A stretch of 64,000 nt of DNA from a virus, in IMG/VR virus record IMGVR_UViG_3300045971_001064, positions 34,739 through 98,738 of that record; one strand, 5' to 3'. The notes beneath the pieces are model-generated. The model saw nothing but the letters and a program-made list of their open reading frames with translations. It was not told the origin of the DNA and ran no database searches. Positions 1 through 64,000 of this stretch are shown here, piece by piece. The translations under genes and the position numbers were made by a program. The number at the start of each line of letters is the position of its first letter. Position 1 is the first letter of the stretch.

Positions 1-451
1 AGACTCCTCCCTTGACGTGCGCCAGCGTCCGGTGGCCGTCGTACTTGCGCTGGATGGCGCACGGGAACTTGAGCGCCTTGGGCTTCTTCTCGATGGGGAA
101 GGCGAGCATGGGGTCGACACCGCCCTCGACGAGGTCAGACCCCTCCCCCGTCATGGCTGCTTCCTTGCTGGCGCAGTACCCCTTGGCCTTCTGCTGCTTC
201 TCCCACTTCGACAGCGCCTGAGCGCAGGCCTGCTCGTAGGGCGAGGTCTCGTTCTTCTTGCCGACGTTCTTGCCCTTGGCGATGATGTCGCGGGTCTCTT
301 GGAACTGGCCGCCCTCCTGCCCCCAGCGCGTGGAGATGATGGCGCTGACGGTCGGCAGAGCGCCACCCGAGTCCACGAGGATGTGCCACTCGATGACGTT
401 GCCGTTCTCGGCCAGCTTGTAGAGAGTGGGGAATGTGGTCGGGTTGGGCAT
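1..451 (-). CDS. ATP-dependent DNA ligase, N-terminal part (cut by the window edge)
   Basis: The frame begins at an ATG at 449-451 and stays open to the left edge, giving 150 visible residues. Residues 40-95 (WGQEGGQFQETRDIIAKGKN onward, then SPYEQA) match the WGR-like leader of large-virus and phage ATP-dependent ligases. Residues 134-141, QRKYDGHR, form nucleotidyltransferase motif I (KxDGxR), with Lys136 the predicted AMP-accepting residue. The enzyme would seal nicks in phage DNA during replication or repair. The remaining catalytic motifs and the OB domain lie outside the window. A GGGGAG Shine-Dalgarno sequence lies in the end of the upstream gene. It is the last visible gene of the operon starting near 2273. 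Confidence 0.85.
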   Translation of the reverse strand, partial: MPNPTTFPTLYKLAENGNVIEWHILVDSGGALPTVSAIISTRWGQEGGQFQETRDIIAKGKNVGKKNETSPYEQACAQALSKWEKQQKAKGYCASKEAAMTGEGSDLVEGGVDPMLAFPIEKKPKALKFPCAIQRKYDGHRTLAHVKGGV

Positions 452-460
452 GGTGGTGTT

Positions 461-778
461 CTACTCCCCTTTCGCCATCAGCGCAAGTCCCAAGATGGAA
501 ATCGCCATGCCGAGGTACTGCACCCGGCTGGGGCGGAATCCGTAGTAGGCGAGCGCCATGAGGGCGGAGATGGTGAGGGTGACCTCGAAGATGAGGGTGA
601 TGAGCGGCAGGGACAGAGTCGAGAACTTGGCAAGGTAGTTCCACGCGAGCACCGGCACGAGCCCGGTCGCCGGACCCCACCACGCACTGATGGTGCCAGC
701 GCGGATGGAGGTCATGATGGTGGCCGAGATGTAGCCGCCGATGGCGATGAGCACGAAGCCGAAGAGCGTGTGGAGCAT
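461..778 (-). CDS. Small multi-pass membrane protein
   Basis: 105 residues with about four hydrophobic segments: residues 5-25 (LFGFVLIAIGGYIS), 33-52, 56-78 and 88-102 (MAISILGLALMA). This suggests an inner-membrane protein with short loops and no obvious catalytic motif. It follows the upstream gene directly and ends 9 bases before the ligase start, so the two are probably translationally coupled. The function is unknown; a membrane-modifying or superinfection-exclusion role is possible but not shown. Confidence 0.75.
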   Translation of the reverse strand: MLHTLFGFVLIAIGGYISATIMTSIRAGTISAWWGPATGLVPVLAWNYLAKFSTLSLPLITLIFEVTLTISALMALAYYGFRPSRVQYLGMAISILGLALMAKGE

Positions 779-1090
779 CTACTTGCCCTTGGTGCAGTTG
801 GTGGGGTTGCAGCCGGTCGGGCAGCAGAGGGGCTCGCCGATGAGTTCCTCCAGCGGACGCGGCACCTCTGGGTACGCCATCGACCTCGCGATGACGAGGT
901 CCTCCCAGCACTCCCGCTCGCGCTCCTTGGCGTCGGCCAGCTTCTTCGTCTTGAGGTCGAACTCCTCCTGAGCCTCCTTCAGTCCGGCCTTGGCGTCAGC
1001 CAACTCATCCTGCACGCGGATGTGGTGCATGGTGGCGCGGTGGTAGGCCTCGGCAGCGACGACGGTCTTGGTGATGGGAGGGATGCTCAC
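779..1090 (-). CDS. Hypothetical coiled-coil protein with Cys-rich C-terminus
   Basis: 103 residues from a GTG start that overlaps the upstream stop (GTGA). This start is preferred over the longer frame because it is the normal coupling seen in this operon. Residues 20-65 are rich in Glu, Lys and Ala (KAGLKEAQEEFDLKTKKLAD) and should form a coiled coil. The C-terminus (CCPTGCNPTNCTK) has four closely spaced Cys that could bind metal. No family was recognised. Confidence 0.75.
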   Translation of the reverse strand: MSIPPITKTVVAAEAYHRATMHHIRVQDELADAKAGLKEAQEEFDLKTKKLADAKERERECWEDLVIARSMAYPEVPRPLEELIGEPLCCPTGCNPTNCTKGK

Positions 1091-1374
1091 GGCGTCACCA
1101 GCTTCATCATGGCGCGGCCCATGGTGACGTCGCCGTTGCGGAAGGCGATGGCGAGGCACAGCGCGCCGTCGAGGGTCGGGGCGACGACGCTGGTGTCCTG
1201 TCCGTCGACGTAGGGGTGGAACTGGTTCAGATGGCCGCCAGCGGTCAGCCCCGTGTCCTTCTCCCGCTTCACGACCTCGGTCGGGGTGAACTCCACGATG
1301 GAGTAGGGCCCCACCTCGTGGGTCTGCTCGACGCGCCCCCAGACGAAGCGCAGGCCGTTCGGTCCGTTGGCCAT
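1087..1374 (-). CDS. Hypothetical phage protein
   Basis: 95 residues, compact alpha/beta composition, no membrane segment. It starts with ATG just after the TAG of the upstream gene, and a GGTGAGG sequence lies inside that gene's end. It is the third gene of a six-gene minus-strand operon. Nothing in it points to a reaction; it includes a YVDGQD stretch and an MMK-rich tail. No family was recognised. Confidence 0.7.
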   Translation of the reverse strand: MANGPNGLRFVWGRVEQTHEVGPYSIVEFTPTEVVKREKDTGLTAGGHLNQFHPYVDGQDTSVVAPTLDGALCLAIAFRNGDVTMGRAMMKLVTP

Positions 1375-1376
1375 GG

Positions 1377-1622
1377 CTAGTACCTCACCGTGCAGCCCTT
1401 GAAGACGAGGCCGCAGCAGACGGTGCCCTTGGCGCGCACGCCGAGCGCGTTGATGGCGCTGAAGCCGGTGGCCGAGAAGTCGCTCTCCGCGCAGGCGAAG
1501 GGCTCGTAGCCGGTGATGCGGATGTCCCTGAAGCCCGCCGACTCCAGAGTCCGCCGGGCGTCGTCCTCGTTGGTGCAGGCGACGAGGGAGATGAGCAGCA
1601 GCGCGGCGAGGATGCTCTTCAT
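1377..1622 (-). CDS. Small phage lipoprotein-like protein
   Basis: 81 residues. The N-terminus (MKSILAALLLISLVAC) is a classic lipoprotein signal with a LVAC lipobox and Cys16 as the predicted lipidated residue. The rest resembles a small family common in phages, with an RITGYEPFAC segment and the C-terminal pattern CCGLVFKGCTVRY. It would be anchored in a host membrane. The start overlaps the upstream stop as ATGA; the longer open frame upstream is a shadow of the 1619-2251 gene. The role is unknown; surface or superinfection functions are guesses. Confidence 0.8.
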   Translation of the reverse strand: MKSILAALLLISLVACTNEDDARRTLESAGFRDIRITGYEPFACAESDFSATGFSAINALGVRAKGTVCCGLVFKGCTVRY

Positions 1623-2251
1623 GACGCCTTCTTTCTGAGGTTGGAGGCGGCCTCCTTGGCAGCCTTGATGCGGTTCTGGCGGTCCTGCTCCAGCGCCTTC
1701 TCGTAGGCGTCGATGGCCTTCGCGGGGATGCGCTGGACGCCCTTGGGGACGCGCTGGACCTTCGGCTGGGGCTTGGCCGCCCGAGCGGGCTTCGAGGCCT
1801 TGGCGGCCTTGCGGAGGGCCTCCTTGCACATCTCCAGCCCCTCGACCACGACGAGCCGGTCGAGCACCTTGTAGCCCTCGGTCTTCATGTACTCGGCAGC
1901 CTTCTTCGGGTCGCGAGACAGCAGCACCTTGAAGACGAGGACGGCCTCCTGCACCGCTCCGCGCTTGGCAGCGGCCTCCTCGTGCCGCCGCTTGTCGGCC
2001 AGCGCCGAGATGGGGAGCTTGGTCACGAACTCGTAGCGCCGCTCCTCGGGCTTGGCCGCGTCGGCCAGCACGCGCACGCGCTGGACGTTGTCCTCACCGC
2101 CGTACGGCTCGAAGTCGCGGCCGGTGACGGTCTTGCTGAAGGCGTCCATGGCCTGCTCGCGCTTGTTGAGGCTGCTGGCCTCCGGGGCACGGTCGTTCTT
2201 GAGGAACTCGTGCAACTCCGCCATCGAGAACTGCGTCTGCTCGGTCACCAT
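1619..2251 (-). CDS. Hypothetical basic protein, first gene of a six-gene operon
   Basis: 210 residues. The N-terminal half is mixed and the C-terminal third is strongly basic and helical (ALRKAAKASKPARAAKPQPK), which suggests nucleic-acid binding. A segment near residue 60 reads RVLADAAKPEERRYEFVTKL. An AACAGGAG Shine-Dalgarno precedes the ATG, and a class B promoter lies 29 bases upstream. It is coupled to the lipoprotein gene by ATGA. No family was recognised. Confidence 0.75.
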   Translation of the reverse strand: MVTEQTQFSMAELHEFLKNDRAPEASSLNKREQAMDAFSKTVTGRDFEPYGGEDNVQRVRVLADAAKPEERRYEFVTKLPISALADKRRHEEAAAKRGAVQEAVLVFKVLLSRDPKKAAEYMKTEGYKVLDRLVVVEGLEMCKEALRKAAKASKPARAAKPQPKVQRVPKGVQRIPAKAIDAYEKALEQDRQNRIKAAKEAASNLRKKAS

Positions 2252-2279
2252 GGTCGCTCCTGTTGAGGTGGGTCTCGGG

Positions 2280-2308
2280 ATGATAGCACGCGGCTCAGCC
2301 GCGCGCCA
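2280..2308 (-). promoter_or_regulatory. Class B promoter for 2251 operon
   Basis: Minus strand: TGGCGC at 2303-2308, 17-base spacer, TATCAT at 2280-2285 with extended TGC. The transcript would start near 2273 and have a short leader containing a Shine-Dalgarno. Confidence 0.65.
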
Positions 2309-2788
2309 CTAGCAGGGGGTCGAGGGGTAGGAGGCGTTGGCGCGCTTCAGCGCCTCGTTGTACTCGTCGGGCGACACGACGGCGAGGCCCTTGCGGACGA
2401 ACTCGGTCTCGATGGTGCGCACGAGCTTGCCGTTGCGGCGGTCGTAGGAGGCGTTGGTCCGGACGTCCCAGATGACGTAGGCGATGTCGGAGATGCGCTT
2501 CTCGGCCAGCCCGACGGCCGGGTCGCTCTCGAAGACCTCGGTGCCGTTGTCGAGCGCGAACAGGGCGGCCTCCTTCCACGACTCGAAGCCGAAGATGACC
2601 ATCTCGTTGTCGACCGGGTAGGTCGCGATGCTCTTGTGCTTCACGCCGCTCCGCGGGTTGGCGCGGGTGAAGGGCTGGCTGGAGTCGCCGCAGTCGCTGT
2701 GCCCGTGCACCGGCACGAAGACGAGGTGCGGGGTGCCGATGAAGTGCTTGAGGTACCGGGGCAGGTTCTTGACGGGGGAGTTGGTCAT
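2309..2788 (-). CDS. Hypothetical protein with leaderless-type promoter
   Basis: 159 residues starting MTNSPVKNLPRYLKHF. The segment FIGTPHLVFVPVHGHSDCGD and later MVIFGFESWKEAALFALDNG suggest a small alpha/beta domain; no family was recognised. The start is set by a TTGACT-N17-TACACT promoter that ends six bases before ATG, and there is no Shine-Dalgarno. The first residues MTNS are shared with the next gene upstream, as is the promoter-start block, which suggests the promoter and start codon move as a cassette. Confidence 0.8.
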   Translation of the reverse strand: MTNSPVKNLPRYLKHFIGTPHLVFVPVHGHSDCGDSSQPFTRANPRSGVKHKSIATYPVDNEMVIFGFESWKEAALFALDNGTEVFESDPAVGLAEKRISDIAYVIWDVRTNASYDRRNGKLVRTIETEFVRKGLAVVSPDEYNEALKRANASYPSTPC

Positions 2789-2794
2789 GGAAGG

Positions 2795-2823
2795 AGTGTA
2801 CCCTAGTTCGAGGTGGGAGTCAA
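2795..2823 (-). promoter_or_regulatory. Class A leaderless promoter
   Basis: TTGACT at 2818-2823, 17-base spacer, TACACT at 2795-2800, then CCTTCC and ATG. Transcription should start at or next to the A of ATG. Confidence 0.8.
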
Positions 2824-2826
2824 GGC

Positions 2827-3102
2827 CTACAGCTTCCCGGCGAGGTACTCGGCGAGGTGGATGGCCGAATCGGCGTCCGAGCACATGAAGTGGCCGACCA
2901 TCGCGCGGCCGTTGGTGCGGCAGCCGAAGAGCACGGCCTCGACGGAGTGAGTGTCGCCGCCGCGGTCGGGCATGAAGGGGGTGACCTCGACCCGGACGGT
3001 CTCGCTCGACGCGGTGCCGTAGACGTGGCGGAACTTGCGGACCTTGCCGTCGACGACGCAGGGAGCCTTCTTGTCGCTGGAGATGCGGAATGAGTTGGTC
3101 AT
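2827..3102 (-). CDS. Hypothetical protein with leaderless-type promoter
   Basis: 91 residues starting MTNSFRISSDKKAP. It contains RVEVTPFMPDRGGDTHSVEA and a C-terminal DADSAIHLAEYLAGKL helix. The ATG at 3100-3102 is chosen because a perfect class A promoter ends six bases upstream; the longer frame would start inside the promoter. No family was recognised. It sits at the head of the minus block and faces away from the plus gene at 3321. Confidence 0.78.
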   Translation of the reverse strand: MTNSFRISSDKKAPCVVDGKVRKFRHVYGTASSETVRVEVTPFMPDRGGDTHSVEAVLFGCRTNGRAMVGHFMCSDADSAIHLAEYLAGKL

Positions 3103-3108
3103 GGAAGG

Positions 3109-3137
3109 AGTGTACCACCAGCCCGGACACGAGTCAA
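3109..3137 (-). promoter_or_regulatory. Class A leaderless promoter
   Basis: TTGACT at 3132-3137, 17-base spacer, TACACT at 3109-3114, CCTTCC, ATG. The -10 to ATG block is identical to the copies at 2795 and 17903. Confidence 0.8.
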
Positions 3138-3175
3138 GCGCGCAGCCGCTCATTCTCGGTGATGTAGGGTCTGAT

Positions 3176-3226
3176 GTCGGGAATAACCGACGTCATTTCG
3201 GGCGTTTCAACTATTATCACCCGAAA
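3176..3226. promoter_or_regulatory. AT-rich divergent control region with two inverted repeats
   Basis: GTCGG/CCGAC (3176-3180 and 3187-3191) is followed by a 7-base perfect repeat TTTCGGG/CCCGAAA (3196-3202 and 3220-3226). The second repeat encloses TATTAT at 3212-3217. It is noticeably AT-richer than its surroundings. It lies between divergent genes and looks like an operator or a structured leader. Confidence 0.4.
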
Positions 3227-3294
3227 CTCCAGTGATTCCGCTGAGTCGTCTTTCCTCGACAGCCGATGTCGCCATCGCCCGACACAAGCGCGTG

Positions 3295-3301
3295 CAATCA
3301 T
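3295..3301 (+). promoter_or_regulatory. Class C element (divergent copy) before 3321 gene
   Basis: CAATCAT preceded by GCGTG; this is a weaker match to the YAATCTAGG family. It lies 20 bases before the ATG, with an AAAGGAG ribosome site between them. Confidence 0.35.
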
Positions 3302-3320
3302 TCATGTAAAGGAGCAACAC

Positions 3321-3620
3321 ATGACCACCAAGAACTTCAGCATCGTCGGCGCCGGTCTCGGTCTCACTGCCTTCCTCGCGGTCGGGCTGCTGCCTGCCGT
3401 CCTGTACGGGGGCTACGCGGGCCTGATGCTGGCCAGCGGCATCGCGGGCACGCCTGTCCAGCCGACGGCCCTCGTCAAGGGGCTCATCGTCTTCGGGATG
3501 GTGCTCGGCGTGACCGGCGTGGCCTCGCTCTTCGCGGTGCTCGGCTCGGTGGCTGGCGCGGCCGTGGGGGCGCTCACGGCGCCAGTCAGGCGCTCGATGG
3601 CGCCTCAAGGCGACCGCTAG
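3321..3620 (+). CDS. Small two-to-three-pass membrane protein
   Basis: 99 residues. The start is fixed by AAAGGAG at 3308-3314. Hydrophobic segments are at residues 6-30 (FSIVGAGLGLTAFLAVGLLP), 33-45 and 55-85 (LIVFGMVLGVTGVASLFAVL), with a basic tail. A lone plus-strand gene between minus blocks. Its stop overlaps the stop of the convergent 3617-4306 gene through CTAG. The function is unknown; it could be a holin-like or envelope protein. Confidence 0.75.
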   Translation: MTTKNFSIVGAGLGLTAFLAVGLLPAVLYGGYAGLMLASGIAGTPVQPTALVKGLIVFGMVLGVTGVASLFAVLGSVAGAAVGALTAPVRRSMAPQGDR

Positions 3621-4306
3621 ACGCCCTTCGCGTCAAGCTCGTCGACCATGCCCTTGAACCGGGCGATGTCGACCAGCTTGGCGCGGCCCTCGTGGACCGT
3701 GAACTTGGAGAAGTCCTTGAGCGGCGCGTGCGGGCGCTTGACCTTCAGCAGGCTGGTCTTCCCGGCGGTCATCTCGATGCGTGCGTGCATGCCGTGGCGG
3801 TCGGCCTTCTTCACGACCTCGAAGCTCGTGGGGAAGTAGGCACTGGCGCCGACGCTGACCCAGCTTTTGGCGCCCGGGATGCGGATGAGCGCCCAGCGGA
3901 TGCCGTCGTAGACGCAGTCCCACCTCTGACCACCCTCGATGCCGCCGGACATCGCCTTCATCCACTCGGGGCGGTTCGGCTCCTTCACCTTGCGCTCCGG
4001 CTTCGGCGGAGGCGGCTCGTACGGCACTGGCGCGGGCAGCGCGGCGCCGCAGGACGGGCAGTGCTTCCACCAGTCAGGGCGCACGTGAAGAACGCAGCCG
4101 CAGGGGTAGCGGTACTTGTCGTCCTCGCAGACCCAGCGCGCTTCCTCGTTGTCGCCGCCGTCGTGAAGCCACTTGGGCACGCCATTCTCTTCGGGGATGG
4201 GCCACTTCGCAGCCGCCCACCCACCGCCGAACTTGGGCCAGATGACGTACTTGCCGTCGTTGGAGTGGTGGTAGCCCTCAGAGTCCTTCTTGCCGAAGAC
4301 CAGCAT
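3617..4306 (-). CDS. Hypothetical zinc-ribbon protein
   Basis: 229 residues from MLVFGKKDSEG. The middle contains a two-pair Cys arrangement (CGCVLHVRPDWWKHCPSCGA, residues 72-91), a probable zinc ribbon, followed by a Pro-rich linker (PVPYEPPPPKP) and a C-terminal alpha/beta domain (residues 120-229). The start shares a base with the upstream stop (TGATG). The role is unknown. Confidence 0.75.
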   Translation of the reverse strand: MLVFGKKDSEGYHHSNDGKYVIWPKFGGGWAAAKWPIPEENGVPKWLHDGGDNEEARWVCEDDKYRYPCGCVLHVRPDWWKHCPSCGAALPAPVPYEPPPPKPERKVKEPNRPEWMKAMSGGIEGGQRWDCVYDGIRWALIRIPGAKSWVSVGASAYFPTSFEVVKKADRHGMHARIEMTAGKTSLLKVKRPHAPLKDFSKFTVHEGRAKLVDIARFKGMVDELDAKGV

Positions 4307-4503
4307 CAGTCCTCCGGGTAGAAGACGGTGTAGGGGTAGTGGAGCCCTTCCTGAGAGTCGAAGACCACCTTGGCTGCGGCCGACTGCTCGCGCGTCAGCG
4401 AGCCGAGGAAGTAGACGACCTGCTCTTGGTTGGGGAAGTTGTCCCAGCGCCACGCAGGCTGCGTGTGGCGGCCGACCTCGTCGAGTTGCTGAACGCCGCC
4501 CAT
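4306..4503 (-). CDS. Hypothetical small protein
   Basis: 65 residues starting MGGVQQLDEVGRHTQPA. It contains WRWDNFPNQEQVVYFLGSL, then a helical LTREQSAAAKVVF and an acidic end. It sits between, and is coupled to, the DUF7768-like gene and the zinc-ribbon gene. No family was recognised. Confidence 0.7.
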   Translation of the reverse strand: MGGVQQLDEVGRHTQPAWRWDNFPNQEQVVYFLGSLTREQSAAAKVVFDSQEGLHYPYTVFYPED

Positions 4504-4505
4504 GG

Positions 4506-5060
4506 CTACGCCCTCTTGGTCATGTACGTGCGGGCGGTGGCCAGCGCGTCACGGGGGAGCAGCACGTTGAAGAACTCCTCGCCGCAGGTGGCGCAGACGA
4601 CCTCCTTGGCGGGGGCGTCGGGGTCGATGACTTGGGCGTCCGGGGACGGCTGCTGGTGCTCGCAGTAGACCGGGTCGTTCTCGACGGCCCACTCCGAGCC
4701 CAGCGAGCGCGGGATGTAGAGCATGCCGATGCGGTCGGAGTGGGCGATGCCCTCCTGCATGCCGCGCGAGACGCCGCGGTCGGTGTAGAGGGCGCGGAAG
4801 GCTCCCGCCGCCAACAGCGCCTCGGCCATCTTGAACCCGGCCTCGATGCCCTGCTTGCGCTGCTCGGGCTTGGTGTCGTCGAGCGCGCCGGGGAAGAAGC
4901 CGTGGGAGCCGTAGGGCACCTCGCCGCGAGCGAGGCAGTCCTGAATCGCCGCGCGCAGGTAGGCGATGTTCCGGCGGTAGGCCACCGGGTTGGCGCCCGC
5001 GTAGGGGCTCTCGATGATGCAGACGCGGGTGGCTCGGGTGTCGCTGTTGGGGCTGGTCAT
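4506..5060 (-). CDS. DUF7768-type protein, nucleoside-deoxyribosyltransferase-like fold
   Basis: 184 residues. Residues 10-120 follow the pattern of this phage and bacterial family: VCIIESPYAGANPVAYRRN, then ARGEVPYGSHGFFPGALDDT, then a helix EQRKQGIEAGFKMAEA, then RALYTDRGVSRGMQEGI. The fold resembles nucleoside 2-deoxyribosyltransferases and TIR-type domains that act on nucleosides or NAD. The C-terminus adds a Cys-rich zinc knuckle (VCATCGEEF). The start ATG at 5058-5060 follows the upstream stop by 8 bases; the longer frame is a shadow. The family fold is recognised, but the substrate is not known. Confidence 0.75.
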   Translation of the reverse strand: MTSPNSDTRATRVCIIESPYAGANPVAYRRNIAYLRAAIQDCLARGEVPYGSHGFFPGALDDTKPEQRKQGIEAGFKMAEALLAAGAFRALYTDRGVSRGMQEGIAHSDRIGMLYIPRSLGSEWAVENDPVYCEHQQPSPDAQVIDPDAPAKEVVCATCGEEFFNVLLPRDALATARTYMTKRA

Positions 5061-5068
5061 GTGTGCTC

Positions 5069-5326
5069 CTAGAAGGCGATGTCGCCGGAGGTCAGGTAGC
5101 TGGTGCGGCGGCGGATGTAGGTGTCTGCGATGGTGATGTGCACCGTGCCGTCGACGAGGGTGTACTTCTCGCCCATCACGAGCATGTCGCCTGTGAGGAT
5201 GGAGGTGCGGTCCTTCGGCAAGGAGCTTGCGTTGAGGAGGTTGAAGATGCGCTGGGCGGCTTCGTCTCGGCGCTCCTGACTGACGGCGGCACCGTTCCAG
5301 TTCTCCATCTTTGCGATGTTGGGCAT
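5069..5326 (-). CDS. Hypothetical small protein with a structured leader
   Basis: 85 residues. An N-terminal helical segment (RRDEAAQRIFNLLNASS) is followed by a beta-rich C-terminus (YTLVDGTVHITIADTYIRRR). A strong AGAGGAG precedes the ATG. A 90-base leader with a 74-base folded element and a class B promoter lie upstream, so this first gene of the operon may be controlled at the RNA level. No family was recognised. Confidence 0.75.
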   Translation of the reverse strand: MPNIAKMENWNGAAVSQERRDEAAQRIFNLLNASSLPKDRTSILTGDMLVMGEKYTLVDGTVHITIADTYIRRRTSYLTSGDIAF

Positions 5327-5344
5327 GCGCTCTCCTCTGAGGTG

Positions 5345-5418
5345 GTGTCAGGCCCACCCTGCTACAGGGAATCGGCCGCTAAGCCATCAGGACGTTCATC
5401 CGTCGTGGAGCCTGACAC
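5345..5418 (-). ncRNA. Candidate four-way-junction RNA element in the leader
   Basis: A perfect 9-base inverted repeat (GCCTGACAC at 5410-5418 on the plus strand against GTGTCAGGC at 5345-5353) closes three inner hairpins. In transcript order these are GACG-GATGAA-CGTC, UGGC-UUAGCG-GCCG and CCCUG-UAG-CAGGG. The class B start site would be near 5416, so the RNA begins inside the closing stem. The 7-base stem from that start is followed by A and then CCA, like a tRNA acceptor end, but there is no T-loop consensus. Confidence 0.45.
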
Positions 5419-5422
5419 AGAG

Positions 5423-5451
5423 ACCATAGCACGACCCCTCGACGTGCGCCA
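5423..5451 (-). promoter_or_regulatory. Class B promoter for 5326 operon
   Basis: TGGCGC at 5446-5451, 17-base spacer, TATGGT at 5423-5428 with extended TGC. Confidence 0.65.
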
Positions 5452-5461
5452 CTCTGGGCCG

Positions 5462-5470
5462 TAATCTAGG
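5462..5470 (+). promoter_or_regulatory. Class C element before virion block
   Basis: TAATCTAGG preceded by GGGCCG. It lies 22 bases before the ATG at 5493 and starts 11 bases beyond the -35 of the opposing class B promoter. Confidence 0.55.
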
Positions 5471-5492
5471 GAGGGTACAGGAGAACTTCCAG

Positions 5493-5810
5493 ATGCCCAC
5501 GGTCACCGAGAAGCACATCGCCAACAAGAAGCGCATCGGCACTCTCGACGGGAAGCCCGTCATCGAGTTGATGACCACGGGCGGCCTGTACATGGTGGTC
5601 ATGAACAAGAATGGCAACGTGGAGACGCTCGGCACTGGTCCTCACCGCGCTGTCGCCCGCTTCCTCGCCAAGAAGCGCGAGCCGAACCTCGTCGTCACCG
5701 AGCTTTCCAAGTCGGACTGGCTCGACGAGGCGGCCATCATGTCGGTGGCTCCGAAGTACGAGGAGTTGGCCGAGCGCTTCAACGAGTTGGCTCGCGGCAT
5801 CGTCAGGTAG
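5493..5810 (+). CDS. Hypothetical virion-block protein
   Basis: 105 residues opening a plus-strand late block. The N-terminal half is beta-rich (GKPVIELMTTGGLYMVVMNK); the C-terminal half is helical (PKYEELAERFNELARGIVR). An AGGAGAAC Shine-Dalgarno is present. The product is small and soluble. It could be a head or neck accessory protein, judging only from position. Confidence 0.7.
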   Translation: MPTVTEKHIANKKRIGTLDGKPVIELMTTGGLYMVVMNKNGNVETLGTGPHRAVARFLAKKREPNLVVTELSKSDWLDEAAIMSVAPKYEELAERFNELARGIVR

Positions 5811-5812
5811 AG

Positions 5813-6652
5813 ATGGCGACTGGCAACAAAGCGCGCGAGGCAGGGACGACCCTGTTCACGCTCCTCCCTGAGGAGTCGACGACACTCGACGTCGTCGCGT
5901 TCGACCATCTCGTCCGCATCCGCGGCGTGAAGTTCGTGCACCACCGCGCCATCCCGTGCCCTGTCGGCCTCACCGACGAGAACGACGTCCACCGCACCCA
6001 CGCCGACCACTCGGGCTGCTCGAACGGCTTCATCTACAAGCCCATCGGCCGAGTCACGGCCGTCTTCACCTCGAACGCCACCGACCCGAAGAAGGTCAAC
6101 GAGGGCATGTTCGACGGCTCGACGGTCGTCATCACGTTCCCTCGCTTCTACGACGAGCCCGCCGACAAGCGTATCATGGTCCGCCCCATCGACCGGCTGT
6201 ACTTGGAGGAGGAAGACCTCCTCGTGGCCATCTGGGACAAGACGCACCGCCGCAACGACGGCCAGCCCGACCGAGCGGAGTTCCCCATCGTGAAGGTGGA
6301 GCACCTCGTCGACGCCAACGAGGCGTGGTGGACGCAGGGAGTGGACTTCGACGTCATCGCCGGGAACATCGTGTGGCGCGCGGGCCGAGGCCCTGCGACG
6401 GGCACGGTCTTCTCGGTCTGGTACCAGTACAGGCCCTACTGGTACATCGACCGCCTCATTCACGAGATTCGCGTCTCTCCTGTTCCCGACTACTTGGACG
6501 GCAATCTTATCGCCATGGAGCGACTCGCCTACGGCGCGATGTGCCAGCGCGAGTACGTCTACAGGAACCAGCAGAATGACGACCTCGCTCCTGACAACAG
6601 GGGTAGGAAGCAGCGCGGACCGGATAGTCCCGAACCCTCCGAGGTCTTCTAG
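5813..6652 (+). CDS. Probable virion structural protein (head/neck region)
   Basis: 279 residues, beta-rich, no signal or membrane segment. Segments such as GDGYDFDVIAGNIVWRAG-type strands around residues 175-190 and IYKPIGRVTAVFTSN near residue 65 look like a virion jelly-roll or connector protein. The C-terminus is charged and disordered (RGRKQRGPDSPEPSEVF). It starts 2 bases after the previous stop. A virion role is inferred from the late-strand context, since no family was recognised with certainty. Confidence 0.65.
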   Translation: MATGNKAREAGTTLFTLLPEESTTLDVVAFDHLVRIRGVKFVHHRAIPCPVGLTDENDVHRTHADHSGCSNGFIYKPIGRVTAVFTSNATDPKKVNEGMFDGSTVVITFPRFYDEPADKRIMVRPIDRLYLEEEDLLVAIWDKTHRRNDGQPDRAEFPIVKVEHLVDANEAWWTQGVDFDVIAGNIVWRAGRGPATGTVFSVWYQYRPYWYIDRLIHEIRVSPVPDYLDGNLIAMERLAYGAMCQREYVYRNQQNDDLAPDNRGRKQRGPDSPEPSEVF

Positions 6653-7228
6653 ATGAGCGCGAAGACCCATAGCGGCTCGCCGTGTAAGGTGTGCGAGATG
6701 ACCGAGAGGTATGTCTCGTATCCTCACAACTGCGTCGCTTGCGCCCGTCGTCGGGCGAAGCTGCGTCTGGTAGAGCGTCGCGAACAGGTGAAGGCGACCG
6801 CTGACCGGTGGAGACTCGCTCACGTGGTGCAGATGAGGGCTTATCGCACCAAGTGGCGCCGGGCTCACCCAGCAAAGGCCCGGCAGTGCGCAGCGGCGTA
6901 TCTGGAGAGCGGGCCCGAGGCGCGACTTCGGACACGCCTCCGGAAGAGGCTCTACCATGCGCTGGTGGACGGTTCCAAGGTTGGCTCCGCAGTCCGCGAC
7001 CTCGGCTGCACCATCCCAGAACTTCGTCTTCATCTAGAGAAGCTCTTCCAGTCCGGCATGACATGGGAGAACTGGTCTCCGACTGGCTGGCACATCGACC
7101 ACATCAAGCCGCTGGCCAACTTCGACCTGACTGACCGGCCGCAGTTCCTGAAGGCCTGCCACTACACCAACCTCCAGCCGCTATGGGCCAGCGACAATCT
7201 AGCCAAGGGCGCCAGAGAGGCAGCCTAA
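6653..7228 (+). CDS. HNH homing endonuclease (free-standing)
   Basis: 191 residues. A CxxC...CxxC zinc-binding pair lies at residues 11-30 (CKVC and CVAC). The C-terminal third is the HNH core: WHIDHIKPLANFDL, then QFLKACHYTNLQPLWASDN, giving the H-N-H pattern of phage homing nucleases that cut intron-less or intergenic target sites. It starts directly at the end of the 5813 gene with no gap and lacks its own clear promoter. It interrupts two virion genes, as mobile endonuclease genes in phages often do. Confidence 0.9.
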   Translation: MSAKTHSGSPCKVCEMTERYVSYPHNCVACARRRAKLRLVERREQVKATADRWRLAHVVQMRAYRTKWRRAHPAKARQCAAAYLESGPEARLRTRLRKRLYHALVDGSKVGSAVRDLGCTIPELRLHLEKLFQSGMTWENWSPTGWHIDHIKPLANFDLTDRPQFLKACHYTNLQPLWASDNLAKGAREAA

Positions 7229-7230
7229 CT

Positions 7231-8022
7231 ATGAGCCACCTCAACTCGTTCCTCAAGGCCGTGCTCGGCGACGACGCGGCTGGTGCTCTGAAGAAGGCCG
7301 CTGACCGCTCCGACTCGCTCGCCACCGTACTCGGCGCGCGCACTGTCGTGGGCTGGGTGGGTCTTGCTTCGCGCTGGGGCTACGAGGGCGAGGTGCCCGG
7401 CCTGCCCGGCTCCTACCTGCGCTTCGCCAAGGCCGAGGGCGGGTTCGAGGGCCAGATTCGCCTCGGGAAGAACGACTACAGCTTCAAGGGCGTTGACCTG
7501 CCGCACGTTGCGGCCGGGCTGTCGGTGGCGCTGGGCGCCGACCAGACTCCGGATGTGGACCTCCGGGACGCCGAACTTGCCGCGCTCGGGCAGAACATCG
7601 ACCTGCTGCTCAAGACGCAGGTCATCAAGAGCGAGGAGTCATCCTCCAGCGGGTCAGGGTCGGAGGAGTCGAGCGAGGAGCTTGAGAAGTTCGATGCTCC
7701 CGGCGCCGCGGCCACGCAGAAGGCTCCAGCCGGTCCGGTCGATGGCGGCTTCACGGCTCCCTTGGCCAAGCAGCCCGGCCGAGCCAAGAAGAAGAAGTTC
7801 GGCGCCAAGCTGACCATGTCGCAGGCGTCCTCGAAGTGCTCGGTCTGCGATGCGCCCCAGTTCGCGGGAGACATCTTCGTTGGCTGCCACTGCCTCAAGG
7901 ACCTCGCCAAGAACGCCTCGGCTACCGCTGTCGACGGCGGCTACTTCATCGAGTTCGACCCAGCCTTCTGGTCGCGCGAGGACGCCACTCTGCTGCTGGA
8001 CATCGTCGGGGAGGGCGCCTAG
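7231..8022 (+). CDS. Virion-module protein with C-terminal zinc ribbon
   Basis: 263 residues; the ATG at 7231 follows AGAGAGG. The N-terminal 115 residues form an alpha/beta domain (GSYLRFAKAEGGFEGQIRLG). Residues 130-195 are Ser/Glu/Ala/Pro-rich and disordered (KSEESSSSGSGSEESSEEL). A basic patch (RAKKKKFGAK) leads into CSVCDAPQFAGDIFVGCHC, a probable zinc ribbon, and a final alpha/beta tail. The exact virion role is unknown. Confidence 0.7.
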   Translation: MSHLNSFLKAVLGDDAAGALKKAADRSDSLATVLGARTVVGWVGLASRWGYEGEVPGLPGSYLRFAKAEGGFEGQIRLGKNDYSFKGVDLPHVAAGLSVALGADQTPDVDLRDAELAALGQNIDLLLKTQVIKSEESSSSGSGSEESSEELEKFDAPGAAATQKAPAGPVDGGFTAPLAKQPGRAKKKKFGAKLTMSQASSKCSVCDAPQFAGDIFVGCHCLKDLAKNASATAVDGGYFIEFDPAFWSREDATLLLDIVGEGA

Positions 8023-9525
8023 ATGGCTGACAAGAAGGCGACTCTGCACTGGTACGGCCACCCGGTCAAGGACGAGGCGCACGCCACGAACCTCGACCTG
8101 AAGGCCGCGACCTACCAGTTCCACCACGGCATGGACCGGCACGAGGCCGAGAACAAGGCCAAGCACGAGGACCGCGTCGAGCGGCACCAGAAGGCTGCCG
8201 CACACCACCTCGACGGCATGAAGGCCGCGCACGCCGTGGGCAACCACGAGGACGCGCAGCAGCACCACATGATGTACACCCTGCACGCCAAGGCGCTCGG
8301 CTTCGAGACCAACGGCGCCGTGCCGCCCGAGGTGGCGAAGTGGCAGGGCTCCAAGGCAGAGAAGCACGCCTACACCTTCAAGGGCCACGGGGACGACCAG
8401 TTCCTCACCGAGCCCGTGACCATGTCGCCCGCTCCGCTCGGCAAGTCCGAGGAGAGCACGCTCGACGCGACCTGCGAGAACTGCGGCAACCAGCGCTCGC
8501 CCATCGAGGTCAAGAACGACTACTGCTCCGGCTGCGCCAAGGAGATTGACGACGCGGCTCAGCAGGGGCAAGCCAACATGCACTGGCAGGAGAAGCCCAG
8601 CTTCGGCGGCTACGGCCACGAGGCGAAGAGCAAGCTGGAGGGCTACCTCCGAGGCCTCGGCATCGAGGGCGCGCAGGTCGAGGACATCGAGCCCGAGACC
8701 GTCGTGCACCGCTCTCCTGAGATGCAGGACGCTGCCCAGAAGCGGGCCCACGCCAAGATGCGGGAGTTCATCGGCGGCGGCAAGTGGTGGCCGAAGCCCG
8801 AGCCCACGTCGCCCGTGGCTGCCGTCCCGTCGGCTGGCGCCCCGACTCTCTCGGCTCCCAAGTACGGCCACCTGCGCATCGTGAAGGCTGAGGCGTGGCC
8901 TCACATCCTCGCCTCGTGGCGCAACCTCGCCAAGGCCGACCCGGAGCAGGCGCAGGGCCGCGTGAAGCAGTTCGACGCGCGCCGCACGTGGCTGCGTCAC
9001 CGCCACCTCCCCGAGGAGAAGGCCTTCGACTACTCGTCGTGGCTGACCCCGGGCCAGCACCAGAACGGCTACCGGATGTTCGTGCTCAGCCACGGCAACG
9101 GCAACCCGGTCCGCGTCCACATCACGCACAACAACCAGAAGGCGGCGACCGCCAGCGGGAACGTGGACCAAGGTGACTTGGAGGTCGAGAACTACTCGCT
9201 CTCGCACCCCTCCCATCACGACCGCGGTCTGGAGGCTTCGGCCCTCAACGCGATGTTCGGACACGCGAAAAGCCATCTCGGAGCCAACTACTTGAGCCAC
9301 GGTTTTTTCACCCCCGAGGCCTCTGGCTTCATCGAGGCCATGGCCAAGCCGCATGGACTGGAGTTGGGGGATGCGGAGGACATCGACGAAGGAGAGACTC
9401 CTGTCGACCAGAAGCCAGCCACTCTTGTGTCGGGTGGGGTGAAGATGTACAGTAAGGTGCGGGGGCGCCACCCTCGCTCAATGCCGCCACGTTGGTGGGC
9501 TACGGACAAGGAACTCGACGACTAA
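8023..9525 (+). CDS. Large His-rich virion-module protein
   Basis: 500 residues starting exactly after the previous stop. Residues 20-95 are extremely His/Ala/Glu-rich and helical (HQKAAAHHLDGMKAAHAVG, then DAQQHHMMYTLHAKALG), a pattern seen in helical segments of phage head-region proteins. A zinc-ribbon-like CENCGNQ...CSGCAKE lies near residues 150-168. The C-terminal 180 residues are a folded alpha/beta domain (GYRMFVLSHGNGNPVRVHI). The role is inferred to be structural or assembly-related. Confidence 0.65.
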   Translation: MADKKATLHWYGHPVKDEAHATNLDLKAATYQFHHGMDRHEAENKAKHEDRVERHQKAAAHHLDGMKAAHAVGNHEDAQQHHMMYTLHAKALGFETNGAVPPEVAKWQGSKAEKHAYTFKGHGDDQFLTEPVTMSPAPLGKSEESTLDATCENCGNQRSPIEVKNDYCSGCAKEIDDAAQQGQANMHWQEKPSFGGYGHEAKSKLEGYLRGLGIEGAQVEDIEPETVVHRSPEMQDAAQKRAHAKMREFIGGGKWWPKPEPTSPVAAVPSAGAPTLSAPKYGHLRIVKAEAWPHILASWRNLAKADPEQAQGRVKQFDARRTWLRHRHLPEEKAFDYSSWLTPGQHQNGYRMFVLSHGNGNPVRVHITHNNQKAATASGNVDQGDLEVENYSLSHPSHHDRGLEASALNAMFGHAKSHLGANYLSHGFFTPEASGFIEAMAKPHGLELGDAEDIDEGETPVDQKPATLVSGGVKMYSKVRGRHPRSMPPRWWATDKELDD

Positions 9526-9528
9526 CCG

Positions 9529-9537
9529 TGCTACAAT
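9529..9537 (+). promoter_or_regulatory. Extended -10 element before the GIY-YIG gene
   Basis: TGCTACAAT, the class B -10 with its CCG lead, here on the plus strand and without a recognisable -35. It sits 11 bases before the ATG at 9549. Confidence 0.4.
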
Positions 9538-9548
9538 ATAAGTTAACT

Positions 9549-10163
9549 ATGACCCCTCGCTTCCTTATCTATGGACTCATCGACCCGCGCTCGGGAGAGT
9601 TGCGGTACGTGGGGAAGAGTGTGACTGGGTTGGCGAGACCAAGACAGCACGTCCAGCCGGTTTTCTTGAAGCGTGAGGGCTCGACCCACAAGGCAAACTG
9701 GCTCCGTCAGCTTCTGGCTGCTGGGCTGAAGCCCGAGGTCGAGGTGTTGGAGACCCATTTCATCGCCTACTTCCGCAGCATCGGCTGTCGGCTGACGAAT
9801 CTAACGGATGGCGGCGACGGGCTGTTGGGGCGAAAGGTGTCTGCTGAGACGCGCAGACGCATCTCACTTTCCAACACCGGAAAGAAGCGTTCTGACTTGT
9901 CGCGGCAGATGATGTCACAGAAGCGTCTCGGAGCAGCGCCCTACAACAAGGGATGCGTTATGTCGCCTGAGCAGAGAGCCAAGCTGTCGGCGACTCAAGG
10001 TGGTCGGCCGTTTGTGGACCAGAATGGGGTGGTCTATCAGACGCAAGGCGAAGCTGTCCGCAAGCTGGGGCTGTGTCAAGGCAACGTCAGTCGAGTGCTG
10101 AACGGCAGCTACAGCGCAACCGGCGGCTTCACTTTCAAGTACGCGGAGGCCGTGTGCAGCTAA
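9549..10163 (+). CDS. GIY-YIG homing endonuclease, probably inactive
   Basis: 204 residues. The GIY-YIG core is clear: IYGLIDPRSGELRYVGKS at residues 7-24. It is followed by two NUMOD3-like DNA-contact repeats (SAETRRRISLSNTGKK and SPEQRAKLSATQGG) and a NUMOD1-like helix-turn-helix tail (TQGEAVRKLGLCQGNVSRVL). Compared with the paralog at 21774 it lacks 12 residues that include the conserved Glu of the EAE helix, so cleavage is probably lost. The ATG at 9549 is used because the longer frame runs into the previous gene. Confidence 0.85.
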   Translation: MTPRFLIYGLIDPRSGELRYVGKSVTGLARPRQHVQPVFLKREGSTHKANWLRQLLAAGLKPEVEVLETHFIAYFRSIGCRLTNLTDGGDGLLGRKVSAETRRRISLSNTGKKRSDLSRQMMSQKRLGAAPYNKGCVMSPEQRAKLSATQGGRPFVDQNGVVYQTQGEAVRKLGLCQGNVSRVLNGSYSATGGFTFKYAEAVCS

Positions 10164-11584
10164 ACTTTTCGTGGCACTTCGATGCGGACGCCGACATCGA
10201 ACGCGCCTTGCTCTACGACAAAGTGGAGGAAGCGGGCCGCATCGGCCAGAGCGTCGAGGCCGCGAACCGCGTGCTGGAGTCGTGGGTCCTGCGCTCGCAC
10301 GGCCGCATCGTCTCGGACGAGGGCACCTCGGGCGCCGCGCAGTTGGCTGCCGAGTACCTCGAAGAGCTTCCAGACATCGTGAGGCAGGTCGAGGAGGTCA
10401 CCAGCGCCCGGATGTTCGTGGGCGTCGGCTCCGAGCCCAGCGAGGCTGCCATCGCTCGCAAGGTGGCCGAGAAGCGTGGCGGCTCGCCTGCCATCGTGCT
10501 CTACACCCCTGACCTGTCCTCCGAGGCCCGTGAGGACGACGAGTTCTCCGACGACGACGCTGACACGCTGGAGGTCGGCGACGGCGGCGGTGGTGGGGAC
10601 GACGACACCGGTCTGGCCAAGGCCGAGGACAACCAGCAGGAGGGCGGGGAGGCCACTCAGGTCGCTCAGGGGAAGCTCTCGCCCGGTGCGGCGGCTCCGA
10701 GCCCACCCCCGAGCCCCGGCATCAGCGCAGGCTCTCCCAGCGCTCCACAGGGGCAGCCGCAGCAGGGTGGCCAGCCTCCGGGCGGCGGCCAGCCCTCCGA
10801 AGAGGACGTCATGGGCGCCGTCGGGCAGGCCTTGGAGCAGTTCAAGGCTCAGGTGCCCTTCTTCGAGCAGCAGGTGAAGCAGGCCAACCCGCAGGCCTAC
10901 GCCGCGGTCATGGGGATGGTACAGGGTCTCATCGCCCTCGCTCAGACTCTGGCTGGTGGCGATGCCGAGGGCACACCGCCTGAGGGCGCCGCTCAGGGTG
11001 GCGGGCAGCCGGTAGCCAAGTCCGAGACCAGCAAGGTCGAGGTCGACCCGCGCCGCCCGGCCTACGCGCCCGAGTTCCTCCGCAAGCTGTACGACGGGGC
11101 CGACGTGGTGAAGGGTGAGGCGTCGCCGACTGGCGCGCACTACAAGGAGTTCGTGGCTGGGTTCGAGCACGAGGCCATGGAGCACCCGCACCTGAACGCC
11201 GAGCAGGCCGCGCTCACCGCCAAGCAGCATCTGGCCGAGGACCCCCAGTACTACTCGAAGCTCGGGTTGCTGGAGGAGTCAGGCGTCATCGGCGAGGGCT
11301 CGGAGCCGCTGGACAAGAACCTCAACCTGCCAGTCGGCTCGCGCGGTGTTGGACAGCACGCTCGCAGCATCGCGGTCGAGGAGCCCGTCACCGGCAAGAA
11401 GACGTGGCACCAGATGGCTTCAGGCCGCAAGCTGTCGGGCGATGGCCACGCCCTCTCAACGCTGGTGGGCGAGTGTCCGTCCGCTGACACACCAGAGTCC
11501 CGCGCGTCGAAGGCAGGCCTCGTGGGCACCCCAACTACCGCGCAAGAGAAGCCCCCTCAAACTGCACAACTCCCCGGGAAGTAG
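10154..11584 (+). CDS. Virion-module protein with an mCpol/GGDEF-like N-terminal domain
   Basis: 476 residues from GTG at 10154, with GGAGG five bases upstream inside the end of the GIY-YIG gene. Residues 3-120 follow the layout of mini-polymerase/cyclase (mCpol, GGDEF-like) domains: an Asp-rich first strand (WHFDADADIERAL), a long helix, GRIVSDEGTSGAAQ where GGDE would lie, then MFVGVGSEPSEAAIARKVAE. Residues 140-250 are acidic, then Pro/Gly/Gln-rich and disordered. A helical stretch at 240-310 and a C-terminal domain follow. A structural role is inferred from context; catalysis is doubtful because the second acidic motif is degenerate. Confidence 0.6.
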   Translation: MQLNFSWHFDADADIERALLYDKVEEAGRIGQSVEAANRVLESWVLRSHGRIVSDEGTSGAAQLAAEYLEELPDIVRQVEEVTSARMFVGVGSEPSEAAIARKVAEKRGGSPAIVLYTPDLSSEAREDDEFSDDDADTLEVGDGGGGGDDDTGLAKAEDNQQEGGEATQVAQGKLSPGAAAPSPPPSPGISAGSPSAPQGQPQQGGQPPGGGQPSEEDVMGAVGQALEQFKAQVPFFEQQVKQANPQAYAAVMGMVQGLIALAQTLAGGDAEGTPPEGAAQGGGQPVAKSETSKVEVDPRRPAYAPEFLRKLYDGADVVKGEASPTGAHYKEFVAGFEHEAMEHPHLNAEQAALTAKQHLAEDPQYYSKLGLLEESGVIGEGSEPLDKNLNLPVGSRGVGQHARSIAVEEPVTGKKTWHQMASGRKLSGDGHALSTLVGECPSADTPESRASKAGLVGTPTTAQEKPPQTAQLPGK

Positions 11585-11587
11585 ACC

Positions 11588-11785
11588 ATGACCACCACGA
11601 AGAAGAACCTCATCGCCCTCTCAGCGGGCTTCGCCGTCATGGTCGGAACAGCCATCGCCGCTTACGCCATCCCCATCCCGTTCCTGCGCGACGCCATCAA
11701 CGAGCACCTCTTCGCGCTCATCGTGTGGAGCGGCGTGACCCTGCTCGGCGGCAAGACCGCTCGCCTCGTCTACGGCAAGCTGTAG
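11588..11785 (+). CDS. Small two-pass membrane protein (holin-like)
   Basis: 65 residues: a hydrophobic segment at 8-28 (LIALSAGFAVMVGTAIAAYA), a short loop, a second at 38-56 (HLFALIVWSGVTLLGG), and a basic end. It resembles the 16018-16230 product in size, layout and the pattern SAGFAVM/SFAVML, so the two are probably paralogs. Each closes a plus-strand virion block. A holin-like role is possible. Confidence 0.75.
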   Translation: MTTTKKNLIALSAGFAVMVGTAIAAYAIPIPFLRDAINEHLFALIVWSGVTLLGGKTARLVYGKL

Positions 11786-11908
11786 CGGCACGGGGACAGC
11801 GACCCCACATCTCCGGCAGCGCTGGTCGTAGGTCACGAACGGTTGGGCGCCGCAGTGGCCGCAGTTCGCCCAGAACTCCGAGCACGCCGTGTCGAGCGGC
11901 ATCGTCAT
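11621..11908 (-). CDS. Zinc-ribbon protein running antisense through the opposite gene
   Basis: 95 residues from an ATG that overlaps the upstream stop (ATGA). Residues 16-37 form a convincing zinc ribbon: CGHCGAQPFVTYDQRCRRCG. There is no stop before the convergent 11588-11785 gene, so residues 42-95 are antisense to it. The tail composition (Asp/Glu/Gly/His) looks non-selected. The ribbon part is probably real; the tail may be read-through after loss of the original stop. Confidence 0.55.
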   Translation of the reverse strand: MTMPLDTACSEFWANCGHCGAQPFVTYDQRCRRCGVAVPVPLQLAVDEASGLAAEQGHAAPHDEREEVLVDGVAQERDGDGVSGDGCSDHDGEAR

Positions 11909-12120
11909 CCGCGACCGCCGTGCTTCAGGCCGAGCTTGTACCACGTGCAGGTCGACCAGTCCACGACGCCGTCGCACTTGAGGCAGCGGTGCTTCTCGTC
12001 GTGGCGCGTGCCCGTAGTGGAGGCCAGCACGAAGTCGTGAGGGCCGACGCAGCCCTCCAGTCGCTTCTGGTTGGCCTTCACCTCTTCCCACATCTTCAGC
12101 AACTCTTCGCGGCTCAGCAT
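11905..12120 (-). CDS. Hypothetical zinc-binding protein
   Basis: 71 residues. The N-terminus is helical (LSREELLKMWEEVKANQKRL); the C-terminus has CLKCDGVVDWSTC, a short zinc-knuckle-like pair. A strong GGAGG lies 5 bases before ATG. It is coupled to the 11621-11908 ribbon gene. Together they look like a pair of small host-interaction proteins, but no family was recognised. Confidence 0.7.
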   Translation of the reverse strand: MLSREELLKMWEEVKANQKRLEGCVGPHDFVLASTTGTRHDEKHRCLKCDGVVDWSTCTWYKLGLKHGGRG

Positions 12121-12135
12121 GCTGCCTCCGTTCCT

Positions 12136-12534
12136 TTACTTGGAGTCGGTCTTGGACAAGGATGCGTTGAGAACCTTGCGCTCTGCCAGACGCTCGGCGA
12201 TGGTCTTGTTGCCCTTGGCGAGCCCGCTGAGGCTGCCTGCGGGGAAGGCGCCGTCCTTGTCGGCCTCGACCTTGGTGACGCCCTTGTAGAACTTCGGGGC
12301 CCGCTTCGCCGACTCCTCCAGCGTCTCGACCTCAGGCGCGGGCGGAACGTAGACGGACTCCGGCCGCACTCGGTCCGCGTCGTACTTGATGGGCGCCCCG
12401 GTGTACTCGTCGTCGAAGCCATCAGCAGCGGCCCAGCCGTACTGGCCATCCTTGTGCTCGCCCTTGTGGCCCGTCTCCAACTCGCAGGTGAGCAGGTAGA
12501 CGGGGTGGCTGAAGCGACGGTAGCACTGGGTCAC
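12136..12534 (-). CDS. Hypothetical protein with N-terminal CxH/H-rich motif
   Basis: 132 residues from a GTG that overlaps the RNA ligase stop (GTGA). Residues 4-28 (CYRRFSHPVYLLTCELETGH) with following GEH form a Cys/His cluster found in small phage and actinobacterial proteins, probably binding zinc. The rest is polar and helical (NKTIAERLAERKVLNASLSK). Direct coupling to the ligase suggests a partner or cofactor role, but this is inference. Confidence 0.65.
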   Translation of the reverse strand: MTQCYRRFSHPVYLLTCELETGHKGEHKDGQYGWAAADGFDDEYTGAPIKYDADRVRPESVYVPPAPEVETLEESAKRAPKFYKGVTKVEADKDGAFPAGSLSGLAKGNKTIAERLAERKVLNASLSKTDSK

Positions 12535-13685
12535 TGAAGCTCCGTTCCGCCCTTGCGCAGCTTGTAGGCCTCGCTCACGCTCTTGAGGATGACCCGCTCC
12601 TCGGCGCTCTTGGTCTTGACCACGACGCCCTCTCGGATGTGGCTGGCGAGCGTGCTCGTGCCACTGGTCAACTCCAGCAGCTTCGCCTCGCTGAAGGGGC
12701 CGTCGTAGAGCACGGGGACATGCTCCAGCCCGAGTGCCTCGCAGACGAGTTGCGTCCGGTGCCACGACAGCCACCGCTTGGCGTCGAGGTCGTAGATGTC
12801 GAAGACCTTGAACCATACCTGCCCAGACTCGGCGCCGTACTTCAGGTCCTGCACAGCGCCGTACACCTCTCCGTACAGGAAGAGGCGGGCGAAGGCCTTG
12901 TTGAGCAGGTTGGCGAAGTCGTACTGGTCAGCCACCTGCCAGTAGAGGCTGCGCTTGAGCGGGCCCCGGCCCGGACGCTTGAGGACCTTGGTGCGGACCC
13001 ACTCGCCGAAGCGCTCGCGGAGGAGCGGCACCCGGCTGGCCATGTCGCGCCAGAAGTGGTTGCGCGAGCCGACGTAGAGTTGCCCGTTGGCCCAGCCGAA
13101 GCGCGCGTTGGTGCCATGGAGCTTCTCGGTGAGGACCACCTCGTCGCCGTCGGTCAGCAGGTGCCTGTTCCGCTTGTAGGGCTCGATGTCGTAGACCGGC
13201 ACGCCGGGGTCCTCCTCGTGCGTGCGAAGCTGGTCGTGGAAGCACCAGTGCCAGAAGTGCCCGGCGAGCCCGCGCTTCGAGGGGATGCTCAGTCCCGGCG
13301 TCGACGTGCCCCAGTTGTCGGGGACCTTGTCCTGATGCTTGGCGATGCCGAGGTCGCCTGAGCAGTCGTGCCCCACCCCTCCATCCTTCAGGCCGTCCGA
13401 ACCCAGCTTGAGGGGGCCGGTGAGAGGCAGCAGGAGCCCCTCGCTGTAGACGCCGCGCAGGCGCTTGGCCTTGATGCGGCGGTGCTCGCCGAGGAACTCG
13501 GTGCCGGGCACGGTGGGCGGGATGACGGCGTCGACGGGCACGTAGATGGCGACGTCGCCCTCGACGTAGTCGCCGGTCCGGATGACGACGGTCTCGCCCT
13601 CGACCACGGTGGTCGACAGGGTGTCAGCGTTGGCGTGCTTCTCGACGGCGCCGATGCGAACGATGGGGCAGGTGAAGGTGCTCAT
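12531..13685 (-). CDS. RNA ligase, Rnl5 (DraRnl) type
   Basis: 384 residues. The N-terminal 100 residues are an OB-fold module typical of the Deinococcus-type enzymes (CPIVRIGAVEKHANADTL, then AIYVPVDAVIP). The adenylyltransferase core follows: motif I TEKLHGTNAR with Lys188 as the AMP acceptor, motif III LFLYGEVYG, motif IV REGVVVK and motif V ERVILKSVS. Such enzymes seal RNA nicks and could repair tRNA or mRNA cut by host anticodon nucleases. The ATG at 13683-13685 is chosen because the longer frame is a shadow of the Cys-rich gene upstream. Confidence 0.9.
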   Translation of the reverse strand: MSTFTCPIVRIGAVEKHANADTLSTTVVEGETVVIRTGDYVEGDVAIYVPVDAVIPPTVPGTEFLGEHRRIKAKRLRGVYSEGLLLPLTGPLKLGSDGLKDGGVGHDCSGDLGIAKHQDKVPDNWGTSTPGLSIPSKRGLAGHFWHWCFHDQLRTHEEDPGVPVYDIEPYKRNRHLLTDGDEVVLTEKLHGTNARFGWANGQLYVGSRNHFWRDMASRVPLLRERFGEWVRTKVLKRPGRGPLKRSLYWQVADQYDFANLLNKAFARLFLYGEVYGAVQDLKYGAESGQVWFKVFDIYDLDAKRWLSWHRTQLVCEALGLEHVPVLYDGPFSEAKLLELTSGTSTLASHIREGVVVKTKSAEERVILKSVSEAYKLRKGGTELQ

Positions 13686-13692
13686 GGCTCTC

Positions 13693-14325
13693 CTAGCGCT
13701 GGCCGTGGGTGCAGTGGCTGAGGGGGACGCGGCAGTACGAGCAGATGGGTTGCGCTGAAGCGCGCAGGTAGGGGTGGATGTGCTTGCGGCACCAGCGGCC
13801 TTCACCGCCGACTCCGCTGTACAGCCCGCGTTCTGGGCAGCCGGGCTCGGAGCAGGGGGTGTGAGCGGGGCAGTACTTGGTGTAGCCCTTGCCATCGAAG
13901 TAGCGGTAGCAGTCGGAGCAGTAGTCGTGTGGGTCGCACGTCGGCTCCGGCATCTTGACGGTGTGGTGCCCGGACACCATGGCGGGCTGCTTCTTCTTCC
14001 ACTCCACGGTCGTGGGCGTCACGCCCTCGGTGGAGATGAACTCGCTGATGGCGAGGGTCATCTCGCCTCGCGCGGTGTGCAGCACCGCGTACCCCTTCGA
14101 CGCTCCTCCCCAGTAACCCCGCCCGACATCGACGCGCACCAGCACGGCGCCCTTGAGGAGGACACCGTTGAAGAAGACCTGCGAGTTCGGAAGGTCGGCG
14201 ATGTTCGTCACTTCCAGCACGGCGCCCTTGTTGAAGTCGAGCACGGGCACGTGAGCTTCCTCGCGCACCTCCTCTTGGACGGTGACGGGCTTGGTGGTGA
14301 TGCGCTCGAAGTGGGTGGTCTTCAT
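13693..14325 (-). CDS. Hypothetical protein with Cys/His-rich C-terminus
   Basis: 210 residues. Residues 1-120 form a beta-rich domain (AVLEVTNIADLPNSQVFFNG). Residues 128-205 hold about a dozen Cys and many His in CxxC-type pairs (YCSDCYRYFDGKGYTKYCPA, CSEPGC, CSYC), enough for two or three zinc sites. It sits upstream of the RNA ligase in the same operon and may bind RNA, but no family was recognised. Confidence 0.7.
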   Translation of the reverse strand: MKTTHFERITTKPVTVQEEVREEAHVPVLDFNKGAVLEVTNIADLPNSQVFFNGVLLKGAVLVRVDVGRGYWGGASKGYAVLHTARGEMTLAISEFISTEGVTPTTVEWKKKQPAMVSGHHTVKMPEPTCDPHDYCSDCYRYFDGKGYTKYCPAHTPCSEPGCPERGLYSGVGGEGRWCRKHIHPYLRASAQPICSYCRVPLSHCTHGQR

Positions 14326-14600
14326 CGCGTGGTCCTCTTGCGGGTAGGCTTGGGTGGCGGAACGGGTGAGGCGCTGTAGGCCCGGTCAGCGATGCGCTCG
14401 TTCCGCATCCACTGCTCCTTCGTGGGCAGGTCCTCGCGGAAGGCGCGACGCGCGCAGGCCTCGCAGCAAGCCACGGAGTCGCCAGTCACCTTGGCGCCGT
14501 CAGGCAGCAGGGCCCAGCACTTGGTGGGCGTGCGGCAGAAGCAGCAGCGCTCCTGACCCCAGACGCCCATGTCCTTCGGCTCCTGCTCGACGAAAATCAT
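14322..14600 (-). CDS. Hypothetical zinc-ribbon protein
   Basis: 92 residues. Two CxxC pairs (CCFC near residue 19 and CCEAC near 47) frame a beta hairpin (CWALLPDGAKVTGDSVACC). The tail is Pro/Lys/Arg-rich. The start and stop both overlap neighbours by ATGA, so it is one of three coupled Cys-rich genes in this block. Confidence 0.7.
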   Translation of the reverse strand: MIFVEQEPKDMGVWGQERCCFCRTPTKCWALLPDGAKVTGDSVACCEACARRAFREDLPTKEQWMRNERIADRAYSASPVPPPKPTRKRTTR

Positions 14601-15049
14601 GGCGAGAACCTCTGGTAGCTGTGGGTGCAGACGTGGGTGCACCACTCGGCGTGGCGCGTGTTGCGCAGCTTGCCGCAGCAGGGCGATGGAGCTTCGAGGC
14701 AGACCTCGCAGTGGCGCTCGCGGAAGAGCGCTGCCTCCTCGGGCGTCCTTGTTCTCACCGCAGCCTCTCCGGGCAGCGGGTGGCAGATGTGGCAGGCCGA
14801 GCCGTCGCACTCATGCTGCTGCGTGAACCCCTGCCTGCCCGCGATGTAGCCGTGCTCGGGCTGGGTGGCCAGCATGTGGACGGTCTTGGGGTCGAAGCTC
14901 GGCCCGTAGCTGACGTTGTGGAAGATGCCGATGAGCCGCGGCACGCCGTCCGCGTCGTTGAGGTAGACGCGAGCCTTGGCGCCGTACCAGACCTTCGGCT
15001 TACGGCGGAGGCCGAGTCGGACCAGCAGTCTGTTCCACCAGAGTGGCAT
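14597..15049 (-). CDS. Accessory protein containing a tail-tube-like segment
   Basis: 150 residues. The ATG at 15047-15049 is chosen because a class B promoter ends six bases upstream; a GTG two codons earlier is possible. Residues 19-60 (VWYGAKARVYLN, then LIGIFHNVSYGPSFDPKTVH) match the N-terminal strand pair of this phage's own tail tube protein (HGARAVLWIG, VGIFNNVSYGVTYDIAPVY). The C-terminal half is a Cys/His-rich region with repeated CxxC pairs. It lies in an accessory operon, far from the tail genes. The role is unknown. Confidence 0.7.
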   Translation of the reverse strand: MPLWWNRLLVRLGLRRKPKVWYGAKARVYLNDADGVPRLIGIFHNVSYGPSFDPKTVHMLATQPEHGYIAGRQGFTQQHECDGSACHICHPLPGEAAVRTRTPEEAALFRERHCEVCLEAPSPCCGKLRNTRHAEWCTHVCTHSYQRFSP

Positions 15050-15055
15050 GCACAC

Positions 15056-15084
15056 ATCCTAGCACGGCCCTCCCGACGGCGCCA
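15056..15084 (-). promoter_or_regulatory. Class B promoter, leaderless
   Basis: TGGCGC at 15079-15084, 17-base spacer, TAGGAT at 15056-15061 with TGC, then six bases to the ATG. Confidence 0.7.
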
Positions 15085-15088
15085 CCGG

Positions 15089-15095
15089 TAATCTA
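15089..15095 (+). promoter_or_regulatory. Class C element before 15123 block
   Basis: TAATCTA, starting 4 bases beyond the class B -35 box of the opposite strand; 27 bases separate it from the ATG. Confidence 0.5.
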
Positions 15096-15122
15096 TCAGG
15101 TGAGAGCGAGACCTACTTCGGC

Positions 15123-16016
15123 ATGAGCAACATCACCGTCACCCTCGATACTTCGGGCATCGGCGAGGTCATGCGCGAAATCGCGGCCGTGCAGGAGGAG
15201 GTCGCGAAGAAGGTCGGCGACCTCGCTGCCCAGACGCACCTGCACATCAAGGAGCAGGTCCAGCAGAAGCTGACGAGCCGCCGCCAGATGTACGACGACG
15301 CCCTCGACAACGTGGTGGAGGTCTCGCCCGGCGTCCACGTCATCACGCTGAAGAAGGAAGCGGTCTGGATTGAGGAGGGGATGGACGCCCACTCGATGGT
15401 GGACGACCTCCTCAAGAACAACGCCAAGACCGCGAAGGACGGCTCGAAGTACAAGGTCATCCCCTTCGAGCACGACAAGGGCGGGGCGAGCCAGACTCTC
15501 CAGACCAACACACTCAACATGGCCCTGCGCACGGAGTTGAAGAAGCGCAACATCCCGTACAAGGGCATCGAGCGTGGGCCGGGCGGCGCGCCGAAGTCGG
15601 GCCTGCTCCACAAGTTCAACATGATGGACTCGCCCAACCGCCCCGCGGGCACTGCTGGGAAGCCGGGCTGGGGCAAGGGCCCTGAGGGCGCAGTGATGCA
15701 GGGCCCGAACTCGCTCGGTGGCTCGGGTGGCGGGACGCCTCTGCTCAAGGGCGTGCGCATCTACCAGACCGCGCTCTTCAAGAAGGATGCTGCTGGCAAC
15801 GAAGTCCCCGACCTCGACAAGAAGGGCAAGCAGAAGGCCACGCGCAGCATCATGACCTTCCGCGTGGTGTCGTCCAAGCACAAGGGCGTGAAGTGGGAGC
15901 ACCCCGGCATCGAGGGGACGCACTTCTTCGAGGAGGCCGAGACGTGGGCCAAGCAGGAGTGGGACAACCACATCGTGCCCGACATCGTCAAGAAGTTCGA
16001 TTCACCGGGAGGATAG
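15123..16016 (+). CDS. Probable tail-completion protein (HK97 gp10-like)
   Basis: 297 residues. The N-terminal segment MSNITVTLDTSGIGEVMREI, with a long helix, then AVWIEEGMDAHSMVDDLL, resembles HK97 gp10-like tail completion or head-tail joining proteins. A Gly-rich linker at about residues 180-205 (GPNSLGGSGGGTPLLKG) separates it from a C-terminal helical segment (HFFEEAETWAKQEWDN). The family assignment rests on these weak patterns and the late-strand position. Confidence 0.55.
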   Translation: MSNITVTLDTSGIGEVMREIAAVQEEVAKKVGDLAAQTHLHIKEQVQQKLTSRRQMYDDALDNVVEVSPGVHVITLKKEAVWIEEGMDAHSMVDDLLKNNAKTAKDGSKYKVIPFEHDKGGASQTLQTNTLNMALRTELKKRNIPYKGIERGPGGAPKSGLLHKFNMMDSPNRPAGTAGKPGWGKGPEGAVMQGPNSLGGSGGGTPLLKGVRIYQTALFKKDAAGNEVPDLDKKGKQKATRSIMTFRVVSSKHKGVKWEHPGIEGTHFFEEAETWAKQEWDNHIVPDIVKKFDSPGG

Positions 16017-16017
16017 T

Positions 16018-16230
16018 ATGAGCTTCAAGTTCAACAAGGACGAGGCGTTGTCGTGGGCTCTGTCCTTCGCGGTCATGCTCGGCATCGGCGTCGCAGCGCA
16101 CGCAGCCTTCCACACCTACTCGGTTGCCCACGACAGCATCACGTTCGTCACGGTGATGGTGTGGGGCGCGGTCGCTGCCTCGGGCCGCGTGGCGAAGGAC
16201 GTCTCGGCCGCGCTGCTCGCTAGACGCTGA
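16018..16230 (+). CDS. Small two-pass membrane protein, paralog of 11588 product
   Basis: 70 residues starting right after the previous stop. Segments at 12-30 (LSFAVMLGIGVAAHAAF) and 41-58 (TFVTVMVWGAVAAS) with a basic tail match the layout of the 65-residue product at 11588. Its end overlaps the convergent 16220-16747 gene by 11 bases. Confidence 0.72.
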   Translation: MSFKFNKDEALSWALSFAVMLGIGVAAHAAFHTYSVAHDSITFVTVMVWGAVAASGRVAKDVSAALLARR

Positions 16231-16747
16231 CCGGCTCGTCGAGCGGGTCCTTGGGGCTCAGGGGCTTCGCCTTCTTCGGCTCGGGCTTCTTCTCTGCCGC
16301 CTTGCACTCGTTGAACAGGTTGACGCTGGTCGCCTCGGCCCACTCCTCAGTGAAGCCGAGGATGGCCTGCTTCTCGTACTCCGTGCCGTCGACGTTCTCG
16401 ACCGCCTTGAGCCCGCCGCGGATGACCGAGTCGTAGGTGAACTTGGCGAGCCCGGCGCACGTGGGCAGCTTGTCGTACTCCGCGACCGCCTCCGGATTCA
16501 GGCAGGTGGCCAGAGCCGAGTCCCCGGCGAGGTTGCAGGTGAGCTTGATGAAGCCGCGGCCGTTGTCGGTGGTGGCCATCGGCAGTGCGGTCCGGTAGCA
16601 GGCCTTCGCGGTCATCGCGGCCACCACGCGACAGACCTTGCCCATGTCGGGCTCGCCCGCCTTCGCCACGAGCGGCAGCGCGAGGAAGAGCAGGATGGCC
16701 ACGATGAAGAAGGCGGCGACGAAGCGGGCGAAGCTGCGGTTGGTCAC
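16220..16747 (-). CDS. Exported or membrane-anchored protein
   Basis: 175 residues from a GTG preceded by AAGGAG. The N-terminus (RFVAAFFIVAILLFLALPLV) is a signal peptide or anchor. The mature part has six Cys in a regular pattern (VCRVV, ACYR, LTCNL, ATCL, PTCAG, FNEC) suggesting three disulfides, which fits a periplasmic or extracellular location. The C-terminus is Lys/Pro/Glu-rich. The role is unknown; a cell-surface or lysis-inhibition function would fit but is not shown. Confidence 0.75.
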   Translation of the reverse strand: MTNRSFARFVAAFFIVAILLFLALPLVAKAGEPDMGKVCRVVAAMTAKACYRTALPMATTDNGRGFIKLTCNLAGDSALATCLNPEAVAEYDKLPTCAGLAKFTYDSVIRGGLKAVENVDGTEYEKQAILGFTEEWAEATSVNLFNECKAAEKKPEPKKAKPLSPKDPLDEPVSV

Positions 16748-16772
16748 GTGACGCTCCTTGGGGGAAAGAGAT

Positions 16773-16801
16773 ACCGTAGCACGGCGGCTACTTCGCCGCC
16801 A
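16773..16801 (-). promoter_or_regulatory. Class B promoter for the exported protein
   Basis: TGGCGG at 16796-16801, 17-base spacer, TACGGT at 16773-16778 with TGC. The leader of about 20 bases holds AAGGAG. Confidence 0.65.
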
Positions 16802-17078
16802 CGACCTTCCATCCGTCCTGCGACTTCTCGATGCCGTAGGCCACCCGCTCGGCGTAGGTGGGGATGCTCTTGACGAGCTTCCACCCGTAGCTGTGGCGCT
16901 TCGGCTTGGGGAAGCCCGGCGTCGGTGCGAAGATGACGGTGCGGTTGATGAGCACCTTGCCTGACTCCATGACCGCGATGACCTCGCGCTCCCACGAGAT
17001 GAGTGGGCTCTTCGGCTCCTTGTTCTCCTTCACCAGCCGGTACTGCTCCTTCTGTCCGCCTGCGCTGAGCTTGGCCAT
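16788..17078 (-). CDS. Hypothetical basic protein
   Basis: 96 residues with many Lys; the middle is beta-rich (REVIAVMESGKVLINRTVIF). The start follows AGGAGACGAC. The stop lies inside the spacer of the next promoter, so promoter and gene share bases. No family was recognised. Confidence 0.7.
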   Translation of the reverse strand: MAKLSAGGQKEQYRLVKENKEPKSPLISWEREVIAVMESGKVLINRTVIFAPTPGFPKPKRHSYGWKLVKSIPTYAERVAYGIEKSQDGWKVVAAK

Positions 17079-17086
17079 GTCGTCTC

Positions 17087-17218
17087 CTAGAGGAAGGTGA
17101 GGGTGTACCAGCCCGCGTGCGAGGCGCTCTCGTGCACGTGGAAGTGGACGCTGCCGGGAAGCTGGCTGATGAAGGCGGCGAGAGACGTCTCGGAGCGGAA
17201 CTCGATGGTGCGGGCCAT
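17087..17218 (-). CDS. Hypothetical 43-residue protein
   Basis: A small open frame starting MARTIEFRSETSLAAF and ending TLTFL. The start overlaps the upstream stop (TAATG) and the stop lies 8 bases before the next ATG, exactly the spacing seen across this operon. GC-rich codon use matches its neighbours. The predicted form is a short alpha/beta hairpin. No family was recognised. Confidence 0.7.
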   Translation of the reverse strand: MARTIEFRSETSLAAFISQLPGSVHFHVHESASHAGWYTLTFL

Positions 17219-17646
17219 TACTCCTCCCCGAGGGCGTTGAGGGCCTTGACGACGGAGTCGCGGACGTCGCTCTCGAACTCGCTGCGGAACTTCATGCGGC
17301 CGACAGGCGTGTTGAGGAGCGCGTTGGTGTTCTTGAGCGCGTCGACCAGTCCCTTCGCCGCGGGCATGCCGGTCCGGTAGTAGACCTCGCCCTTGTCGCT
17401 GTTCCAGCCGGTGCGGACGAAGACGGCGCCGTCGAAGGCCATGGCGGCCGGGAGCTTCTTGACCTGCTCGTACTCGAAGGGCGCGTCGAGCTTCATGTGG
17501 AGCCAGCGGAAGCCGGTCTCCTTGTCGGTGAACTCGTAGCTGACCGGGTAGACGTCGTCGAGGCCGGTGGCGCGGGACTGGTGGGCCTTGCAGGCGTCGC
17601 AGGAGCCGCAGGGGAGGGCGTAGCCGGGGCGGGCGCAGTCGGTCAT
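17218..17646 (-). CDS. Hypothetical protein with N-terminal Cys cluster
   Basis: 142 residues. CARPGYALPCGSCDACKAHQ at residues 4-23 has four Cys, two in CxxC spacing, a likely metal site. The rest is alpha/beta (YEFTDKETGFRWLHMKLDAP, then AAMAFDGAVFVRTGW) ending in a helical segment. It lies two bases after the leaderless gene upstream. No family was recognised. Confidence 0.72.
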   Translation of the reverse strand: MTDCARPGYALPCGSCDACKAHQSRATGLDDVYPVSYEFTDKETGFRWLHMKLDAPFEYEQVKKLPAAMAFDGAVFVRTGWNSDKGEVYYRTGMPAAKGLVDALKNTNALLNTPVGRMKFRSEFESDVRDSVVKALNALGEE

Positions 17647-17647
17647 G

Positions 17648-17896
17648 TCAGACCTCGGTGGGCAGCATGTTGGAGGACCGGACGGCCGTCAGGCAGTCCG
17701 AGGCGTACTTCTCGGCGGCGGAGAGCTTGCGGCTCAGGTCGCAGTAGACGGCGTGCTCGTAGTCGCACTGCTCGCCTGCGCGCCGCTTCGCGTCGTACCG
17801 CTCCCGGGCGTCGTGGAAGTGGTTGTTGGCGAGGATGCAGTCGTGCTGCGCGCGGGTGAAGGCGTCCTGAAGATACTGCTTGGCGGCTCGGGTCAT
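17648..17896 (-). CDS. Hypothetical helical protein, leaderless start
   Basis: 82 residues starting MTRAAKQYLQDAF. Almost entirely helical with heptad-like spacing (YCDLSRKLSAAEKYASDCLT). The ATG is fixed by the class A promoter with a perfect TTGACA box. The GTACACTCCTTCCATGACC block is identical to that before the genes at 2788 and 3102. Confidence 0.78.
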   Translation of the reverse strand: MTRAAKQYLQDAFTRAQHDCILANNHFHDARERYDAKRRAGEQCDYEHAVYCDLSRKLSAAEKYASDCLTAVRSSNMLPTEV

Positions 17897-17902
17897 GGAA
17901 GG

Positions 17903-17931
17903 AGTGTACCTGAAGTCGAGGTGGGTGTCAA
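17903..17931 (-). promoter_or_regulatory. Class A leaderless promoter
   Basis: TTGACA at 17926-17931, 17-base spacer, TACACT at 17903-17908, six bases to ATG. Confidence 0.85.
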
Positions 17932-17934
17932 GGC

Positions 17935-18291
17935 CTACAGGGTCACGGCCCACGCGAGGCCCAGCATCGTCAGCCCGGCGGCGTGGTGGCTGGTCTTCCG
18001 CACGAGCCCCATGGCCACCAGCGACCGGCAGGTGCGGTGCCACGCCGAGGAGGCGATGCGGCCGTCCGGGGCCAGCGAGTAGCCGTGGCGGGTGAAGCTG
18101 CGGAGGAAGTCCTTCTGTGAATCCGAGAGCTTGACCTTGGGGAAGGTGTCGTCGCCCACCAAGTGCATGGTCATCGGGGCGCCGATGCGGGCAGCGGCCT
18201 TCTCTGCGGTCTCGCGGTCGTGGAAGGTGGCGAGGTCGGGCTGGCCGTCGGCGGCGATGAACTTGACCACGTAGAGGAGGGAGCGAGCCAT
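17935..18291 (-). CDS. Hypothetical protein with C-terminal winged-helix-like region
   Basis: 118 residues. An N-terminal alpha/beta part (LLYVVKFIAADGQPDLATF, with a DRETAEKAAARIGAP helix) is followed by KLSDSQKDFLRSFTRHGYSL and HRTCRSLVAMGLVRK, which looks like a winged-helix segment. The stop lies 4 bases from the -35 box of the next promoter. A transcription role is possible; confidence in it is low. Confidence 0.72.
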   Translation of the reverse strand: MARSLLYVVKFIAADGQPDLATFHDRETAEKAAARIGAPMTMHLVGDDTFPKVKLSDSQKDFLRSFTRHGYSLAPDGRIASSAWHRTCRSLVAMGLVRKTSHHAAGLTMLGLAWAVTL

Positions 18292-18297
18292 GGATGC

Positions 18298-18326
18298 AGT
18301 GTACGCCATCTTGACGCCCGTGTCAA
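18298..18326 (-). promoter_or_regulatory. Class A leaderless promoter
   Basis: TTGACA at 18321-18326, 17-base spacer, TACACT at 18298-18303, GCATCC, ATG. The -35 box overlaps the stop codon of the upstream gene. Confidence 0.82.
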
Positions 18327-18664
18327 GTCGGCGTGTTCTCATCCTTTGGGGTGGAAGGCTGGAGGCTGGCCTCGACCATGTTCGCCGCGCCGCGGCAGAT
18401 GTCGGCGAGGTCGAGCGCCGAGGCCATGTCGTCGGGGTGCCTCTTGTCGAAGTCGCGGCACATCAGCTTGGCGACGTTGACCATCTCCTCGATGCAGGCC
18501 GACATCCACTTCAGGCGGTAGTGCGGGAAGGGCTCGTTCTTGGAGAGCGCCTCGTACATGGCGGCTCGCAGCTTGAGCCCGTGCTGGAGGCGGACCGAGG
18601 TGCGCGATGACTCGACGGCGTCACCCAGCACGGTCGCGATGAGGTCGAGGTCCTGACGAGGCAT
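18323..18664 (-). CDS. Hypothetical helical protein, leaderless start
   Basis: 113 residues starting MPRQDLDLIATVLGDA. All helical, with a Cys-containing helix WMSACIEEMVNVAKLMCRDF. The ATG at 18662-18664 is preferred over the longer frame because the class B -10 box ends six bases upstream. No family was recognised. It is the first gene of the minus block. Confidence 0.75.
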   Translation of the reverse strand: MPRQDLDLIATVLGDAVESSRTSVRLQHGLKLRAAMYEALSKNEPFPHYRLKWMSACIEEMVNVAKLMCRDFDKRHPDDMASALDLADICRGAANMVEASLQPSTPKDENTPT

Positions 18665-18670
18665 GCGAGT

Positions 18671-18699
18671 ACTGTAGCACGGCCGCACGCAATCTTCCA
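18671..18699 (-). promoter_or_regulatory. Class B promoter, leaderless
   Basis: TGGAAG at 18694-18699, 17-base spacer, TACAGT at 18671-18676 with TGC, six bases to ATG. It overlaps the class C element at 18690. Confidence 0.65.
18690..18696 (+). promoter_or_regulatory. Class C element before 18706 gene
   Basis: CAATCTT preceded by GGCCGCACG; 9 bases from the ATG, so the message would be nearly leaderless. Confidence 0.5.
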
Positions 18700-18705
18700 C
18701 TCAGA

Positions 18706-19515
18706 ATGGCCACCACCGAAGTCACTGGCATCTTCCAGACGCCCATCATCGTCAGGAGCGCCATCATCAAGTCCTTGCAGGAACTTCGGGAGGACCCGAC
18801 TCTCATCGAGGACGCCCTCGCCTGCCTCGTGCAGGACGACCTGACCGCGGCGCGCTACGGCGAGAAGACCGTGGCCCAGTGCGTGGAGTGGTTCACGAAG
18901 ACCAACATCCCGGTCAAGCTCGGCCTCAGCCTGACGCAGTTGACCTCGCCGTGCATCTCGGTGGAGTTGAGCGGCGGCGACGAGACCGAAGCCACACTCG
19001 GCGACGTCAACTACACGCCCAGCGAAGAGGACCCGCGTCGCCCCGGGCACTACCGCCAACTCGCCTCGGTGCACTCGCGCGAGAGCGTGAACGTCATCGT
19101 CATGGTGCAGGGCGAGGTCGAGTACCTGCTCTTCCTGTCCTCGCTGCTGCGCTTCGCCGTCCTTCGCCACAAGGAGGACCTCTTCGACGACCGCGGCTTC
19201 GCTCGGATGACGTGGGGCGCTGGCGTGTTCGGCTCGATGCCCGAGGCTCCGGGACGCGAGAACTTCTTCGCCAACACCGTCCGCGTGACCGGCTACGTGC
19301 GCCACGTCTGGCCCGTCCCGCTCGCGAAGGACCAGCCCGACACCGCCATCAGCAGCGTGCCGTTCGGGCCGCGCGTCGCTCCTGTAGCGCAGAACACCGA
19401 GGGCACCGCGACAAGCGTTCCGGCGACGCCCTCCGAGCCCGGGCCCGCTGGAGCCAATCCCTTCGACCCGGCGAACTGGCTGGACAGGGACATCATCTCG
19501 GGGAAGAAGACCTAA
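18706..19515 (+). CDS. Probable neck or tail-terminator protein
   Basis: 269 residues. Helical N-terminus (SAIIKSLQELREDPTLIEDA), then an alpha/beta core with RESVNVIVMVQGEVEYLLFL, a pattern seen in phage tail terminator and neck proteins. The last 50 residues are Pro/Ala/Thr-rich and disordered. It opens the block that leads to the sheath and tube genes. The assignment is based on position and fold impression. Confidence 0.5.
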   Translation: MATTEVTGIFQTPIIVRSAIIKSLQELREDPTLIEDALACLVQDDLTAARYGEKTVAQCVEWFTKTNIPVKLGLSLTQLTSPCISVELSGGDETEATLGDVNYTPSEEDPRRPGHYRQLASVHSRESVNVIVMVQGEVEYLLFLSSLLRFAVLRHKEDLFDDRGFARMTWGAGVFGSMPEAPGRENFFANTVRVTGYVRHVWPVPLAKDQPDTAISSVPFGPRVAPVAQNTEGTATSVPATPSEPGPAGANPFDPANWLDRDIISGKKT

Positions 19516-19532
19516 CCCCGTGAGCCCGCACC

Positions 19533-19541
19533 TAATCTAGG
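19533..19541 (+). promoter_or_regulatory. Class C element before 19548 gene
   Basis: TAATCTAGG preceded by GCCCGCACC; 6 bases from the ATG. Confidence 0.55.
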
Positions 19542-19547
19542 GTCAAG

Positions 19548-21773
19548 ATGCCTCGACGCGCACCGCTTCCCCCGGGGACTGACCCACGTGAGCATCCTGC
19601 CCTCAAGGGCGGGCATGTGGTCATCCTTGGCGGCGAGAAGCCGCTCTTCACGGCGAGTGGTCCCGTCGGCCACGCCGCGCTCGGCCAGATGCTTGAGCAG
19701 AAGGGCTTCGACTATGAGCCCTGCCACGGCAAGTACCAAGGCGACAAGCAGCCCTCGTACATCGTCCACGTGCGCAACGACGGCGAGGACGAGACACTCA
19801 AGGGCATCGCCCGCAGGATGGGGCAGGAGTCGGTTGTCCACTCCGAGGGCGGCAAGCACCAGCTTGTCTACCTGAACGGCGACAACGCGGGCAAGGCGAC
19901 CGCCCCGGCTGGTGGGCTGGAGTGGTACGGCGACAACGAGCCCGACGACAACTACACCACGCTGTACGGCGCGAGCGGTGAGCCGCTCGGCCACTTCAAG
20001 TACAACATGGACTTCGACAACCCGATGGTGCCCGATGGTCCGGGCCCGATGGTCGATGTTCCTGAGGCAGCGAAGCAGGTCCTGAAGTCGGCGGTTGAGT
20101 CCTACCGCGGCATCCTGCTCGACCTCCGCAAGCGCGAGACCGACAAGCTGTCCAAGAAGCTGAACCCGGGCATGGGCGCTGACCGTGACCAGCACACCGG
20201 CTCGCACCCCGACGGCTCAAGCCTCTCGCTCAACCGCCCGAGCCATCCCTTCAGCGAGCCCGCCCGAGCCACGAGCGGCGGCGCCATCGACGGTCGCATC
20301 GCCAAGTACATGACCGAGGGTGGACGCAAGGGCAAGGTCCGTGGCAACAAGCCCTCAAGCGACATCTCGACTCAGGGCCCACACGGCCGCTCATCTCCCC
20401 ACTCAGGCAACATCGTCAGCAAGACGGAGAACCCGATGAAGCTCCATGACCTCATGAAGTCGCAGGCTCAGGCCGTCAAGAAGTTCGGGGAGGAGGGCTT
20501 CCAGCCCACCAACAAGTTCTCGAACAAGCTCGCCGCTGGCCGCGAGAAGTCGCCCGAGGGTTCTCCCGCCGCTGCTGGGGCGAAGGACACCTTCACGCAG
20601 CGCGCGACCACGCCGTCGAGCCCGGGCGCCTTCAAGGCCGAGGAGAGCATGGGCAAGGCCCAGTGCCAGTGCGGCAAGGGCGAGTGCAAGTGGTGCGGCA
20701 AGGCTCCTCCGAAGCCGCGCCCCGGCAACGAGCAGGGTGAGCATGGCGGCAGCCCGAAGAAGCCCGCCTACCAGCCCGGCGACGAGGTCAAGAAGAGCAT
20801 CTGGAAGAAGATGCCTGAGATGACCAAGGCTCAGACCAACGCGCACGCCTCGGCGAAGCGCAACGGTGGGACCATCAAGCTCGGCAAGCAGGAGTTCTAC
20901 CTCGACCACCAGAACCCCACCGTTCCGAAGGAGGACGATGCGTCCATCCCCGGCGGCAAGGAGACCGGCTGGCGCACGGGTGGGCAGAAGCCGAAGAGCG
21001 TCGAGCGCAGCGGCTCAGGCGGCGGCATCTCCGGCAACAAGCCCAAGGCGGGCCCTGACCAGAAGAACACCTCGGAGAACAGCGTGACCGAGGGCACCGT
21101 GCCGAAGTCGAGCGGCAAGAACGACCTCATCGAGAAGGCTGCTGCCGACTTCCATAAGCGGACCGGCAACAAGTTCAAGAAGTACGAGTACGACAACGGC
21201 AAGTGCAAGGAGTGTGGCGCCGGTCTCGACGACTCGGGCTACTGCTCCCGCACCAACCACGACGACGAGGATGAGAGGCCGTCCCCTGAGCAGTCCGCTC
21301 TGGACGAGGGCCGCCACAACCCGCAGGACTTCGAGAAGGCCGCGCCGAGCATGGGCGCTCCGAAGGCCCCGTCTGCTGGTGGCGCTGGCTCGCCGACCTT
21401 GAGCGGCGGCGCCTCCAAGAAGCCGCCCACCACCCACGCGACCGCGAACGCTGTGGGCTTCGGCAAGGCGCTGATGCCGTTCTCGGCCCAGCAGCACGGC
21501 GCGCAGGCTGCGCACGGCGCCGCTGGTGGTGGCGCTGCTCCGACTGCCGCTCCTGCGGTCACTCCCAAGGCGCCCAGCCAGTTCGACCCGTCCCTCTACG
21601 CTCCGCCCGCGGGTGGCGTGAAGTCGGGTCTGCTCACCGACAAGGACTTCGCCAACGCCAAGGGTCCGATGTCCGGCGTTGGGGTCACTCCTCGTCCTGC
21701 TGCACCTGCCGGTCTGCGCTCGCCCGCCCAGCACAAGGGCATCACCGGCTTCCTCAACGGGAAGGGCGGGTAG
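19548..21773 (+). CDS. Large, mostly disordered virion-module protein
   Basis: 741 residues, rich in Gly, Pro, Ser and Lys. Residues 20-180 form a folded domain (HVVILGGEKPLFTASGPVGH, then SVVHSEGGKHQLVYLNGDN). Cys clusters at residues 366-385 (CQCGKGECKWCGK) and about 550-570 (CKECGAGLDDSGYC) look like zinc ribbons. The rest alternates low-complexity linkers with Lys-rich stretches. It has the same design as the 7231, 8023 and 10154 products and is probably a multi-domain virion or assembly protein. Confidence 0.6.
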   Translation: MPRRAPLPPGTDPREHPALKGGHVVILGGEKPLFTASGPVGHAALGQMLEQKGFDYEPCHGKYQGDKQPSYIVHVRNDGEDETLKGIARRMGQESVVHSEGGKHQLVYLNGDNAGKATAPAGGLEWYGDNEPDDNYTTLYGASGEPLGHFKYNMDFDNPMVPDGPGPMVDVPEAAKQVLKSAVESYRGILLDLRKRETDKLSKKLNPGMGADRDQHTGSHPDGSSLSLNRPSHPFSEPARATSGGAIDGRIAKYMTEGGRKGKVRGNKPSSDISTQGPHGRSSPHSGNIVSKTENPMKLHDLMKSQAQAVKKFGEEGFQPTNKFSNKLAAGREKSPEGSPAAAGAKDTFTQRATTPSSPGAFKAEESMGKAQCQCGKGECKWCGKAPPKPRPGNEQGEHGGSPKKPAYQPGDEVKKSIWKKMPEMTKAQTNAHASAKRNGGTIKLGKQEFYLDHQNPTVPKEDDASIPGGKETGWRTGGQKPKSVERSGSGGGISGNKPKAGPDQKNTSENSVTEGTVPKSSGKNDLIEKAAADFHKRTGNKFKKYEYDNGKCKECGAGLDDSGYCSRTNHDDEDERPSPEQSALDEGRHNPQDFEKAAPSMGAPKAPSAGGAGSPTLSGGASKKPPTTHATANAVGFGKALMPFSAQQHGAQAAHGAAGGGAAPTAAPAVTPKAPSQFDPSLYAPPAGGVKSGLLTDKDFANAKGPMSGVGVTPRPAAPAGLRSPAQHKGITGFLNGKGG

Positions 21774-22406
21774 TTGGAGGTCTACGGACTCATCGACCCG
21801 CGTTCGGGAGAGTTGCGCTACGTCGGCAAGACGGAGCGCTCGAACGTCGTGCGTCTGAAGAGGCACGTGCATAACGCTCATGAAGGGGTGTCGTCGCACG
21901 CCTACAACTGGCTGCGTCAGCTTCTGGCCGCAGGTCTCAAGCCCGAGGTCTCGGTGCTGGAGGTTCATGAGACCGCCGAAGCTCTGAACGAAGCCGAGCG
22001 CCACCTCATCGCCTACTTCCGGAGCATCGGCTGTGACCTCACGAACGCCACCGAGGGCGGCGATGGCTCTGTCGGGTATCGGCACACCGAGGAGTCCAAG
22101 CAGAAGCAGCGGTCCAAGATGACTGGCCGCCGGTTGACCGAGGAGCACCGAGCCAGCATCTCAGGTGGGCTGATGGGACGCATCGTGTCCCACGCGACGC
22201 GCGCCAAGCTGAGCGCCGCCAACTCGAAGTCCAACTCTTACCGCGCCCAGTCCGTCGTTGACGACGACGGCGTGGTGTACCCGAGCATCAGCGCCGCAGC
22301 ACGGGCGCTCAATATTCCGTCAGGAAACATCGCCCGAGCCGTTCGCAACGGGTCTACTGCCGGAGGTCGCGCCTTCGCGCTGACCGACGGTAATCTAGCT
22401 GCTTAG
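21774..22406 (+). CDS. GIY-YIG homing endonuclease, intact
   Basis: 210 residues from a TTG directly after the previous stop. Core VYGLIDPRSGELRYVGKT, conserved RLKRHVHNAH, and a complete NEAERHLIAYF helix with the catalytic Glu. Two NUMOD3-like repeats follow (TEESKQKQRSKMTGRR and TEEHRASISGG), then a NUMOD1-like tail (ISAAARALNIPSGNIARAVR). It sits between the 741-residue protein and the tail sheath. It shares long stretches with the paralog at 9549. Confidence 0.9.
   Translation: MEVYGLIDPRSGELRYVGKTERSNVVRLKRHVHNAHEGVSSHAYNWLRQLLAAGLKPEVSVLEVHETAEALNEAERHLIAYFRSIGCDLTNATEGGDGSVGYRHTEESKQKQRSKMTGRRLTEEHRASISGGLMGRIVSHATRAKLSAANSKSNSYRAQSVVDDDGVVYPSISAAARALNIPSGNIARAVRNGSTAGGRAFALTDGNLAA
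22391..22398 (+). promoter_or_regulatory. Class C element before the sheath gene
   Basis: TAATCTAG inside the last codons of the GIY-YIG gene, 16 bases before the sheath ATG, with TTAGGAGAAG between them. Confidence 0.55.
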
Positions 22407-22414
22407 GAGAAGCC

Positions 22415-24847
22415 ATGGCTCAGACTTTCGTCGACGATTCCGGCACACTTGTGATTCCACAGGCCAACGCCAAGTGGGCGACGGCTCCGTCGAACTCCGG
22501 CATCGCCACTCGCGGCGTTGTGGTCCTCGTCGGTGAGGCCGACATCGGCCCCGACTTCTCGCAGGAGGCCGACGGCCTCGCTGGCGCGACCTTCGGGCCC
22601 GGCCAGTTCTCCGCCGTGCAGGCGAAGTACGGCAGCGGCCCCATCGTCGACGCCTTCCGCAACGTCGCCAACCCGTCTCGCGACCCGCAGGTCCGCGGCG
22701 CTCCGACTCAGGTCATCACCATCAAGACCAACGTGGGCACCAAGGCTCAGGGCGCTCTGACTGGCGGCTACGCGGTCGCCCGCGCCAAGGCTGCTGGCGC
22801 CAACGGTAACCTCATCTCGGTCGAGGTGCAGGGCAAGACCGCCGAGCGCGCTGCGACCATCTCGAAGGCCTTCATCCGGTCCACCGGCACCGAGGCCATC
22901 GGCGTCGCTGCCAATGGCGGCACCCCGGCCACCCTCGTGGTCACCGACCTCACCCCGACCGCCTTCGTGGCGACCAACCTCGCGGCCCTCGGGCTCGTCG
23001 GCGTCACCGTCGCTGGTGGCGTGAACTCGAAGCCCGCCAACGGCCTCGTGGCCGTGACCGCTGAGGTCACCGTCGCTGGCGCCGTCGTCACCATCGCCAT
23101 CTCCGGCGGGACGTGGTCGAACCAGCCCGCCGCTGGCTGGACGCTCCTCATCGGCGGCGCCTCGCCCATCATGGGCGGCACCGGACAGAACTCGGGCTAC
23201 TACGTGGTCACCTCGGCAACCCCGAGCACCATCGTGGCGAAGAAGATTGTCGACATCGACGGCGCCACCTACACGGCCCCCGTCGCTGTCGCCCCCGGCG
23301 CCGCGGCTGACGCGACGACCTGCGACGCCTACACCCCGGTGACCTTCACCAACGCCGTGGGCGTGGTCGAGGGGCTCGGCGGCTCGCTGAGCATCTACCG
23401 CCCGGTCGCCTCCACCGGCAGCCACTTCTTCGACACGAGCGCTGCTCCCCTCGCCGCCAGCGTGTTCACCACGTCGACGACCGAGCGCGTGGTCAGCGTC
23501 CTCGTCAACAGGAAGAACGACAACCTGTCCGAGACCCTGAACGCCGGGGGCAACGTGGCCCTGTCGGTCGGCAAGACGGGCAGCACGGGCGCCACGGTCA
23601 CCGTGGACGCCACCACCATCACCCTGAGCGGCGGCATCGTCCTCACCAAGGCGAGCTTCCAGACCATCGGCGACGTGGCGGCCTACATCAACGCCCAGAC
23701 CGGCTGGTACGCCTCCACCCCGGCGGCCTTCCAGTCCAAGTCCCCGAGCGTGCTCGACCGCGGCGTCTTCAAGGCCGACCAGAACGGCATCGCCTCGACC
23801 GGCCCGGCGCGCATCAAGCTGGACGCCTACGCGGTCGTGACTGCCATCGGCACCAGCAACGGCATCGAGTTCGCCTCCAACCCCACCACCGGTCTCCCGG
23901 CGGTGCAGGCGGCGTCCTTCCTCGCTGGCGGCCTCAAGGGCGGCACCACTGACGCTGTCGTGGCGGCTGCTCTCGCGGCTGCCGGGCTGACCCGCTGCAA
24001 CTTCGTGGTCACCTGCTTCTCGCGCGACGCCTCGCTGGACATCGCCGATGGCCTGACCGACTCGACGTCGACCTACACCATCGACGGCATCAACGCCTAC
24101 AACGCGGCCCACGTGGCCAGCTTCTCGCAGTTCAAGAAGCGCCGCCCGCGTCAGGCCTTCGTGTCCAAGAAGGGCACGTTCACCGAGGCGAAGACCGCCG
24201 CTCAGACGCTGGCCTCGGCCCGCGTGGCGCTGGCCTTCCAAGACGTCGCTGCTCTGGGCGCCGCCGGGACGCAGTGGTTCCAGCCGTGGATGGGCGCCGT
24301 CATCGCCGCGGGCATGCAGGCCGCGGGCTTCTACCGGCCCATCTTCAACAAGAGCGTCGGGCTGACCGGCGTGACGCAGGCCGCTGGCGACTTCAAATCG
24401 CAGGACGATGACCAAGTCGAGGAGGCTCTGCTCGCAGGCCTGCTCGTCATCCGGCTGCGCGACGGCGGTGGGTTCTCCTTCGTGAGCGACCAGACCACCT
24501 ACGCCACGGACGAGAACTTCGTCTACAACTCGATTCAGGCCATGTACGTCGCCGACGTCATCGCCCAGACAGTCGCCCAGCGGATGGAGCGCGCCTTCGT
24601 CGGCCAGTCCTTCGCGGACGTCACCGCCGGGGTCGCCCTGTCGTACCTCAAGGGCATCATGGCCGACCTGAAGCGCCTCAAGCTCATCGCCACCTCGGAC
24701 GACGCGGTCGACGGCTACAAGGACGCCAAGGTCGAGATTCGCCCGCCCGCCATGCTGGTGTCGGCTGAGGTCAAGGAGGCGACGGGGCTGTACTTCATCC
24801 CCATCAGCTTCCTCGTCACGCAGGTCCAGCAGACCGCGCAGCAGTAA
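22415..24847 (+). CDS. Contractile tail sheath protein
   Basis: 810 residues, long for a sheath. The N-terminus (SGIATRGVVVLVGEADIGPD) and the C-terminal domain (LARVALAFQDVAAL region, then DENFVYNSIQAMYVADVIAQ and FIPISFLVTQVQQTAQQ) fit the T4 gp18/Mu gpL family, where the C-terminal beta strands link neighbouring subunits. The middle (residues 130-450) is an expanded Ala/Thr/Val-rich beta region likely to be exposed domains. Directly followed by the tube gene, the standard myovirus order. Confidence 0.88.
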   Translation: MAQTFVDDSGTLVIPQANAKWATAPSNSGIATRGVVVLVGEADIGPDFSQEADGLAGATFGPGQFSAVQAKYGSGPIVDAFRNVANPSRDPQVRGAPTQVITIKTNVGTKAQGALTGGYAVARAKAAGANGNLISVEVQGKTAERAATISKAFIRSTGTEAIGVAANGGTPATLVVTDLTPTAFVATNLAALGLVGVTVAGGVNSKPANGLVAVTAEVTVAGAVVTIAISGGTWSNQPAAGWTLLIGGASPIMGGTGQNSGYYVVTSATPSTIVAKKIVDIDGATYTAPVAVAPGAAADATTCDAYTPVTFTNAVGVVEGLGGSLSIYRPVASTGSHFFDTSAAPLAASVFTTSTTERVVSVLVNRKNDNLSETLNAGGNVALSVGKTGSTGATVTVDATTITLSGGIVLTKASFQTIGDVAAYINAQTGWYASTPAAFQSKSPSVLDRGVFKADQNGIASTGPARIKLDAYAVVTAIGTSNGIEFASNPTTGLPAVQAASFLAGGLKGGTTDAVVAAALAAAGLTRCNFVVTCFSRDASLDIADGLTDSTSTYTIDGINAYNAAHVASFSQFKKRRPRQAFVSKKGTFTEAKTAAQTLASARVALAFQDVAALGAAGTQWFQPWMGAVIAAGMQAAGFYRPIFNKSVGLTGVTQAAGDFKSQDDDQVEEALLAGLLVIRLRDGGGFSFVSDQTTYATDENFVYNSIQAMYVADVIAQTVAQRMERAFVGQSFADVTAGVALSYLKGIMADLKRLKLIATSDDAVDGYKDAKVEIRPPAMLVSAEVKEATGLYFIPISFLVTQVQQTAQQ

Positions 24848-24870
24848 GCGGCATCCTCTAGGAGAGCAAG

Positions 24871-25371
24871 ATGGCCAAGAGCAAGGTTCTTCACGGTGCA
24901 CGGGCGGTCCTCTGGATTGGGACCACGCCGGTCGGCATCTTCAACAACGTGTCGTACGGCGTCACCTACGACATCGCCCCCGTCTACATCCTCGGCCGCG
25001 CGTCGGCTGCCGAGTTGGTGTACACCGGCATGGAGGTCGTGCAGGTCAGCGCCTCCGGCTTCCGCATCTTGGAGAACGGCCCGTTCGCGGTCGTCGACAA
25101 GGACACGGGCTCCAGCCTCCTGCCGAAGTTGCAGGACATCCTGAACTATCAGGACCTGACGGTCTCGCTGCATGACCGTCTGGAGACCGACCCGGCCAAG
25201 GGCACTCTGATGGTGCTCACCAACGTCAAGCCGCAGGGCTTCACGTCGAGCGTCGGCGCTCGCGGCTTGCAGGACATGACCGTGACCTTCCAAGGCCTCC
25301 ACCTCTCCGACGAGTCCGGCGCGAACAACGAGGGCGCTGGCGCGGCTGACCTTCCGGCTGGCAGCGACTAG
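24871..25371 (+). CDS. Tail tube protein
   Basis: 166 residues. The strand pattern (HGARAVLWIGTTPVGIFNNV, then YILGRASAAELVYTGMEVVQ and a C-terminal GLQDMTVTFQGLHLSDE) fits a T4 gp19-like beta-barrel tube subunit, and the gene lies just after the sheath. The acidic tail is short. A related segment recurs in the accessory gene at 14597 and in the 61960 product. Confidence 0.82.
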   Translation: MAKSKVLHGARAVLWIGTTPVGIFNNVSYGVTYDIAPVYILGRASAAELVYTGMEVVQVSASGFRILENGPFAVVDKDTGSSLLPKLQDILNYQDLTVSLHDRLETDPAKGTLMVLTNVKPQGFTSSVGARGLQDMTVTFQGLHLSDESGANNEGAGAADLPAGSD

Positions 25372-25374
25372 CCG

Positions 25375-25641
25375 ATGGTCAGGGCGAAGCTCACGAGGGC
25401 CGACGGCTCCACGCTTGAACTGGAGGGCACTTCGGAAGAGGTGTCCGCAGTTCTTGCGTGGGAGCGCCCGGCTGCCCCGCTGGGCCACTTGCAGCCCCTC
25501 GTCCTCCCAATCCCCTACCAGCCGCCCGCGAGCCCCATCCCGGGCACGTGGGGGCCCTTCTCTGGCGGCGTCAGCGGGGGCGTCGTTCCCTGCACCGCCA
25601 CTTCCCCCTTGGACCTGCCCGTGGCGGCAGCCTCGAACTAG
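25375..25641 (+). CDS. Hypothetical Pro/Gly-rich protein
   Basis: 88 residues. The first 35 (AKLTRADGSTLELEGTSEEV) form a small beta domain; the rest is Pro-rich and disordered. It lies 3 bases after the tube gene stop. It may be a chaperone or minor tail accessory; no family was recognised. Confidence 0.65.
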   Translation: MVRAKLTRADGSTLELEGTSEEVSAVLAWERPAAPLGHLQPLVLPIPYQPPASPIPGTWGPFSGGVSGGVVPCTATSPLDLPVAAASN

Positions 25642-25650
25642 GAGCACATC

Positions 25651-26790
25651 ATGGCCTTCAACCAGAAGCTCGCCCGCATGGGGCAGGACATCCTCGACGC
25701 GCTGGAGCAGTACAAGCTCACGTACGGGGTCTCGTACAACCGTGACCGGGACCTTCAGGTCACCGTGACCGACACCGACCTCGTCAACGGCGGCCCGACC
25801 TTGCTCCAGTTCGTCAAGGCTCCTCAGTTGAAGAACAACCTCTCCAACCCGGTCACCGGGCTGGTCGAGGACGTCTTCACTCCGCACATCATTCAGGTGA
25901 TGTTCTCGGAGAAGGCCGCTGCCTTCGAGACCGTCACTGTCACTGGCGTGGTCGGCGGCACTCGCGCGAAGGGCACTATCACCGGGCTCAACGTGCTGGT
26001 CGGCAACACCGTCGTGGTCGGCGGGCACATCTACACCTGCGTCGCCACCGGCACCCGCGCCCCGGGCACGTACGACTTCGACTTCTCCGGCACCAGCGAC
26101 GCGGACACGATGGCCAACCTCGTCATCGCGCTCAACGACTCGCCCACCGGCAACCCGCGCGTGTACGCCGTGCAGGATACCGTCGCCCCGACCAAAATCA
26201 ACCTGTTCTACGGGGAGCCGGGCGTCGTCGGCAACGCCATCACGCTGGCCAACGGCGCCGGTCTCAAGTTCACGGTCTCTGGCGCCACGCTGGCCGGTGG
26301 CGTCGACGGCGAGTGGCTTGAGTTCAACGCCAGTGCGAAGACCTTCGCCTTGGCCGCGGGCGAGTTGGTGTGGAACGACCTGTGCTTCCTCGTCGGCGCT
26401 ACCGACGCTGCAACCACCGCCTCTCTCAAGACGTTCCTGAACACGAGCGCCTTCAGCGCGTTCCTCACCGCCATCGACTCCGCCCCGCCTTCTGCCACCA
26501 GCCTCGACTTGGTCTCGCTGACCGCGGGCACGGGGAGCAACGGCCTCACGTGGACTGACTCTGGCGGCGGGCTGCATGCCGTCAACGGCGCTTGGGCCGG
26601 TGGCACCGACACGGGCACCACCAGCCTCATGCGCGCCAAGATTCTGGCCGAGTGCTTCACCAAGGGCTCGCAGGTCGACATCTACCGCCCGAACGTGGAG
26701 ACCGGCGTCCCGGCCACGGACGCCTTCATCGACGGGAACCTGCTCTGGTCCTACCGTAACCTCTCGTGGGGCAACCTGTCCCACATGTAA
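25651..26790 (+). CDS. Probable virion protein, beta-rich
   Basis: 379 residues. N-terminal helix (QKLARMGQDILDALEQYKLT), then long runs of Thr/Val/Gly-rich strands (VTVTGVVGGTRAKGTITGLN, and repeated A-T-T segments) typical of tail decoration or fibre-like proteins. It closes the block before the terminator. The role is unclear. Confidence 0.6.
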   Translation: MAFNQKLARMGQDILDALEQYKLTYGVSYNRDRDLQVTVTDTDLVNGGPTLLQFVKAPQLKNNLSNPVTGLVEDVFTPHIIQVMFSEKAAAFETVTVTGVVGGTRAKGTITGLNVLVGNTVVVGGHIYTCVATGTRAPGTYDFDFSGTSDADTMANLVIALNDSPTGNPRVYAVQDTVAPTKINLFYGEPGVVGNAITLANGAGLKFTVSGATLAGGVDGEWLEFNASAKTFALAAGELVWNDLCFLVGATDAATTASLKTFLNTSAFSAFLTAIDSAPPSATSLDLVSLTAGTGSNGLTWTDSGGGLHAVNGAWAGGTDTGTTSLMRAKILAECFTKGSQVDIYRPNVETGVPATDAFIDGNLLWSYRNLSWGNLSHM

Positions 26791-26822
26791 GACACGGAGT
26801 CCTGCTCCTCTGTGCATGAACG

Positions 26823-26845
26823 AGCCCCGCTGGTGCGGGGCTTTT
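26823..26845 (+). terminator. Intrinsic terminator after the sheath/tube block
   Basis: A perfect 8-base stem AGCCCCGC/GCGGGGCT at 26823-26830 and 26835-26842 with a TGGT loop and a TTTT run. It separates the plus block from the convergent minus block. Confidence 0.85.
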
Positions 26846-27075
26846 CATTTGGCGAGGCGGTACTCACTCAGGCACTGGAAGCAGACGCCGTTGTCGCGCG
26901 CCACGCGGCTGACGTCCGCGATGGGCACGCGCAGGTCCCAGCCAGCCGACACGCCGCCGCAGAGCGACTTGGTGTCGATGCCACCGCTGAACTTCTGGCC
27001 CTTCTCCGTGAGCAACCTGATGTGCCACTTCGAGCGGCTGGAGGCGTGCACGCTCTCGCAGAACGAGTAGGTCAT
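26845..27075 (-). CDS. Hypothetical small protein
   Basis: 76 residues starting MTYSFCESVHASSRSK. Contains WDLRVPIADVSRVARDNGV and two C-terminal Cys (CFQC) that may bind metal. Coupled to the upstream gene by ATGA. Its stop lies in the terminator, so the terminator probably serves only the plus strand. No family was recognised. Confidence 0.7.
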   Translation of the reverse strand: MTYSFCESVHASSRSKWHIRLLTEKGQKFSGGIDTKSLCGGVSAGWDLRVPIADVSRVARDNGVCFQCLSEYRLAK

Positions 27076-27338
27076 TTGCGGCAGTCCCCGTTGCACATGC
27101 CGTCCTCTTCGAGGATGGCCTCGGCGCCGCAGCCCGGGCAACGCTGCTCTGGACGTCCGTCCTCGACCTCCAAGATGACCATGTGGACCGAGCGCAGGCT
27201 CTTGCCCCAGCGCAGCGTCATCCTGTTCCCCATGAGCGTGACGCCGAGCCCTGCCTTGGTGTGGAGCTTCTCCCTCAACTCCTCCATCGCCTTCTCGGCG
27301 TGGTGAGGGAGCTTCAACTCGTAGATGTCGTGTGTCAC
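27072..27338 (-). CDS. Hypothetical protein with C-terminal zinc ribbon
   Basis: 88 residues from a GTG that overlaps the nucleotidyltransferase-like gene stop. N-terminal helical part (KAMEELREKLHTKAGLGVTL), then a beta segment and CPGCGAEAILEEDGMCNGDC, a four-Cys ribbon. It could be a partner of the upstream product. Confidence 0.7.
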   Translation of the reverse strand: MTHDIYELKLPHHAEKAMEELREKLHTKAGLGVTLMGNRMTLRWGKSLRSVHMVILEVEDGRPEQRCPGCGAEAILEEDGMCNGDCRK

Positions 27339-28135
27339 TTGTACTCGCTCTCGTGCTTCTGTTGGGCGCTCTCCACCAACTTGACCACGGTCTCGGACGG
27401 GATGGTGAAGGCCTTGGTCGCGTGGAAGCCCTTGCTCTCGTACTTGGCGAGGCGCATCGACACGCGGGCGTGGGACTCGACGCGGTGCTGGATGAGGCGT
27501 CGGCACGAGTAGTCCACGGCGCCCATGGGGTTGAAGACGAGCGCCTCCCCGTGGAGGTCGATGGCAGCTTGCACCACGGTGAAGTCGAAGGAGTCGATGA
27601 CGTGCTCGGCGCTCTCGTACCACCGAATCTTCACCAACTGGACGACCTTGCCGCCGAAGACGTGGCGAAGCTCGAAGGGCGGCACGAGCGTGATGTACGG
27701 AGCGCCCTCGAACTCCTTGGTCCAGAGCAGCTTCCCGTCCTCGCCCACGAACTTGAGCAGTTGCGGGTCCTGCACCTTGAGGCCTTTGGACAGGAGGTAG
27801 GCGTACATCTTCTCGAAGGACTCCTTGCCGTCGAAGAAGATGTCGATGTCGTTGGGGTCGCCGAGGCCCGCGTTGAAGAGCAGGTCCGCCACGTAGCCGC
27901 CAGCGAGGAAGACGCCTTCGACGCTGCAAGGCATGTGGTTGATGACGCCGAGGTTGAGGTCGCGCCCTTCGAGCGCTTGCCACATCACCGTCGCGTACTC
28001 CACGTCGCTGCGCTCGTAGTCCTGCGGCACGTACTCGGCCATCGGCAGGCCGGAGTCGGTGAAGAACTCGCCGCCTGACGCGAGGTCGAGCTTCATGGTG
28101 CCGTGGATGGGGGTCATCGGGATGAGTTCGGTCAT
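27335..28135 (-). CDS. Nucleotidyltransferase-fold protein
   Basis: 266 residues. Residues about 75-105 (EGVFLAGGYVADLLFNAGLG, then DPNDIDIFFDG) match the polymerase-beta-type nucleotidyltransferase head of CCA-adding enzymes and related toxins: GG followed by a Dx[D/N] pair near the strand end. A long C-terminal region is mixed alpha/beta. The start MTELIP is set by ATGA coupling. Such proteins add nucleotides to RNA ends or AMPylate proteins; which applies here cannot be read from the sequence. Confidence 0.65.
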   Translation of the reverse strand: MTELIPMTPIHGTMKLDLASGGEFFTDSGLPMAEYVPQDYERSDVEYATVMWQALEGRDLNLGVINHMPCSVEGVFLAGGYVADLLFNAGLGDPNDIDIFFDGKESFEKMYAYLLSKGLKVQDPQLLKFVGEDGKLLWTKEFEGAPYITLVPPFELRHVFGGKVVQLVKIRWYESAEHVIDSFDFTVVQAAIDLHGEALVFNPMGAVDYSCRRLIQHRVESHARVSMRLAKYESKGFHATKAFTIPSETVVKLVESAQQKHESEYK

Positions 28136-28353
28136 GGCAGTATCTCCAGCGGTTGGAAGTCGAAGCGGTTGCACATGCGGATGCTGCGGTTGTTCGGGTA
28201 CACGGTGTCGACGGTCGACAGCATGAACAGGCCTCGCCACGTCGAGTCGACTCTCATCACGGTGCCCGACGGGAACAGGTTGCCGCTCTTGGTCTCGACG
28301 CAGCGGACGAGGACGACCTTCTGGCCGACGAGGTCACCGCACTTCTCCTTCAC
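28132..28353 (-). CDS. Hypothetical small beta protein
   Basis: 73 residues, beta-rich (KVVLVRCVETKSGNLFPSGT, then RVDSTWRGLFMLSTVD). It looks like a small SH3- or OB-type barrel, possibly nucleic-acid binding. Coupled on both sides by four-base overlaps. Confidence 0.7.
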   Translation of the reverse strand: MKEKCGDLVGQKVVLVRCVETKSGNLFPSGTVMRVDSTWRGLFMLSTVDTVYPNNRSIRMCNRFDFQPLEILP

Positions 28354-28607
28354 GACTCTCTCGGGGGCCAGCGCCAGACCCAGCCGTCGCCAGCGAGGCT
28401 GCGGTGCTCGTTGGGGTTCAGCGAGACCTTGACGGTCATGTCGAAGTTCTTGCCAGCCGGGTCGAGGATGCGCAGGTAGGCAGCGCTCTCGGCGACGAGA
28501 GTCACGATGGCAGCGTAGGGCTGCGCGTCGGGCTCGCGCCAGCAGTTGTTCTCCAAGTCGTGCCCCGCGTGGTGCGCGTGGACGGTGCGGCCGACGGTGA
28601 GCTTCAT
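28350..28607 (-). CDS. Hypothetical small beta protein
   Basis: 85 residues starting MKLTVGRTVHAHHAGHD. The pattern of strands (YAAIVTLVAESAAYLRILDP, then FDMTVKVSLN) suggests another small barrel. Coupled by ATGA at both ends. No family was recognised. Confidence 0.7.
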   Translation of the reverse strand: MKLTVGRTVHAHHAGHDLENNCWREPDAQPYAAIVTLVAESAAYLRILDPAGKNFDMTVKVSLNPNEHRSLAGDGWVWRWPPRES

Positions 28608-29095
28608 GACCGGCCCCTCTTCCCGTGAACGTAGCAGATGAACAGCGGCTCCTGCCCCGGCTTGCAGATGCACATCTTCTTCTCGCAGGTCTGGGTGTGC
28701 AGGTCGAGAGCCCGCTGGGTGAAGGCCAGCTTCTCCTCGACCCGGCGGGTCTCCTGCCGCGCCTCGGTCAACTGCTGGTCGCGCGTCTGGAAGTCCTTGG
28801 TCTTCTCGGCCAGCTTCCACTCCAAGTCGTGGATGCGGTTCTGCGCCTCAGCCAGCTTGATGGCGGTCTTCATCACCGCGTCCGAGACCCGCTCCGAGGC
28901 GACGGCCGTCTTCAGGACCCGCACGACCTGCTCGACCAGCTTGCGGCCGACGATGCGCTTGAGCACCTTCGCCTCGCACTGGCAGGCCTCGTTCACCAGC
29001 GCCGGGCACAGGACGTGGTGCGGCAGCCCGGCAGGCCTCGACGTCGCAGGCCGAGCCGGGTAGTCGCCGACGTCGTCCTCGTTCCACTTGCTCAT
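28604..29095 (-). CDS. Coiled-coil protein with N-terminal disordered region and C-terminal Cys cluster
   Basis: 163 residues. Residues 50-130 form a continuous helix with regular heptads (QNRIHDLEWKLAEKTKDFQT, then ARQETRRVEEKLAFTQRALD). The end has CEKKMCICKPGQEPLFICYV. It probably forms dimers, with a metal-bound tail. The ATG at 29093-29095 shares a base with the upstream stop (TGATG). Confidence 0.7.
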   Translation of the reverse strand: MSKWNEDDVGDYPARPATSRPAGLPHHVLCPALVNEACQCEAKVLKRIVGRKLVEQVVRVLKTAVASERVSDAVMKTAIKLAEAQNRIHDLEWKLAEKTKDFQTRDQQLTEARQETRRVEEKLAFTQRALDLHTQTCEKKMCICKPGQEPLFICYVHGKRGRS

Positions 29096-29475
29096 CAGCG
29101 CACCCCTTGGTCGAACAGCGTGCCGATGCGGTGGTCGGAGTTGCGGCCGACGTGCAGGTTGATGCGGCGGATGGAGCACTTGTCGATGAGGTGCTCCTTG
29201 CGCGCCACGATGACGCCCTCGATGGACGGGTAGAGGATGCGCAGCCCGTTCTCCTTGAGGGGGGCCGGTAGCAGTTCGAGGTCCGCGAACAGGACGTCCT
29301 CGCGCCAGTGCAGCTTGGCGCGGCCGAGCGGAAGGGTCAGCGGCTGAGGGCTTGGGTCCATGTACATGCTGACCTCGACCTCGCCGTCAGGCACCTCGAC
29401 ACCCTCCTTGCGGAAGACGTCGCCCGAGGAGTCAGGCACGCCGTCGCAGACCAGAACCGCTACCGTGCCCCTCAC
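29095..29475 (-). CDS. Hypothetical protein, weak prohead-protease-like start
   Basis: 126 residues from a GTG overlapping the membrane protein stop. The start (TVAVLVCDGVPDSSGDVFRK) and the later GRAKLHWREDVLFADLELLP resemble the first strands of phage S78-type prohead proteases. No catalytic Ser/His pair was identified and it lies in an accessory operon, so the similarity may be superficial. A small beta-rich accessory protein is the safer reading. Confidence 0.55.
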   Translation of the reverse strand: MRGTVAVLVCDGVPDSSGDVFRKEGVEVPDGEVEVSMYMDPSPQPLTLPLGRAKLHWREDVLFADLELLPAPLKENGLRILYPSIEGVIVARKEHLIDKCSIRRINLHVGRNSDHRIGTLFDQGVR

Positions 29476-29654
29476 GGCTGCCGCCCGTGCCAGAGCACCG
29501 CGGTGAAGGCGACGGTGAAGATGAAGGCGCCGACGATGGCGCCGCCGTACGTCCACAGCGTGTAGGGGTTGAGCCGCGCGTCCTGCACCATGGCGACGAA
29601 GCCCAAGCTGAGCAGGAAGAGGATGCTCACGACGATGCGGCGCTCGATGCTCAC
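29472..29654 (-). CDS. Small two-pass membrane protein
   Basis: 60 residues: segments at 6-24 (RIVVSILFLLSLGFVAMV) and 34-54 (LWTYGGAIVGAFIFTVAFTAV). Coupled on both sides. It could be a membrane-active host-takeover or superinfection protein. Confidence 0.72.
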   Translation of the reverse strand: MSIERRIVVSILFLLSLGFVAMVQDARLNPYTLWTYGGAIVGAFIFTVAFTAVLWHGRQP

Positions 29655-29947
29655 TTGCGGCTCCGCTTCTTGGACACCGCCTTCAGCCCCTCGACGACCT
29701 CGTCGGCGAGCTTGCGGAGCTTCTTCATCGAGACCCTCTTCTTCAGGTCCTTCACCTTCGTGCCGGTCAGGGACTTCGCGACCGCGTCGCGCAGCCCGGC
29801 GATGACCTTGTGCTCGTCGATGTCGGTCGGGCCGCGGTAGCCCTTGGGCGCCGTCTCGGCCTCCTCCTTCACCTTCGCCCGGAGCCGGAGGGTCTCCGCC
29901 CGGGTCAGCGGCTTGGTCTTCTTCTCGACCTCGTAGAAGCCGCGCAT
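29651..29947 (-). CDS. Hypothetical highly basic protein
   Basis: 98 residues, about 25 percent Lys/Arg, mainly helical (RAETLRLRAKVKEEAETAPK, then KVKDLKKRVSMKKLRKLADE, ending KKRSRK). Likely DNA or RNA binding. Coupled downstream by ATGA to the membrane protein. Confidence 0.68.
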   Translation of the reverse strand: MRGFYEVEKKTKPLTRAETLRLRAKVKEEAETAPKGYRGPTDIDEHKVIAGLRDAVAKSLTGTKVKDLKKRVSMKKLRKLADEVVEGLKAVSKKRSRK

Positions 29948-29949
29948 GA

Positions 29950-30150
29950 CTAGGCGACCTCCAGCCCGGCGAGCTTCAGCTTCTCGCGCCAGTCGGCAGC
30001 GTCGGCCTCGGCCCGGACCTCGCCCTCGAAGCGCCCGTTGACCGGCTGCCCGGCGTCGAACTCGTCGCCGATGCGGGTGTAGCCGATGCGGCTGTTCTTG
30101 ATGACCGCTGCGTAGCGGCCCTGCTCTGCGACGACCTCGACGGTGACCAT
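29950..30150 (-). CDS. Hypothetical small protein, first gene of operon
   Basis: 66 residues. A beta start (TVEVVAEQGRYAAVIKNSRI) is followed by a helical end (ADAADWREKLKLAGLEVA). AAGGAG precedes the ATG, with a class B promoter just upstream. No family was recognised. Confidence 0.7.
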   Translation of the reverse strand: MVTVEVVAEQGRYAAVIKNSRIGYTRIGDEFDAGQPVNGRFEGEVRAEADAADWREKLKLAGLEVA

Positions 30151-30177
30151 GTGCTGCTCCTTGTGCGGGTTGGAACT

Positions 30178-30206
30178 ACCATAGCACGCTGCCTCTGCTG
30201 GCGCTA
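30178..30206 (-). promoter_or_regulatory. Class B promoter for 30150 operon
   Basis: TAGCGC at 30201-30206, 17-base spacer, TATGGT at 30178-30183 with TGC. The -35 overlaps the stop of the 30204-30404 gene. Confidence 0.6.
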
Positions 30207-30404
30207 CTTCACCACCTCCACTCGCGAGCCGCGCTCGCTGAAGAACCTCTCGGCCTTCTCCACCTTCGACGCCAGCGCGCCGTTCACGATGATGCAGCAG
30301 CAGGCGTCCTTGCAGAAGGTCACCCGCTCGCGGCCGAACATGGCCATGGCGTGCAGCGCCAGTTGGACGGTGCCGGGGCAGATGAGCAGGTTGACGGTCT
30401 TCAT
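30204..30404 (-). CDS. Hypothetical Cys-rich small protein
   Basis: 66 residues. A compact alpha/beta core with a conspicuous CKDACCCIIVNG run (four Cys in six residues) and a basic helical end. It is coupled to the HELRH gene by ATGA. The Cys run may bind metal or form disulfides. Confidence 0.68.
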   Translation of the reverse strand: MKTVNLLICPGTVQLALHAMAMFGRERVTFCKDACCCIIVNGALASKVEKAERFFSERGSRVEVVK

Positions 30405-31030
30405 GCGGCCCGAGCCTTCAGCATGTCGGAGTGCGCCGCGATGGCACGAGCCCTCAGGTTGTTCTCGACGAAGGTCTTGTAGGCCGCCAGCAGGCCGTGG
30501 GAGATGAGTTCGGCATCGACCTCGCAGGAGTTGAAGAGGAAGTGAGCCGCGCCGTTGCGCTCCCACCTGCGGAAGTAGTCGCCGAAGGAGGCGCGGTCCT
30601 GAGCCCAGATGGCCTTCTCGGCGTTGCGCTTGAGCCGGTACAGGCGGCAGGCCTCGAACTGCTCGATGTGCCGAAGCTCGTGCGCGATGGTGTGGACGAC
30701 CTCGTCGACGATGCTGTTGGCCACGTAGCCACCGGCCCGCTTGCCAACGCGGCCCGGGTAGTACCGGGTGATGGGGTACTCACCTTGGCCGCAGATGCTC
30801 CTCGGCAAGGTGCCGATGCGCACGACGCAGGACCACTCGCCCTTCTTGACGGCTCGGCGGCCCGTGTCCGGGAAGTAGGCCTTGCCCCACGTCCCGCAGT
30901 GACCCTTCTTCGACTCGATGGTCAGGCGCACCGGCATGTCGACATGGTTGAAGCACGGAGCGAGGAAGTCCACGATGGCCTTCAGGGCTTCGTCCGACCA
31001 CTTCGACTTGTTGACGAGGGTGACGTTCAT
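30401..31030 (-). CDS. Zincin-like metallopeptidase
   Basis: 209 residues. Residues about 114-127 (VVHTIAHELRHIEQFE) contain the HExxH zinc-binding motif (HELRH), with Glu as the likely base and a following Gln/Glu-rich helix. The N-terminal part has a beta fold (MPVRLTIESKKGHCGTWGKA, a CGxW stretch). It resembles small phage and host HExxH proteases of the SprT type but no family is certain. Substrate and role are unknown. A leaderless-type promoter fixes the ATG. Confidence 0.72.
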   Translation of the reverse strand: MNVTLVNKSKWSDEALKAIVDFLAPCFNHVDMPVRLTIESKKGHCGTWGKAYFPDTGRRAVKKGEWSCVVRIGTLPRSICGQGEYPITRYYPGRVGKRAGGYVANSIVDEVVHTIAHELRHIEQFEACRLYRLKRNAEKAIWAQDRASFGDYFRRWERNGAAHFLFNSCEVDAELISHGLLAAYKTFVENNLRARAIAAHSDMLKARAA

Positions 31031-31037
31031 GGGAGGA

Positions 31038-31066
31038 AGTTTACCATCATCGAGGGTGGTTGTCAA
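31038..31066 (-). promoter_or_regulatory. Class A leaderless promoter
   Basis: TTGACA at 31061-31066, 17-base spacer, TAAACT at 31038-31043, seven bases to ATG. Confidence 0.8.
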
Positions 31067-31114
31067 GCCCGAAGCTGTCACCGTTCCGTGACAGCCCTGA
31101 CACGTACGGCCGCG

Positions 31115-31123
31115 CAATCCTTA
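31115..31123 (+). promoter_or_regulatory. Class C element before 31128 gene
   Basis: CAATCCTTA preceded by CCGCG, ending 4 bases before the ATG. Confidence 0.4.
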
Positions 31124-31127
31124 GAGC

Positions 31128-31247
31128 ATGGAACTCTTCAACGTCGGCGGCGCGACCTTCCACGACCTGCTCCTGTGGGCCCTGCTGGCCACGCCGGGCA
31201 TCGTCATCACGGGGCTGGACCTCGCGGGCTGGTGGCCTCAGTGGTAG
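31128..31247 (+). CDS. 39-residue membrane protein
   Basis: Starts MELFNVGGATFHDLLLW, has one hydrophobic segment (FHDLLLWALLATPGIVITGL) and ends GWWPQW. No Shine-Dalgarno; the class C element would start the message almost at the ATG. An overlapping GTG frame (31232-31303) codes for another 23-residue hydrophobic peptide (ACLLVLGLVRW), which might be a second small gene. The roles are unknown. Confidence 0.5.
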   Translation: MELFNVGGATFHDLLLWALLATPGIVITGLDLAGWWPQW

Positions 31248-31304
31248 CCGCCTGCCTGCTCGTGCTCGGCCTCGTGCGCTGGTGCATGCCGACCGACGAC
31301 TGAG

Positions 31305-31472
31305 TCACAGCCCCTGCTGGACGTGGCGCTCCTCCTCCCCGTTCGGGTCGTAGTCGGGCTCGTTGTCCAGCGGCTCGCGGTGCTCCGAGCAGAGGGCGTT
31401 GTGCCCCACGTTGGGGCATCCCGGCACGCAGCACTCCTGAAGCTCGTCGACTTCGATGTCTAGTGGGTTCAT
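31305..31472 (-). CDS. 55-residue Cys-rich protein, leaderless start
   Basis: Starts MNPLDIEVDELQECC. CCVPGCPNVGHNALC gives four Cys in a zinc-knuckle-like arrangement, followed by an acidic tail (NGEEERHVQQGL). The leaderless-type promoter fixes the ATG; the 93-residue open frame that overlaps it is a shadow. Codon use is like the other minus genes. Confidence 0.72.
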   Translation of the reverse strand: MNPLDIEVDELQECCVPGCPNVGHNALCSEHREPLDNEPDYDPNGEEERHVQQGL

Positions 31473-31478
31473 GGTCCC

Positions 31479-31507
31479 GTTGTACCACGAGCTTTTCCCT
31501 TAGTCAA
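31479..31507 (-). promoter_or_regulatory. Class A leaderless promoter
   Basis: TTGACT at 31502-31507, 17-base spacer, TACAAC at 31479-31484, six bases to ATG. Confidence 0.75.
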
Positions 31508-31523
31508 GCCCAAGGTTGAGCCC

Positions 31524-31532
31524 TAATCTAGG
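31524..31532 (+). promoter_or_regulatory. Class C element before 31554 block
   Basis: TAATCTAGG preceded by GAGCCC; 21 bases from the ATG, which also has CGGAGAC upstream. Confidence 0.55.
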
Positions 31533-31553
31533 TCCTAGACCCGGAGACAACCT

Positions 31554-31910
31554 ATGGCCAGCCTTCGCCTTCCAGCCGTCACCACCTCGACCACCGCCGT
31601 CGGTACCTCCACCGGGTACCTCGCCCTCGCCACCACCGTGGGCATCACCCGCCACGCCGTGCTCCAAGTCACTGCCGCAGGCGGCGGCGACGGCGGGTGG
31701 CTGTTGCAGGTCGACAGCATCGTCGATGGCACGCACCTCATCGCGCGCCAGTGCGGCTTCATCGCCGACAGCCCGGTGAACCCGGGCGTGCGCAACCCGC
31801 AGAACCTGTCCATCATCCCGAACGGCGCCGTCGTCGTGATGCCTGAGCAGTGGGTCGCTGACCTGTACTCTGACGACGCTCCGGACTCGCTCTCCATCCC
31901 CACCAAGTAG
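31554..31910 (+). CDS. Small beta-rich virion protein
   Basis: 118 residues, mostly short strands (SLRLPAVTTSTTAVGTSTGY, then HAVLQVTAAGGGDGGWLLQV). No membrane segment. It is probably a decoration or head-stabilising protein. It shares the class C element with the holin-like genes that follow. Confidence 0.55.
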   Translation: MASLRLPAVTTSTTAVGTSTGYLALATTVGITRHAVLQVTAAGGGDGGWLLQVDSIVDGTHLIARQCGFIADSPVNPGVRNPQNLSIIPNGAVVVMPEQWVADLYSDDAPDSLSIPTK

Positions 31911-31924
31911 TCGAGGGGTAGCAC

Positions 31925-32338
31925 ATGTCAGACCGCGCGCAGGGGCCAGCTTGCGAGTGGCATGAGGAACGCATCTCTCGCAACGAAGACTCCTTGTCTG
32001 ACGTGGCGGTGCAGATGGCTGGCATGAGTGAGCAGTTGAAGCACATGGTCGAGAAGGTTGGCGAGGTCGGCACTCGTCTCGGCGGCGACATCGACCGCTT
32101 CCGCGAGGCCAACGAGGCCGGGCAGAAGAAGCTGATGGTCGAGGTCGAGGCTCTCAAGGTTGCCAACGCCGAGCAGGACGTCAAGCTCGGCACGCTGCTG
32201 GCTGACCGGGAGACGCGAGTGGCGCGCATCGAGGCGCTCAAGAAGGGCGCCGTCTGGGTCGTGGTGGCTCTTCTCGGTGCGGTCGCTACGAAGTGGGGCG
32301 AGGCGCTGTACGAGTGGTTCGCTAAGTCGAAGGGGTAG
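31925..32338 (+). CDS. XhlA-like protein: coiled coil plus C-terminal membrane segment
   Basis: 137 residues. Residues 30-105 are a long coiled coil (QMAGMSEQLKHMVEKVGEVG, then NEAGQKKLMVEVEALKVANA). Residues 113-128 (AVWVVVALLGAVATKW) are one membrane segment, followed by a charged end. This layout matches XhlA-type lysis-associated proteins that act with a holin. It is the first gene of a small lysis-like module. Confidence 0.65.
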   Translation: MSDRAQGPACEWHEERISRNEDSLSDVAVQMAGMSEQLKHMVEKVGEVGTRLGGDIDRFREANEAGQKKLMVEVEALKVANAEQDVKLGTLLADRETRVARIEALKKGAVWVVVALLGAVATKWGEALYEWFAKSKG

Positions 32339-32341
32339 CTA

Positions 32342-32665
32342 ATGGGAATGGCCGGAACGCGCGACATCCTCGGCAAGTCCGCCATCGCGACCGTGGGTGT
32401 CGTTCTGCTCAAGGTCCTGTTCGCTGGCGCCTCCGTGAAGCTGGGTGAGCAGGCGTACTCCTTTGGGACTATCGACGCGGGCATGGTTGCCGCCCTCCTG
32501 ACGCCGACGCTCGGCGCGTACGTGGCCAGCCTTCACGAACGGTTCGAGGATGAGGGGGCCGCACATGTGCCTACCGTCGCGCCAGTCGCGCTCATCGCTC
32601 CGATTGCGCCCATCGCCCCGGTGGCCCCTGTCGCTCCCATCGCTCCCATCGCTCCGGTGGCCTAG
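32342..32665 (+). CDS. Holin-like membrane protein with Ala-Pro repeat tail
   Basis: 107 residues. Segments at 12-30 (IATVGVVLLKVLFAGASV) and 46-62 (GMVAALLTPTLGAYVA) suggest two membrane passes, typical of class II holins. Residues 75-107 are a repeated (A-P-I/V-A-P) run. Together with the upstream coiled-coil membrane protein this looks like a lysis module, but no endolysin was found nearby. Confidence 0.62.
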   Translation: MGMAGTRDILGKSAIATVGVVLLKVLFAGASVKLGEQAYSFGTIDAGMVAALLTPTLGAYVASLHERFEDEGAAHVPTVAPVALIAPIAPIAPVAPVAPIAPIAPVA

Positions 32666-32798
32666 CAGGCCTCCAGAGCAGCCCGCGGCAGCTTGGCTGC
32701 CGCTTCCACCACCCCTGCCCGAACGACGCCCCAGCGAGGCGCCCAGCCCCTCCAGCGGGGGTGTCTGGACCATCGACCTAGTCGGGGACGAGGACTGA
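32550..32798 (+). CDS. Possible overlapping or frameshifted extension
   Basis: A +1-frame ORF of 82 residues overlapping the end of the holin-like gene. Its own part, after 32665, reads QPAAAWLPLPPPLPERRPSE and ends GGVWTIDLVGDED, which looks like a selected C-terminus. It could be a nested gene from an internal ATG or a programmed +1 frameshift product of the holin-like gene at the repeat run. Evidence is weak. Confidence 0.35.
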   Translation: MRGPHMCLPSRQSRSSLRLRPSPRWPLSLPSLPSLRWPSRPPEQPAAAWLPLPPPLPERRPSEAPSPSSGGVWTIDLVGDED

Positions 32799-33038
32799 GG
32801 GGCGCTTCCAGAACCCCTCGCACCCGCAATCGCTGCACCCGCTCCACCAGAACTCCGGCAAGGCCTCGTCGATGGAGTCGCCCCGGATGTGCATGGGGAC
32901 CGAGATGAGGGCCTCCGAGTGTCTGGATGCGCTGTGGTGGCACACGCAGGTGTCGAGCGACGCGGCCTTGAGGTCCGGCACCTCACGGCCAGCGAGGAGG
33001 TCTTCGGGGTGCTGGATGACGACTGGCTGCCAGAGCAT
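32778..33038 (-). CDS. Hypothetical protein with C-terminal Cys pair
   Basis: 86 residues. The N-terminal half (QHPEDLLAGREVPDLKAASL) is mixed; the C-terminal part has CSDCGCEGFW, and DTCVCHHSASRHSE in the middle, so a zinc site is likely. It ends just inside the opposite-strand gene. No family was recognised. Confidence 0.68.
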   Translation of the reverse strand: MLWQPVVIQHPEDLLAGREVPDLKAASLDTCVCHHSASRHSEALISVPMHIRGDSIDEALPEFWWSGCSDCGCEGFWKRPSVLVPD

Positions 33039-33041
33039 GTG

Positions 33042-33194
33042 CTAGTCCTTCGGGGTGGCGAGGGCGCGGACGAGGAGGATGGCTGAGGTGCCGACGACCA
33101 CCGCCACGCCGTAGGTCACGGCGAGCGCGAGGCGAAGGGGCATCGCGGTCACGTTGTAGAACTGCGTGAGCTTCTGGTACTGGCGCTCGGTCAC
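33042..33194 (-). CDS. 50-residue single-pass membrane protein
   Basis: From a GTG that overlaps the upstream stop. Starts MTERQYQKLTQFYN, then one hydrophobic segment (RLALAVTYGVAVVVGTSAIL) and a short charged end. It may be a small membrane modulator; no family was recognised. Confidence 0.68.
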   Translation of the reverse strand: MTERQYQKLTQFYNVTAMPLRLALAVTYGVAVVVGTSAILLVRALATPKD

Positions 33195-33436
33195 GACCTG
33201 TACTCCATCGCCGCGGGCTGGCTGATGAAGCGCCGGGGCGGGTTGTTGGCCGGAGCCGAGACGACGAACGTGCCCTCGGGAGTGGTGATGGTGTCGAAGG
33301 GCGAGACGAGCCCGGTCATCCACCCGAGCACGTCGATGTCCTTCGCATCGGGGCCAGCGACGCCGAGGTTCTCGGTGACGCCAGCGGGTCCGTGGAAGAC
33401 GACGCTGCGGTCCGCGTTGAGGATGAGCCTAGCCAC
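33191..33436 (-). CDS. Hypothetical small beta protein
   Basis: 81 residues, beta-rich with many hydrophobic strands (RLILNADRSVVFHGPAGVTE, then GTFVVSAPANNPPRRFISQP). Overlaps the upstream gene by 8 bases and the downstream GTG by 4. No family was recognised. Confidence 0.65.
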   Translation of the reverse strand: MARLILNADRSVVFHGPAGVTENLGVAGPDAKDIDVLGWMTGLVSPFDTITTPEGTFVVSAPANNPPRRFISQPAAMEYRS

Positions 33437-33854
33437 GGCGAGCCTCCTTCTTCTGCTGGTCGTACTCCTGCCACATCTGCCAGAGCGCGAGCAGGCTGAT
33501 GGCCTCCTCGGGCGTGGAGACGTGCATCACCTGCGGCAAGCGGTAGAAGACGTTGCGGTCGCCCTGCCTGCCCTTGTCGTCGAACCAGCCCACGACGATG
33601 ACGCGCTTGCCGTAGGCGAGAGCGGCGCCGCACTCGATGTTGGCGCCGAGCATGCCGTCCTCCCAGAGGAGCACCAGCACCTGCGAGGCCCGGACGGCCA
33701 TCAGGTCGGTGGCGGCGATGGCCGCGTCGGTGGCGTCGTAGGCGCACTTGGGGCCGATGGCCCAGTTGTGCGTGACCTCGTGGCCAGCAGCGTTCAGCAG
33801 GGCGACGAAGTCGATGCAGCGCTGGCGGTCACGGCTCGCAGGGTAGACCTTCAC
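33429..33854 (-). CDS. Nucleoside 2-deoxyribosyltransferase-fold protein
   Basis: 141 residues. N-terminus MKVYPASRDRQRCIDFVAL, then GHEVTHNWAI, and a later LVLLWEDGMLGANIECGAAL with an acidic Asp/Glu pair match the Nuc_deoxyrib_tr fold, where a Glu or Asp attacks the base-sugar bond. C-terminal RVIVVGWFDDKGRQGDRN resembles a ligand loop. It may act on nucleosides, or on NAD-like molecules in the manner of TIR-fold enzymes. Coupled to the P-loop gene upstream. Confidence 0.65.
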   Translation of the reverse strand: MKVYPASRDRQRCIDFVALLNAAGHEVTHNWAIGPKCAYDATDAAIAATDLMAVRASQVLVLLWEDGMLGANIECGAALAYGKRVIVVGWFDDKGRQGDRNVFYRLPQVMHVSTPEEAISLLALWQMWQEYDQQKKEARRG

Positions 33855-34072
33855 GGGTAGTTCCTCCGGTCGGTGATGGCGTTGATGTTGACGCGGGTCG
33901 CGTACTTGAGCCCCACCAGCCGCTCTTCCTGCTGTGACGGGAAGAGAGTTGGGCTGTCGTCGCTGACGTTGACCTCAAGGCCAGCGGCCCTGAGAGCATC
34001 CGCGATGGCAGCGGCGATGGTGCTCTTGCCCGAGTTGAGCGGCCCGTTGATGGTGATGTGGACGTTCTTCAT
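33851..34072 (-). CDS. Small P-loop protein (kinase-like)
   Basis: 73 residues starting MKNVHITINGPLNSGKSTIA. INGPLNSGKST is a Walker A loop, as in small nucleotide kinases, and the following helix is AAAIADALRAAG. The C-terminal region has no clear Walker B, so the product may be a truncated kinase or a nucleotide-binding partner of its neighbours. Starts at ATGA. Confidence 0.68.
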   Translation of the reverse strand: MKNVHITINGPLNSGKSTIAAAIADALRAAGLEVNVSDDSPTLFPSQQEERLVGLKYATRVNINAITDRRNYP

Positions 34073-34581
34073 GGCTGCTTCCAGCCGAGCAGGTTGTCGA
34101 GGTGGTCCCACATGCGGATGATGATGAAGCTGTGCTCGCGGGAAAAGAGCGCCTCGCGGAACTCGGTGTACTCCTTCACGTACATGGCGAGCTTCTTCTC
34201 GTTGGGGCCGCGGACCGAGGTCTCGACGTTGGCGATGCGGTCGGCCAGCTTCACCAGCAGGCCCTGCTGCCCGGCCGCCCTGATGCGCGGGTAGGTGCGG
34301 GCGTGGCGCTCCTTCCGGTTCTCGCCGGGCTGGTCGCTGACCGCGTCCACGAGGTAGGCCACCCGGGGGCCGAAGATGGTCGAGATGTCGTGGAAGGTGA
34401 CCTTGGTGTCCTCGATGGTGTCGTGGAGGTAGGTGGCCTCGTAGACGTCGTGGTTGTCGTCGTCGACGTCGAAGCGGCGGAGCACGTCGACCGCGTGGTC
34501 GAGGTGGGTGATGTAGTGCCCGGAGCCGTACTGCTGCCCGATGTGGGCGGCGTAGGCGAAGGCGCGTGCTGGGGTGGTCAT
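34069..34581 (-). CDS. HD-domain hydrolase, MESH1/SpoT-like
   Basis: 170 residues. The sequence HYITHLDHAVDVLRRF, then YLHDTIEDTKVTFHDISTIF and later QGLLVKLADRIANVE follow the order of metal-binding His/Asp motifs of the (p)ppGpp hydrolase (MESH1/SpoT) branch of the HD superfamily. It would remove alarmones or related nucleotides, possibly to prevent the host stringent response. It is the first gene of its operon, from a leaderless-type promoter. Confidence 0.75.
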   Translation of the reverse strand: MTTPARAFAYAAHIGQQYGSGHYITHLDHAVDVLRRFDVDDDNHDVYEATYLHDTIEDTKVTFHDISTIFGPRVAYLVDAVSDQPGENRKERHARTYPRIRAAGQQGLLVKLADRIANVETSVRGPNEKKLAMYVKEYTEFREALFSREHSFIIIRMWDHLDNLLGWKQP

Positions 34582-34587
34582 GGTGCT

Positions 34588-34616
34588 GTTGTACTCCTAC
34601 TGGGGCTGGGTGTCAA
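34588..34616 (-). promoter_or_regulatory. Class A leaderless promoter
   Basis: TTGACA at 34611-34616, 17-base spacer, TACAAC at 34588-34593, six bases to ATG. Confidence 0.8.
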
Positions 34617-35034
34617 GCGCCTTCTTGCGGAAGGGGCGGAGGGCCATGACGAGGCGCTTCAGGTCGTCGTCGGACAGGGCCTCGACCAGTTCGCGGTCAA
34701 CGACCGAGCGGTCGAGGTAGAAGAGGACGCTGTTGACCAGCTTGCGGCGAGCGAGGAGCTTGTCGATTTCCTCGGTCCACGGGCGCATGTACTCCGTCCA
34801 GCCCCACGAGCCGCCGTGTCGCGCAGTGCCGTCGGGAGAGAACTTGTCGATGCCGTCAGAGCCCTTCTCGCGGATGCGAAATGCGCCAGTCGGCGTGATG
34901 CGCTCGACGGTGGACTTGGTGTAGCGCTCGCCTTGAGGTCCGCCGCGCGTGTCGCAGTAGACGCAGACGACGTCACCGACCTTCAAGGACTTCAGCCACG
35001 CCTTGTGGGCGTCCGCGGGCCAGATGCTGCTCAC
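34597..35034 (-). CDS. Hypothetical basic protein
   Basis: 145 residues from a GTG that overlaps the upstream stop. N-terminal VGDVVCVYCDTRGGPQGERY with a following basic stretch suggests a small SH3-like barrel that may bind nucleic acid; the C-terminal 60 residues are helical (LVEALSDDDLKRLVMALRPF). Its stop lies within the promoter of the HD gene. No family was recognised. Confidence 0.65.
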   Translation of the reverse strand: MSSIWPADAHKAWLKSLKVGDVVCVYCDTRGGPQGERYTKSTVERITPTGAFRIREKGSDGIDKFSPDGTARHGGSWGWTEYMRPWTEEIDKLLARRKLVNSVLFYLDRSVVDRELVEALSDDDLKRLVMALRPFRKKALDTQPQ

Positions 35035-35174
35035 GGCTTTCTCCAGAAGATGGCGATGGTGGCGCGCAGCCAGTTCATGAAGCGCTCCTTCGTCTCGGCC
35101 CACTCGTCGACGTAGGCGAGATGCCAGCCGAGGCCCTTGCAGGACTCGCACGGCTTCTTGTAGGTGGCCGTCAT
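35031..35174 (-). CDS. 47-residue DnaJ-type zinc-finger micro-protein
   Basis: Starts MTATYKKPCESCKGLGW. CESCKGLG is a single CxxCxGxG repeat like one half of a DnaJ zinc finger. The C-terminal part is a hydrophobic helix (RFMNWLRATIAIFWRKP), perhaps membrane-associated. Both ends overlap neighbours by four bases. Confidence 0.7.
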   Translation of the reverse strand: MTATYKKPCESCKGLGWHLAYVDEWAETKERFMNWLRATIAIFWRKP

Positions 35175-35329
35175 GACTGGCGCTCCTTGAGCTTCTTGTC
35201 GAAGGCGACCTGCTTCTTGTCGGTCCATCCGCAGGACGGGCAGCGCCCGTGGATGAGGTCGCTGCGAGCCATCGCAGCGCCGCAGTCGCGGCACTCGAAC
35301 TTCTCGATGGCCACGTACCAGCGGGTCAC
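35171..35329 (-). CDS. 52-residue zinc-ribbon micro-protein
   Basis: From a GTG overlapping the upstream stop. The visible zinc ribbon is CRDCG...CPSCGW with about 15 residues between the pairs, followed by a Lys-rich end (KKQVAFDKKLKERQS). It could be an RNA polymerase- or ribosome-binding protein, but no direct sign exists. Confidence 0.7.
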   Translation of the reverse strand: MTRWYVAIEKFECRDCGAAMARSDLIHGRCPSCGWTDKKQVAFDKKLKERQS

Positions 35330-35514
35330 GTCGTCACCTTGGTCCAGCCGCCTTCGAGCAGCCTCTTGCCGTGGAGGGTGCAGGCGCGCTGCGGCTTGCC
35401 CCACGAGACCTCCTTCTTCTCCACGGTCATCGTCGCCGTGTTCTGGCATCGAGCCAGCGGGGCCAGCGGGTTGCGCCACGCCTTCTTCGTCGTCTTGCTC
35501 TCGCACATCATCAC
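35326..35514 (-). CDS. Hypothetical small basic protein
   Basis: 62 residues from GTG (alternative ATG one codon later). Lys/Arg-rich with a scattered Cys (MMMCESKTTKKAWRNPLAPL). Overlaps the coiled-coil gene's stop as GTGA. No family was recognised. Confidence 0.62.
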   Translation of the reverse strand: MMMCESKTTKKAWRNPLAPLARCQNTATMTVEKKEVSWGKPQRACTLHGKRLLEGGWTKVTT

Positions 35515-36032
35515 GGGTGCTCCTTCTTGTACTCGGCGGCGACCTGCTCGGCCTCGGCGAGGAACTTGGCTGCCTTCTCACGGTTGGTCTGGGCGTACTT
35601 GCGGTGCTGGCCTGCCTTCTTCTCGTTCTTCATCTCGTCGAACTTGTCGGCCTTGTCGTCGTCGTTGACGGCCAGCTTGGCCCACTTCTCCGCCTCGTCG
35701 CGCAGCCGCTGGAGCTTGTTGGCGGTCTCGTCGTACTCGGTGGGCCTGCCCAGCGCCCGCCAGTGCTCGACAGCCGCCGATGCCGCGGAGGGCATGTGCG
35801 CCGACGAGTCGACCACCACCAGCTTGCCGGTCTCGCGCCGCACGTCGTCGGCGTCCTCTTCCAGCTTGGTCACGTCCACGTCCCAGTCCTTCACCATACG
35901 CCCCTCGACGATGGTCTCGGCGAGGGTGCGAGCCTTGGGCTTACGCTCCCCGAGCGCGGCGCGCATCGCGGTGTACTTGGCTTGCTGGGCGGCTCGAATC
36001 TCGGCTGCACGCTGGGCGTAGGGATAGTTCAT
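35511..36032 (-). CDS. Coiled-coil protein, leaderless start
   Basis: 173 residues, mostly helical and charged (YAQRAAEIRAAQQAKYTAMR, then KLQRLRDEAEKWAKLAVNDD and KYAQTNREKAAKFLAEAEQV). It probably forms oligomers. First gene of a seven-gene minus operon, with a perfect sigma70-type promoter (TTGACA, TACAAT) that ends six bases before the ATG. Confidence 0.78.
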   Translation of the reverse strand: MNYPYAQRAAEIRAAQQAKYTAMRAALGERKPKARTLAETIVEGRMVKDWDVDVTKLEEDADDVRRETGKLVVVDSSAHMPSAASAAVEHWRALGRPTEYDETANKLQRLRDEAEKWAKLAVNDDDKADKFDEMKNEKKAGQHRKYAQTNREKAAKFLAEAEQVAAEYKKEHP

Positions 36033-36038
36033 GAGAGG

Positions 36039-36067
36039 ATTGTACCACGGCTACAGACGCTTGTCAA
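36039..36067 (-). promoter_or_regulatory. Class A leaderless promoter, best consensus
   Basis: TTGACA at 36062-36067, 17-base spacer, TACAAT at 36039-36044, six bases to ATG. The -35 box lies within the last codons of the upstream gene. Confidence 0.85.
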
Positions 36068-36515
36068 GTTCTCCCGCGATGAGGTCGCCCACGTGGGAGT
36101 CGCCGAGGACGAGGAGAGTGGTGCCGTCGGGGAGGGTGCGCACGCGGTGGAGCAACTGGTCCGGCGGAAGAACGAAGGCCCTCAGGAGAGCCGCGGTCCG
36201 CTCGCGGGTGATGGCCTCGAACTCGTGCATGATGTCGCCGATGGGCTGGAGCATCAGAGGGGCGTTGTCGCCGCACGAGCCCCACGCGCAGCCGTGCTGG
36301 CAGCCGTACTTGCCGTGACGCTTGTGGCCGCAGCGGCAGCCGATGACGTTCCACTGGCCGCGGATGGGCGTGCGGTGGCCGGGCATCCAGTCGTAGAGCT
36401 TGCCGCCCTGCGCCAGCCGGACGCGACGGCTCTTCGCCCAGTAGCGGGACCGGCGGTCCTTCTTCGCGTTGTGGAGGCGGCGGTAGTGCTTCTGGAGCTT
36501 GGTGACTCGGGACAT
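36051..36515 (-). CDS. Hypothetical basic protein with central Cys/His cluster
   Basis: 154 residues, strongly basic at the N-terminus (KLQKHYRRLHNAKKDRRSRY). A central cluster (CRCGHKRHGKYGCQHGCAWG) has four Cys and several His and is probably a zinc site. The C-terminal half is mixed. A nucleic-acid-binding role is likely. The ATG is set by a leaderless class B promoter. Confidence 0.72.
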   Translation of the reverse strand: MSRVTKLQKHYRRLHNAKKDRRSRYWAKSRRVRLAQGGKLYDWMPGHRTPIRGQWNVIGCRCGHKRHGKYGCQHGCAWGSCGDNAPLMLQPIGDIMHEFEAITRERTAALLRAFVLPPDQLLHRVRTLPDGTTLLVLGDSHVGDLIAGELDKRL

Positions 36516-36521
36516 GTCGAC

Positions 36522-36550
36522 ATCCTAGCACGGCTCGAAGCCGCGCGCAA
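36522..36550 (-). promoter_or_regulatory. Class B promoter, leaderless
   Basis: TTGCGC at 36545-36550, 17-base spacer, TAGGAT at 36522-36527 with TGC, six bases to ATG. It overlaps the class C element on the other strand. Confidence 0.65.
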
Positions 36551-36555
36551 TCTAG
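36548..36555 (+). promoter_or_regulatory. Class C element before 36561 gene
   Basis: CAATCTAG, 5 bases from the ATG, so the message would be leaderless. Confidence 0.55.
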
Positions 36556-36560
36556 AACGC

Positions 36561-36947
36561 ATGGGACTGAAGCTCTACCTCGATGATAATCGCCCGACTC
36601 CGCCCGGCTGGACGGCCGCTCACACCGCCGAGGACGTGCAGCTTCACCTGCTCCACGGCGACGTCGACGACCTCAGCATCGACCGCGACCTCGACATGCC
36701 TCACTGCGAGACCTGCCAGATGCAGTGCGGGCACCACGGGCACAACCACCCCGACGGCCAGCCGCAGAAGGACTGCGCTCACCGCTGCGACTGCCACAAC
36801 GCGGGCGAGGTGAACGGCGAGGACCTGACGGAGTGGATGGCTCAGACCGGCCGCTGGCCGAAGAACAGGCCCACGGTCCACTCGCACAACCTGCACGGGG
36901 GCATGCGCATCGCCACCACCATCGGCGAGCACTTCCCCAAAAAGTAG
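36561..36947 (+). CDS. cPPR (cyclic-phosphate-processing receiver-like) domain protein
   Basis: 128 residues. The motif order fits the cPPR domain: LYLDDNRPTPPGW at residues 5-17, LSIDRDL at 38-44, GEDLTEWM near 92, and PTVHSHNLHGGMRI near 108-121. The family is linked to RNA repair, where it is thought to process cyclic phosphate RNA ends. Between LSIDRDL and GEDL there is a 38-residue insertion with seven Cys and six His, an unusual metal-binding-like insert. It probably cooperates with the RNA ligase at 12531 and the nucleotidyltransferase-like protein at 27335. Confidence 0.72.
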   Translation: MGLKLYLDDNRPTPPGWTAAHTAEDVQLHLLHGDVDDLSIDRDLDMPHCETCQMQCGHHGHNHPDGQPQKDCAHRCDCHNAGEVNGEDLTEWMAQTGRWPKNRPTVHSHNLHGGMRIATTIGEHFPKK

Positions 36948-36948
36948 T

Positions 36949-36982
36949 GAGCGGGCACGACGGTAGGCACGGCGCCCCGCTC
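36949..36982. repeat. Inverted repeat between convergent genes
   Basis: GAGCGGG at 36949-36955 and CCCGCTC at 36976-36982 with a 20-base loop. There is no T-run. It could be a weak bidirectional terminator. Confidence 0.3.
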
Positions 36983-37034
36983 TGTTCAAGGTGACCCGGA
37001 AACCTCCTACAAAGAGTCCGGCACCCAGAAGCTC

Positions 37035-37319
37035 TTACTCCTCCTGCTCCGCCGCGGCCTCGGCTGCCAGCGTGAGCGCCGCCTGCTCCAGCGCGGTCTC
37101 GAACTGCACCTCCAGCAGCGCCGCCTGCCCGCTCGGCGTCAGCGGCTTGGGGAGCACGACCTTGTAGCCCTTCTTCACGCCGAAGAGCACGGCCGCGTTC
37201 AGCGTCCGGAAGGTCTTGGGGAAGAAGTGGGGCGTGGAAATCTGGAAGCCGCTCGGGTCGTAGGCCCGGCGCGAGAAGACGTTGCCCTGCTTGGTGATGA
37301 CGGCGGTCAACTGGCTCAT
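37035..37319 (-). CDS. Hypothetical protein, single-gene operon
   Basis: 94 residues starting MSQLTAVITKQGNVFSRRAY. N-terminal half is beta-rich (FRTLNAAVLFGVKKGYKVVL); the C-terminal part is a helix rich in Ala/Glu. GGAG lies before the ATG in a 60-base leader with a hairpin. No family was recognised. Confidence 0.7.
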   Translation of the reverse strand: MSQLTAVITKQGNVFSRRAYDPSGFQISTPHFFPKTFRTLNAAVLFGVKKGYKVVLPKPLTPSGQAALLEVQFETALEQAALTLAAEAAAEQEE

Positions 37320-37345
37320 GTGCTGCTCCGTGGACTGCGGGTTGC

Positions 37346-37365
37346 GTTGGGTGCCGATTCCCAAC
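37346..37365 (-). other. Leader hairpin of the 37035 gene
   Basis: GTTGGG/CCCAAC perfect 6-base stem (37346-37351 and 37360-37365) in the leader between the class B promoter and the Shine-Dalgarno. It may influence translation. Confidence 0.4.
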
Positions 37366-37385
37366 CCTCTGTTGGCGACAGGTCT

Positions 37386-37414
37386 ACCATAGCACGCAGC
37401 CACATGCTCCGCCA
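37386..37414 (-). promoter_or_regulatory. Class B promoter for 37319 gene
   Basis: TGGCGG at 37409-37414, 17-base spacer, TATGGT at 37386-37391 with TGC. Confidence 0.65.
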
Positions 37415-37421
37415 CCAGAAG

Positions 37422-37428
37422 TAATCTA
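37422..37428 (+). promoter_or_regulatory. Class C element before the tape-measure block
   Basis: TAATCTA, 60 bases upstream of the ATG at 37489, just beyond the opposing class B promoter. Confidence 0.45.
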
Positions 37429-37488
37429 CTCCCTGAAGGCGACTGTCGGTCCCGACGGCGCCACCCTCACCCAAATAGGAGCACCGAC

Positions 37489-37893
37489 ATGGCTCAAGCC
37501 AAGACCCCCGAAGGCGTTCTCTTCTCCATCCACCTTGTCGGCGACACGACCGGCAAGCTCTGGACCGGCGAGTTCCGAGCCAAGCCTGTGCTCACCTTCC
37601 GTGACAAGCTCCAGTCCGACCGCATGAAGCGCGACATGCTCGGCGGCGACGGGGCTGGCGCGAGCGCCGAGTCCATCGTGGCCTCGACCATCATCGGCGA
37701 CCTGACCGTCCGCCTCACCGAGACGCCCGAGTGGTGGAAGGAGTCGCAGGGCGGGCTCGGCTTGCAGGACTACAACGTGCTGGAGGCCGTCTACGAGGGC
37801 GCCAAGAAGGTGGAGAAGGAGCACGTCAAGGCCATCGAAGAGGCTGGCAAGAAGGCCGAAGCCGCTCTGCGCGACCCGCCGGAGAAGAAGTAA
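37489..37893 (+). CDS. Probable tail assembly chaperone
   Basis: 134 residues. A beta start (GVLFSIHLVGDTTGKLWTGE) is followed by a helical half (LEAVYEGAKKVEKEHVKAIE). It sits between the tube genes and the tape measure, where tail assembly chaperones are usually encoded. No slippery-sequence product was identified, so a frameshift is not claimed. Confidence 0.5.
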   Translation: MAQAKTPEGVLFSIHLVGDTTGKLWTGEFRAKPVLTFRDKLQSDRMKRDMLGGDGAGASAESIVASTIIGDLTVRLTETPEWWKESQGGLGLQDYNVLEAVYEGAKKVEKEHVKAIEEAGKKAEAALRDPPEKK

Positions 37894-38018
37894 TGCTGCA
37901 CGAGCCCCGCTGCCTCAAGTGCGGCACCAACCGCTGCCTGCTCGTCTACCGTCGCAACGACGGCAAGCCTGAGTGGGTCTGCGCCATCTGCTCAGGCCTC
38001 GCTCGCCCGAAGGAATAG
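37893..38018 (+). CDS. 41-residue zinc-ribbon micro-protein
   Basis: Starts MLHEPRCLKCGTNRCLLVYR, with Cys at a CxxC pair and CAIC near the end: a compact zinc ribbon. Its ATG overlaps the upstream stop (TAATG) and its stop is immediately followed by the next gene's GTG. It is unusual to find such a micro-protein inside the tail-assembly region. Confidence 0.7.
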   Translation: MLHEPRCLKCGTNRCLLVYRRNDGKPEWVCAICSGLARPKE

Positions 38019-38594
38019 GTGGACTACTACCAAGCACTCCAGCTTCGCTCGATGCTGGCCGTCAAGCAACCTGACGGCGAGGCCTTCATGCGTCGGGTGA
38101 AGAGGTACTACTCGAAGACCTTCAGCGTGCCGCTGCCGGACGTTGACGACATCCCCGAGGAGGACGTGCTGGTAGCCTTCTACGAAGAGACCTTCAGCGA
38201 GATGTCTGAGGACGACCGCGACGAGCTTCTCGACGAAATCATGATGACCCCGGAGGAGCGCGTCGCCCGTGAGAAGGCTCACGAGAAGATGGACGAGCGC
38301 GACGAGGAGTTCATGAAGAAGCTGAACGAGGACATCAAGTCCGGCAAGCGCCGCGGGCCTCCTCCCGAGCGGCCCAAGCCCAAGGTCGCCGCATCCCCGG
38401 CCGACCCCAAGGAGAAGGCGCGGCTCATCAAGCAGCGCATCGCGACTGGCATCATGGTGCCGAGCGCGACCGACGGCGACTTTGCCCTGCCTCCTGCTCC
38501 TCCCGACATCCACATGAAGTTCGGGGAAGAGGGTGGCAATCTACCTGCTGAATGGGCCTCCATGGACCCAGTCGTCACTACCCCCAAGAAGTAG
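38019..38594 (+). CDS. Helical tail-module protein
   Basis: 191 residues from GTG. The first 80 are mixed with acidic segments (VDDIPEEDVLVAFYEETFSE); residues 85-115 are charged and helical (HEKMDERDEEFMKKLNEDIK), then Pro-rich. It may be a second tail chaperone or a tape-measure-associated protein. The position right before the tape measure supports a tail-assembly role. Confidence 0.5.
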   Translation: MDYYQALQLRSMLAVKQPDGEAFMRRVKRYYSKTFSVPLPDVDDIPEEDVLVAFYEETFSEMSEDDRDELLDEIMMTPEERVAREKAHEKMDERDEEFMKKLNEDIKSGKRRGPPPERPKPKVAASPADPKEKARLIKQRIATGIMVPSATDGDFALPPAPPDIHMKFGEEGGNLPAEWASMDPVVTTPKK

Positions 38595-38600
38595 GTCATC

Positions 38601-40823
38601 GTGGCCGACAAGAAGTTCACAATCGCCCTTGAAGGCAAGGTCGCTCCCTCCGTCAAGGCCGTGCTGGCGACGATGGAGCAGGCCGAGCGTACGGGCGTCA
38701 AGATGTCCAAGGCCATGCAGACCGCCGCGGGCACGGGTGGCGGCAACGCTCTTCAGCAGGGGGCGGTGGCCAAGTCGCTGCTCACCCAGAAGAAGCTCTT
38801 CGACGACCTGAGCGTGAGCGGCACCAAGCTCGCCAAGGTCTTGAACGAGCAGGTCTCGCGGTCGCAGCAGGCCCTCCAGAAGTCCTTGATGCTGAACGCG
38901 AGCAGCTTGGGTCCTCTCGTCAAGCAGTACGAGGCGGCTCAGGCCAAGGTCGAGCGCATGGCGTCTGAAGGAGCCAGCGGGAAGACCTTCGACCTCTTCA
39001 AGCGCCACGCGCAGGGACTCGGGACTCAGGTCACCCAGAACCTCGCCGAGCGGCAGCAGTTGCAGGCGGCAGCCGACACGATGTACGGCGACGGCACCCC
39101 GGGCAGCGGCGCCGGGGGTCCGGGCGGAGGCAGCGGTGGGTTCGGCATGGGCATCACGGGTCGACTGGCTGGCATGGCTGTCGGTCGGGCCGGGGTGCCG
39201 TTCGGCGGCGCCATGATGGCTGCTGGTGGAGCCATGTCGGTGGTCGCCATCGCTGCGGCTGCGGCCATCGTGGCCGGGAAAATCATCATCGCCAACTCGC
39301 AGGGGCTCATCGCCTCGAACGCTCTGGCTGGCTCCCAGATGTCGCAGCAGTTCGCGAGCCAGCGTGACGCCACGAACCTCTACGGCCGAGCCGCGCTGTC
39401 CGCGGACCCCAGCCTCAGCCGCGACCTCAAGCAGAACACCACTCCCGGCTTCCTCAGGGCTCTGCCGGGCAACGTCTTGGACTCGTTCACCGCCTTGGCT
39501 GACATCGGCGGCGCGGGCTACACAGCCTCCTTCCGCGCGAAGGCAGCGAACCGCGAGCGCGAGCGCATCACGGAGCGCGTCGGCGAACTCGGTGCCGCGA
39601 AGGGCCCTCAGGGCGACGTCGCCAAGGCTCGCGTGGCTGAGGCGACTCGCATCCTCGGCCTCGACCGCCGCTACGGCCTCGGCACGTACGAAGCTGGCTC
39701 TGCGATGGAGTCCAAGTACGTGCTCGACCGCGGGTCGCATCAGGCGGCGCTGGGTGCTCTTGCACCGAACGTCGGCGCGAGGAGCGCCAAGTACTACGCC
39801 AACGCGGTGCTCGGCGCGCAGGTCGCGGGCATGGACCAAGGCGCGGCGGCAAGCATCATCGGCCGGACCGCGGTCGGCGGTGGCAACGTGCTGGGCGTGT
39901 CGGCTGGCTTCGACCCCACCATCCGCGCCCTGATGGGTGAGTCCGTGGCCGGGACCATGGGCGCCAGCAGCATGATGTTCGAGGGCAAGGGCGTCGGGAT
40001 GGCCCGGGCGCTGGCCGGTGGCGTCAACGCAGGCGGGGCCGAGGGCGTGCGTCAGGCTCAGCAGGTTGCGCAAGGCGCCTCGCTGTTCGGCGCTCGCATG
40101 GGCGGCAACGACCCGTACCAGAAGTCGTTCAACATGGCGGCGGCGTCTGCGGCGTTGGGTGACGCCTCGCCCTACCAGAAGGACTTCTTGGCCACGCAGT
40201 TGCGCGACCCGTCCGTGGCCGCTGGCATCATCAAGGACGGGAAGCTGCCCGCCGACTTCCAGCGCATGGGCATCACGCTGGCCCAAGTGAAGACCTTCGC
40301 GGCTGCCACTGACCGCTCCTCGGTCGGCGCGCGGTGGATTGACACTGGCGGCAAGTCGGACGCCGAGAAGCAGATGCGCGCCTTCCAAGAGGCTGGCGGT
40401 GTGCGGTCGTGGATGGAAGGCAAGACGCGGTCGCAGCAGGAGGCCGCCATCAAGACGGCTGCGCCCCTGTACGCCGCCATCCATCGCGGCTCCACTGGCG
40501 GCGAGGTCGGCGCGGGCGAAGGTATCCTGCGCTTCGAGGCTGGACTCTCGACCCGGAAGGCTGAGGCTGGAGGCAAGCGCGCCGAGGAGACCATGGAGGC
40601 GTACCGCGAGCGCGTCAAGCTGGAGAACGGGCACGGCAAGCTGGAGGACGCCGCGCGAGCCATGATGAAACTGGAGACCGCGACCGAGCACGTCACCACC
40701 GGAATGGGAAAGGTGGCTGGCAAGCTGGTGTCTGTCGAAGGCGCTCTCGACGCCATCACGGAAGCGGCCGACCGCGCTCGCTCAAGCCCTTGGAGCGACA
40801 TCACCGTTCCGCCGGGAGGCTAG
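38601..40823 (+). CDS. Tape measure-like tail protein
   Basis: 740 residues from GTG. The N-terminal 150 residues are helical with coiled-coil character. A Gly-rich region leads to hydrophobic Ala/Gly segments (MSVVAIAAAAAIVAGKIII at about 213-231) typical of tape measures. The rest is long and helical with many Gly/Ala. It precedes the hub gene. For a myovirus tape measure it is short, so the tail may be fairly short or the protein may have a different internal role. Confidence 0.65.
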   Translation: MADKKFTIALEGKVAPSVKAVLATMEQAERTGVKMSKAMQTAAGTGGGNALQQGAVAKSLLTQKKLFDDLSVSGTKLAKVLNEQVSRSQQALQKSLMLNASSLGPLVKQYEAAQAKVERMASEGASGKTFDLFKRHAQGLGTQVTQNLAERQQLQAAADTMYGDGTPGSGAGGPGGGSGGFGMGITGRLAGMAVGRAGVPFGGAMMAAGGAMSVVAIAAAAAIVAGKIIIANSQGLIASNALAGSQMSQQFASQRDATNLYGRAALSADPSLSRDLKQNTTPGFLRALPGNVLDSFTALADIGGAGYTASFRAKAANRERERITERVGELGAAKGPQGDVAKARVAEATRILGLDRRYGLGTYEAGSAMESKYVLDRGSHQAALGALAPNVGARSAKYYANAVLGAQVAGMDQGAAASIIGRTAVGGGNVLGVSAGFDPTIRALMGESVAGTMGASSMMFEGKGVGMARALAGGVNAGGAEGVRQAQQVAQGASLFGARMGGNDPYQKSFNMAAASAALGDASPYQKDFLATQLRDPSVAAGIIKDGKLPADFQRMGITLAQVKTFAAATDRSSVGARWIDTGGKSDAEKQMRAFQEAGGVRSWMEGKTRSQQEAAIKTAAPLYAAIHRGSTGGEVGAGEGILRFEAGLSTRKAEAGGKRAEETMEAYRERVKLENGHGKLEDAARAMMKLETATEHVTTGMGKVAGKLVSVEGALDAITEAADRARSSPWSDITVPPGG

Positions 40824-42701
40824 ATGGCGCCGCGCTACTACCTCGCAGAGGACTTCGGCCCCAACGACATGGTGTCGTACTCGCCTCACTGGGTGCTGGC
40901 GTTCGCGCGCTTTGCGAACCCCATCACGTACGACCCCACCACTCGCAAGAGCGTCAACACCGACCCGTCGTTCGCGTACGAGGAGCGAGACCCCCAGAAC
41001 CCGCTCATCATCGACGACCAAGGCGACTGCGTCTCGCTGTCGGTGAGCGCAGACAAGGACTCGCACACGGCCTCGATGCAGGCCACCCTGCTGGACAAGG
41101 GCACCAAGTACCTCAACGAGTTGCTGCCCGGGGACTGGGTCGTCGCGTTCATGGTCTACAGCGAGAACGAGATGCGCGCGCTGAGGAAGGCGCTGGCGGC
41201 TCGTACGAAAGTGAACACTTGGCACAGCGGCCTGAAGTTCGTCGGGCGCGTGCACACGGTCCAGAAGACGGTCTCGGTCGCTCCGGACGGCCAGCACCGC
41301 AGCGCCTACTCCCTGTCGTGCGTGGCCTTCAGCGAGTTCGACAGCACGGTGCTGTACTACCCGCAGTTGGCGTACCAAGGGGACAGCGCCTTCGTGTCGA
41401 TGGACCGCTTCGCACCTCTCATCAGTTCCATGGTCCGCGGCGAGAACTCTGACGAGCACGGCGCGCTCGACCCCAACCGCATCATTCCGAAGCTGATGAC
41501 GTCGCTGTTCGGTCTTGGCGCGTGGTCGAACCAGAACTCAGGGCTGGCCCCTCAGGCTCACGGCGACACGCCGAAGGCCTTGACTCCCAACGAGGCGTAC
41601 ATCATCCCCGAGACGATGGCCAAGTGGTTCGGGGTAGGCAACTCCAAGAGCAAGTTCTCGGACTTGATGCAGGTGCTGGTCGGAGTGCAGAAGTACTCCG
41701 CCAAGACCTACACCGACAACCTCTGTGACCAGCCGAACGGCGGTGGCTTGTTCTGGCCTGACGACGCGAAGACGGGCAAGGACGGGGGCTTCCTGTGCCG
41801 CTTCCCCTTGTCGGGCACCTTCTCGGCCACCGAGATTCCGCCCACCACCACGACCGTGTGGTCGTTCATCTCGGCCTACATCGCATCGCCAGTCAACGAG
41901 GGCTTTGTGACTCTACGCCCTCACATCAACGGCGACATCTTCCCCTTCTTCACCGTCAGGCAGACGCCCTACACCTCCGAGGTCGGGCTCCAGTTCACCT
42001 TGGAGGACTTCCAAGCTGAGGAGGGCGCGACCACGCGCCGGAACCAGCCGCAGAAGACGAAGAAGAACGCCAAGAAGGGTCCGCCGCCCGCGCGCACCCC
42101 GGTGTTCCGCAGGATGCCCACGACCCGCTTCTTGGAGCTTCCTCGCTGGGTCGTCCCCGACTCCATCATGACCGAGGCGTCTGTCGGCCGCTCGGACGCC
42201 ATGCGGCAGAACCTCGTCTACGTGTACGGCACCGGGCCGGGCGTGGCGGTCGACGAGTACAACCAGTTCATCTCGTCGCCTCCCGTCACGGACCGGCTGG
42301 ACATCATGCGCAACGGCATCCGCCCCTACATGCCGTCGGTGAACTGCTTCCTCGTGCAGGCGCTGATGGTCCCCATCGACTGGCGCGAGGTCATGTCGGA
42401 CATCGTCATGGGGCAGCACCTGACCCTGAGCGGCTCACTGGCGACGTACGGCATCCGCTCGCCTATCGCCCCGGGCGACAACGTGGAGTTCCAAGGCGTC
42501 GTCTACCACATCCAAGGCCTGTCGCACACATGCTCCATCTCGGCTGAGGGGCAGAGGTCGTTCACGACGCGCATGAGCCTGTCGCGCGGCAGCGTCGACC
42601 GCGGAGCCGAGAAGGGCACCTTCGCGGAGCGCTCTCGCTCCCTCCCCAACACGAAGTCGACCGACTCCGAAGGCTCGTACGTCGGCGTCACCAAGGACTA
42701 G
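40824..42701 (+). CDS. Baseplate hub-like protein
   Basis: 625 residues. N-terminal half is a beta domain with a VGRVHTVQKTVSVAPDG strand pair; the C-terminal third (ITPEWREVMSDIVMGQHLTL-type, read PIDWREVMSDIVMGQHLTL) is a beta-barrel-like end. The arrangement between the tape measure and a spike protein fits T4 gp27/gp44-type hubs. There are no signal or membrane segments. Confidence 0.6.
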   Translation: MAPRYYLAEDFGPNDMVSYSPHWVLAFARFANPITYDPTTRKSVNTDPSFAYEERDPQNPLIIDDQGDCVSLSVSADKDSHTASMQATLLDKGTKYLNELLPGDWVVAFMVYSENEMRALRKALAARTKVNTWHSGLKFVGRVHTVQKTVSVAPDGQHRSAYSLSCVAFSEFDSTVLYYPQLAYQGDSAFVSMDRFAPLISSMVRGENSDEHGALDPNRIIPKLMTSLFGLGAWSNQNSGLAPQAHGDTPKALTPNEAYIIPETMAKWFGVGNSKSKFSDLMQVLVGVQKYSAKTYTDNLCDQPNGGGLFWPDDAKTGKDGGFLCRFPLSGTFSATEIPPTTTTVWSFISAYIASPVNEGFVTLRPHINGDIFPFFTVRQTPYTSEVGLQFTLEDFQAEEGATTRRNQPQKTKKNAKKGPPPARTPVFRRMPTTRFLELPRWVVPDSIMTEASVGRSDAMRQNLVYVYGTGPGVAVDEYNQFISSPPVTDRLDIMRNGIRPYMPSVNCFLVQALMVPIDWREVMSDIVMGQHLTLSGSLATYGIRSPIAPGDNVEFQGVVYHIQGLSHTCSISAEGQRSFTTRMSLSRGSVDRGAEKGTFAERSRSLPNTKSTDSEGSYVGVTKD

Positions 42702-42703
42702 CA

Positions 42704-43603
42704 GTGGCCAACCCCCGCCCTCATTTCGGAGTGGTACTCCCCACGTACCTCGCACGGCACCAAGCGCCGCGCGGCGGCCCGGCTGCGACGATGAACGACT
42801 ACGTCCTGCGGATGGGCGAGGTCGTGCAAGCCATCGCGCCGAACCACCCCGACAACAAGAACCCCAACTCCAAGAACAAGCAGTGGGTGTACGTGGTCAA
42901 CGTGGCCTTCCGCAACGGTCTCAAGTCGCGTTCAGTCGTGCCATACCGCTGCACCATCAGCGACCTCTTCGGCACGCTCGGGGACCACTTCCGCTACTCG
43001 GTTCGGCCGGGCAAGCAGTCCTCCAAGTTCTTCGCGAAGGGCGCGTGGGTGCTGGTGATGTGCCCCAACGGAGCCAAGGCGGACGCGCTCATCGTCGGCG
43101 CGATGCGGAACCCCGACGACAAGAGCGCCGACCCGAGCACCACCTTCCTCGACTTCCAGTTCAACGGCGTGAAGGCGTCCATCGACGCTGACGGCGCTCT
43201 GGTGCTGAAGGTCCCGGGCGCGACCAACATCGACGGCTCCCCGAGCGACCAGCGCGACGCGAACAACAAGGGCACGTCGGTCAGCTTCGGCAAGGACGGC
43301 TCGGTCGTCATCAGCGACGGCAACGGCGACGCGGTCACGGTCTCGCCCAAGGACAAGAGCATCACCGTCACCGCAGGCGAGCAGACCACCACGGTCAGCA
43401 AGAAGTGGAAGCTGAAGGCGGCCACCGTCGAGGTTGTGGCGGACTCGGTCTCCGTCGACGCGGGCAAGGTGTTCCTCGGCGGCACCGAGATGACGGTCAA
43501 CCCGCTGGACGGCGTGGTCGTAGGCACCGGCATCGACACGTTCACGGGGCTGCCGTACGTCAGCCTCGGCAGCACCTCAACCAAAGTGAAGGCGGGGAAG
43601 TAG
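42704..43603 (+). CDS. Baseplate spike protein (gpV-like)
   Basis: 299 residues from GTG. The N-terminal half is an OB-type domain (MGEVVQAIAPNHPDNKNPNS, then WVLVMCPNGAKADALIVGAM). The C-terminal half is a regular beta-strand region (SITVTAGEQTTTVSKKWKLK, then EVVADSVSVDAG) typical of a trimeric beta-helix spike. It lies just after the hub gene. Confidence 0.7.
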   Translation: MANPRPHFGVVLPTYLARHQAPRGGPAATMNDYVLRMGEVVQAIAPNHPDNKNPNSKNKQWVYVVNVAFRNGLKSRSVVPYRCTISDLFGTLGDHFRYSVRPGKQSSKFFAKGAWVLVMCPNGAKADALIVGAMRNPDDKSADPSTTFLDFQFNGVKASIDADGALVLKVPGATNIDGSPSDQRDANNKGTSVSFGKDGSVVISDGNGDAVTVSPKDKSITVTAGEQTTTVSKKWKLKAATVEVVADSVSVDAGKVFLGGTEMTVNPLDGVVVGTGIDTFTGLPYVSLGSTSTKVKAGK

Positions 43604-43605
43604 CC

Positions 43606-43821
43606 ATGCCCATGAACGGAAGCATGCTGGCCAAGGAGATGCTGGTCGCTGTCGGAGGGAAGGTCACTCCTCAGCGCCTGAAGGCCTTCGAGAAGATGGC
43701 GGACGCCATCGTCAAGCACATCCAGTTGAACGCGGTCGTCACGGTCATCACCTCGCCTCCCGCCCCGGGCTTGCCGGGAACGGGCGCAGGCGCCAAGGTC
43801 ACTGGCACCGGCATCCTGTAG
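43606..43821 (+). CDS. Hypothetical small baseplate-region protein
   Basis: 71 residues. N-terminal helix (MLAKEMLVAVGGKVTPQRLK, then EKMADAIVKHIQLN) and a C-terminal Pro/Gly tail. It may be a spike tip or chaperone; in gpV-type systems a PAAR-like tip protein often follows the spike, but no PAAR motif is seen here. Confidence 0.6.
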   Translation: MPMNGSMLAKEMLVAVGGKVTPQRLKAFEKMADAIVKHIQLNAVVTVITSPPAPGLPGTGAGAKVTGTGIL

Positions 43822-43824
43822 CCG

Positions 43825-43831
43825 CAATCTT
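43825..43831 (+). promoter_or_regulatory. Class C element before 43843 gene
   Basis: CAATCTT preceded by TAGCCG; 11 bases from ATG. Confidence 0.45.
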
Positions 43832-43842
43832 CAAGGTACCCC

Positions 43843-46332
43843 ATGGCCACCCGGTTCGACCTCTCCGACAACCGCAAGAACCTCTACAACTCCAGCACTG
43901 GGGTTGGAGCGGCGGCGGGCATCGTCCCGGCGGGCTCCGAGAGGTACTCGCACGCGCTGTTCCCCGACGGCACTCTCTGGAACAAGGCCTTCCCCTACCA
44001 GTTGGTGGTCTTGGAAGTCGGCAAGAGTAACTTCAGGTCCACCGACATTTCGACGCGATTCCTGTCGGCCTTCAACACTGACCCGCCCTACCACATCTAC
44101 AACGGGCTCATCTTCACGCTGCCAGTGAACCCGGAGTCGATGAGCCTCACCATGCCGTTCGCCATCAACGTGTCGGCGACGCTGGGAGGCGTGGTCGAGC
44201 AGCACGGCGGCGCGCCCTTCCGTCACATCCAGTTCTCCGGCACCTTCGGCGTGGTCAACAACAAGCCGTCAGCGGCCGGGTTGCAGGGTGGACTGCTGTC
44301 TGGTCCCGGCGGCATCGCTGGCGGGACCATGCAGGCCGTCCAAGGCGTCATCTCCTCGGCGACCAGCCTCGGCATCGGAGACAAGTACAAGGCCAACCAG
44401 TTCGACGTGAAGCGCCTCAACTTCGACGAGGACAACGCCTCGGAAAGCGACACCGGGTACTTCCAGTTCAGGGCCCTCCAGCACTTCTTGGAGTCGTACG
44501 CTGAGGCCAAGAAGCAGTCGGACGGACGCGACCTGCGGCTCGCCCTGTTCATCTGGAAGGAGGAGGCGGCGTATCTGGTCACCCCTCAGCAGTTCGACGT
44601 CCAGAGGACCGCCCAGAGCCCCTACGAGTACCGCTACTCGCTGCGCTTGCAGGCGTGGCGGCGCATCCAGCCCAAGTACATCGCCAACGCTCCGACCGGC
44701 ATCGACCGCGGCGCTCAGACCGCCGAGAGCAGCTTCAGCTTCGCCAAGGTCCACAAGTTCGTCTCCGACGCCACCCGCACCGCCAAGGCCGTCCAGAACA
44801 CCCTGAAGGCCGTGCGCAAGGACATCGCCAAGGTCTTCGACCTGATGAAGCAGACCGCCCTCTTCTGCGGCGCCCTGACCGGCATCGTCAAGACCGCGTG
44901 GGACCTCCCGGCTGGCATCACCAAGGACTTCGAGTCGGCGGTGAACGAGTCGTGGGACATCCTGAAGGCCTCCTACGACGGCCTCGACCCGCGCACCAAG
45001 AAGACCGTCGACGCCATCACCGTCGAGGTCGGTGCGAGCAAGAGCGGCGGCAAGAAGAAGTCGTCGGCGCTGGAGCAGGCTCTGGTTGGAGACGACGACG
45101 GCTTCCTCGACCTCATCAAGCCCGACTCGCTCAACCTGTCCCCGACCGTCCGCGCCAACATCGACGACCACATGCAGCAGACGATGACCTTGACGAGCGA
45201 CGACTTCCGGGTCATCGCCGACACCGTCTTCGCCCTGACTGCCGACTTCGCCGACGCCGTCGGCCTCAACAGCCCCACCTACGACCTCGTGACCGGCCGG
45301 ACCGCCATTCCAAAGCTCCGCAACGCCACCATCGACGACTACCGGGCCATGCACTCGCTGGCCGTGGCTGGGACAGCCATCCTGTCGCTGGTCGTGAACG
45401 CCCCGAGCCGCGTGCCCGTCACCACCATCGAGTACGTCGCTGGTCTGGCCAACGCCAACGGCATCGCGATGCGTGTGCCGCTGTCCAAGTTCGCGGCCCC
45501 CTTCCCCTACGGCTCGTCCATGGAGCGCCTCGCCCAGCAGTACCTCGGCGACGCCTCCCGGTGGATGGAAATCGTGGAGTTGAACGAGCTTCGCGCGCCC
45601 TACGTCGACGAGGTCGGGACCACGGTGCTGCTGACCGTCAACGCCTCAGGCAACCTGCTCACCATGACCGACGCCTCGACCATCGGGGTCGGCCAGTTCA
45701 TCAAGCTCTGGTCGGACACGGTCATCTCCGAGAAGCGTCGCGTGGTGGCGGTCAAGTACTTCGGCCCCAACCAGTGGCAGGTGACGTTGGACGGCGAGAG
45801 CGACCTCGCGAAGTTCAAGGTGGCCAACCGCGCCTCGGTCCAGTACTTCCTCCGCGGCACCGTGAACTCGCAGCAAATCATCTACATCCCGTCCGACACC
45901 GCCGCCGACGCTGACCTGCTCAAGTACGTGCCGGGCGGCACCGACGTGGCCCAGTTGCTTCATCAGGGCGACGTGGACGGCATGCTCTCGCCGACCGGTG
46001 ACTTGGTCATCACTCCCGACGGCGACTGGCCGGTGGTCTTCGGCATGGCCTCGCTCGTCCAGTGGGCCCGGACCGCCCTGAACACCAAGATGGGGTCGCT
46101 GGCTCTGCACCCCGCCTTCGGGGTCGACGCCATGGTCGGCGACTCCATCGCGGACACCTCGGCCAACGACATCTTGAAGAGCGCGACCAACGTCTTCCGC
46201 TTCAACCCGAGCTTCACCGGGGTGACCAGCGCGGCTGTCGACGTCAACGGCCCCACGGCCCGCGTCACGCTCGAAGTGGGCGTCAGGGGCGTCGACTCGC
46301 TGCTGCCCATCTCCTTCAGCGTCCAGTCGTAA
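43843..46332 (+). CDS. Baseplate wedge protein: gp53/LysM-like plus gp25-like fusion
   Basis: 829 residues. The first 150 form a folded domain with NGLIFTLPVNPESMSLTMPF. Residues about 540-600 (PLSKFAAPFPYGSSMERLAQ, then ASRWMEIVELNELRAPYVDE) look like the gp53/LysM region of wedge proteins. Residues about 715-829 (GDLVITPDGDWPVVFGMASL, VQWARTALNTKMGSL and a C-terminal strand) match the GpW/gp25-like wedge fold. In T4 these are separate proteins; here they appear joined. Confidence 0.65.
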   Translation: MATRFDLSDNRKNLYNSSTGVGAAAGIVPAGSERYSHALFPDGTLWNKAFPYQLVVLEVGKSNFRSTDISTRFLSAFNTDPPYHIYNGLIFTLPVNPESMSLTMPFAINVSATLGGVVEQHGGAPFRHIQFSGTFGVVNNKPSAAGLQGGLLSGPGGIAGGTMQAVQGVISSATSLGIGDKYKANQFDVKRLNFDEDNASESDTGYFQFRALQHFLESYAEAKKQSDGRDLRLALFIWKEEAAYLVTPQQFDVQRTAQSPYEYRYSLRLQAWRRIQPKYIANAPTGIDRGAQTAESSFSFAKVHKFVSDATRTAKAVQNTLKAVRKDIAKVFDLMKQTALFCGALTGIVKTAWDLPAGITKDFESAVNESWDILKASYDGLDPRTKKTVDAITVEVGASKSGGKKKSSALEQALVGDDDGFLDLIKPDSLNLSPTVRANIDDHMQQTMTLTSDDFRVIADTVFALTADFADAVGLNSPTYDLVTGRTAIPKLRNATIDDYRAMHSLAVAGTAILSLVVNAPSRVPVTTIEYVAGLANANGIAMRVPLSKFAAPFPYGSSMERLAQQYLGDASRWMEIVELNELRAPYVDEVGTTVLLTVNASGNLLTMTDASTIGVGQFIKLWSDTVISEKRRVVAVKYFGPNQWQVTLDGESDLAKFKVANRASVQYFLRGTVNSQQIIYIPSDTAADADLLKYVPGGTDVAQLLHQGDVDGMLSPTGDLVITPDGDWPVVFGMASLVQWARTALNTKMGSLALHPAFGVDAMVGDSIADTSANDILKSATNVFRFNPSFTGVTSAAVDVNGPTARVTLEVGVRGVDSLLPISFSVQS

Positions 46333-46341
46333 GCCCGGCAG

Positions 46342-46350
46342 CAATCTAGG
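46342..46350 (+). promoter_or_regulatory. Class C element before the giant baseplate gene
   Basis: CAATCTAGG preceded by GCCCGGCAG; 42 bases from the ATG at 46393. Confidence 0.5.
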
Positions 46351-46392
46351 ATGTAGCGACCCTCCCAGTTCTTGGGGGCGGCGGAGACCCAC

Positions 46393-49300
46393 ATGCCCAT
46401 CTCGTCCACACCTACGTTCCGCTCACTCTCCACCATCGTGGGCGACATGGTCTCCACGTTCCTGAGTGAACTGGACCGCAACAACATCGTGCCGGGCATC
46501 CAGTCGCTGAAGCCGGGCAGCCCGTACCTCGCCATCTTCGAGTCGACCGGCCAGTCGCAGTTCCGCAACCAAGAGCAGACCCTCAGCCTCCTCGACGCCA
46601 ACGACCTCGACATCGCTCACGGCGAGCGCCTCGACCGCATCGGCGCCGCCGAGAAGCTCCTCCGGCGCGGCGCCACGTTCGCCACCGGCTACGTCAACAT
46701 CTCCGACACCAGCTTCACCAAGGTCTCCACCCGCGTCTACCAAGGCAAGCCCGCCCCCATCCCGGGCAGCGTCACCATCTACGTCGCCGACGCGACGGGC
46801 TTCGGCACCACCGGCAACCTGTACATCGGCCGCAACACCCCGAACCTCGAAGGTCCGCTGGCCTACACCGCCTGCGTGAACGCGGGCTCCTACTGGACCA
46901 TCACCCTCGCCGCCGGAACCACCAACTTCCATGGTCTGGGTGAGGGAGTCGTCTTCGCTCAGGGCGGCGACCGCGTCATCACCGCCGGGCAGAGCGTCAC
47001 CACCCCTCAGGGCAACAGCGCCACCTACGCCAAGTTCACCACCACCGCTGCGGCCACCCTCCTCGACGGCGAGACCTCCGTCCTGAACGTCCACGTGGCC
47101 AGTACCGTGCCCGGGGCTGAAGGCAACGCCTCCGCTGGCGGGGTCAAGGTCATCCCCTCTCCCGCCTTCACCGGCATGGCGGTCACCAACCCGCTCCCCA
47201 TCACCAACGGGCTCGACGTCGAGAACGACGACCTGTACCGGGAGCGCATCAAGGCCGCGCGGCGCTCGCGCGTGGGCACCGGCACCGTCCTCGGCATCAA
47301 CGTGCACTCCTACGGCGTGCAGGCGCCCGACGAGGCGGCCACGGTCGTCTCCTCGCAGTACCTGTTCCGCCAGATTCTCCCCTCGCTGCTGGTCATCGAC
47401 GACGGCACCGGCTACGAGGCCAAGGAGTCCGGCATCGCCTACGAGGTCCTGATGGACTCGGCCATCGGTGGCGAGGACGTCTTCTTCCTCAACCACGGGC
47501 AGCCTGTCGCCAAGGCCAGCCTGACGACCGTGCTGGCGGCACCGTACCCGCTCGCCAACCTCGACGTCCTGACCGTCAAGGTCGGCGGCGTCACCTACTC
47601 CCACTCCTTCGACTCGACCGACTTCCTCGACATCACCAACGCCACCGCCTACGAGGTCGTGGCCAGCATCAACTCGAACCCGACCATCCCGTACTCGGCG
47701 CGCACCAGCGGCGCGGGCACCAAGGTGGCCATCTTCGCCAAGGCGAACACCAACGACGACATCGAGGTCGTGGCAGGTGGCGCCAACGTCGCCCTCAGCT
47801 TCCCGCCGGGCGTCGTCGAGGCGCTCCGCCTCTACAAGAACGACTACCTCCTCTCGAAGGACGGCACCAGCGCCTCCTTGACCTCAGCCGACCAGTCGAT
47901 GTGGTCCGGCATCGTCAGCGGCGACACGCTCACCATCTCGGTCGACGGCACGCCGAGCATCACCTACACCTTCACGGACAACGACGTCATCGACCTCGGG
48001 CTCGGCTACGCCACCCTGAGCAACCTGCTGCCCCTGAGCGCGTGGGTCTCCATCTTCAACAACAAGGTCCCGGGCGTCACCTGCGCTCTGTCCGGCTCCT
48101 CGCTGACCTTCACCTCGAACCTCGGCCCGTCGGCTCGTGCCAGCGTCACCATCGACCCCGCTTCGAGCTTGGTGACCAAGGGCGTCTTCAACCCGCTGGC
48201 GCTGACCTCCTCCGGCCGCGCCAAGGACTTCGTCCTCGACCGCAACCGCGGCCAGATTGACCTGACCCAGCCGCTCGTGGCTGGCGACCAGTTGACCGCT
48301 GGCTCCTCCTTCACTCGCGCCTACTTCCAGTCGGCCTCGCTGCTGGCGCTGTCCGTCGTCCCGGTCGGCGGAGCCAACTTCTGGTTCACGGTCGACGGCG
48401 ACGCGGTCCGCATCCCGCACACCCTGAACGCCTCCCACCGCGTCAACCAGTTCTGGGACGCGGGCGGGCGCACCTTCATCAGCTACACCGGCATCGTCAC
48501 CCCAGCCTTCTGCTTCCGGAACGTGCAGGTCGGCGACTACGCCATCTGGACCGAGGACATGTGGGCCGCGGCTCCCGCCACCTTCTCGGTCATGCGCATC
48601 AACTGGGTGGCGCTGGACGGCTCCTCCTTCCGCTGCGACTACCCGACGACCGGCCTCGGCACCGCCTCGGGCTTCAACAACGCAGCCCTGCCCGCCTTCG
48701 AGCGGCTGTTCTTCGTCCGCGCCAGCGCCATCCCGCAGCACGTGACCATCGCGGCTGGCAACTACTCCCCGACGGCTCTGGCTGCCGCGGTGACCGGGCT
48801 GACCGGCGCGACCGTCAGCATCGAGCGGAACAAGCTGCGCATCACCACCAACACCTTCTCCACCCTCGGTGACATCGCCCTGTCGGCGCAGGACGTCAGC
48901 GCCCTGACCGCCCTCGGCTTCACGGTCGGCTCCTCGGTCCAGAACGACGAGCCCGAGACGGCCGCGGTCGAGTCAGGCAACTCGGACGTGGGCACTCCTC
49001 GACTCGTTGACGCGCTCACGGCCTACGTACCCCCGCTGGAGGTGCTGAGCGACCTGAGCGTTGGGGTGACGCAGAGGGACATCGTCGGCGCCCTCTGGCT
49101 TCGCGCGGTCGGCTCGGACACCTTCCTTGGCGTCGTGACCACGGCCAGCGGCACCAACACTGGCGACTCGGCGGAGTGGACCAGCTACGTCGCCGGGAAC
49201 GTGTTCCTCGACCACCTGCTCGCCCAGCCGCGCGCCGCAGTGGACGTCTTGGCGGCCGTGTCTCGCTACCGCGTCGGCCCCATCTCGGACCTGAACGTCG

Positions 49301-52300
49301 TCTTCGACAACGACCCCGTCACCAAGGGCTACTCCATCCCGATGACCCGGTGGTTGAAGACGGACCCCTCCGTTCCGTACGGCATCAACCTCCGTCTCGT
49401 GGATGCCGACAACTCCAACGGCTCGCTGGCCTTGGCCTTCGGCACCAGCTTCGACTTCTCCAACTTCGTGCTGCACGGCCGTGGCCGAGGTCGCGTCAAC
49501 CTTGCCCTGACCCAGCCTGCCAGCACTGACGTCGTGATGCTCCGCTGGAACCGCTGGTCCGGTGCCACTGTCAACTCGGACGTGTACATCGTTCCGCCGA
49601 ACGCAGCCAGCGCTGCTCTCGACGTCGCATGGGACGCCGCTAGCGACAACACGTACGTCTATCTGGCTTCGGGCGCCGACCGCGGCGACATCTTCACCTA
49701 CGGCTCGCATCACTACGTCGGGCAGGGAGCCAGTACCGCCACCCTCGTGTCGGCCTTCAACATCTCGAACATCGCTCGCGTCGGCGGGAACACCGTCACC
49801 GTGACGCTGGGGCGGCCGACCGCCGACATCCTCTTCCACGGAATCACTCCCGGCGCTGCCATCTACCTTGACATCGTCGACGCCAACTTCGCCTCTGGGT
49901 TGCAGACGGTGACCGCTGTCGCTGACGGCTTCCCCGGAGCCACCCTCACGTACATCGAGACCGGCGCCAACGTGTCGGTCGCCAACCCGCCCAACGCCTA
50001 CCTGAGCCGCGGCACGCCGTTCGTTCCCGACTACTCGGCCGTGCAGGTCGGGGACATCATGTCCTTGAAGGCCTCGAACGTGTTCCTCTGGAGCGTGCCT
50101 GCGATGCTCGCGGGCGACCGAGCCCGAGCGCAGGTCGTTGCCAAGTCGCCCGACGCGACGCCGCGCTGGGTTCGACTTGCGACTGGAGTCTTCAACACCG
50201 GCTGGGGCTTCACGTGGTCCTCCACCGACGACATCCGCTTCTTCCCTCTGACGGCCAACACCACCACCGCCGTCATCGCCGCCATCAACGCCCTGACCAC
50301 CTCCACCGTCAGCGCGACGTTGGCTAGCGGGCCCGGCACCGGGCTCATCTCGAAGGTCTGGGACGACATCAACTTCGCCGTCGCCACCACCCTGCGCGAC
50401 TCGCTGCTCTACATCGCGTCCGCCACCTACAACGCTGCGCCGGGCGTCCTCAACTACGACATCACCTTGAAGGTGGATGTGGAGCCGGGCCTCGCTGTCG
50501 CCCCCAACGACTGGGCGAACGAGGAGTTCCGGCTCGCGCCGACCACCGCCAAGAACGTGGCGGACTACCTGAACCGCGGACAGGTCACTGGGCTCGCCTC
50601 GACCGGCGCCAGCATCAAGGCGTCCTCCAACGGCCGCAAGGTGCAGTTGGCTTCCGGTACGCTCGGCTCCGGCGGGGCAGTGCAGGTCACGGGCGGCACC
50701 GCCAACTCGGCGTCCTTCCCTGTTATCTCCACTTCTCTGGTCACTGCGCTGCTGTCGGCAGTGGTCGCGACCAACAGCGGCGTCGACTCGCTCTCGCCGC
50801 AGTCGAACCTGATGCTCACGAACACGGACGTTCTTCCGAAGGTTCTCGACTGGACGGCGGCGACCATCCTGTCGGCCACGCTCGGCGAGGTCGTGGTCTC
50901 TGGCGCTGGCAAGGCATGGACGGCGCTGACGCCCGCGGTTCAGAACGGGCCTTCGTGGCTCTGGAGCGACGCCGGGAACTTCAAGGTGGCCTTCGACAGC
51001 AGCAACACCCTGACCTTCTCCGACGGGGGCTGGGTGCGCTTCGAGCCGGGCTGGGGCAAGTGGAAGCCGGTCGGCTCTCGCGCGAACGCTCTGGTTGGTG
51101 CGGCGTACGTCACCCTGCCGAGCGGGAAGACGATGTCCATCGGAGGGGTCAACGACACCCAGCTTGCGTCGGTCACCGCCACGTCGAACGCGGTTGAACT
51201 CTACGACCCCGTCGCCGAGACGTGGTCGACTCTCGCGGTGCTCCCGGCCGTGCGAGCCTTCGGGGCGGCTGCGTACATCCCGTCGCTCAACAAGGTGCTC
51301 TTCGCTGGCGGCATCCACAATACGGCCCCGGGCGTCTTCGCGTGGCATGCTGAGGCGTGGCTGTACGACATCACTGGCAACTCGTGGGCAGCAACGGGGC
51401 CCCTGAGCGCCGCTCGCTCCCACTTCACGCTGACCACCATGTCCACGAACGAGGTCGTCGCGGTCGGTGGCATGACCTCGCTCACCGCCTCGACGAACAG
51501 CGTCAACGTCTACAGCCCCCTCGCCTTCACCTTCAGCGTGGTGGCCTCCATGGCCAAGGCTCGCGGCACGCACAGCGCCTTCCTCTACGGCATCGACCAG
51601 TTGCTGGTGGTCGGCGGCTTCGGGCCAGCCAGCACCGGCTACGAGACGTTCGCCCTGAACGCGCTCGCGTGGAGCAACGACTCTGCCTTCGCTAGCGGCC
51701 TCGTGCTGACTGCACCCACGGTCGTCGCGCTCTCCTCCACCAAGTTCTTGGTCGCGGGTGGCATCACCACCACGACCGTCGACTTCATTGTCGGTGTCAC
51801 GCAGCCGACGCGCAAGGCCGAGGTGTACGACGTCGTCTCCCACACCGCCGCTGCGGTCGGCGACCTCGTCATCCCGCTCGCCGCTGGCAACGGCGCTGCT
51901 ATCCCGACCAACAAGGTTCTGGTCTGGGGCGGAGCATGGGGCATGCCCTTGGCTGGCGTCGTCCAGTATCCCTTGCCGCACGGCATCAGCCAAGTGTACG
52001 ACATCGCCTCCGACACGTGGACGCTGGCGTCCGCCTCCAAGCTGGCTCACGTCTACGCCCCGGCCTTGAACGTCGACGGCACCACTGTGACCGTCGCTGG
52101 CAGCGCCCTCGCTGACAGCAACGTCCCGAGCGCGGGCACTGAGCGGTTCGACTCGGCCATGCTGGCAGCGCCCGCAGGCAACACCGGGACGTTCCGGGCT
52201 CTCCGCGGCGGAGGCTCGCACGTCGTCATCGAGGCTCCTGCCTCCGTGGCTGGCGAGTGGGACTACGCCTACGTCCGCAGCTACACCTACGACTCCCTCA

Positions 52301-53067
52301 TGCCGGGTGACGTGCTCAACCTGTCGTCAGGCGCCCTCGGGACCGCTCCCGCTGGCAGCTACACCGTGCTCTCGACCGACTTCTCGAACGTGGCGAAGTT
52401 CACCGTCACGGGCTCGGGCACGTGGGCGACCGGCGCCTTCGGCACGGCTCTCCCTCTCGTGCGCGTCATCGCTCGGTCCCCGGCCCGGATGCTGTACTCC
52501 GTCCAGTACATCGGGCCGAGCGCAGATGCGGGCCAGACTAGCCTGCGCCTGTACCCCTCGACCTTCCAAGAGCAGTTCTCGGCCGCTGCTGGCTCGGTGC
52601 TGGTGGCTCAGGACAAGCTGGCCTTCCCGACCACTCTGGTCCCCGGGCAGGACGGCTACCGGTACAACACCGGCCTCATCGCCGAGGTCACCAAGGTCGT
52701 CTACGGCGACGAGCGCGACACGGTCACCTACCCGGGCTACGCCTCGGCCGGTGCCGCCATCGACGTCTCGGCGCCGCTCATCAGGCGCGTGCTCATCTCG
52801 CTGGCCATCCGCGCTCGGTCCGGTGCGGTGGACATCAAGAGCCGCGTCCAGTCGGCCGTCGCCAAGGTCGTGAACTCGGCTGCTCCGGGCCCCATCGCCC
52901 TCTCGCTCATCATCGAGGCGGTGCAGCAGGTCGACGGCATCATCTCGGTCGTCCTCCTGTCCCCGGTGGCCACCACCACCGCCGACACCATCCCGGTCCA
53001 GCCGTACGAGAAGGCTCTCGTGCTCGACCCGACCAATGATGTGACCGTCAGCCTCATCGGGGCGTAA
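46393..53067 (+). CDS. Giant baseplate J-like protein with an inserted Kelch propeller
   Basis: 2224 residues from ATG at 46393, with GGCGGAG upstream; a TTG seven codons earlier is less likely. Residues 1-300 hold the Baseplate_J N-terminal region and core (SYWTITLAAGTTNFHGLGEG, then TNGLDVENDDLYRERIKAAR). Residues about 350-1560 are beta-rich repeats with Ser/Thr-rich strands. Residues about 1560-1930 look like a Kelch beta propeller: repeated blades such as KVLFAGGIHNTAPG, VVAVGGMTSLTAST, QLLVVGGFGPAST and KFLVAGGITTTTV, each with a YD-type turn. The C-terminal 130 residues (RRVLISLAIRARSGAVDIKS) match the C-terminal Baseplate_J domain. It would be part of the wedge ring, with a surface propeller. 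Confidence 0.75.
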   Translation: MPISSTPTFRSLSTIVGDMVSTFLSELDRNNIVPGIQSLKPGSPYLAIFESTGQSQFRNQEQTLSLLDANDLDIAHGERLDRIGAAEKLLRRGATFATGYVNISDTSFTKVSTRVYQGKPAPIPGSVTIYVADATGFGTTGNLYIGRNTPNLEGPLAYTACVNAGSYWTITLAAGTTNFHGLGEGVVFAQGGDRVITAGQSVTTPQGNSATYAKFTTTAAATLLDGETSVLNVHVASTVPGAEGNASAGGVKVIPSPAFTGMAVTNPLPITNGLDVENDDLYRERIKAARRSRVGTGTVLGINVHSYGVQAPDEAATVVSSQYLFRQILPSLLVIDDGTGYEAKESGIAYEVLMDSAIGGEDVFFLNHGQPVAKASLTTVLAAPYPLANLDVLTVKVGGVTYSHSFDSTDFLDITNATAYEVVASINSNPTIPYSARTSGAGTKVAIFAKANTNDDIEVVAGGANVALSFPPGVVEALRLYKNDYLLSKDGTSASLTSADQSMWSGIVSGDTLTISVDGTPSITYTFTDNDVIDLGLGYATLSNLLPLSAWVSIFNNKVPGVTCALSGSSLTFTSNLGPSARASVTIDPASSLVTKGVFNPLALTSSGRAKDFVLDRNRGQIDLTQPLVAGDQLTAGSSFTRAYFQSASLLALSVVPVGGANFWFTVDGDAVRIPHTLNASHRVNQFWDAGGRTFISYTGIVTPAFCFRNVQVGDYAIWTEDMWAAAPATFSVMRINWVALDGSSFRCDYPTTGLGTASGFNNAALPAFERLFFVRASAIPQHVTIAAGNYSPTALAAAVTGLTGATVSIERNKLRITTNTFSTLGDIALSAQDVSALTALGFTVGSSVQNDEPETAAVESGNSDVGTPRLVDALTAYVPPLEVLSDLSVGVTQRDIVGALWLRAVGSDTFLGVVTTASGTNTGDSAEWTSYVAGNVFLDHLLAQPRAAVDVLAAVSRYRVGPISDLNVVFDNDPVTKGYSIPMTRWLKTDPSVPYGINLRLVDADNSNGSLALAFGTSFDFSNFVLHGRGRGRVNLALTQPASTDVVMLRWNRWSGATVNSDVYIVPPNAASAALDVAWDAASDNTYVYLASGADRGDIFTYGSHHYVGQGASTATLVSAFNISNIARVGGNTVTVTLGRPTADILFHGITPGAAIYLDIVDANFASGLQTVTAVADGFPGATLTYIETGANVSVANPPNAYLSRGTPFVPDYSAVQVGDIMSLKASNVFLWSVPAMLAGDRARAQVVAKSPDATPRWVRLATGVFNTGWGFTWSSTDDIRFFPLTANTTTAVIAAINALTTSTVSATLASGPGTGLISKVWDDINFAVATTLRDSLLYIASATYNAAPGVLNYDITLKVDVEPGLAVAPNDWANEEFRLAPTTAKNVADYLNRGQVTGLASTGASIKASSNGRKVQLASGTLGSGGAVQVTGGTANSASFPVISTSLVTALLSAVVATNSGVDSLSPQSNLMLTNTDVLPKVLDWTAATILSATLGEVVVSGAGKAWTALTPAVQNGPSWLWSDAGNFKVAFDSSNTLTFSDGGWVRFEPGWGKWKPVGSRANALVGAAYVTLPSGKTMSIGGVNDTQLASVTATSNAVELYDPVAETWSTLAVLPAVRAFGAAAYIPSLNKVLFAGGIHNTAPGVFAWHAEAWLYDITGNSWAATGPLSAARSHFTLTTMSTNEVVAVGGMTSLTASTNSVNVYSPLAFTFSVVASMAKARGTHSAFLYGIDQLLVVGGFGPASTGYETFALNALAWSNDSAFASGLVLTAPTVVALSSTKFLVAGGITTTTVDFIVGVTQPTRKAEVYDVVSHTAAAVGDLVIPLAAGNGAAIPTNKVLVWGGAWGMPLAGVVQYPLPHGISQVYDIASDTWTLASASKLAHVYAPALNVDGTTVTVAGSALADSNVPSAGTERFDSAMLAAPAGNTGTFRALRGGGSHVVIEAPASVAGEWDYAYVRSYTYDSLMPGDVLNLSSGALGTAPAGSYTVLSTDFSNVAKFTVTGSGTWATGAFGTALPLVRVIARSPARMLYSVQYIGPSADAGQTSLRLYPSTFQEQFSAAAGSVLVAQDKLAFPTTLVPGQDGYRYNTGLIAEVTKVVYGDERDTVTYPGYASAGAAIDVSAPLIRRVLISLAIRARSGAVDIKSRVQSAVAKVVNSAAPGPIALSLIIEAVQQVDGIISVVLLSPVATTTADTIPVQPYEKALVLDPTNDVTVSLIGA

Positions 53068-54390
53068 ATGGCATACGAGAAGAACTGGCAGTTCGACACC
53101 AACCGGCTCTACGTACCGGGCAGCACGCCCCCGCCCCTGATGCTCAACGCTGTGGCGGTGGCCGGTGGCGGCACGTTCGCCTCCAACACGACTTATCAGT
53201 ATGCAATCACCGCCACCAAGAACGGATGCGAAAGCCTCGTCTCGAACGAGCAGTGGGCCATCTCACCTATTTCAGGCACCATCGTTCTCACTTGGACGGC
53301 AGTGCCCGGCGCGACTGCTTACACCGTCTACCGCGGCACAATCTCTCGTTCCTACAGTAGGTGGATGCAGTTGGGGAACGTGCTGACTTACGTAGACACC
53401 AACGCGATGAACGTTTCCAGCGGCATCACCGGCACCCCCTACAACTACGCGCCGGAGACCAGCAAGTACGCCCTCTGGTACTACAAAGCCTTCCTCACGG
53501 GTCAGATTGGCGGAGCCACACTCGGCCTCTGGACGGTGGCTGGTTCTAGCGACTCGGTCACCGGAGCCATGGACGGTGTCGACCGCTGGGGTCCGACTTT
53601 TGACGGGACAAAAATCTACGGCAACGCCGCGGGCACCTTCCATTCGTGGGTGTGCCTCAAATCACCCCTCATCTTGGGGCACAACTACTACATCCTCATC
53701 GACTTCAACAGCAACAGCGCCTATCAGGCGTCCTTCTCGTTGGTGGCTGACGCGGCGCCAACCGGAGGCTCGAACACCACAGCGCCGACCACGGTCTTGC
53801 CTGCAACCATCTCCCCCTTCATCACGCTCACTTCGGCGTCGGCCTCGTACTACCCGGCAGGCGCGTTCCGATTGCACGGCGCGCTGGCGAGCGACGGTAG
53901 CTTCAACATTCTCACTAGCCGCAACGGCTCGGGGCGGTTCGTCTCAGGGTTCCTGTTCCATTTGCTCGCCAACTATCGCCCCGCCGACCAGTTCCCATGC
54001 TGGATGTCATTCAACCTCGATTACACACTCGGCTCTATGTCGTCCAGTTATGGCGGCACCAAGGGTAACAGCAACTCTCTGGACTCTATCAGCAACGCGA
54101 TGATGAGGTCCCCGAACAACAGCGGCTTCGACTTCTACTCTGTGGTGCTGCCGGTCGTCACCAACTGGCCTGACGGAGAGGACCGCTTTGACCTCTCCTA
54201 CGCCGACTGGCCGTGTTGGGTCTCGAAGAAGACCGGCACCAACATCGGCACGCGGGGCCGCCTCCAAGACATCACGTTCTTGGCTGGCACCCCGGACATC
54301 GGCACGACCGACGACCCTATCTCGCCGAAGTACGTCAGCGTCGGCGGTCTCTGGCGCTTCCCCATCGACCAGCGCATCCTCTGGGAGTAA
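53068..54390 (+). CDS. Tail fibre paralog 1, with fibronectin-like insert in the N-terminal stalk
   Basis: 440 residues, starting MAYEKNWQFDTNRLYVPGST. The insert (residues about 25-115) has a fibronectin-III-like pattern (LTWTAVPGATAYTVYRGTIS) and lies before the conserved anchor WYYKAFLTGQIGGATLGLW. The rest is beta-rich (GSGRFVSGFLFHLLANYRPA). Four tandem genes of this type follow the baseplate gene; this one and the third share the longest block (FLTGQIGGATLGLWTV region). It probably binds host receptors. Confidence 0.75.
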   Translation: MAYEKNWQFDTNRLYVPGSTPPPLMLNAVAVAGGGTFASNTTYQYAITATKNGCESLVSNEQWAISPISGTIVLTWTAVPGATAYTVYRGTISRSYSRWMQLGNVLTYVDTNAMNVSSGITGTPYNYAPETSKYALWYYKAFLTGQIGGATLGLWTVAGSSDSVTGAMDGVDRWGPTFDGTKIYGNAAGTFHSWVCLKSPLILGHNYYILIDFNSNSAYQASFSLVADAAPTGGSNTTAPTTVLPATISPFITLTSASASYYPAGAFRLHGALASDGSFNILTSRNGSGRFVSGFLFHLLANYRPADQFPCWMSFNLDYTLGSMSSSYGGTKGNSNSLDSISNAMMRSPNNSGFDFYSVVLPVVTNWPDGEDRFDLSYADWPCWVSKKTGTNIGTRGRLQDITFLAGTPDIGTTDDPISPKYVSVGGLWRFPIDQRILWE

Positions 54391-54393
54391 CAC

Positions 54394-55716
54394 ATGGCCT
54401 ACGAAAAGACGTGGCAGTTCGACATCAACCGCGCGTACTCCCCCTCCACCTTGACGGACATGGGGAAGTGGGTGCTGTGGTACTACAAGGCCTTCCTCAC
54501 GGGTCAGATTGGCGTCAGCGGCACCGCACCGACCGTCATCACGGTAGCAACTCCGAGCGCCGCGGGTGGCACCTTGGCGGCAGGGGTCTACTACTACCGC
54601 GTGGCCGCGATTGTCGGCGGCGTCGAGTCTGTCGGCTCGAACGAGTTCACGGTCACGACCACGGGTGCGACGGGGTCTGTGGCGCTCACTTGGCTGGCCG
54701 TCACTGGCGCAACCGGCTACCGCGTCTACCGTGGCATCGCGTCGGGGGCCGAGAACGTCTTCTACGCTCCCGGGGCCGTGACAACCTACACGGACACCAA
54801 CGCAGCCTCGTCGGTCGGCTCTCCTCGCACCGACAAGGGCACTTGGTGGGTCGTGGGGTCATCCAACTCGACCACGGGCGACAACTTCTCGGGAACCAGC
54901 TTCGGCCACGACTACTGGGCGTCCGCGACCCGGCCTGAAACCTACACGGCCGCCAACATCGTCCGCAACACGGCAGGCTCGGCTCACTCTTGGTTGGTGC
55001 TGCGCTCACCGGCCTCTGTGGGAGGAGGGAAGGCGTATTACCTGCTTCTCGACTGGAGCACGGCGACGGACTATCAGGTCACCGTCACGCTGGGAGTTGA
55101 CTCGCCTCCGACCGGCGGCACGAACACCACCGCCCCGACGATGGTCAACTTCACCGGCAGCCAGTTGCTCAGCGCGGTCTTCTCGATGAGCGCCACGAAC
55201 GGCCCCATCCACATGCACGGCACCTTGGCGACCGACGGCAGCTTCAACATGCTGATGTCTCGCGACGCCACCGGCAAGTTCATCTCAGGGTTCCTTGGGC
55301 ACGCACCCGCCAACGTGAAGGTGAACGACCTCTACCCGCTGTGGATAAGCATGTACGGCGACTCAACCGCCGCCTCGGGCTACGGAGCGGTGGCGAGCAC
55401 GTACGCCCCAGACAACGCGACGTGGAGCATGATGCGAGCCCCAGACAACTCGCTGGGCGGCGGTTGGGCGGTCGTCAGCCCAGCGCTGACGTACCTTCCT
55501 GCCGCGCCCGACAGCTTCGACGGCAGCTTCATCGACTGGCCTTGCTGGCTGGGGGCGAGCACCCTAGCGTACCGCTCGATGCGCGGTCGCCTCCAAGACA
55601 TCATGTTCTTTGGCGGCGGCGTGGCGACCGGCTCCGTGGACAATCCGGCGGGCACGCCGGGATTCATGGTGGTCGGCAACTACTGGTTCCCCACCAACGC
55701 CGCCCCCATCTTGTAG
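54394..55716 (+). CDS. Tail fibre paralog 2, with fibronectin-like domain after the anchor
   Basis: 440 residues starting MAYEKTWQFDINRAYSPSTL. The fibronectin-like domain (residues about 47-145, with VALTWLAVTGATGYRVYRGI) lies after WYYKAFLTGQIG, a different insertion point from paralog 1. The C-terminal part (YLLLDWSTATDYQVTVTLGV, then ATGKFISGFLGHAPANVKVN) is the shared receptor-type domain. It starts 3 bases after the previous stop. Confidence 0.75.
   Translation: MAYEKTWQFDINRAYSPSTLTDMGKWVLWYYKAFLTGQIGVSGTAPTVITVATPSAAGGTLAAGVYYYRVAAIVGGVESVGSNEFTVTTTGATGSVALTWLAVTGATGYRVYRGIASGAENVFYAPGAVTTYTDTNAASSVGSPRTDKGTWWVVGSSNSTTGDNFSGTSFGHDYWASATRPETYTAANIVRNTAGSAHSWLVLRSPASVGGGKAYYLLLDWSTATDYQVTVTLGVDSPPTGGTNTTAPTMVNFTGSQLLSAVFSMSATNGPIHMHGTLATDGSFNMLMSRDATGKFISGFLGHAPANVKVNDLYPLWISMYGDSTAASGYGAVASTYAPDNATWSMMRAPDNSLGGGWAVVSPALTYLPAAPDSFDGSFIDWPCWLGASTLAYRSMRGRLQDIMFFGGGVATGSVDNPAGTPGFMVVGNYWFPTNAAPIL
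54547..54580 (+). repeat. 34-base direct repeat shared with paralog 4
   Basis: Exact repeat of 56878-56911, located at the start of the fibronectin-like domain in paralogs 2 and 4. Confidence 0.9.
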
Positions 55717-55719
55717 GAG
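55681..55719 (+). repeat. 39-base repeat at the end of paralog 2
   Basis: Identical to 56677-56715 and includes the last codons and the Shine-Dalgarno of the next gene. It marks the cassette boundary. Confidence 0.9.
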
Positions 55720-55728
55720 GAGTCCGCC

Positions 55729-56712
55729 GTGGCGACGTACGAGAAGTCGTGGCAGTTCGACATCAACCGGGTCTACTCGGATGCCGTCACCTCGGCGGAC
55801 ATGACGAAGTACACGCTGTGGTACCTCAAGGCCTTCCTCACGGGTCAGATTGGCGGAGCCACACTCGGTCTTTGGACTGTGGTTGGGTCTAGCGACTCGG
55901 TCACTGGAGGCATGGACGGTGTCGACCGTTGGGGCTCGACGTTTGACGCCACCAAGCTGGTGCGCGCGTCGGCCAACACGGCACACTCGTGGTGCGTGTT
56001 GAAGTCGCCCCTTATCAAGGGGTCCTTCTACTACTTCAACATCGAGTGGAAGAGTGGCGCTGACTATTCCTTCTACCCCCAGTTCACGACTTCTTTGCCT
56101 ACTGGAGGCTCAAACACCACACCGCCCGTCAGCGCGACTCCTACCGCGGCGCCGGGGACGACGACAGCTACGCCCATCTCAGCCAGCACCAACCCCGGCG
56201 CGATGCACCTGCATGCTGCACTGGCCACTGACGGCAGCTTCTACTTGCTGACCTCGCGAGACAACGTCGGCAAGTTCCTTGCGGGCGTGGTGTGCGTGTG
56301 GCTCGGGAACGCCAAGCCGACCGACAGCTATCCCCTCTTCTTGCACTGCAACGGTGACATCGGTCAGTCCAACGGCTACGGAGCGTCCGGGGTCAGTAAC
56401 GGCATGGAGTGGAACAACGGCGGGTGCATGCTGGCGCCAGATAACTCGCTCGCCGGGCTCTGGGCGGGCGTCATCCCATCCACCACTAATCTACCTGCTG
56501 GCAGCGACCCGTTCGACTCCAGTTACCTCGACTTCCCCGTTTTTGTAGGCGCGTCTGCTATTGCGTACCGAGGCCTGCGCGGTCGAGTCCAAGACATCAT
56601 GTTCTTCCCCGGCGGAGCTAGCACAGGAACGGTGGACAACACCGCAGGTGCACCGACTTACATGGTGGTCGGCAGCTACTGGTTCCCCACCAACGCCGCC
56701 CCCATCTTGTAG
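55729..56712 (+). CDS. Tail fibre paralog 3, without fibronectin-like domain
   Basis: 327 residues from GTG, starting MATYEKSWQFDINRVYSDAV. The anchor (WYLKAFLTGQIGGATLGLWT) joins directly to the receptor-type domain (SVTGGMDGVDRWGS, then LKSPLIKGSFYYFNIEWKS), so this is the minimal form of the family. The coding bases are less GC-rich than in the tail module, which hints at more recent exchange. Confidence 0.75.
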   Translation: MATYEKSWQFDINRVYSDAVTSADMTKYTLWYLKAFLTGQIGGATLGLWTVVGSSDSVTGGMDGVDRWGSTFDATKLVRASANTAHSWCVLKSPLIKGSFYYFNIEWKSGADYSFYPQFTTSLPTGGSNTTPPVSATPTAAPGTTTATPISASTNPGAMHLHAALATDGSFYLLTSRDNVGKFLAGVVCVWLGNAKPTDSYPLFLHCNGDIGQSNGYGASGVSNGMEWNNGGCMLAPDNSLAGLWAGVIPSTTNLPAGSDPFDSSYLDFPVFVGASAIAYRGLRGRVQDIMFFPGGASTGTVDNTAGAPTYMVVGSYWFPTNAAPIL

Positions 56713-56715
56713 GAG
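56677..56715 (+). repeat. 39-base repeat at the end of paralog 3
   Basis: Second copy of 55681-55719. Confidence 0.9.
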
Positions 56716-56721
56716 AACTCC

Positions 56722-58032
56722 GTGGCCCGAGAAAAGACTTGGAAGTTCGACATGAACCGGGCGTACACCCCGTCCACGCTGCTGGACATGTCGAAGTACA
56801 TCCTCTGGTACTACAAGGCCTTCCTGACGGGGCAGATTGGCGTTGGGTTCACGGTGCTCGCAACCACCATCACGGCCGCAACTCCGAGCGCCGCGGGTGG
56901 CACCTTGGCGGACGGCACCTACTACTACCAAGTCACCGCTCTGAACGGCGGCAACGAGAGCGCGCCATCCAACGAGGTCTTCGCGACCGTTACCGGTGGT
57001 GGTAGCGGGTCTGTCGCCCTCACTTGGACAGCGGTGTCCGGCGCGACTGGCTACCGCGTCTACCGCGGGACAGCCGCGGGCGTCGAGAGCGTCTTCTACG
57101 CCCCGGGCGCTGTGACGACCTACACCGACATCAACGCAGCCTCGTCGGTCGGCTCTCCTCCGGCGACGGGCACTTGGGTTGTCGTCGGCTCCAGCGACGC
57201 ATCCACTGCCGGTATGGACGGGCTCGACCGATGGACGAACTCTTACGTCGCGGGCAAGGTCAACCGTAACAACGCAGGCTCCGCCCACTCTTGGGTGGTG
57301 CTGCGCTGCACCGTGCAGATGGCGTCCAAGCAGTTCTACCTGCTGCTCGACTGGAGCACCAGCTTCGACCATGCGCTCACCACGACCTTCGGAGACACCA
57401 CACCTCCGGTCGGCGGTAACATCAACACCGCACCCACTCTCGCAAACCTCGCAGCCTGCACGTCCTTGCCCTTCAGCGCAAACGCTGGGCTGGTGCCGAT
57501 GCACCTGCACGGTGCGCTGGCCACTGACGGCAGCTTCAACTTACTGGTGTCGAGCGACTTCACCATGAAGTTCCGGTCAGGCTTTTTGCTGCACCTGCTG
57601 GCCGCCTACAAGGTGACGGACTTGTATCCCGTGTGGATGTCGCTCGCTGGAGAGATAGGCGCTCAGCAGATGGGGCTTGGGTACGGCACCTCGGGGGCAG
57701 CGCCGGACCTCGGCTATATCTCCAACTCGGCCATGCGATACCCCGACAACACCAACAGCGGCCAAGTCGGAATCATCCAGCCCACCGGAACCAATCTGCC
57801 TTCCGCCCCGGACCTGTTTGACGGCACCTTCGCCGACTGGCCTGCGCTTGTCGGCAACAAGGTTGTGGGCAACACAACCCTGCGCGGGCGCTTGCAGGAC
57901 ATCTACTACTTCCCGAACTCGACCGGCACTGCCGTGCCGTCGACCGGCGCCGTCGATAACCCGGCAGCGCCGGAGTACATGCTCGTCGGACAGTGGTGGC
58001 TCCCCACCAACGCCATCCCTAACATCTACTAA
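56722..58032 (+). CDS. Tail fibre paralog 4, with fibronectin-like domain after the anchor
   Basis: 436 residues from GTG, starting MAREKTWKFDMNRAYTPSTL. The fibronectin-like domain (VALTWTAVSGATGYRVYRGT) lies at the same point as in paralog 2. The C-terminal domain differs most from the others (KFRSGFLLHLLAAYKVTDLY, then IQPTGTNLPSAPDLFDGTFA). It ends the fibre cassette. Confidence 0.75.
   Translation: MAREKTWKFDMNRAYTPSTLLDMSKYILWYYKAFLTGQIGVGFTVLATTITAATPSAAGGTLADGTYYYQVTALNGGNESAPSNEVFATVTGGGSGSVALTWTAVSGATGYRVYRGTAAGVESVFYAPGAVTTYTDINAASSVGSPPATGTWVVVGSSDASTAGMDGLDRWTNSYVAGKVNRNNAGSAHSWVVLRCTVQMASKQFYLLLDWSTSFDHALTTTFGDTTPPVGGNINTAPTLANLAACTSLPFSANAGLVPMHLHGALATDGSFNLLVSSDFTMKFRSGFLLHLLAAYKVTDLYPVWMSLAGEIGAQQMGLGYGTSGAAPDLGYISNSAMRYPDNTNSGQVGIIQPTGTNLPSAPDLFDGTFADWPALVGNKVVGNTTLRGRLQDIYYFPNSTGTAVPSTGAVDNPAAPEYMLVGQWWLPTNAIPNIY
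56878..56911 (+). repeat. 34-base direct repeat shared with paralog 2
   Basis: Second copy of 54547-54580. Confidence 0.9.
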
Positions 58033-58040
58033 GGCAGCCC

Positions 58041-58634
58041 GTGGCCTTCTCATTCCCAAACGCGCAGTGGAGTCCGGCGACCACGTACGCCATCAACTCC
58101 TTGGCCAACTACAGGGGGCTGGACTACATCTCCCTCCAGAACGCGAACATCAACCACGACCCGGTCACTGGCCTCGCCGTGTGGTGGAGCCTGTACACCG
58201 ACTGGGCTGCCGGAACGACCTACGCTGCGGGCGGGACGGCCAACTCTGTCACCTATCTGGGCATCGGCTACACATCGCTGGCGGCTGGCAACCTGAACCA
58301 CATCCCGTCGACCGTGGGTACATGGTGGGTGCGGCGCGCTGTGAAAAGCAACTTCACGCCACCGCCGACAGCCTTCGACCGCATCGTGTTCGTACCGACG
58401 GGCCTCATCACGCCACCCATCACGCGACTCGGCATCTCGCCTCTCATCGTGCACGCCACCGGCCATGTCGACGCGATGTCCTTCCGGCTTCCGCTGGCGT
58501 CACCTCCACAAAGCCCGGGCCCATCTAGCGTGTGGATTGGTCGCACCGTGTTTCGGGTGCCTCGGACCCTCTGGTTCTCGGGCCTCGGCCAGCGCGCCAA
58601 CAAGACGCCGACTTCGCACAACTCAGGAGACTAG
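58041..58634 (+). CDS. Virion protein with tandem carbohydrate-binding-like modules
   Basis: 197 residues from GTG. Two repeats, WSPATTYAINSLANYRGLDY (residues 10-29) and WAAGTTYAAGGTANSVTYLG (about 55-74), each ending in a WW pair, match the small CBM5/12 chitin-binding-type fold. The C-terminal half is beta-rich (RIVFVPTGLITPPITRLG). It probably helps attach to cell-surface polysaccharide. Confidence 0.6.
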   Translation: MAFSFPNAQWSPATTYAINSLANYRGLDYISLQNANINHDPVTGLAVWWSLYTDWAAGTTYAAGGTANSVTYLGIGYTSLAAGNLNHIPSTVGTWWVRRAVKSNFTPPPTAFDRIVFVPTGLITPPITRLGISPLIVHATGHVDAMSFRLPLASPPQSPGPSSVWIGRTVFRVPRTLWFSGLGQRANKTPTSHNSGD

Positions 58635-58637
58635 GAC

Positions 58638-59573
58638 ATGGAACTCAAGCAAAGCGTCGGCATCAGCGTTCCTGTCCGCCTGCGTGCGGTCGTCGACGGC
58701 TCTCCGCTCGCTGCCGTGACCTACCAGCAGGCGACGGTCTACCTCCAGAAGCACGGCGGCGCGGCTGTCCAGAAGGTGCTCGGGCCCGCCGACTGGGTAG
58801 AGGTCGACGGCGTCAACATGCCGGGTGAGTACGACCTCGTTCTCCAGAACACCGACGTCGACACCCTCGGCTTCTTGAAGTACTCGGTGACCTACATCGG
58901 CATCTCGACCTACTACTTCGGCTTGATGCAGGTGGTGTCCAACTTGGAGGCGGACACCTTCGGGCGCCTCGGAGCCCCGGCTGGCGCCAGCGTCTCGGCC
59001 GACATCGCCGCCATCGAAGCTCACGCGGTAGCCATTGACGCCAAGACGACCAACCTCCCGGCCGTCCCTGCCTCGCAGGGCGACGTGACCAGCAGCACCG
59101 CGACACTGGCTGCCGACCTCGCCGCAGCGGTCACCTCCATCAAGGGCGCGGGCAACAAGGACATCACGCAGGTCGACACCGCCGTCGCGGCGGTCAAGGT
59201 CGACACGGCTGCCATCGCGCTCAAGACCACCAACCTCCCTGCCGTCCCCGCCGCTCAGGGTGACGTGACAGCGGCCGTCACCTCCATCAAGGGCGCGGGC
59301 AACAAGGACATCACGCAGGTCGACACGGCCGTCGCGGCTGTCGGCGTGAACGTGGTCGAGCTTCTCGGCCTCCTCCACAAGAACGCGGTGCTCGACGGCC
59401 AGACGTACAACGCGGGCGGCAGGCTCACGGGAGGCACGCTCTACGTGTACGACACCGCGGCGCACGCCTCGCTCAACGACCACGTGACCGGCCTGCTTCA
59501 CTCGTACACCATCTTCGCCACCTACGACCTCGCCGACCACCAGACCCTCTACCGTCTCACGCTCCTGAGCTAG
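58638..59573 (+). CDS. Virion protein with internal tandem repeat
   Basis: 311 residues. N-terminal beta domain (VPVRLRAVVDGSPLAAVTYQ). Residues 130-240 hold two copies of a helical repeat (TNLPAVPASQGDV, then AAVTSIKGAGNKDITQVDTA) separated by a shorter linker, likely a coiled stalk. The C-terminus is a beta domain. It is probably a fibre-associated or baseplate-appendage protein. Confidence 0.6.
   Translation: MELKQSVGISVPVRLRAVVDGSPLAAVTYQQATVYLQKHGGAAVQKVLGPADWVEVDGVNMPGEYDLVLQNTDVDTLGFLKYSVTYIGISTYYFGLMQVVSNLEADTFGRLGAPAGASVSADIAAIEAHAVAIDAKTTNLPAVPASQGDVTSSTATLAADLAAAVTSIKGAGNKDITQVDTAVAAVKVDTAAIALKTTNLPAVPAAQGDVTAAVTSIKGAGNKDITQVDTAVAAVGVNVVELLGLLHKNAVLDGQTYNAGGRLTGGTLYVYDTAAHASLNDHVTGLLHSYTIFATYDLADHQTLYRLTLLS
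59130..59179 (+). repeat. 50-base direct repeat, copy 1
   Basis: Identical to 59277-59326; both code for the VTSIKGAGNKDITQVDT repeat. Confidence 0.9.
59277..59326 (+). repeat. 50-base direct repeat, copy 2
   Basis: Second copy; the two are 147 bases apart, in frame. Confidence 0.9.
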
Positions 59574-59575
59574 CC

Positions 59576-60190
59576 ATGAGCCTCGGCATCGCCACACGCG
59601 GGTACGCCTCCGACCAGACTGGCGGCGGTGGGGCCGCTGGGCCTGTCGCCTCCATCTTGGGCGTGGGCATCAACTACATCGACGTCGCGTGGACCATGGC
59701 CGCGACGCTCACTGTCGTAGGGGTCGTGCCGTCCAACTGGGTCGTCACTCCCGTCATCGGGCGGGCTGTGACGGTGCTGTCGGTCACCCAGTTGAACCCG
59801 ACCACCACACGGCTCACGACCTCCGACCAGACCTCGGGTGGCTCCTACTTCCTCGCCGTGCCCGCCGCGGCCGTCATCGACACCGGCCTCGTCGGCAACC
59901 CGAACGCCTTCACCTCACTCAGCTTCATCGGCGTAGGGCACCTGCCGTCGCTGGTCTCGGCCAACCCTCTCACCCCGAACACGGTGGAGGCGACGTTCTC
60001 CGAGGCTGTGGTCGCCGTCGAGGCCTTGGCCTTCTCGAACTACTCCTTCGACAACGGACTGTCGGCGGTGAGCGTGGCTCAGGTCTCGTCGACCATCTTC
60101 ATCGTGACGACGAGCGAGATGACTCCAGCCACAATCTACACCCTGACCGTCTCAGGCATCCACGACCTCGCAGGCAACCCGGTCACCTAG
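59576..60190 (+). CDS. Virion protein with SbsA-type Ig-like domain
   Basis: 204 residues. The last 85 (PNTVEATFSEAVVAVEALAF, then TIYTLTVSGIHDLAGNPVT) are a typical bacterial Ig-like (Big_5/SbsA) domain, and the first 110 hold another strand-rich domain. It probably forms a small appendage on the baseplate. Starts 2 bases after the previous stop. Confidence 0.65.
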   Translation: MSLGIATRGYASDQTGGGGAAGPVASILGVGINYIDVAWTMAATLTVVGVVPSNWVVTPVIGRAVTVLSVTQLNPTTTRLTTSDQTSGGSYFLAVPAAAVIDTGLVGNPNAFTSLSFIGVGHLPSLVSANPLTPNTVEATFSEAVVAVEALAFSNYSFDNGLSAVSVAQVSSTIFIVTTSEMTPATIYTLTVSGIHDLAGNPVT

Positions 60191-60193
60191 CCC

Positions 60194-61957
60194 ATGTCCA
60201 CCTCAGCCATCTTCACAGGTCTCGGCTTCACGCTCGTCTCCGCTCAGCCGGTGGACGCCTCGACCATCTTGGTGACGTTCGACTACACCCCGCTGCCGGG
60301 CGTGGGCGTGTACGGGCTGCTGTCGAACCACGGCGACGTCCGCACGGTCACCGTCGGCGCTGGGCCCCAGCCGCATCAGGTCTACCTCTACACGAACGCG
60401 CCGCTCACGCAGGACTTCTGGACCCTCAGCTACTCGGGCCAGCAGACCGGCGCTCCGCCCGTCACCATCACCGCTGGCTCGACCTACTTCTGGTGCGGCG
60501 TTGGCGCTGCTCCCGTCGGCGCTTCGTCGCCTCCCTTCTCCGGCGAGAACCAGACCGCGGCCGAGTTCATCCGCGACCACATCCCTTCGAGCATGAAGGG
60601 GAACGTCTGGGCCTGCCTCATCGCCGGTCTCGCGGCCGGTGAGCAGGTGGCTTGGGACAACGCTCCCCTCGTCGACCGCCAGATGTTCTTGGCCACAGCC
60701 TCGGGCGTGTGGCTCGACCGGCGCGCGGCTGGGCTCGGCTTGGAGCGCCCCGTCAACGTCGGCATGGGCGACGAGCCCTTCCGCGGGTACGCTGTCGCGG
60801 TCTCCTCCGGCCAGCAGACCATCATCGCCTTCCTCGAAGCTCTCAGGGTCTTCTACGGCCGGACCGCGGTGCAGGCGGCAGCCGTCAGCGGCGACGAGCC
60901 CTTCGCTCTGGCGGACGGCCAGCGGCTGGAGTTCACCCTCGACGGCGTCCAGACGGTCGGGGTCACGTTCGCCACGGCCGACTTCCAGAGCATCGGTGCG
61001 GCCACCTCCCGCGAGGTCGCCAGCGTCCTGAACCGCGAGTTCTCCCTCCAAGGGGTCAGCGCTATCGCCTTGGTGGACGAGAACCCCATCACCAAGGTGC
61101 CCCGGGTGACCCTCTACACGGGCACGCTGGGAGCGCGCGGGAGCCTTCAGGTGGCGTCCGGCGCCGTCCAGACGGCACTGGGCCTGCCTACGACCCTCCG
61201 ACGCCTCTTGGGGCAAGCTGGAGCGTCCTACGTGCTGTCCCGTGGCGCCGGGCAGGTCGAGGTCTTCTTCCCGGCCACCACGCAGGTCGTCGGCCGCGAC
61301 CAGACCTCAGCCGCCTACCTGACCGACGACTCCGGGCTCATCTACGGCGACGACCTGTACGGGATGGGTGTGTACGGGGTGGGAGGGCCTCCGGCAGGCA
61401 TCGGGCCGTACCTGTTCGAGGGGGTCGACAAGGGCTTGGCCATCACCGAGGTCGCCACCGTCACCACTGCGTCGGTCCTCGGTGCCGGGAACCAGTACAG
61501 GCTTGTGGAGGTCGGCTCGACGGCCGGGTTCACCGACGCCGAGTGCTGGCTGGTCTTCGGCTACGGCTACGAGTACCAAACCGGGCCAGTGCGCTGCCTC
61601 GGCGTGGCCGGGCCGACGACCCTCCTGCTCGACGTGGCCTTCACCTTCCCTGCCGCCATCCCGGTCGGCGCCTCAGTGAACCTCCTCTTGAGCGCCGCTC
61701 CGCCCACCTTCGCGGTCGGTGACATCGGGAACTTCTACCTGACCGACTCGCCCGCTGGCCGCGTGGCTGCTATGGCCGCCATCGACTCCATCGCCGCGGC
61801 CGGGTACGCCGTCACGAAGACCGTCACCTACCCCGGCGACGTCGGGCTGGGGAACGAGGGCCGCCCCACCCACGGCACGCCCGCCATCTCCGACATCGTC
61901 CAGTGCTTCGCTGGCTCCGATGTCGACGGCGAAGTCGCCACCGCGAGGAGCACCTAG
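60194..61957 (+). CDS. Baseplate or tail-tip protein with Ig-like start
   Basis: 587 residues. The first 110 are an Ig-like domain (STSAIFTGLGFTLVSAQPVD, then TILVTFDYTPLPGVGVYGLL). Residues 118-220 (AEFIRDHIPSSMKGNVWACL, then GVWLDRRAAGLGLERPVNVG) resemble the N-terminal helical part of the baseplate J-like gene. The remainder is beta-rich. It may be a distal baseplate component near the fibres. Confidence 0.6.
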   Translation: MSTSAIFTGLGFTLVSAQPVDASTILVTFDYTPLPGVGVYGLLSNHGDVRTVTVGAGPQPHQVYLYTNAPLTQDFWTLSYSGQQTGAPPVTITAGSTYFWCGVGAAPVGASSPPFSGENQTAAEFIRDHIPSSMKGNVWACLIAGLAAGEQVAWDNAPLVDRQMFLATASGVWLDRRAAGLGLERPVNVGMGDEPFRGYAVAVSSGQQTIIAFLEALRVFYGRTAVQAAAVSGDEPFALADGQRLEFTLDGVQTVGVTFATADFQSIGAATSREVASVLNREFSLQGVSAIALVDENPITKVPRVTLYTGTLGARGSLQVASGAVQTALGLPTTLRRLLGQAGASYVLSRGAGQVEVFFPATTQVVGRDQTSAAYLTDDSGLIYGDDLYGMGVYGVGGPPAGIGPYLFEGVDKGLAITEVATVTTASVLGAGNQYRLVEVGSTAGFTDAECWLVFGYGYEYQTGPVRCLGVAGPTTLLLDVAFTFPAAIPVGASVNLLLSAAPPTFAVGDIGNFYLTDSPAGRVAAMAAIDSIAAAGYAVTKTVTYPGDVGLGNEGRPTHGTPAISDIVQCFAGSDVDGEVATARST

Positions 61958-61959
61958 CC

Positions 61960-62385
61960 ATGGCCTTCTCCTCCATCATCGCAGCACACCACGTCGTCGT
62001 CTACTTCAACGGCGTCATGCTCGGCTACATCAACGGCATGCCGCAGTGGAACATCGACACCGAGTTCCGTGAAGCGCGCGAAATCGACACCAACGAGACG
62101 GTCGAGTTGATGCCCGGCCAGTCGCGTGTGAGCGGCACGTTCACCATCCTCCGCGGTCGCGACACTGGCGGCCTCGAAGGCGCTGGCCTCGCTGCCTCGG
62201 GCCAGAAGATGCTCAACCAGAAGTACGCCACCATCGAGTTGGTCGACCGTCTCACCAACCAGACCATCTTCCGCGCCCTGCGGTGTCAGGTCACTCGCCA
62301 GTCGTGGAGCATCCAGCCGAAGCAGTTGGTCACTGGTACCTTCACGTGGGTCGGCATCAACTACGAAAACGAAAGCAAGAGCTAG
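61960..62385 (+). CDS. Tail-tube-like protein in the fibre module
   Basis: 141 residues. The strand order (AHHVVVYFNGVMLGYINGMP, then DTNETVELMPGQSRVSGTFT, ending ITRQSWSIQPKQ-like strands and QLVTGTFTWVGINYENE) resembles the tail tube beta barrel, although it lies between the fibres and the tail-collar gene. It may form a second tube-like ring at the tail end or a fibre connector. Confidence 0.6.
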   Translation: MAFSSIIAAHHVVVYFNGVMLGYINGMPQWNIDTEFREAREIDTNETVELMPGQSRVSGTFTILRGRDTGGLEGAGLAASGQKMLNQKYATIELVDRLTNQTIFRALRCQVTRQSWSIQPKQLVTGTFTWVGINYENESKS

Positions 62386-62393
62386 GAGAATCA

Positions 62394-63359
62394 ATGCCCA
62401 CCCCGAACATGAGCCTCACTCTCCCCATCCCGAACGTCACGTCGGGCACGTGGGGCACCATCCTCAACACGGCCCTCACGAGCATCGACCTCCACGACCA
62501 CACGACCGGCAGAGGGGTGCCTCTCACCAGTGCCAGCATCAACTCCACCGGGGGCTTCACCCTCAACGGGATGCTCGACAGCACCGTCCCCGGCAACTTC
62601 CCTGCCATCAATCTCATCGGTGGCAACGGCGGCGCGACAAAGGGGGCCCACATCAGGTGGACGACCCCAAGCGCGCCGACCGAAATCATGATGCTGGAGT
62701 CGCCGGTCAACGGCCAGTTGTTCCTCCGCCAGCTTCAGGGTATCGTCGACACTGGCGGCACGATGGGTCTGTCGACCACTGACGGGTCCGTCCGCGCCGT
62801 GCTGGACTCGGACCCGGCAGGAGGGCCCGCTGCGGCCCAACTCATTCTTCGCACCCCCGACGCGGAAGTGCGGCTGCGCTCGTTCGGAGGCGAGGCCGTT
62901 CTCGACGGAACGCACACCTCCGCAAAGCTGTGGGTTGGGGCATCGTATCTCGCCATCGCCGACGGCTCTCTCAGCTACTTCAACGGGGCCACCACTCAGA
63001 GCCTCCTGCTTCCGACCGACGTGGCCGCCTACGACACGATGTTCTCGTTCGCTGGCGCCCCGACTGCCGACAAGGTGATGGCTCAGGTCATCCTCGTCCG
63101 CGCCTCGACGCTGGCCATCAACTCGGCTGGCTCGAAGGGCGTCGTCGGCGTGAACCCGACCTCGCCCGCAACCATCCTCGTCAAGAAGAACGGCGCCACG
63201 GTCGTCACCATCTCGGTCACCGTCGGCGGTGTCTTCTCGTTCGCCAACGCGGGTGTCGTGACCTTCGCCGCCGGGGACGTCGTCACCTTGGTAGCTCAGA
63301 CGGTGCCGGACGCGACGATGGCCGACATCTCCATCACCCTCGCTGGCGCCTTGGCGTAA
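62394..63359 (+). CDS. Tail fibre, collar-type
   Basis: 321 residues. The N-terminus (PNVTSGTWGTILNTALTSID, then HDHTTGRGVPLTSASINSTG) is the DxHDHTTG pattern typical of tail-fibre stalks. The rest is beta-rich. A GGAG lies before the ATG. Confidence 0.72.
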   Translation: MPTPNMSLTLPIPNVTSGTWGTILNTALTSIDLHDHTTGRGVPLTSASINSTGGFTLNGMLDSTVPGNFPAINLIGGNGGATKGAHIRWTTPSAPTEIMMLESPVNGQLFLRQLQGIVDTGGTMGLSTTDGSVRAVLDSDPAGGPAAAQLILRTPDAEVRLRSFGGEAVLDGTHTSAKLWVGASYLAIADGSLSYFNGATTQSLLLPTDVAAYDTMFSFAGAPTADKVMAQVILVRASTLAINSAGSKGVVGVNPTSPATILVKKNGATVVTISVTVGGVFSFANAGVVTFAAGDVVTLVAQTVPDATMADISITLAGALA

Positions 63360-63360
63360 C

Positions 63361-64000
63361 ATGTCTGCTTGCCACGTCGTCACCTCGATGGCCGTCGCGG
63401 GCCCAGCGCCTGTCGTGTACTTGGGGAACTGGATGAACCACATCCAGCAAGACCTCCCGACCAACCTGTGGCTGATGGACGAGGGCGCTGGCGCGACGAT
63501 GGTGGACTGGGCCGGAAACCAGAACGGCACCATCATCACCCCGACCATCACCAATGTCGGCGAGCTTGGCGGCACGTACTGCTACACCACGGTGAGCAAC
63601 GTCAGCGGCATCGCCACCGCCCCGACTGCCGTGCGGCCAGCCTTTGGCGAGAAGTTTTCCATCGAGTTCTCGGTCTACAACAACTTCATGGTGAACGGGC
63701 TGTACGCCATCCCCATCTGCACTCTGCCTAGCGGTAATCCCGCACTCGGCTCAGGCCTTCAGATTAGCTGCACTGGCGGCATCATCAGCTTCGGCATCTA
63801 CCAGAGCCTCACCGCTTACGCCAGCGCCACCTGCGCCGACATTAGTGGGGCCATCTGGCACCACTGGGTGTTCACCTACGACGGAGCAGGCACTTGGAAG
63901 GCGTACCACAACGGCGTCTCTCAGACCGTCACGCCGAGCAACGTCGGGACCGTGACAGGGCTGGACTATTCCGCGAACGCCCCTTTGCGCCTCGGCGGCA
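63361..64000 (+). CDS. LamG/concanavalin-like fibre protein (cut by the window edge)
   Basis: 213 residues visible from ATG. Residues about 35-60 (NLWLMDEGAGATMVDWAGNQ) and 165-190 (AIWHHWVFTYDGAGTWKAYH) are the two signature regions of a LamG/concanavalin A-like lectin domain: DEGAGxxxxDxxG and WHHWVFTYDG. It is probably a carbohydrate-binding tail appendage. The 3' end is outside the window. Confidence 0.75.
   Translation, partial: MSACHVVTSMAVAGPAPVVYLGNWMNHIQQDLPTNLWLMDEGAGATMVDWAGNQNGTIITPTITNVGELGGTYCYTTVSNVSGIATAPTAVRPAFGEKFSIEFSVYNNFMVNGLYAIPICTLPSGNPALGSGLQISCTGGIISFGIYQSLTAYASATCADISGAIWHHWVFTYDGAGTWKAYHNGVSQTVTPSNVGTVTGLDYSANAPLRLGG

Follow-up and report, generated by a model that had tools for sequence, protein, structure and literature searches.

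Here we show that a Kelch-type propeller carried inside the giant Baseplate_J-type wedge protein (J) of a virus is not tied to that protein, and that its socket changes among related phages, which mount it in three alternative places in two wedge-type proteins. We consider it probable, with room for other readings, that this propeller, plugged into a J-type wedge, is a binding module for a host surface structure. Phage domains that bind receptors are usually looked for in tail-tip fibres and spikes; in this case a likely binding module would form part of the wedge that sets off contraction, not of a fibre or spike. Propellers on phage baseplates are already known, but the alternative wedge sockets appear to be new, and neither a J protein with a Kelch propeller nor the alternative-socket pattern was found described in the openly searchable (non-subscription) literature.

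A giant Baseplate_J-type protein and its Kelch propeller

The stretch of DNA analysed here, referred to as the window, comprises 64,000 nucleotides (34739-98738) of a 98,738-bp IMG/VR virus record, a 98.7-kb contig. Its J gene is an open reading frame of 2,231 codons from a TTG, in which an in-frame ATG at 46393 gives 2,224 amino acids, the length assigned to the protein by an earlier reading made from the sequence alone (the sequence-only reading). By sequence comparison the product has the profile of a Baseplate_J or gp6-like wedge subunit: residues 195-300 match the Pfam Baseplate_J family (E 3.6e-10), the protein matches PHROG 6, "baseplate wedge subunit" (E 2.8e-21), and ordinary J proteins of 470 amino acids (L060-L065) match both the N- and the C-terminal core parts of the giant family (Table 1), in agreement with the earlier claim that J sequence is present at both ends. 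A full-length relative of the window J, 58% identical, is found in L002/L004. An assembly artefact or false fusion is ruled out, since L004 and L073 (55-58% identity) share the arrangement.

Table 1. Features of the baseplate region in the window, with the evidence for each (residues refer to J)
Feature	Position	Strand	Evidence
Baseplate hub-type protein, upstream of J	43843..46332	+	PHROG 184 baseplate hub, PHROG 975 baseplate protein
Giant Baseplate_J-type wedge protein	46372..53067	+	Pfam Baseplate_J, PHROG 6, full-length relative
J core, N-terminal part, residues 8-400	46393..47571	+	Family HMM vs 470-aa J, E 1e-38
Beta-module insertion of ~1,680 residues, residues 400-2080	47569..52611	+	Missing from ordinary J; in all giant relatives
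Slot B, residues 718-770, empty in window	48523..48681	+	Scan of relatives
Predicted seven-bladed Kelch propeller, slot A, residues 1558-1936	51043..52179	+	Pfam Kelch, shuffles, AlphaFold2, Foldseek/VIA
Propeller blades 1-3, residues 1581-1625, 1640-1682, 1689-1731		+	HMM
Propeller blades 4-6, residues 1745-1771, 1786-1834, 1845-1892		+	HMM
Beta module resuming behind propeller (NTGTFR...), residues 1937-2010	52180..52401	+	Post-slot half-module match
J core, C-terminal part, residues 2081-2231	52612..53064	+	HMM vs ordinary J, E 1e-22
C2, second baseplate/wedge-type protein, propeller-free in window	60194..61957	+	Homologues including Mx1 carry propeller

The J proteins of relatives in viral contigs (n ~58) measure 1,690-2,620 amino acids, whether or not they bear a propeller, and the propeller-free ones still reach 1,850-2,600. 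The giant size results from about 1,700 residues of beta modules that split the J core, and the Kelch domain, implied by the sequence-only reading as its cause, is ruled out as such by propeller-free J proteins that are just as large. Short beta modules recur within the insertion, one kind following the pattern GD(W/Y)V...N.G.F.V..V...ENP and a second kind marked by HGL.VGD. Antisense to J, on the minus strand at 48973-52221, runs an open frame of 1,082 codons, most likely a by-product of the 91% GC3 of the J gene.

In Pfam searches, J matched Kelch_6 (E 1e-11) and Kelch_1 (E 9e-9), with Kelch repeats at about residues 1580-1730. A blade HMM trained solely on other phages, leaving out the window together with its two closest relatives, scored the propeller segment at 107.9 bits; 500 shuffles of the same residues reached no more than 11.2 bits, so that the Kelch signal does not stem from composition. 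The blades display a hydrophobic strand with a GG doublet, followed by Y and W at set distances, as expected of Kelch repeats; six were recovered by the HMM, a degenerate seventh closes the ring, and the strands of the model extend from residue 1552 to ~1929. The Pfam and blade HMM matches confirm the Kelch propeller that had been reported within the Baseplate_J protein at 51070-52190, each end of which lies within about 30 bases of the boundary found here. The window record contains exactly one propeller.

The fold was predicted with AlphaFold2 for J residues 1440-2010, from an alignment of relatives with 16 rows. Values of pLDDT were mostly 80-98 in the propeller, dipping to about 50 in loops, and about 30-55 in the flanks overall, with about 30 in the 110 residues before the propeller and a poorly predicted module after it. 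Foldseek matched the propeller model to Keap1-type Kelch domains (E about 1e-18), and VIA-align matched model residues 119-497, corresponding to J residues 1558-1936, to the seven-bladed domain of galactose oxidase (Z 32.3, 3.5 A, 340 residues, 16-19% identity). The window propeller is thus predicted to be a closed seven-bladed ring with an end-to-end match to the galactose oxidase domain, a computational answer on the blade count and closure that the sequence-only reading had referred to structure prediction. An open beta solenoid, its counter-hypothesis, is ruled out by the predicted closed fold and the full-length seven-bladed match, and six blades, as suggested by the Keap1 matches, were rejected because the longer and better matches are seven-bladed. 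The propeller in the C2 protein of L009 has the same predicted fold (Z 35.3).

Alternative sockets in two wedge-type proteins

A scan of all the relatives for propellers, akin to the search among other phages that the sequence-only reading had suggested, located them at three addresses. Slot A of J (after residue ~1557) is occupied in the window, L004 and L073, and slot B (after residue ~759) in L021, L024, L030, L034-36, L050, L051 and L059. The third socket lies in C2, between conserved N and C parts, in Mx1, L007/8, L009, L010, L012, L013, L014, L022/23 and L039, likewise in L011 and L045 (from whole records), and C2 is divided into two genes beside the propeller in L016, L019, L020 and L058; in total about 15 relatives, the cultured Myxococcus phage Mx1 among them, have a C2 propeller. 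Where slot-B phages have C2 sequence present, it contains a second propeller, and some phages therefore carry two. Among the J-tree entries of the propeller-bearing lineages, 28 extend as far as C2 (L018 and L038 are cut off), and 26 of these have at least one propeller, L006 and L015 being the only two with none. C2 is intact and propeller-free in L005, L006 and L015, which, together with sister lineages lacking the domain, indicates that the propeller is not essential across the whole family. As a separate observation, C2 occupies two or more genes around or beside the propeller in L016, L019, L020, L021, L030, L034-L036, L058 and L067, with kilobases of other genes sometimes separating the two parts.

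The closest cultured relative, Mx1 (OR576727; WNM70274, WNM70275 "kelch repeat protein"), has a homologous giant J (39% identity over the alignment) and hub. Its baseplate cluster likewise encodes a Kelch propeller, located in the downstream C2 gene (982 aa) and not in J: its J is propeller-free, and the gene that follows after 14 bases is the propeller-bearing homologue of C2. The long tail of Mx1 is contractile (PMC10720576), in support of a contractile setting for the baseplate; the genome announcement does not discuss the Kelch protein (PMC10720576). In phages of this kind, a gene next to J whose product is labelled "kelch repeat protein" can be annotated as encoding part of the baseplate. 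The hub-type gene adjoins J upstream in both the window and L002; in Mx1 its homologue, annotated as "baseplate assembly protein", belongs to the same cluster and lies ~6 kb upstream. In L002, the nearest relative, an HNH-endonuclease-like ORF (3015-3632, 205 aa) separates the hub gene from J and might promote recombination in the baseplate region.

The surroundings of the sockets were compared by scoring half-modules separately, a module HMM run across the joined flanks being unclear at slot A, against random stretches of the same phages' proteins; the resulting p-values are conservative, since the background stretches contain true modules. In C2, the first half of the HGL.VGD module precedes the propeller in 8 of 11 cases tested (rank p 0.013-0.038), and at slot B a GDW module does so in five of six (p up to 0.025). 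At slot A, an NTGTFRV half follows the propeller in the window, L004 and L073 (p 0.007-0.037), and the preceding half, GGWVRFEPG, scored weakly (p 0.14 or more). These matches support, but do not prove, the view that every socket is either a loop of such a beta module or a joint between two of them. In propeller-free relatives the slot-A position (window residue 1562) is taken by other inserts of 90-350 residues; those at ~1562 in L025, L033, L042, L046, L054 and L055 are other modules, including a repeated "G.DF.VG.T...T..NLAAAI" domain.

Phylogeny and origin of the propeller

A tree built from the N-terminal region of J, which excludes both slots, places the slot-A phages in one clade (support 100/100) and the phages with both slot-B and C2 propellers in another (99/96), each nested within lineages whose propeller is borne by C2; a separate clade of 16 entries is propeller-free. 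The tree of the propellers themselves groups mostly by slot, with the slot-A group on a long branch. Bacterial Kelch proteins match the L073 propeller with up to 58.8 bits, some being as similar to the slot-A propeller, and when three bacterial propellers were added, the AU test gave p 0.21 for slot A with C2 and 0.40 for slot A with slot B. Neither placement is supported or rejected by the AU test. With this, the grouping by slot and the bacterial similarity, an origin of the slot-A propeller from C2 could not be proved, and the change of socket fits relocation within a genome as well as fresh capture.

We entertain with considerable doubt the broader reading of a propeller that is nomadic across the whole lineage: a host-binding part that has moved, within a single genome too, among sockets in C2 and at two positions in J while keeping its function. 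If true, the copy number and the site of the propeller on the baseplate would change and its function would be kept. A T4-type wedge consists of two J-like subunits and one gp7-like subunit, and gene order suggests that C2 may be the counterpart of gp7; should this stoichiometry hold, a move from C2 to J would raise the number of propellers per baseplate.

Proposed function and rival explanations

The propeller diverges faster than the J core. Slot-A pairs (n=3) share 41-51% identity in the propeller versus 74-80% in both J core parts, and slot-B pairs 33-48% versus 52-73% in the J core; between slots propeller identity falls to ~20-25%, with the blade motifs still intact. Across 161 blades the loop behind the GG doublet ranges from 5 to 33 residues (sd 4.9), and the other inter-strand lengths are nearly constant (sd 0.1-1.3). 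In Keap1-type propellers the post-GG loops sit on the ligand face. The persistence of the propeller despite changes of address, its fast divergence and its variable loops together favour a host-facing binding module, and an outward-facing binding platform, as proposed in the sequence-only reading, is plausible, as it fits both the fast divergence and the presence of long, variable loops on a single face.

In the mechanism that we propose, the predicted closed seven-bladed propeller, inserted in a loop region of the giant J wedge protein, would stand off the wedge on the arm of ~1,700 beta-module residues that interrupts the J core. One face, with its long variable loops, would bind a host polysaccharide or outer-membrane protein, and the propeller would assist baseplate attachment or orientation ahead of sheath contraction; related phages mount such propellers in either slot of J or in C2, and sometimes two of them. 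The fold, the position, the sockets and the faster divergence are computational results, and exposure of the propeller, its ligand and its effect on adsorption are what we infer here. The three mounting places offer a natural comparison for where binding domains on a baseplate can act, with Mx1, a phage of the laboratory organism Myxococcus xanthus, as a cultured member.

Binding of a host ligand would have parallels in other phages. Gp45 of Staphylococcus phage phi11 carries receptor-binding propellers in six-fold arrangement around the baseplate, forming a host-recognition platform with a putative GlcNAc cavity (PMC4901313); it differs in being a five-bladed, trimeric stem-platform-tower protein of a siphophage. 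In the Pseudomonas myophage phiKZ, gp131C is reported to place a propeller at the baseplate periphery, for which receptor binding is proposed, not proven (PMC4901313); gp131 (PDB 4GBF) has a C-terminal seven-bladed propeller and is a separate protein, unlike the insertion in J, the likeness being one of description. Neither 4GBF (phiKZ gp131C) nor phi11 Gp45 was among the Foldseek and VIA fold matches listed. Kelch proteins have also been linked to virions in other phages: CBB_552 was found in those of Pectobacterium phage CBB (PMC5259590), and Kelch proteins of the jumbo phages PhiPA3, Noxifer and phiR1-37, annotated as virion components, were BFVD matches to the propeller at 10-18% identity; the Kelch proteins of CBB and the other jumbo phages have no known insertion in a wedge J.

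The propeller face could instead serve assembly, as an adaptor fixing a tail fibre, a spike or a product of the genes at 53068-58032 to the wedge, which we regard as unlikely yet worth weighing. Kelch propellers elsewhere usually bind proteins, J and gp7-like wedge proteins of other phages carry fibre attachment sites, and four tandem paralogous genes do lie between J and C2 in the window phage. In Mx1, however, J and the Kelch gene are separated by a gap of 14 nt with no gene between them, so that the tandem paralogues are not needed. A shift between J and C2 would moreover force the partner to follow, and no conserved partner surface is apparent, given the identity of the propeller relative to the core. 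The paralogues themselves (440, 440, 327 and 436 aa) are about 36-55% identical to one another, some having an extra fibronectin-like stretch; L002 has one copy and Mx1 none.

Divergence and variable loops would be equally expected from weak constraint on a decorative domain, which counts against a binding role. The propeller would then be a fast-evolving spacer, placed where beta modules tolerate insertions; the other inserts at slot A and the propeller-free phages of the family point in this direction. A neutral spacer predicts otherwise, however, than the retention of the propeller by nearly all members of its lineages despite its change of address, and the blade motifs are intact even at between-slot identity, which makes a spacer improbable.

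Least probable of all, and by our estimate very much so, is an enzyme acting on host polysaccharide with a Kelch fold like that of galactose oxidase or the sialic-acid epimerase NanM: the top structural matches are indeed galactose oxidases and other AA5 oxidases, and relatives give weak NANM Pfam matches, but identity to the former is just 16-19%, the AA5 C-terminal domain is unmatched, and residues 1558-1940 hold no cysteine, so that the AA5 Cys-Tyr cofactor cannot form and the chemistry of galactose oxidase (an AA5 copper radical oxidase), and with it copper oxidase activity, is excluded. What the window propeller shares with galactose oxidase (AA5) is the seven-bladed Kelch fold; it differs in belonging to a virion-type protein and in lacking the Cys-Tyr residues.

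Apart from function, two observations concern the hosts of these phages. L073, which has a close slot-A homologue (55% identity), is a 20-kb contig in a "Rhodospirillaceae" MAG; it looks like phage DNA, and the MAG assignment therefore gives no safe host. The G+C content of the sampled relatives (L003-L073) runs from 37% (L025) to 67% (L021), with 66% in the window, a range wide enough to indicate many different hosts.

Follow-up and report, generated by a model that had tools for sequence, protein, structure and literature searches.

For two decades it has been known that phage proteins carry promiscuous Ig-like and FN3 domains, and we know of no general explanation of how some of them can be placed midway along a sheath, tail-tube or capsid subunit and leave it intact. 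Four adjacent genes in the viral DNA analyzed here (a window of 64,000 nucleotides) raise this question within a single locus: how can a fibronectin-like domain lie at different points of paralogous proteins?

Four Tandem Paralogs Follow a Baseplate Gene

The array is situated in a baseplate/tail gene cluster, immediately after a plus-strand gene (46372..53067) for a giant baseplate J-like protein of 2231 aa with kelch repeats (Pfam Baseplate_J, E 3.6e-10; Kelch_6, E 1e-11), the TAA stop of which directly adjoins the ATG of the first paralog. ORFs and full-length alignment confirm the four adjacent paralogs that the initial annotation had placed at 53068-58032, all on the + strand. P1 (53068..54390, 440 aa) consists of the start, a putative permuted FN3 insert, the anchor and the core, whereas in P2 (54394..55716, 440 aa) and P4 (56722..58032, 436 aa) the order is start, anchor, insert and core, and P3 (55729..56712, 327 aa) is a core without insert. 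All four frames are intact and tightly packed, with good Shine-Dalgarno sequences at three of them, i.e., GGAG before the ATG of P2, AGGAGG before the GTG of P3, and AGGAG before the GTG of P4. By alignment, the anchors are SKYALWYYKAFLTGQIG in P1 (53461..53511, +), DMGKWVLWYYKAFLTGQIG in P2 (54457..54513, +), DMTKYTLWYLKAFLTGQIG in P3 (55798..55854, +), where it overlaps a predicted helix (residues 22-37, AF2 model), and DMSKYILWYYKAFLTGQIG in P4 (56785..56841, +).

A common start and the motif FLTGQIG had been proposed for all four proteins and both align throughout, but the YEK start does not extend to P4, which begins with MAREK. The accompanying view that the paralogs differ in the rest was too strong, as they can be aligned end to end once the insert is removed, with 42-52% amino-acid and 54-61% nucleotide identity over the whole length. 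DNA repeat blocks of 160-191 nt (73-84% identity) and matches of the paralog profile within its own genome (E 1e-144 to 1e-224) establish paralogy beyond chance.

Identity is higher in the N-terminal than in the C-terminal part, both for the paralogs in the window (59% vs 42%) and for all family members (38% vs 21%). Judged from these sequences, the paralogs fit the pattern of fibre or receptor-binding proteins, in which a conserved N-terminal part serves for attachment and the C-terminal part varies. They are encoded within the tail/baseplate gene cluster, and family genes are also found near J and gp25-like genes in the relatives L015 and L016 (ORF inspection). Gene order therefore suggests that they are baseplate-proximal tail proteins. 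Searches of Pfam, NCBIfam, PHROG and PDB revealed no similarity, in sequence or fold, to fibre or receptor-binding families already known, and BFVD gave weak matches. We consider the paralogs to be probable receptor-binding or tail-fibre proteins, and we infer receptor binding itself.

The Core Defines an Unnamed Family of Variable Copy Number

The core, which has no significant match in Pfam, NCBIfam, PHROG or INPHARED, constitutes by its sequence an unnamed family of about 330 aa. About 26 distinct viral contigs carry family genes, arranged in tandem as arrays of 1-8, and these group in lineage-specific clades. A sister phage has one family gene at the same place, indicating that copy number is labile. 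The initial annotation would have regarded the same four genes in all relatives as evidence against its reading; relatives carry 1 to 8. Among phage records no close DNA relatives were found, nor any core protein relatives when members from P3, L001, L016, L019 or L024 were employed, and the scanned bacterial genomes contained no core relatives. The core fold has no PDB match at E <= 0.001 and weak matches only in BFVD, the best being the unnamed W8VYN2 (E 9.8e-4, TM 0.42); I6NP94 of Burkholderia phage AH2 was considered as a fold relative and is too weak to use (prob 0.28).

One Domain at Three Insertion Points

As initially annotated, the fibronectin-like domain lies ahead of FLTGQIG in P1, behind it in P2 and P4, and is missing in P3. 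The insert of about 105 aa occupies 53119..53460 (+) in P1, between the first strand and the anchor helix (alignment; profile match E 1.4e-50, with a profile that includes P1 itself). In P2 it directly abuts the anchor on its 3' side (54514..54837, +) and is 71% identical to that of P4 (56842..57168, +). Seven strands are predicted for the P1 insert, at moderate confidence within the domain, in a low-confidence AF2 model which is poor overall (pTM 0.44) and served solely for the strand order of the insert.

With the AF2 model of P3 (pLDDT 76.7, pTM 0.86) as reference, the insertion point of P1 falls between strand 8-16 and helix 22-37, and that of P2 and P4 between helix 22-37 and strand 50-56. 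Elsewhere in the family the domain occurs in the relative L001 only, at a third site ahead of strand 87-92. All three insertion points separate predicted secondary-structure elements of P3.

The Insert Corresponds in Sequence to a Circularly Permuted FN3 Domain

At the sequence level, the insert proves to be a circularly permuted FN3 domain, in which strands F-G precede strands B-C-E instead of following the canonical order A-B-C-D-E-F-G. Comparisons with fn3, profiles and rotated sequences assign the first half of the P4 insert, GTYYYQVTALNGGNESAPSNEV (56896..56994, +), to strands F-G and the second half, from VALTWTAVSGATGYRVYRG to TTYTD (56995..57138, +), to strands B-C-E. Strand A of FN3 has no placement in the insert.

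As they stand in the proteins, the domains of P1, P2 and P4 do not reach the curated score of Pfam fn3 (PF00041): the single-copy P4 domain obtains 17.7 bits over model positions 7-36, at a cut-off of 25, and those of P1 and P2 have no fn3 match. When the P4 domain is doubled head to tail, residues 49-156 match positions 7-82 of the 84 in the model with 28.1 bits, a match that spans the junction and makes it the sole doubled domain to exceed the 25-bit cut-off. The doubled Arthrobacter domain matches weakly (E 0.12), and doubled domains of P1, P2, L001, the phage's own capsid-like protein and five further families show no fn3 match.

A profile of 11 domains in native order matches the single FN3 domain 3mpc_A (E 1.3e-8) as two pieces in swapped order, 29-81 to 12-65 and 7-28 to 67-89. 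Once the same 11 sequences are permuted back, a single alignment covers the full length (3-77 to 18-89, E 1.7e-10), and the profile aligns over longer stretches with 5g56, FN3con and the FN3 domain of chitinase A1. An earlier permuted-back profile, made from four sequences, had left the two halves unjoined; the 11-sequence profile joined them. In a rotation scan the score is 31.9 bits in native order and climbs to a single maximum, 44.0 bits, with the cut at the G/B boundary. The domain thus behaves as expected for a circular permutant, matching FN3 over its full length only after rotation and with one optimal cut. The open literature that was searched yielded no report of permuted FN3 domains in phages, which does not prove that none exists.

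The Permuted Unit Lies inside Unrelated Virion Proteins

One stand-alone F-G/B-C-E unit is present in 69 of the 86 ORFs listed at 80 loci, two units in seven and the canonical order in one, although these loci were obtained with a native-order query, which biases them toward permuted copies. The unit occurs in 28 unrelated clusters of phage host proteins, for example sheath, tail-tube and minor tail proteins, and is internal to the host protein in 80 of 81 cases, a tail sheath among them. It is also found in the capsid protein of SPO1 and in the capsid-like protein encoded by this phage itself.

Segment Exchange and History of the Inserts

The quartet site patterns change from one part of the gene to another (max-chi2 permutation p = 0.0006). 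One block reaches 88% nucleotide identity between P1 and P3, compared to about 50-60% over most other parts. On both grounds, segment exchange between paralogs is plausible; P2 and P3 share a block at 73%. Mosaicism is thus supported by the sequences, although uneven constraint could have contributed part of the signal. Of the recombining set envisaged in the initial annotation, mosaicism of the paralogs is supported, but hopping of the domain between them is not. In the tree, the domains of P2 and P4 pair as sister branches (support 97/97), consistent with their having been inherited through duplication. That of P1 is 40-47% identical to them, about as distant as its counterpart in the unrelated tail-tube protein of an Arthrobacter phage; in the comparison of a separate gain with a move, p-AU is 0.342. 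The core shows moderate constraint (dN/dS about 0.5-0.6), with dS near saturation.

Discussion

We consider it probable that this locus encodes tandemly duplicated tail proteins which exchanged segments and three of which were extended by a mobile, circularly permuted FN3 domain. Duplication within the phage lineage would have generated an array of small baseplate-proximal tail proteins, each copy retaining the conserved N-terminal anchor while C-terminal parts diverged and segments were swapped; the mobile module would have extended three of the four copies. In canonical FN3 domains the termini are at opposite poles, which suits end-to-end chains. The chain of the permutant seems to open at strand F, placing the new ends at the E-F loop, where they should be neighbors in space if the strand assignment by homology is right. 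Such a module could be accommodated in a surface loop while the recipient protein keeps its fold. Adjacent ends that permit loop insertion would explain why it is found at two loops here, at a third in L001, and elsewhere within sheath, tail-tube and capsid proteins. Once inserted, it may be displayed on the surface and function as a spacer or as a domain for weak binding.

If the insert were instead an ordinary promiscuous FN3/Ig-like domain, its rotation would be an artefact of the profile or of half-domain overlap. Single copies do match fn3 only partially, and such domains have long been reported from phage structural proteins (PMC8718954), but an artefact is hard to reconcile with a swapped two-piece alignment that becomes one full-length alignment upon rotation, with a single peak in the rotation scan, and with 69 ORFs having exactly one F-G-then-B-C-E unit and lacking the adjoining half expected in a canonical array. 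We regard this reading as unlikely. More improbable still is that the genes are decaying relics of duplication of which just one copy is made or assembled; the moderate constraint on the core and the near-saturated dS would be compatible with decay, whereas the intact, tightly packed frames, the good Shine-Dalgarno sequences on three of them and the coupling of P1 to the J stop, the motifs retained by all four, and the recurrence of intact arrays of 2-8 in other phages argue against it.

That the four copies form a recombination reservoir, with active shuffling of the domain and the C-termini among them to alter host range, is conceivable but doubtful. Such a reservoir would account for the mosaic site patterns, the P1/P3 and P2/P3 blocks and the range of copy numbers among relatives, and for vibrio phages it has been reported that recombination of tail-fibre genes can lead to a broad host range (PMC12028318). 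However, the P2 and P4 domains appear to be duplicated by descent, that of P1 is comparatively old, and L001 is the only other family member with the domain.

Beyond this locus, it seems reasonably likely, if less secure than duplication and extension here, that tailed phages share a dedicated insertion-type permuted FN3 domain whose ends meet and which, as it spreads, enters the loops of virion proteins that are unrelated to one another. If this is true, permutation is the structural reason for internal insertion and for the shifting position within one protein family, and a permuted FN3 domain with adjacent ends offers a simple and testable answer to insertion in mid-subunit, for which one relative, the SPO1 capsid (9vel), may already be structurally solved. 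The unit could serve as a display module for loop insertion, and the unnamed family, with its arrays of 1 to 8 copies, provides a natural series for studying tail-protein diversification.

Comparison with Known Systems

FN3/Ig-like domains on phage structural proteins have long been known (Fraser et al., 2006, cited in a review, PMC8718954), reviewed examples being SPP1 gp17.1*, lambda gpV, and T5 pb6 (PMC8718954). Like the insert, which is presumably surface-exposed as well, they are β-sandwich modules of about 100 aa that occur in virion proteins with no other relationship, lie exposed on the particle and are not kept among close relatives. In contrast, they are mostly C-terminal fusions in canonical order (PMC8718954), whereas the unit described here is internal and has its FN3 halves in swapped order.

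Another parallel is SPO1 Gp6.1 (9vel, residues ~307-382), which matches colinearly in permuted order (E 0.0021), only with the native-order profile and not with the permuted-back one, and in which the domain is internal too. In Foldseek searches with the P1 model it is among the best by probability (0.95-1.00), but at E 0.04-0.1. Gp6.1 is a major capsid protein of a Bacillus phage, in contrast to the tail proteins encoded by the array. The same permuted domain is found in the major tail protein of Arthrobacter phages (Korravirus), for example HunterDalle gp11, where residues 114-213 are 42-43% identical to the P4 domain and lie within a Phage_TTP_17 tail-tube protein; it differs from the paralogs in its host protein and in being present in one copy.

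Schizotequatrovirus, with seven tail fibres in one genome, has several such proteins per genome and recombination at receptor-binding loci (PMC12028318), and so resembles the present phage with its probable tail-fibre proteins. Its fibres comprise 474-1223 aa, however, in contrast to the family of about 330 aa described here, which forms tight tandem arrays of 1-8.

Organization of the four-gene array

The four paralogous ORFs P1 (53068-54390), P2 (54394-55716), P3 (55729-56712), and P4 (56722-58032) are arranged head to tail on the + strand with intergenic gaps of 3-12 bases, in a window covering bases 34739-98738 of the 98738-base virus record. Shine-Dalgarno sequences are present for P2-P4, the ATG of P1 comes immediately after the TAA stop of the preceding gene, and no sigma-70-like promoter was seen within the set, which looks like a single operon. 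The initial annotation had described a shared start, an FLTGQIG anchor, and a fibronectin-like domain located before the anchor in P1, after it in P2 and P4, and absent from P3. Alignment bears this out and the feature is real, although the YEK ascribed to the common start is lacking in P4, which opens with MAREK. The further statement that the genes differ in the rest goes too far, as the insert-free cores are homologous over their full length, with 42-52% amino acid identity.

Sequence evidence for a permuted FN3 domain

At the level of sequence, four tests agree that the insert is a permuted FN3 domain with swapped halves. In P4, the first half (GTYYYQVTALNGGNESAPSNEV) looks like FN3 strands F-G and the second half (VALTWTAVSGATGYRVYRG...TTYTD) like strands B, C, and E. 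Against Pfam fn3, the single P4 domain scores 17.7 bits; doubled head-to-tail, it reaches 28.1 bits, above the cut-off of 25 bits, with a match that crosses the junction. Doubling gave no fn3 match for P1, P2, and several other copies. The native-order profile aligns to the single FN3 domain 3mpc_A in two pieces of swapped order (E 1.3e-8), and a permuted-back profile of 11 domains aligns to it in one piece over nearly the full length (E 1.7e-10) and also in one piece to three other FN3 chains. An earlier permuted-back profile of four sequences did not join the halves. When the domain was cut at every second alignment column and re-scored, a single peak was obtained, with 44.0 bits at the G/B boundary versus 31.9 bits in native order. 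The SPO1 capsid protein Gp6.1 matches in native order only, and its chains are among the top Foldseek matches of the P1 model (E 0.04-0.1, probability 0.95-1.00); there is no canonical FN3 among the matches listed for this model.

In canonical FN3 domains the termini lie at opposite poles. From the strand assignment we infer that a cut in the E-F loop, combined with a G-to-B connection, would create neighboring ends, and that such a domain could be accommodated in another protein's loop without much strain. Loop insertion permitted by neighboring ends would explain both the internal positions of the permuted unit and its several insertion points in one family.

An IMG/VR scan with the insert domain yielded 80 loci; the query was in native order, which biases the ratio of permuted to canonical units but affects neither the existence of the permuted unit nor its breadth. 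A single F-G, B-C-E unit is present in 69 of the 86 listed ORFs, two such units in 7, and the reverse order in 1. The carriers of the permuted unit form 28 unrelated clusters, and in 80 of 81 cases it occupies an internal position, flanked on each side by at least 15 residues. Among the carriers are a tail sheath protein, major tail and minor tail proteins, and an Arthrobacter phage tail-tube protein. Outside the window, a 478-aa protein of the same phage (about 3901-5337 of the virus record; L007:574-2010), capsid-like by its sequence rather than by a family match, has a distant copy of the unit at residues 314-384.

Core structure and relatives

The AlphaFold2 model of P3 (25 sequences; pLDDT 76.7, pTM 0.86) is usable and consists mainly of strands, with one helix at 22-37 overlapping the anchor. 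A Foldseek search gave no PDB hit with E ≤ 0.001; among viral models there was a single weak hit, W8VYN2 (E 9.8e-4, TM 0.42). All insertion points fall between predicted elements: after strand 8-16 in P1, after the helix (22-37) in P2 and P4, and, as a third point, before strand 87-92 in a relative on another contig (L001), whose domain is a weaker relative of the insert (E 4e-7).

Compared with Pfam, PHROGs, and NCBIfam, the insert-free core did not match any family significantly. With five different members as queries, relatives were absent from 50,697 phage records, and none were found in bacterial genomes; they occur on IMG/VR contigs. Loci contain one copy (e.g., L008, L015, L016, L108, L117), two (L020-L024, L112, L113, L118), three (L109, L119, L120, L130-L133), four (the window, L126), seven (L121, L124), or eight (L019), these counts being minima as some arrays are interrupted by contig or locus ends. 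Merging near-identical contigs leaves about 26 arrays, of which 16 have at least two copies. A tree built from 25 members places the copies of L019, L022, and L024 in separate clades of their own. Two orthologous copies are common to L020 and L021, and the window copies group with L001, L008, L015, and L016; arrays have therefore expanded several times. The first 100 residues are more conserved than the last 127, both among window copies (59 versus 42% identity) and among all members (38 versus 21%). A gene of TnpB/OrfB-like sequence appearance (L019:430-1509) adjoins the eight-copy array, and a link between a mobile element and array growth is possible.

Relationships among the four paralogs

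Quartet patterns favor P1+P3 versus P2+P4 in the first half but P2+P3 in the second half, a switch with a permutation p of 0.0006. P1 and P3 share 88% nucleotide identity at core codons 21-80, where synonymous divergence is low (dS 0.37, compared with 0.93 overall). Segments have therefore probably been exchanged among the paralogs. The domains of P2 and P4 are sisters (97/97) and 71% identical, whereas the P1 domain shares 40-47% identity with these two; all three may have a single origin within the family (p-AU 0.342). Since the sister phage L008 and two further relatives possess one gene without the domain, the simplest reading is that the domain was gained after gene duplication; the single-copy L001, however, carries a distant version at another point.

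Genomic setting

The gene 5' of the array (46372-53067) encodes a 2231-aa protein matching Baseplate_J and a PHROG baseplate wedge subunit, and the gene preceding it has matches to PHROGs for baseplate protein and baseplate hub. A tail location of the P1-P4 products follows from this baseplate gene order rather than from a direct match. The J protein also contains internal kelch repeats (about residues 1560-1730), and a kelch propeller within a baseplate protein seems unusual. In L008, the giant J gene is 58-60% identical to that of the window, and a single insert-free copy at the equivalent place is directly followed by genes resembling, by inspection, 59576-60190 and 60194-61957.

The gene after the array (58041-58634) matches a tail fibre PHROG and, weakly, the chitin-binding-like CBM5/12 (E 0.011); counterparts of it and of 58638-59573 were not seen at the equivalent place in L008. 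In both phages, genes of similar appearance that contain Ig-like repeats (motif SGIHDLAGN) lie directly 3' of the fibre genes (59576-60190, which has no Pfam match, and L008:11420-12277). A similar Ig-like stretch (FTGTA..VELYRDGVLVGT..) ends the genes just 5' of the single fibre gene in two relatives (L016:5742-6311 and L015:667-1350), and in L016 it is apparently fused to a gp25-like protein.

Comparison with known systems

Duplicated tail genes and virion proteins bearing an FN3-like domain are already known kinds of feature. As far as the tools used show, the novelty lies in the insertion-type, permuted FN3 and in the array-forming, unnamed family.
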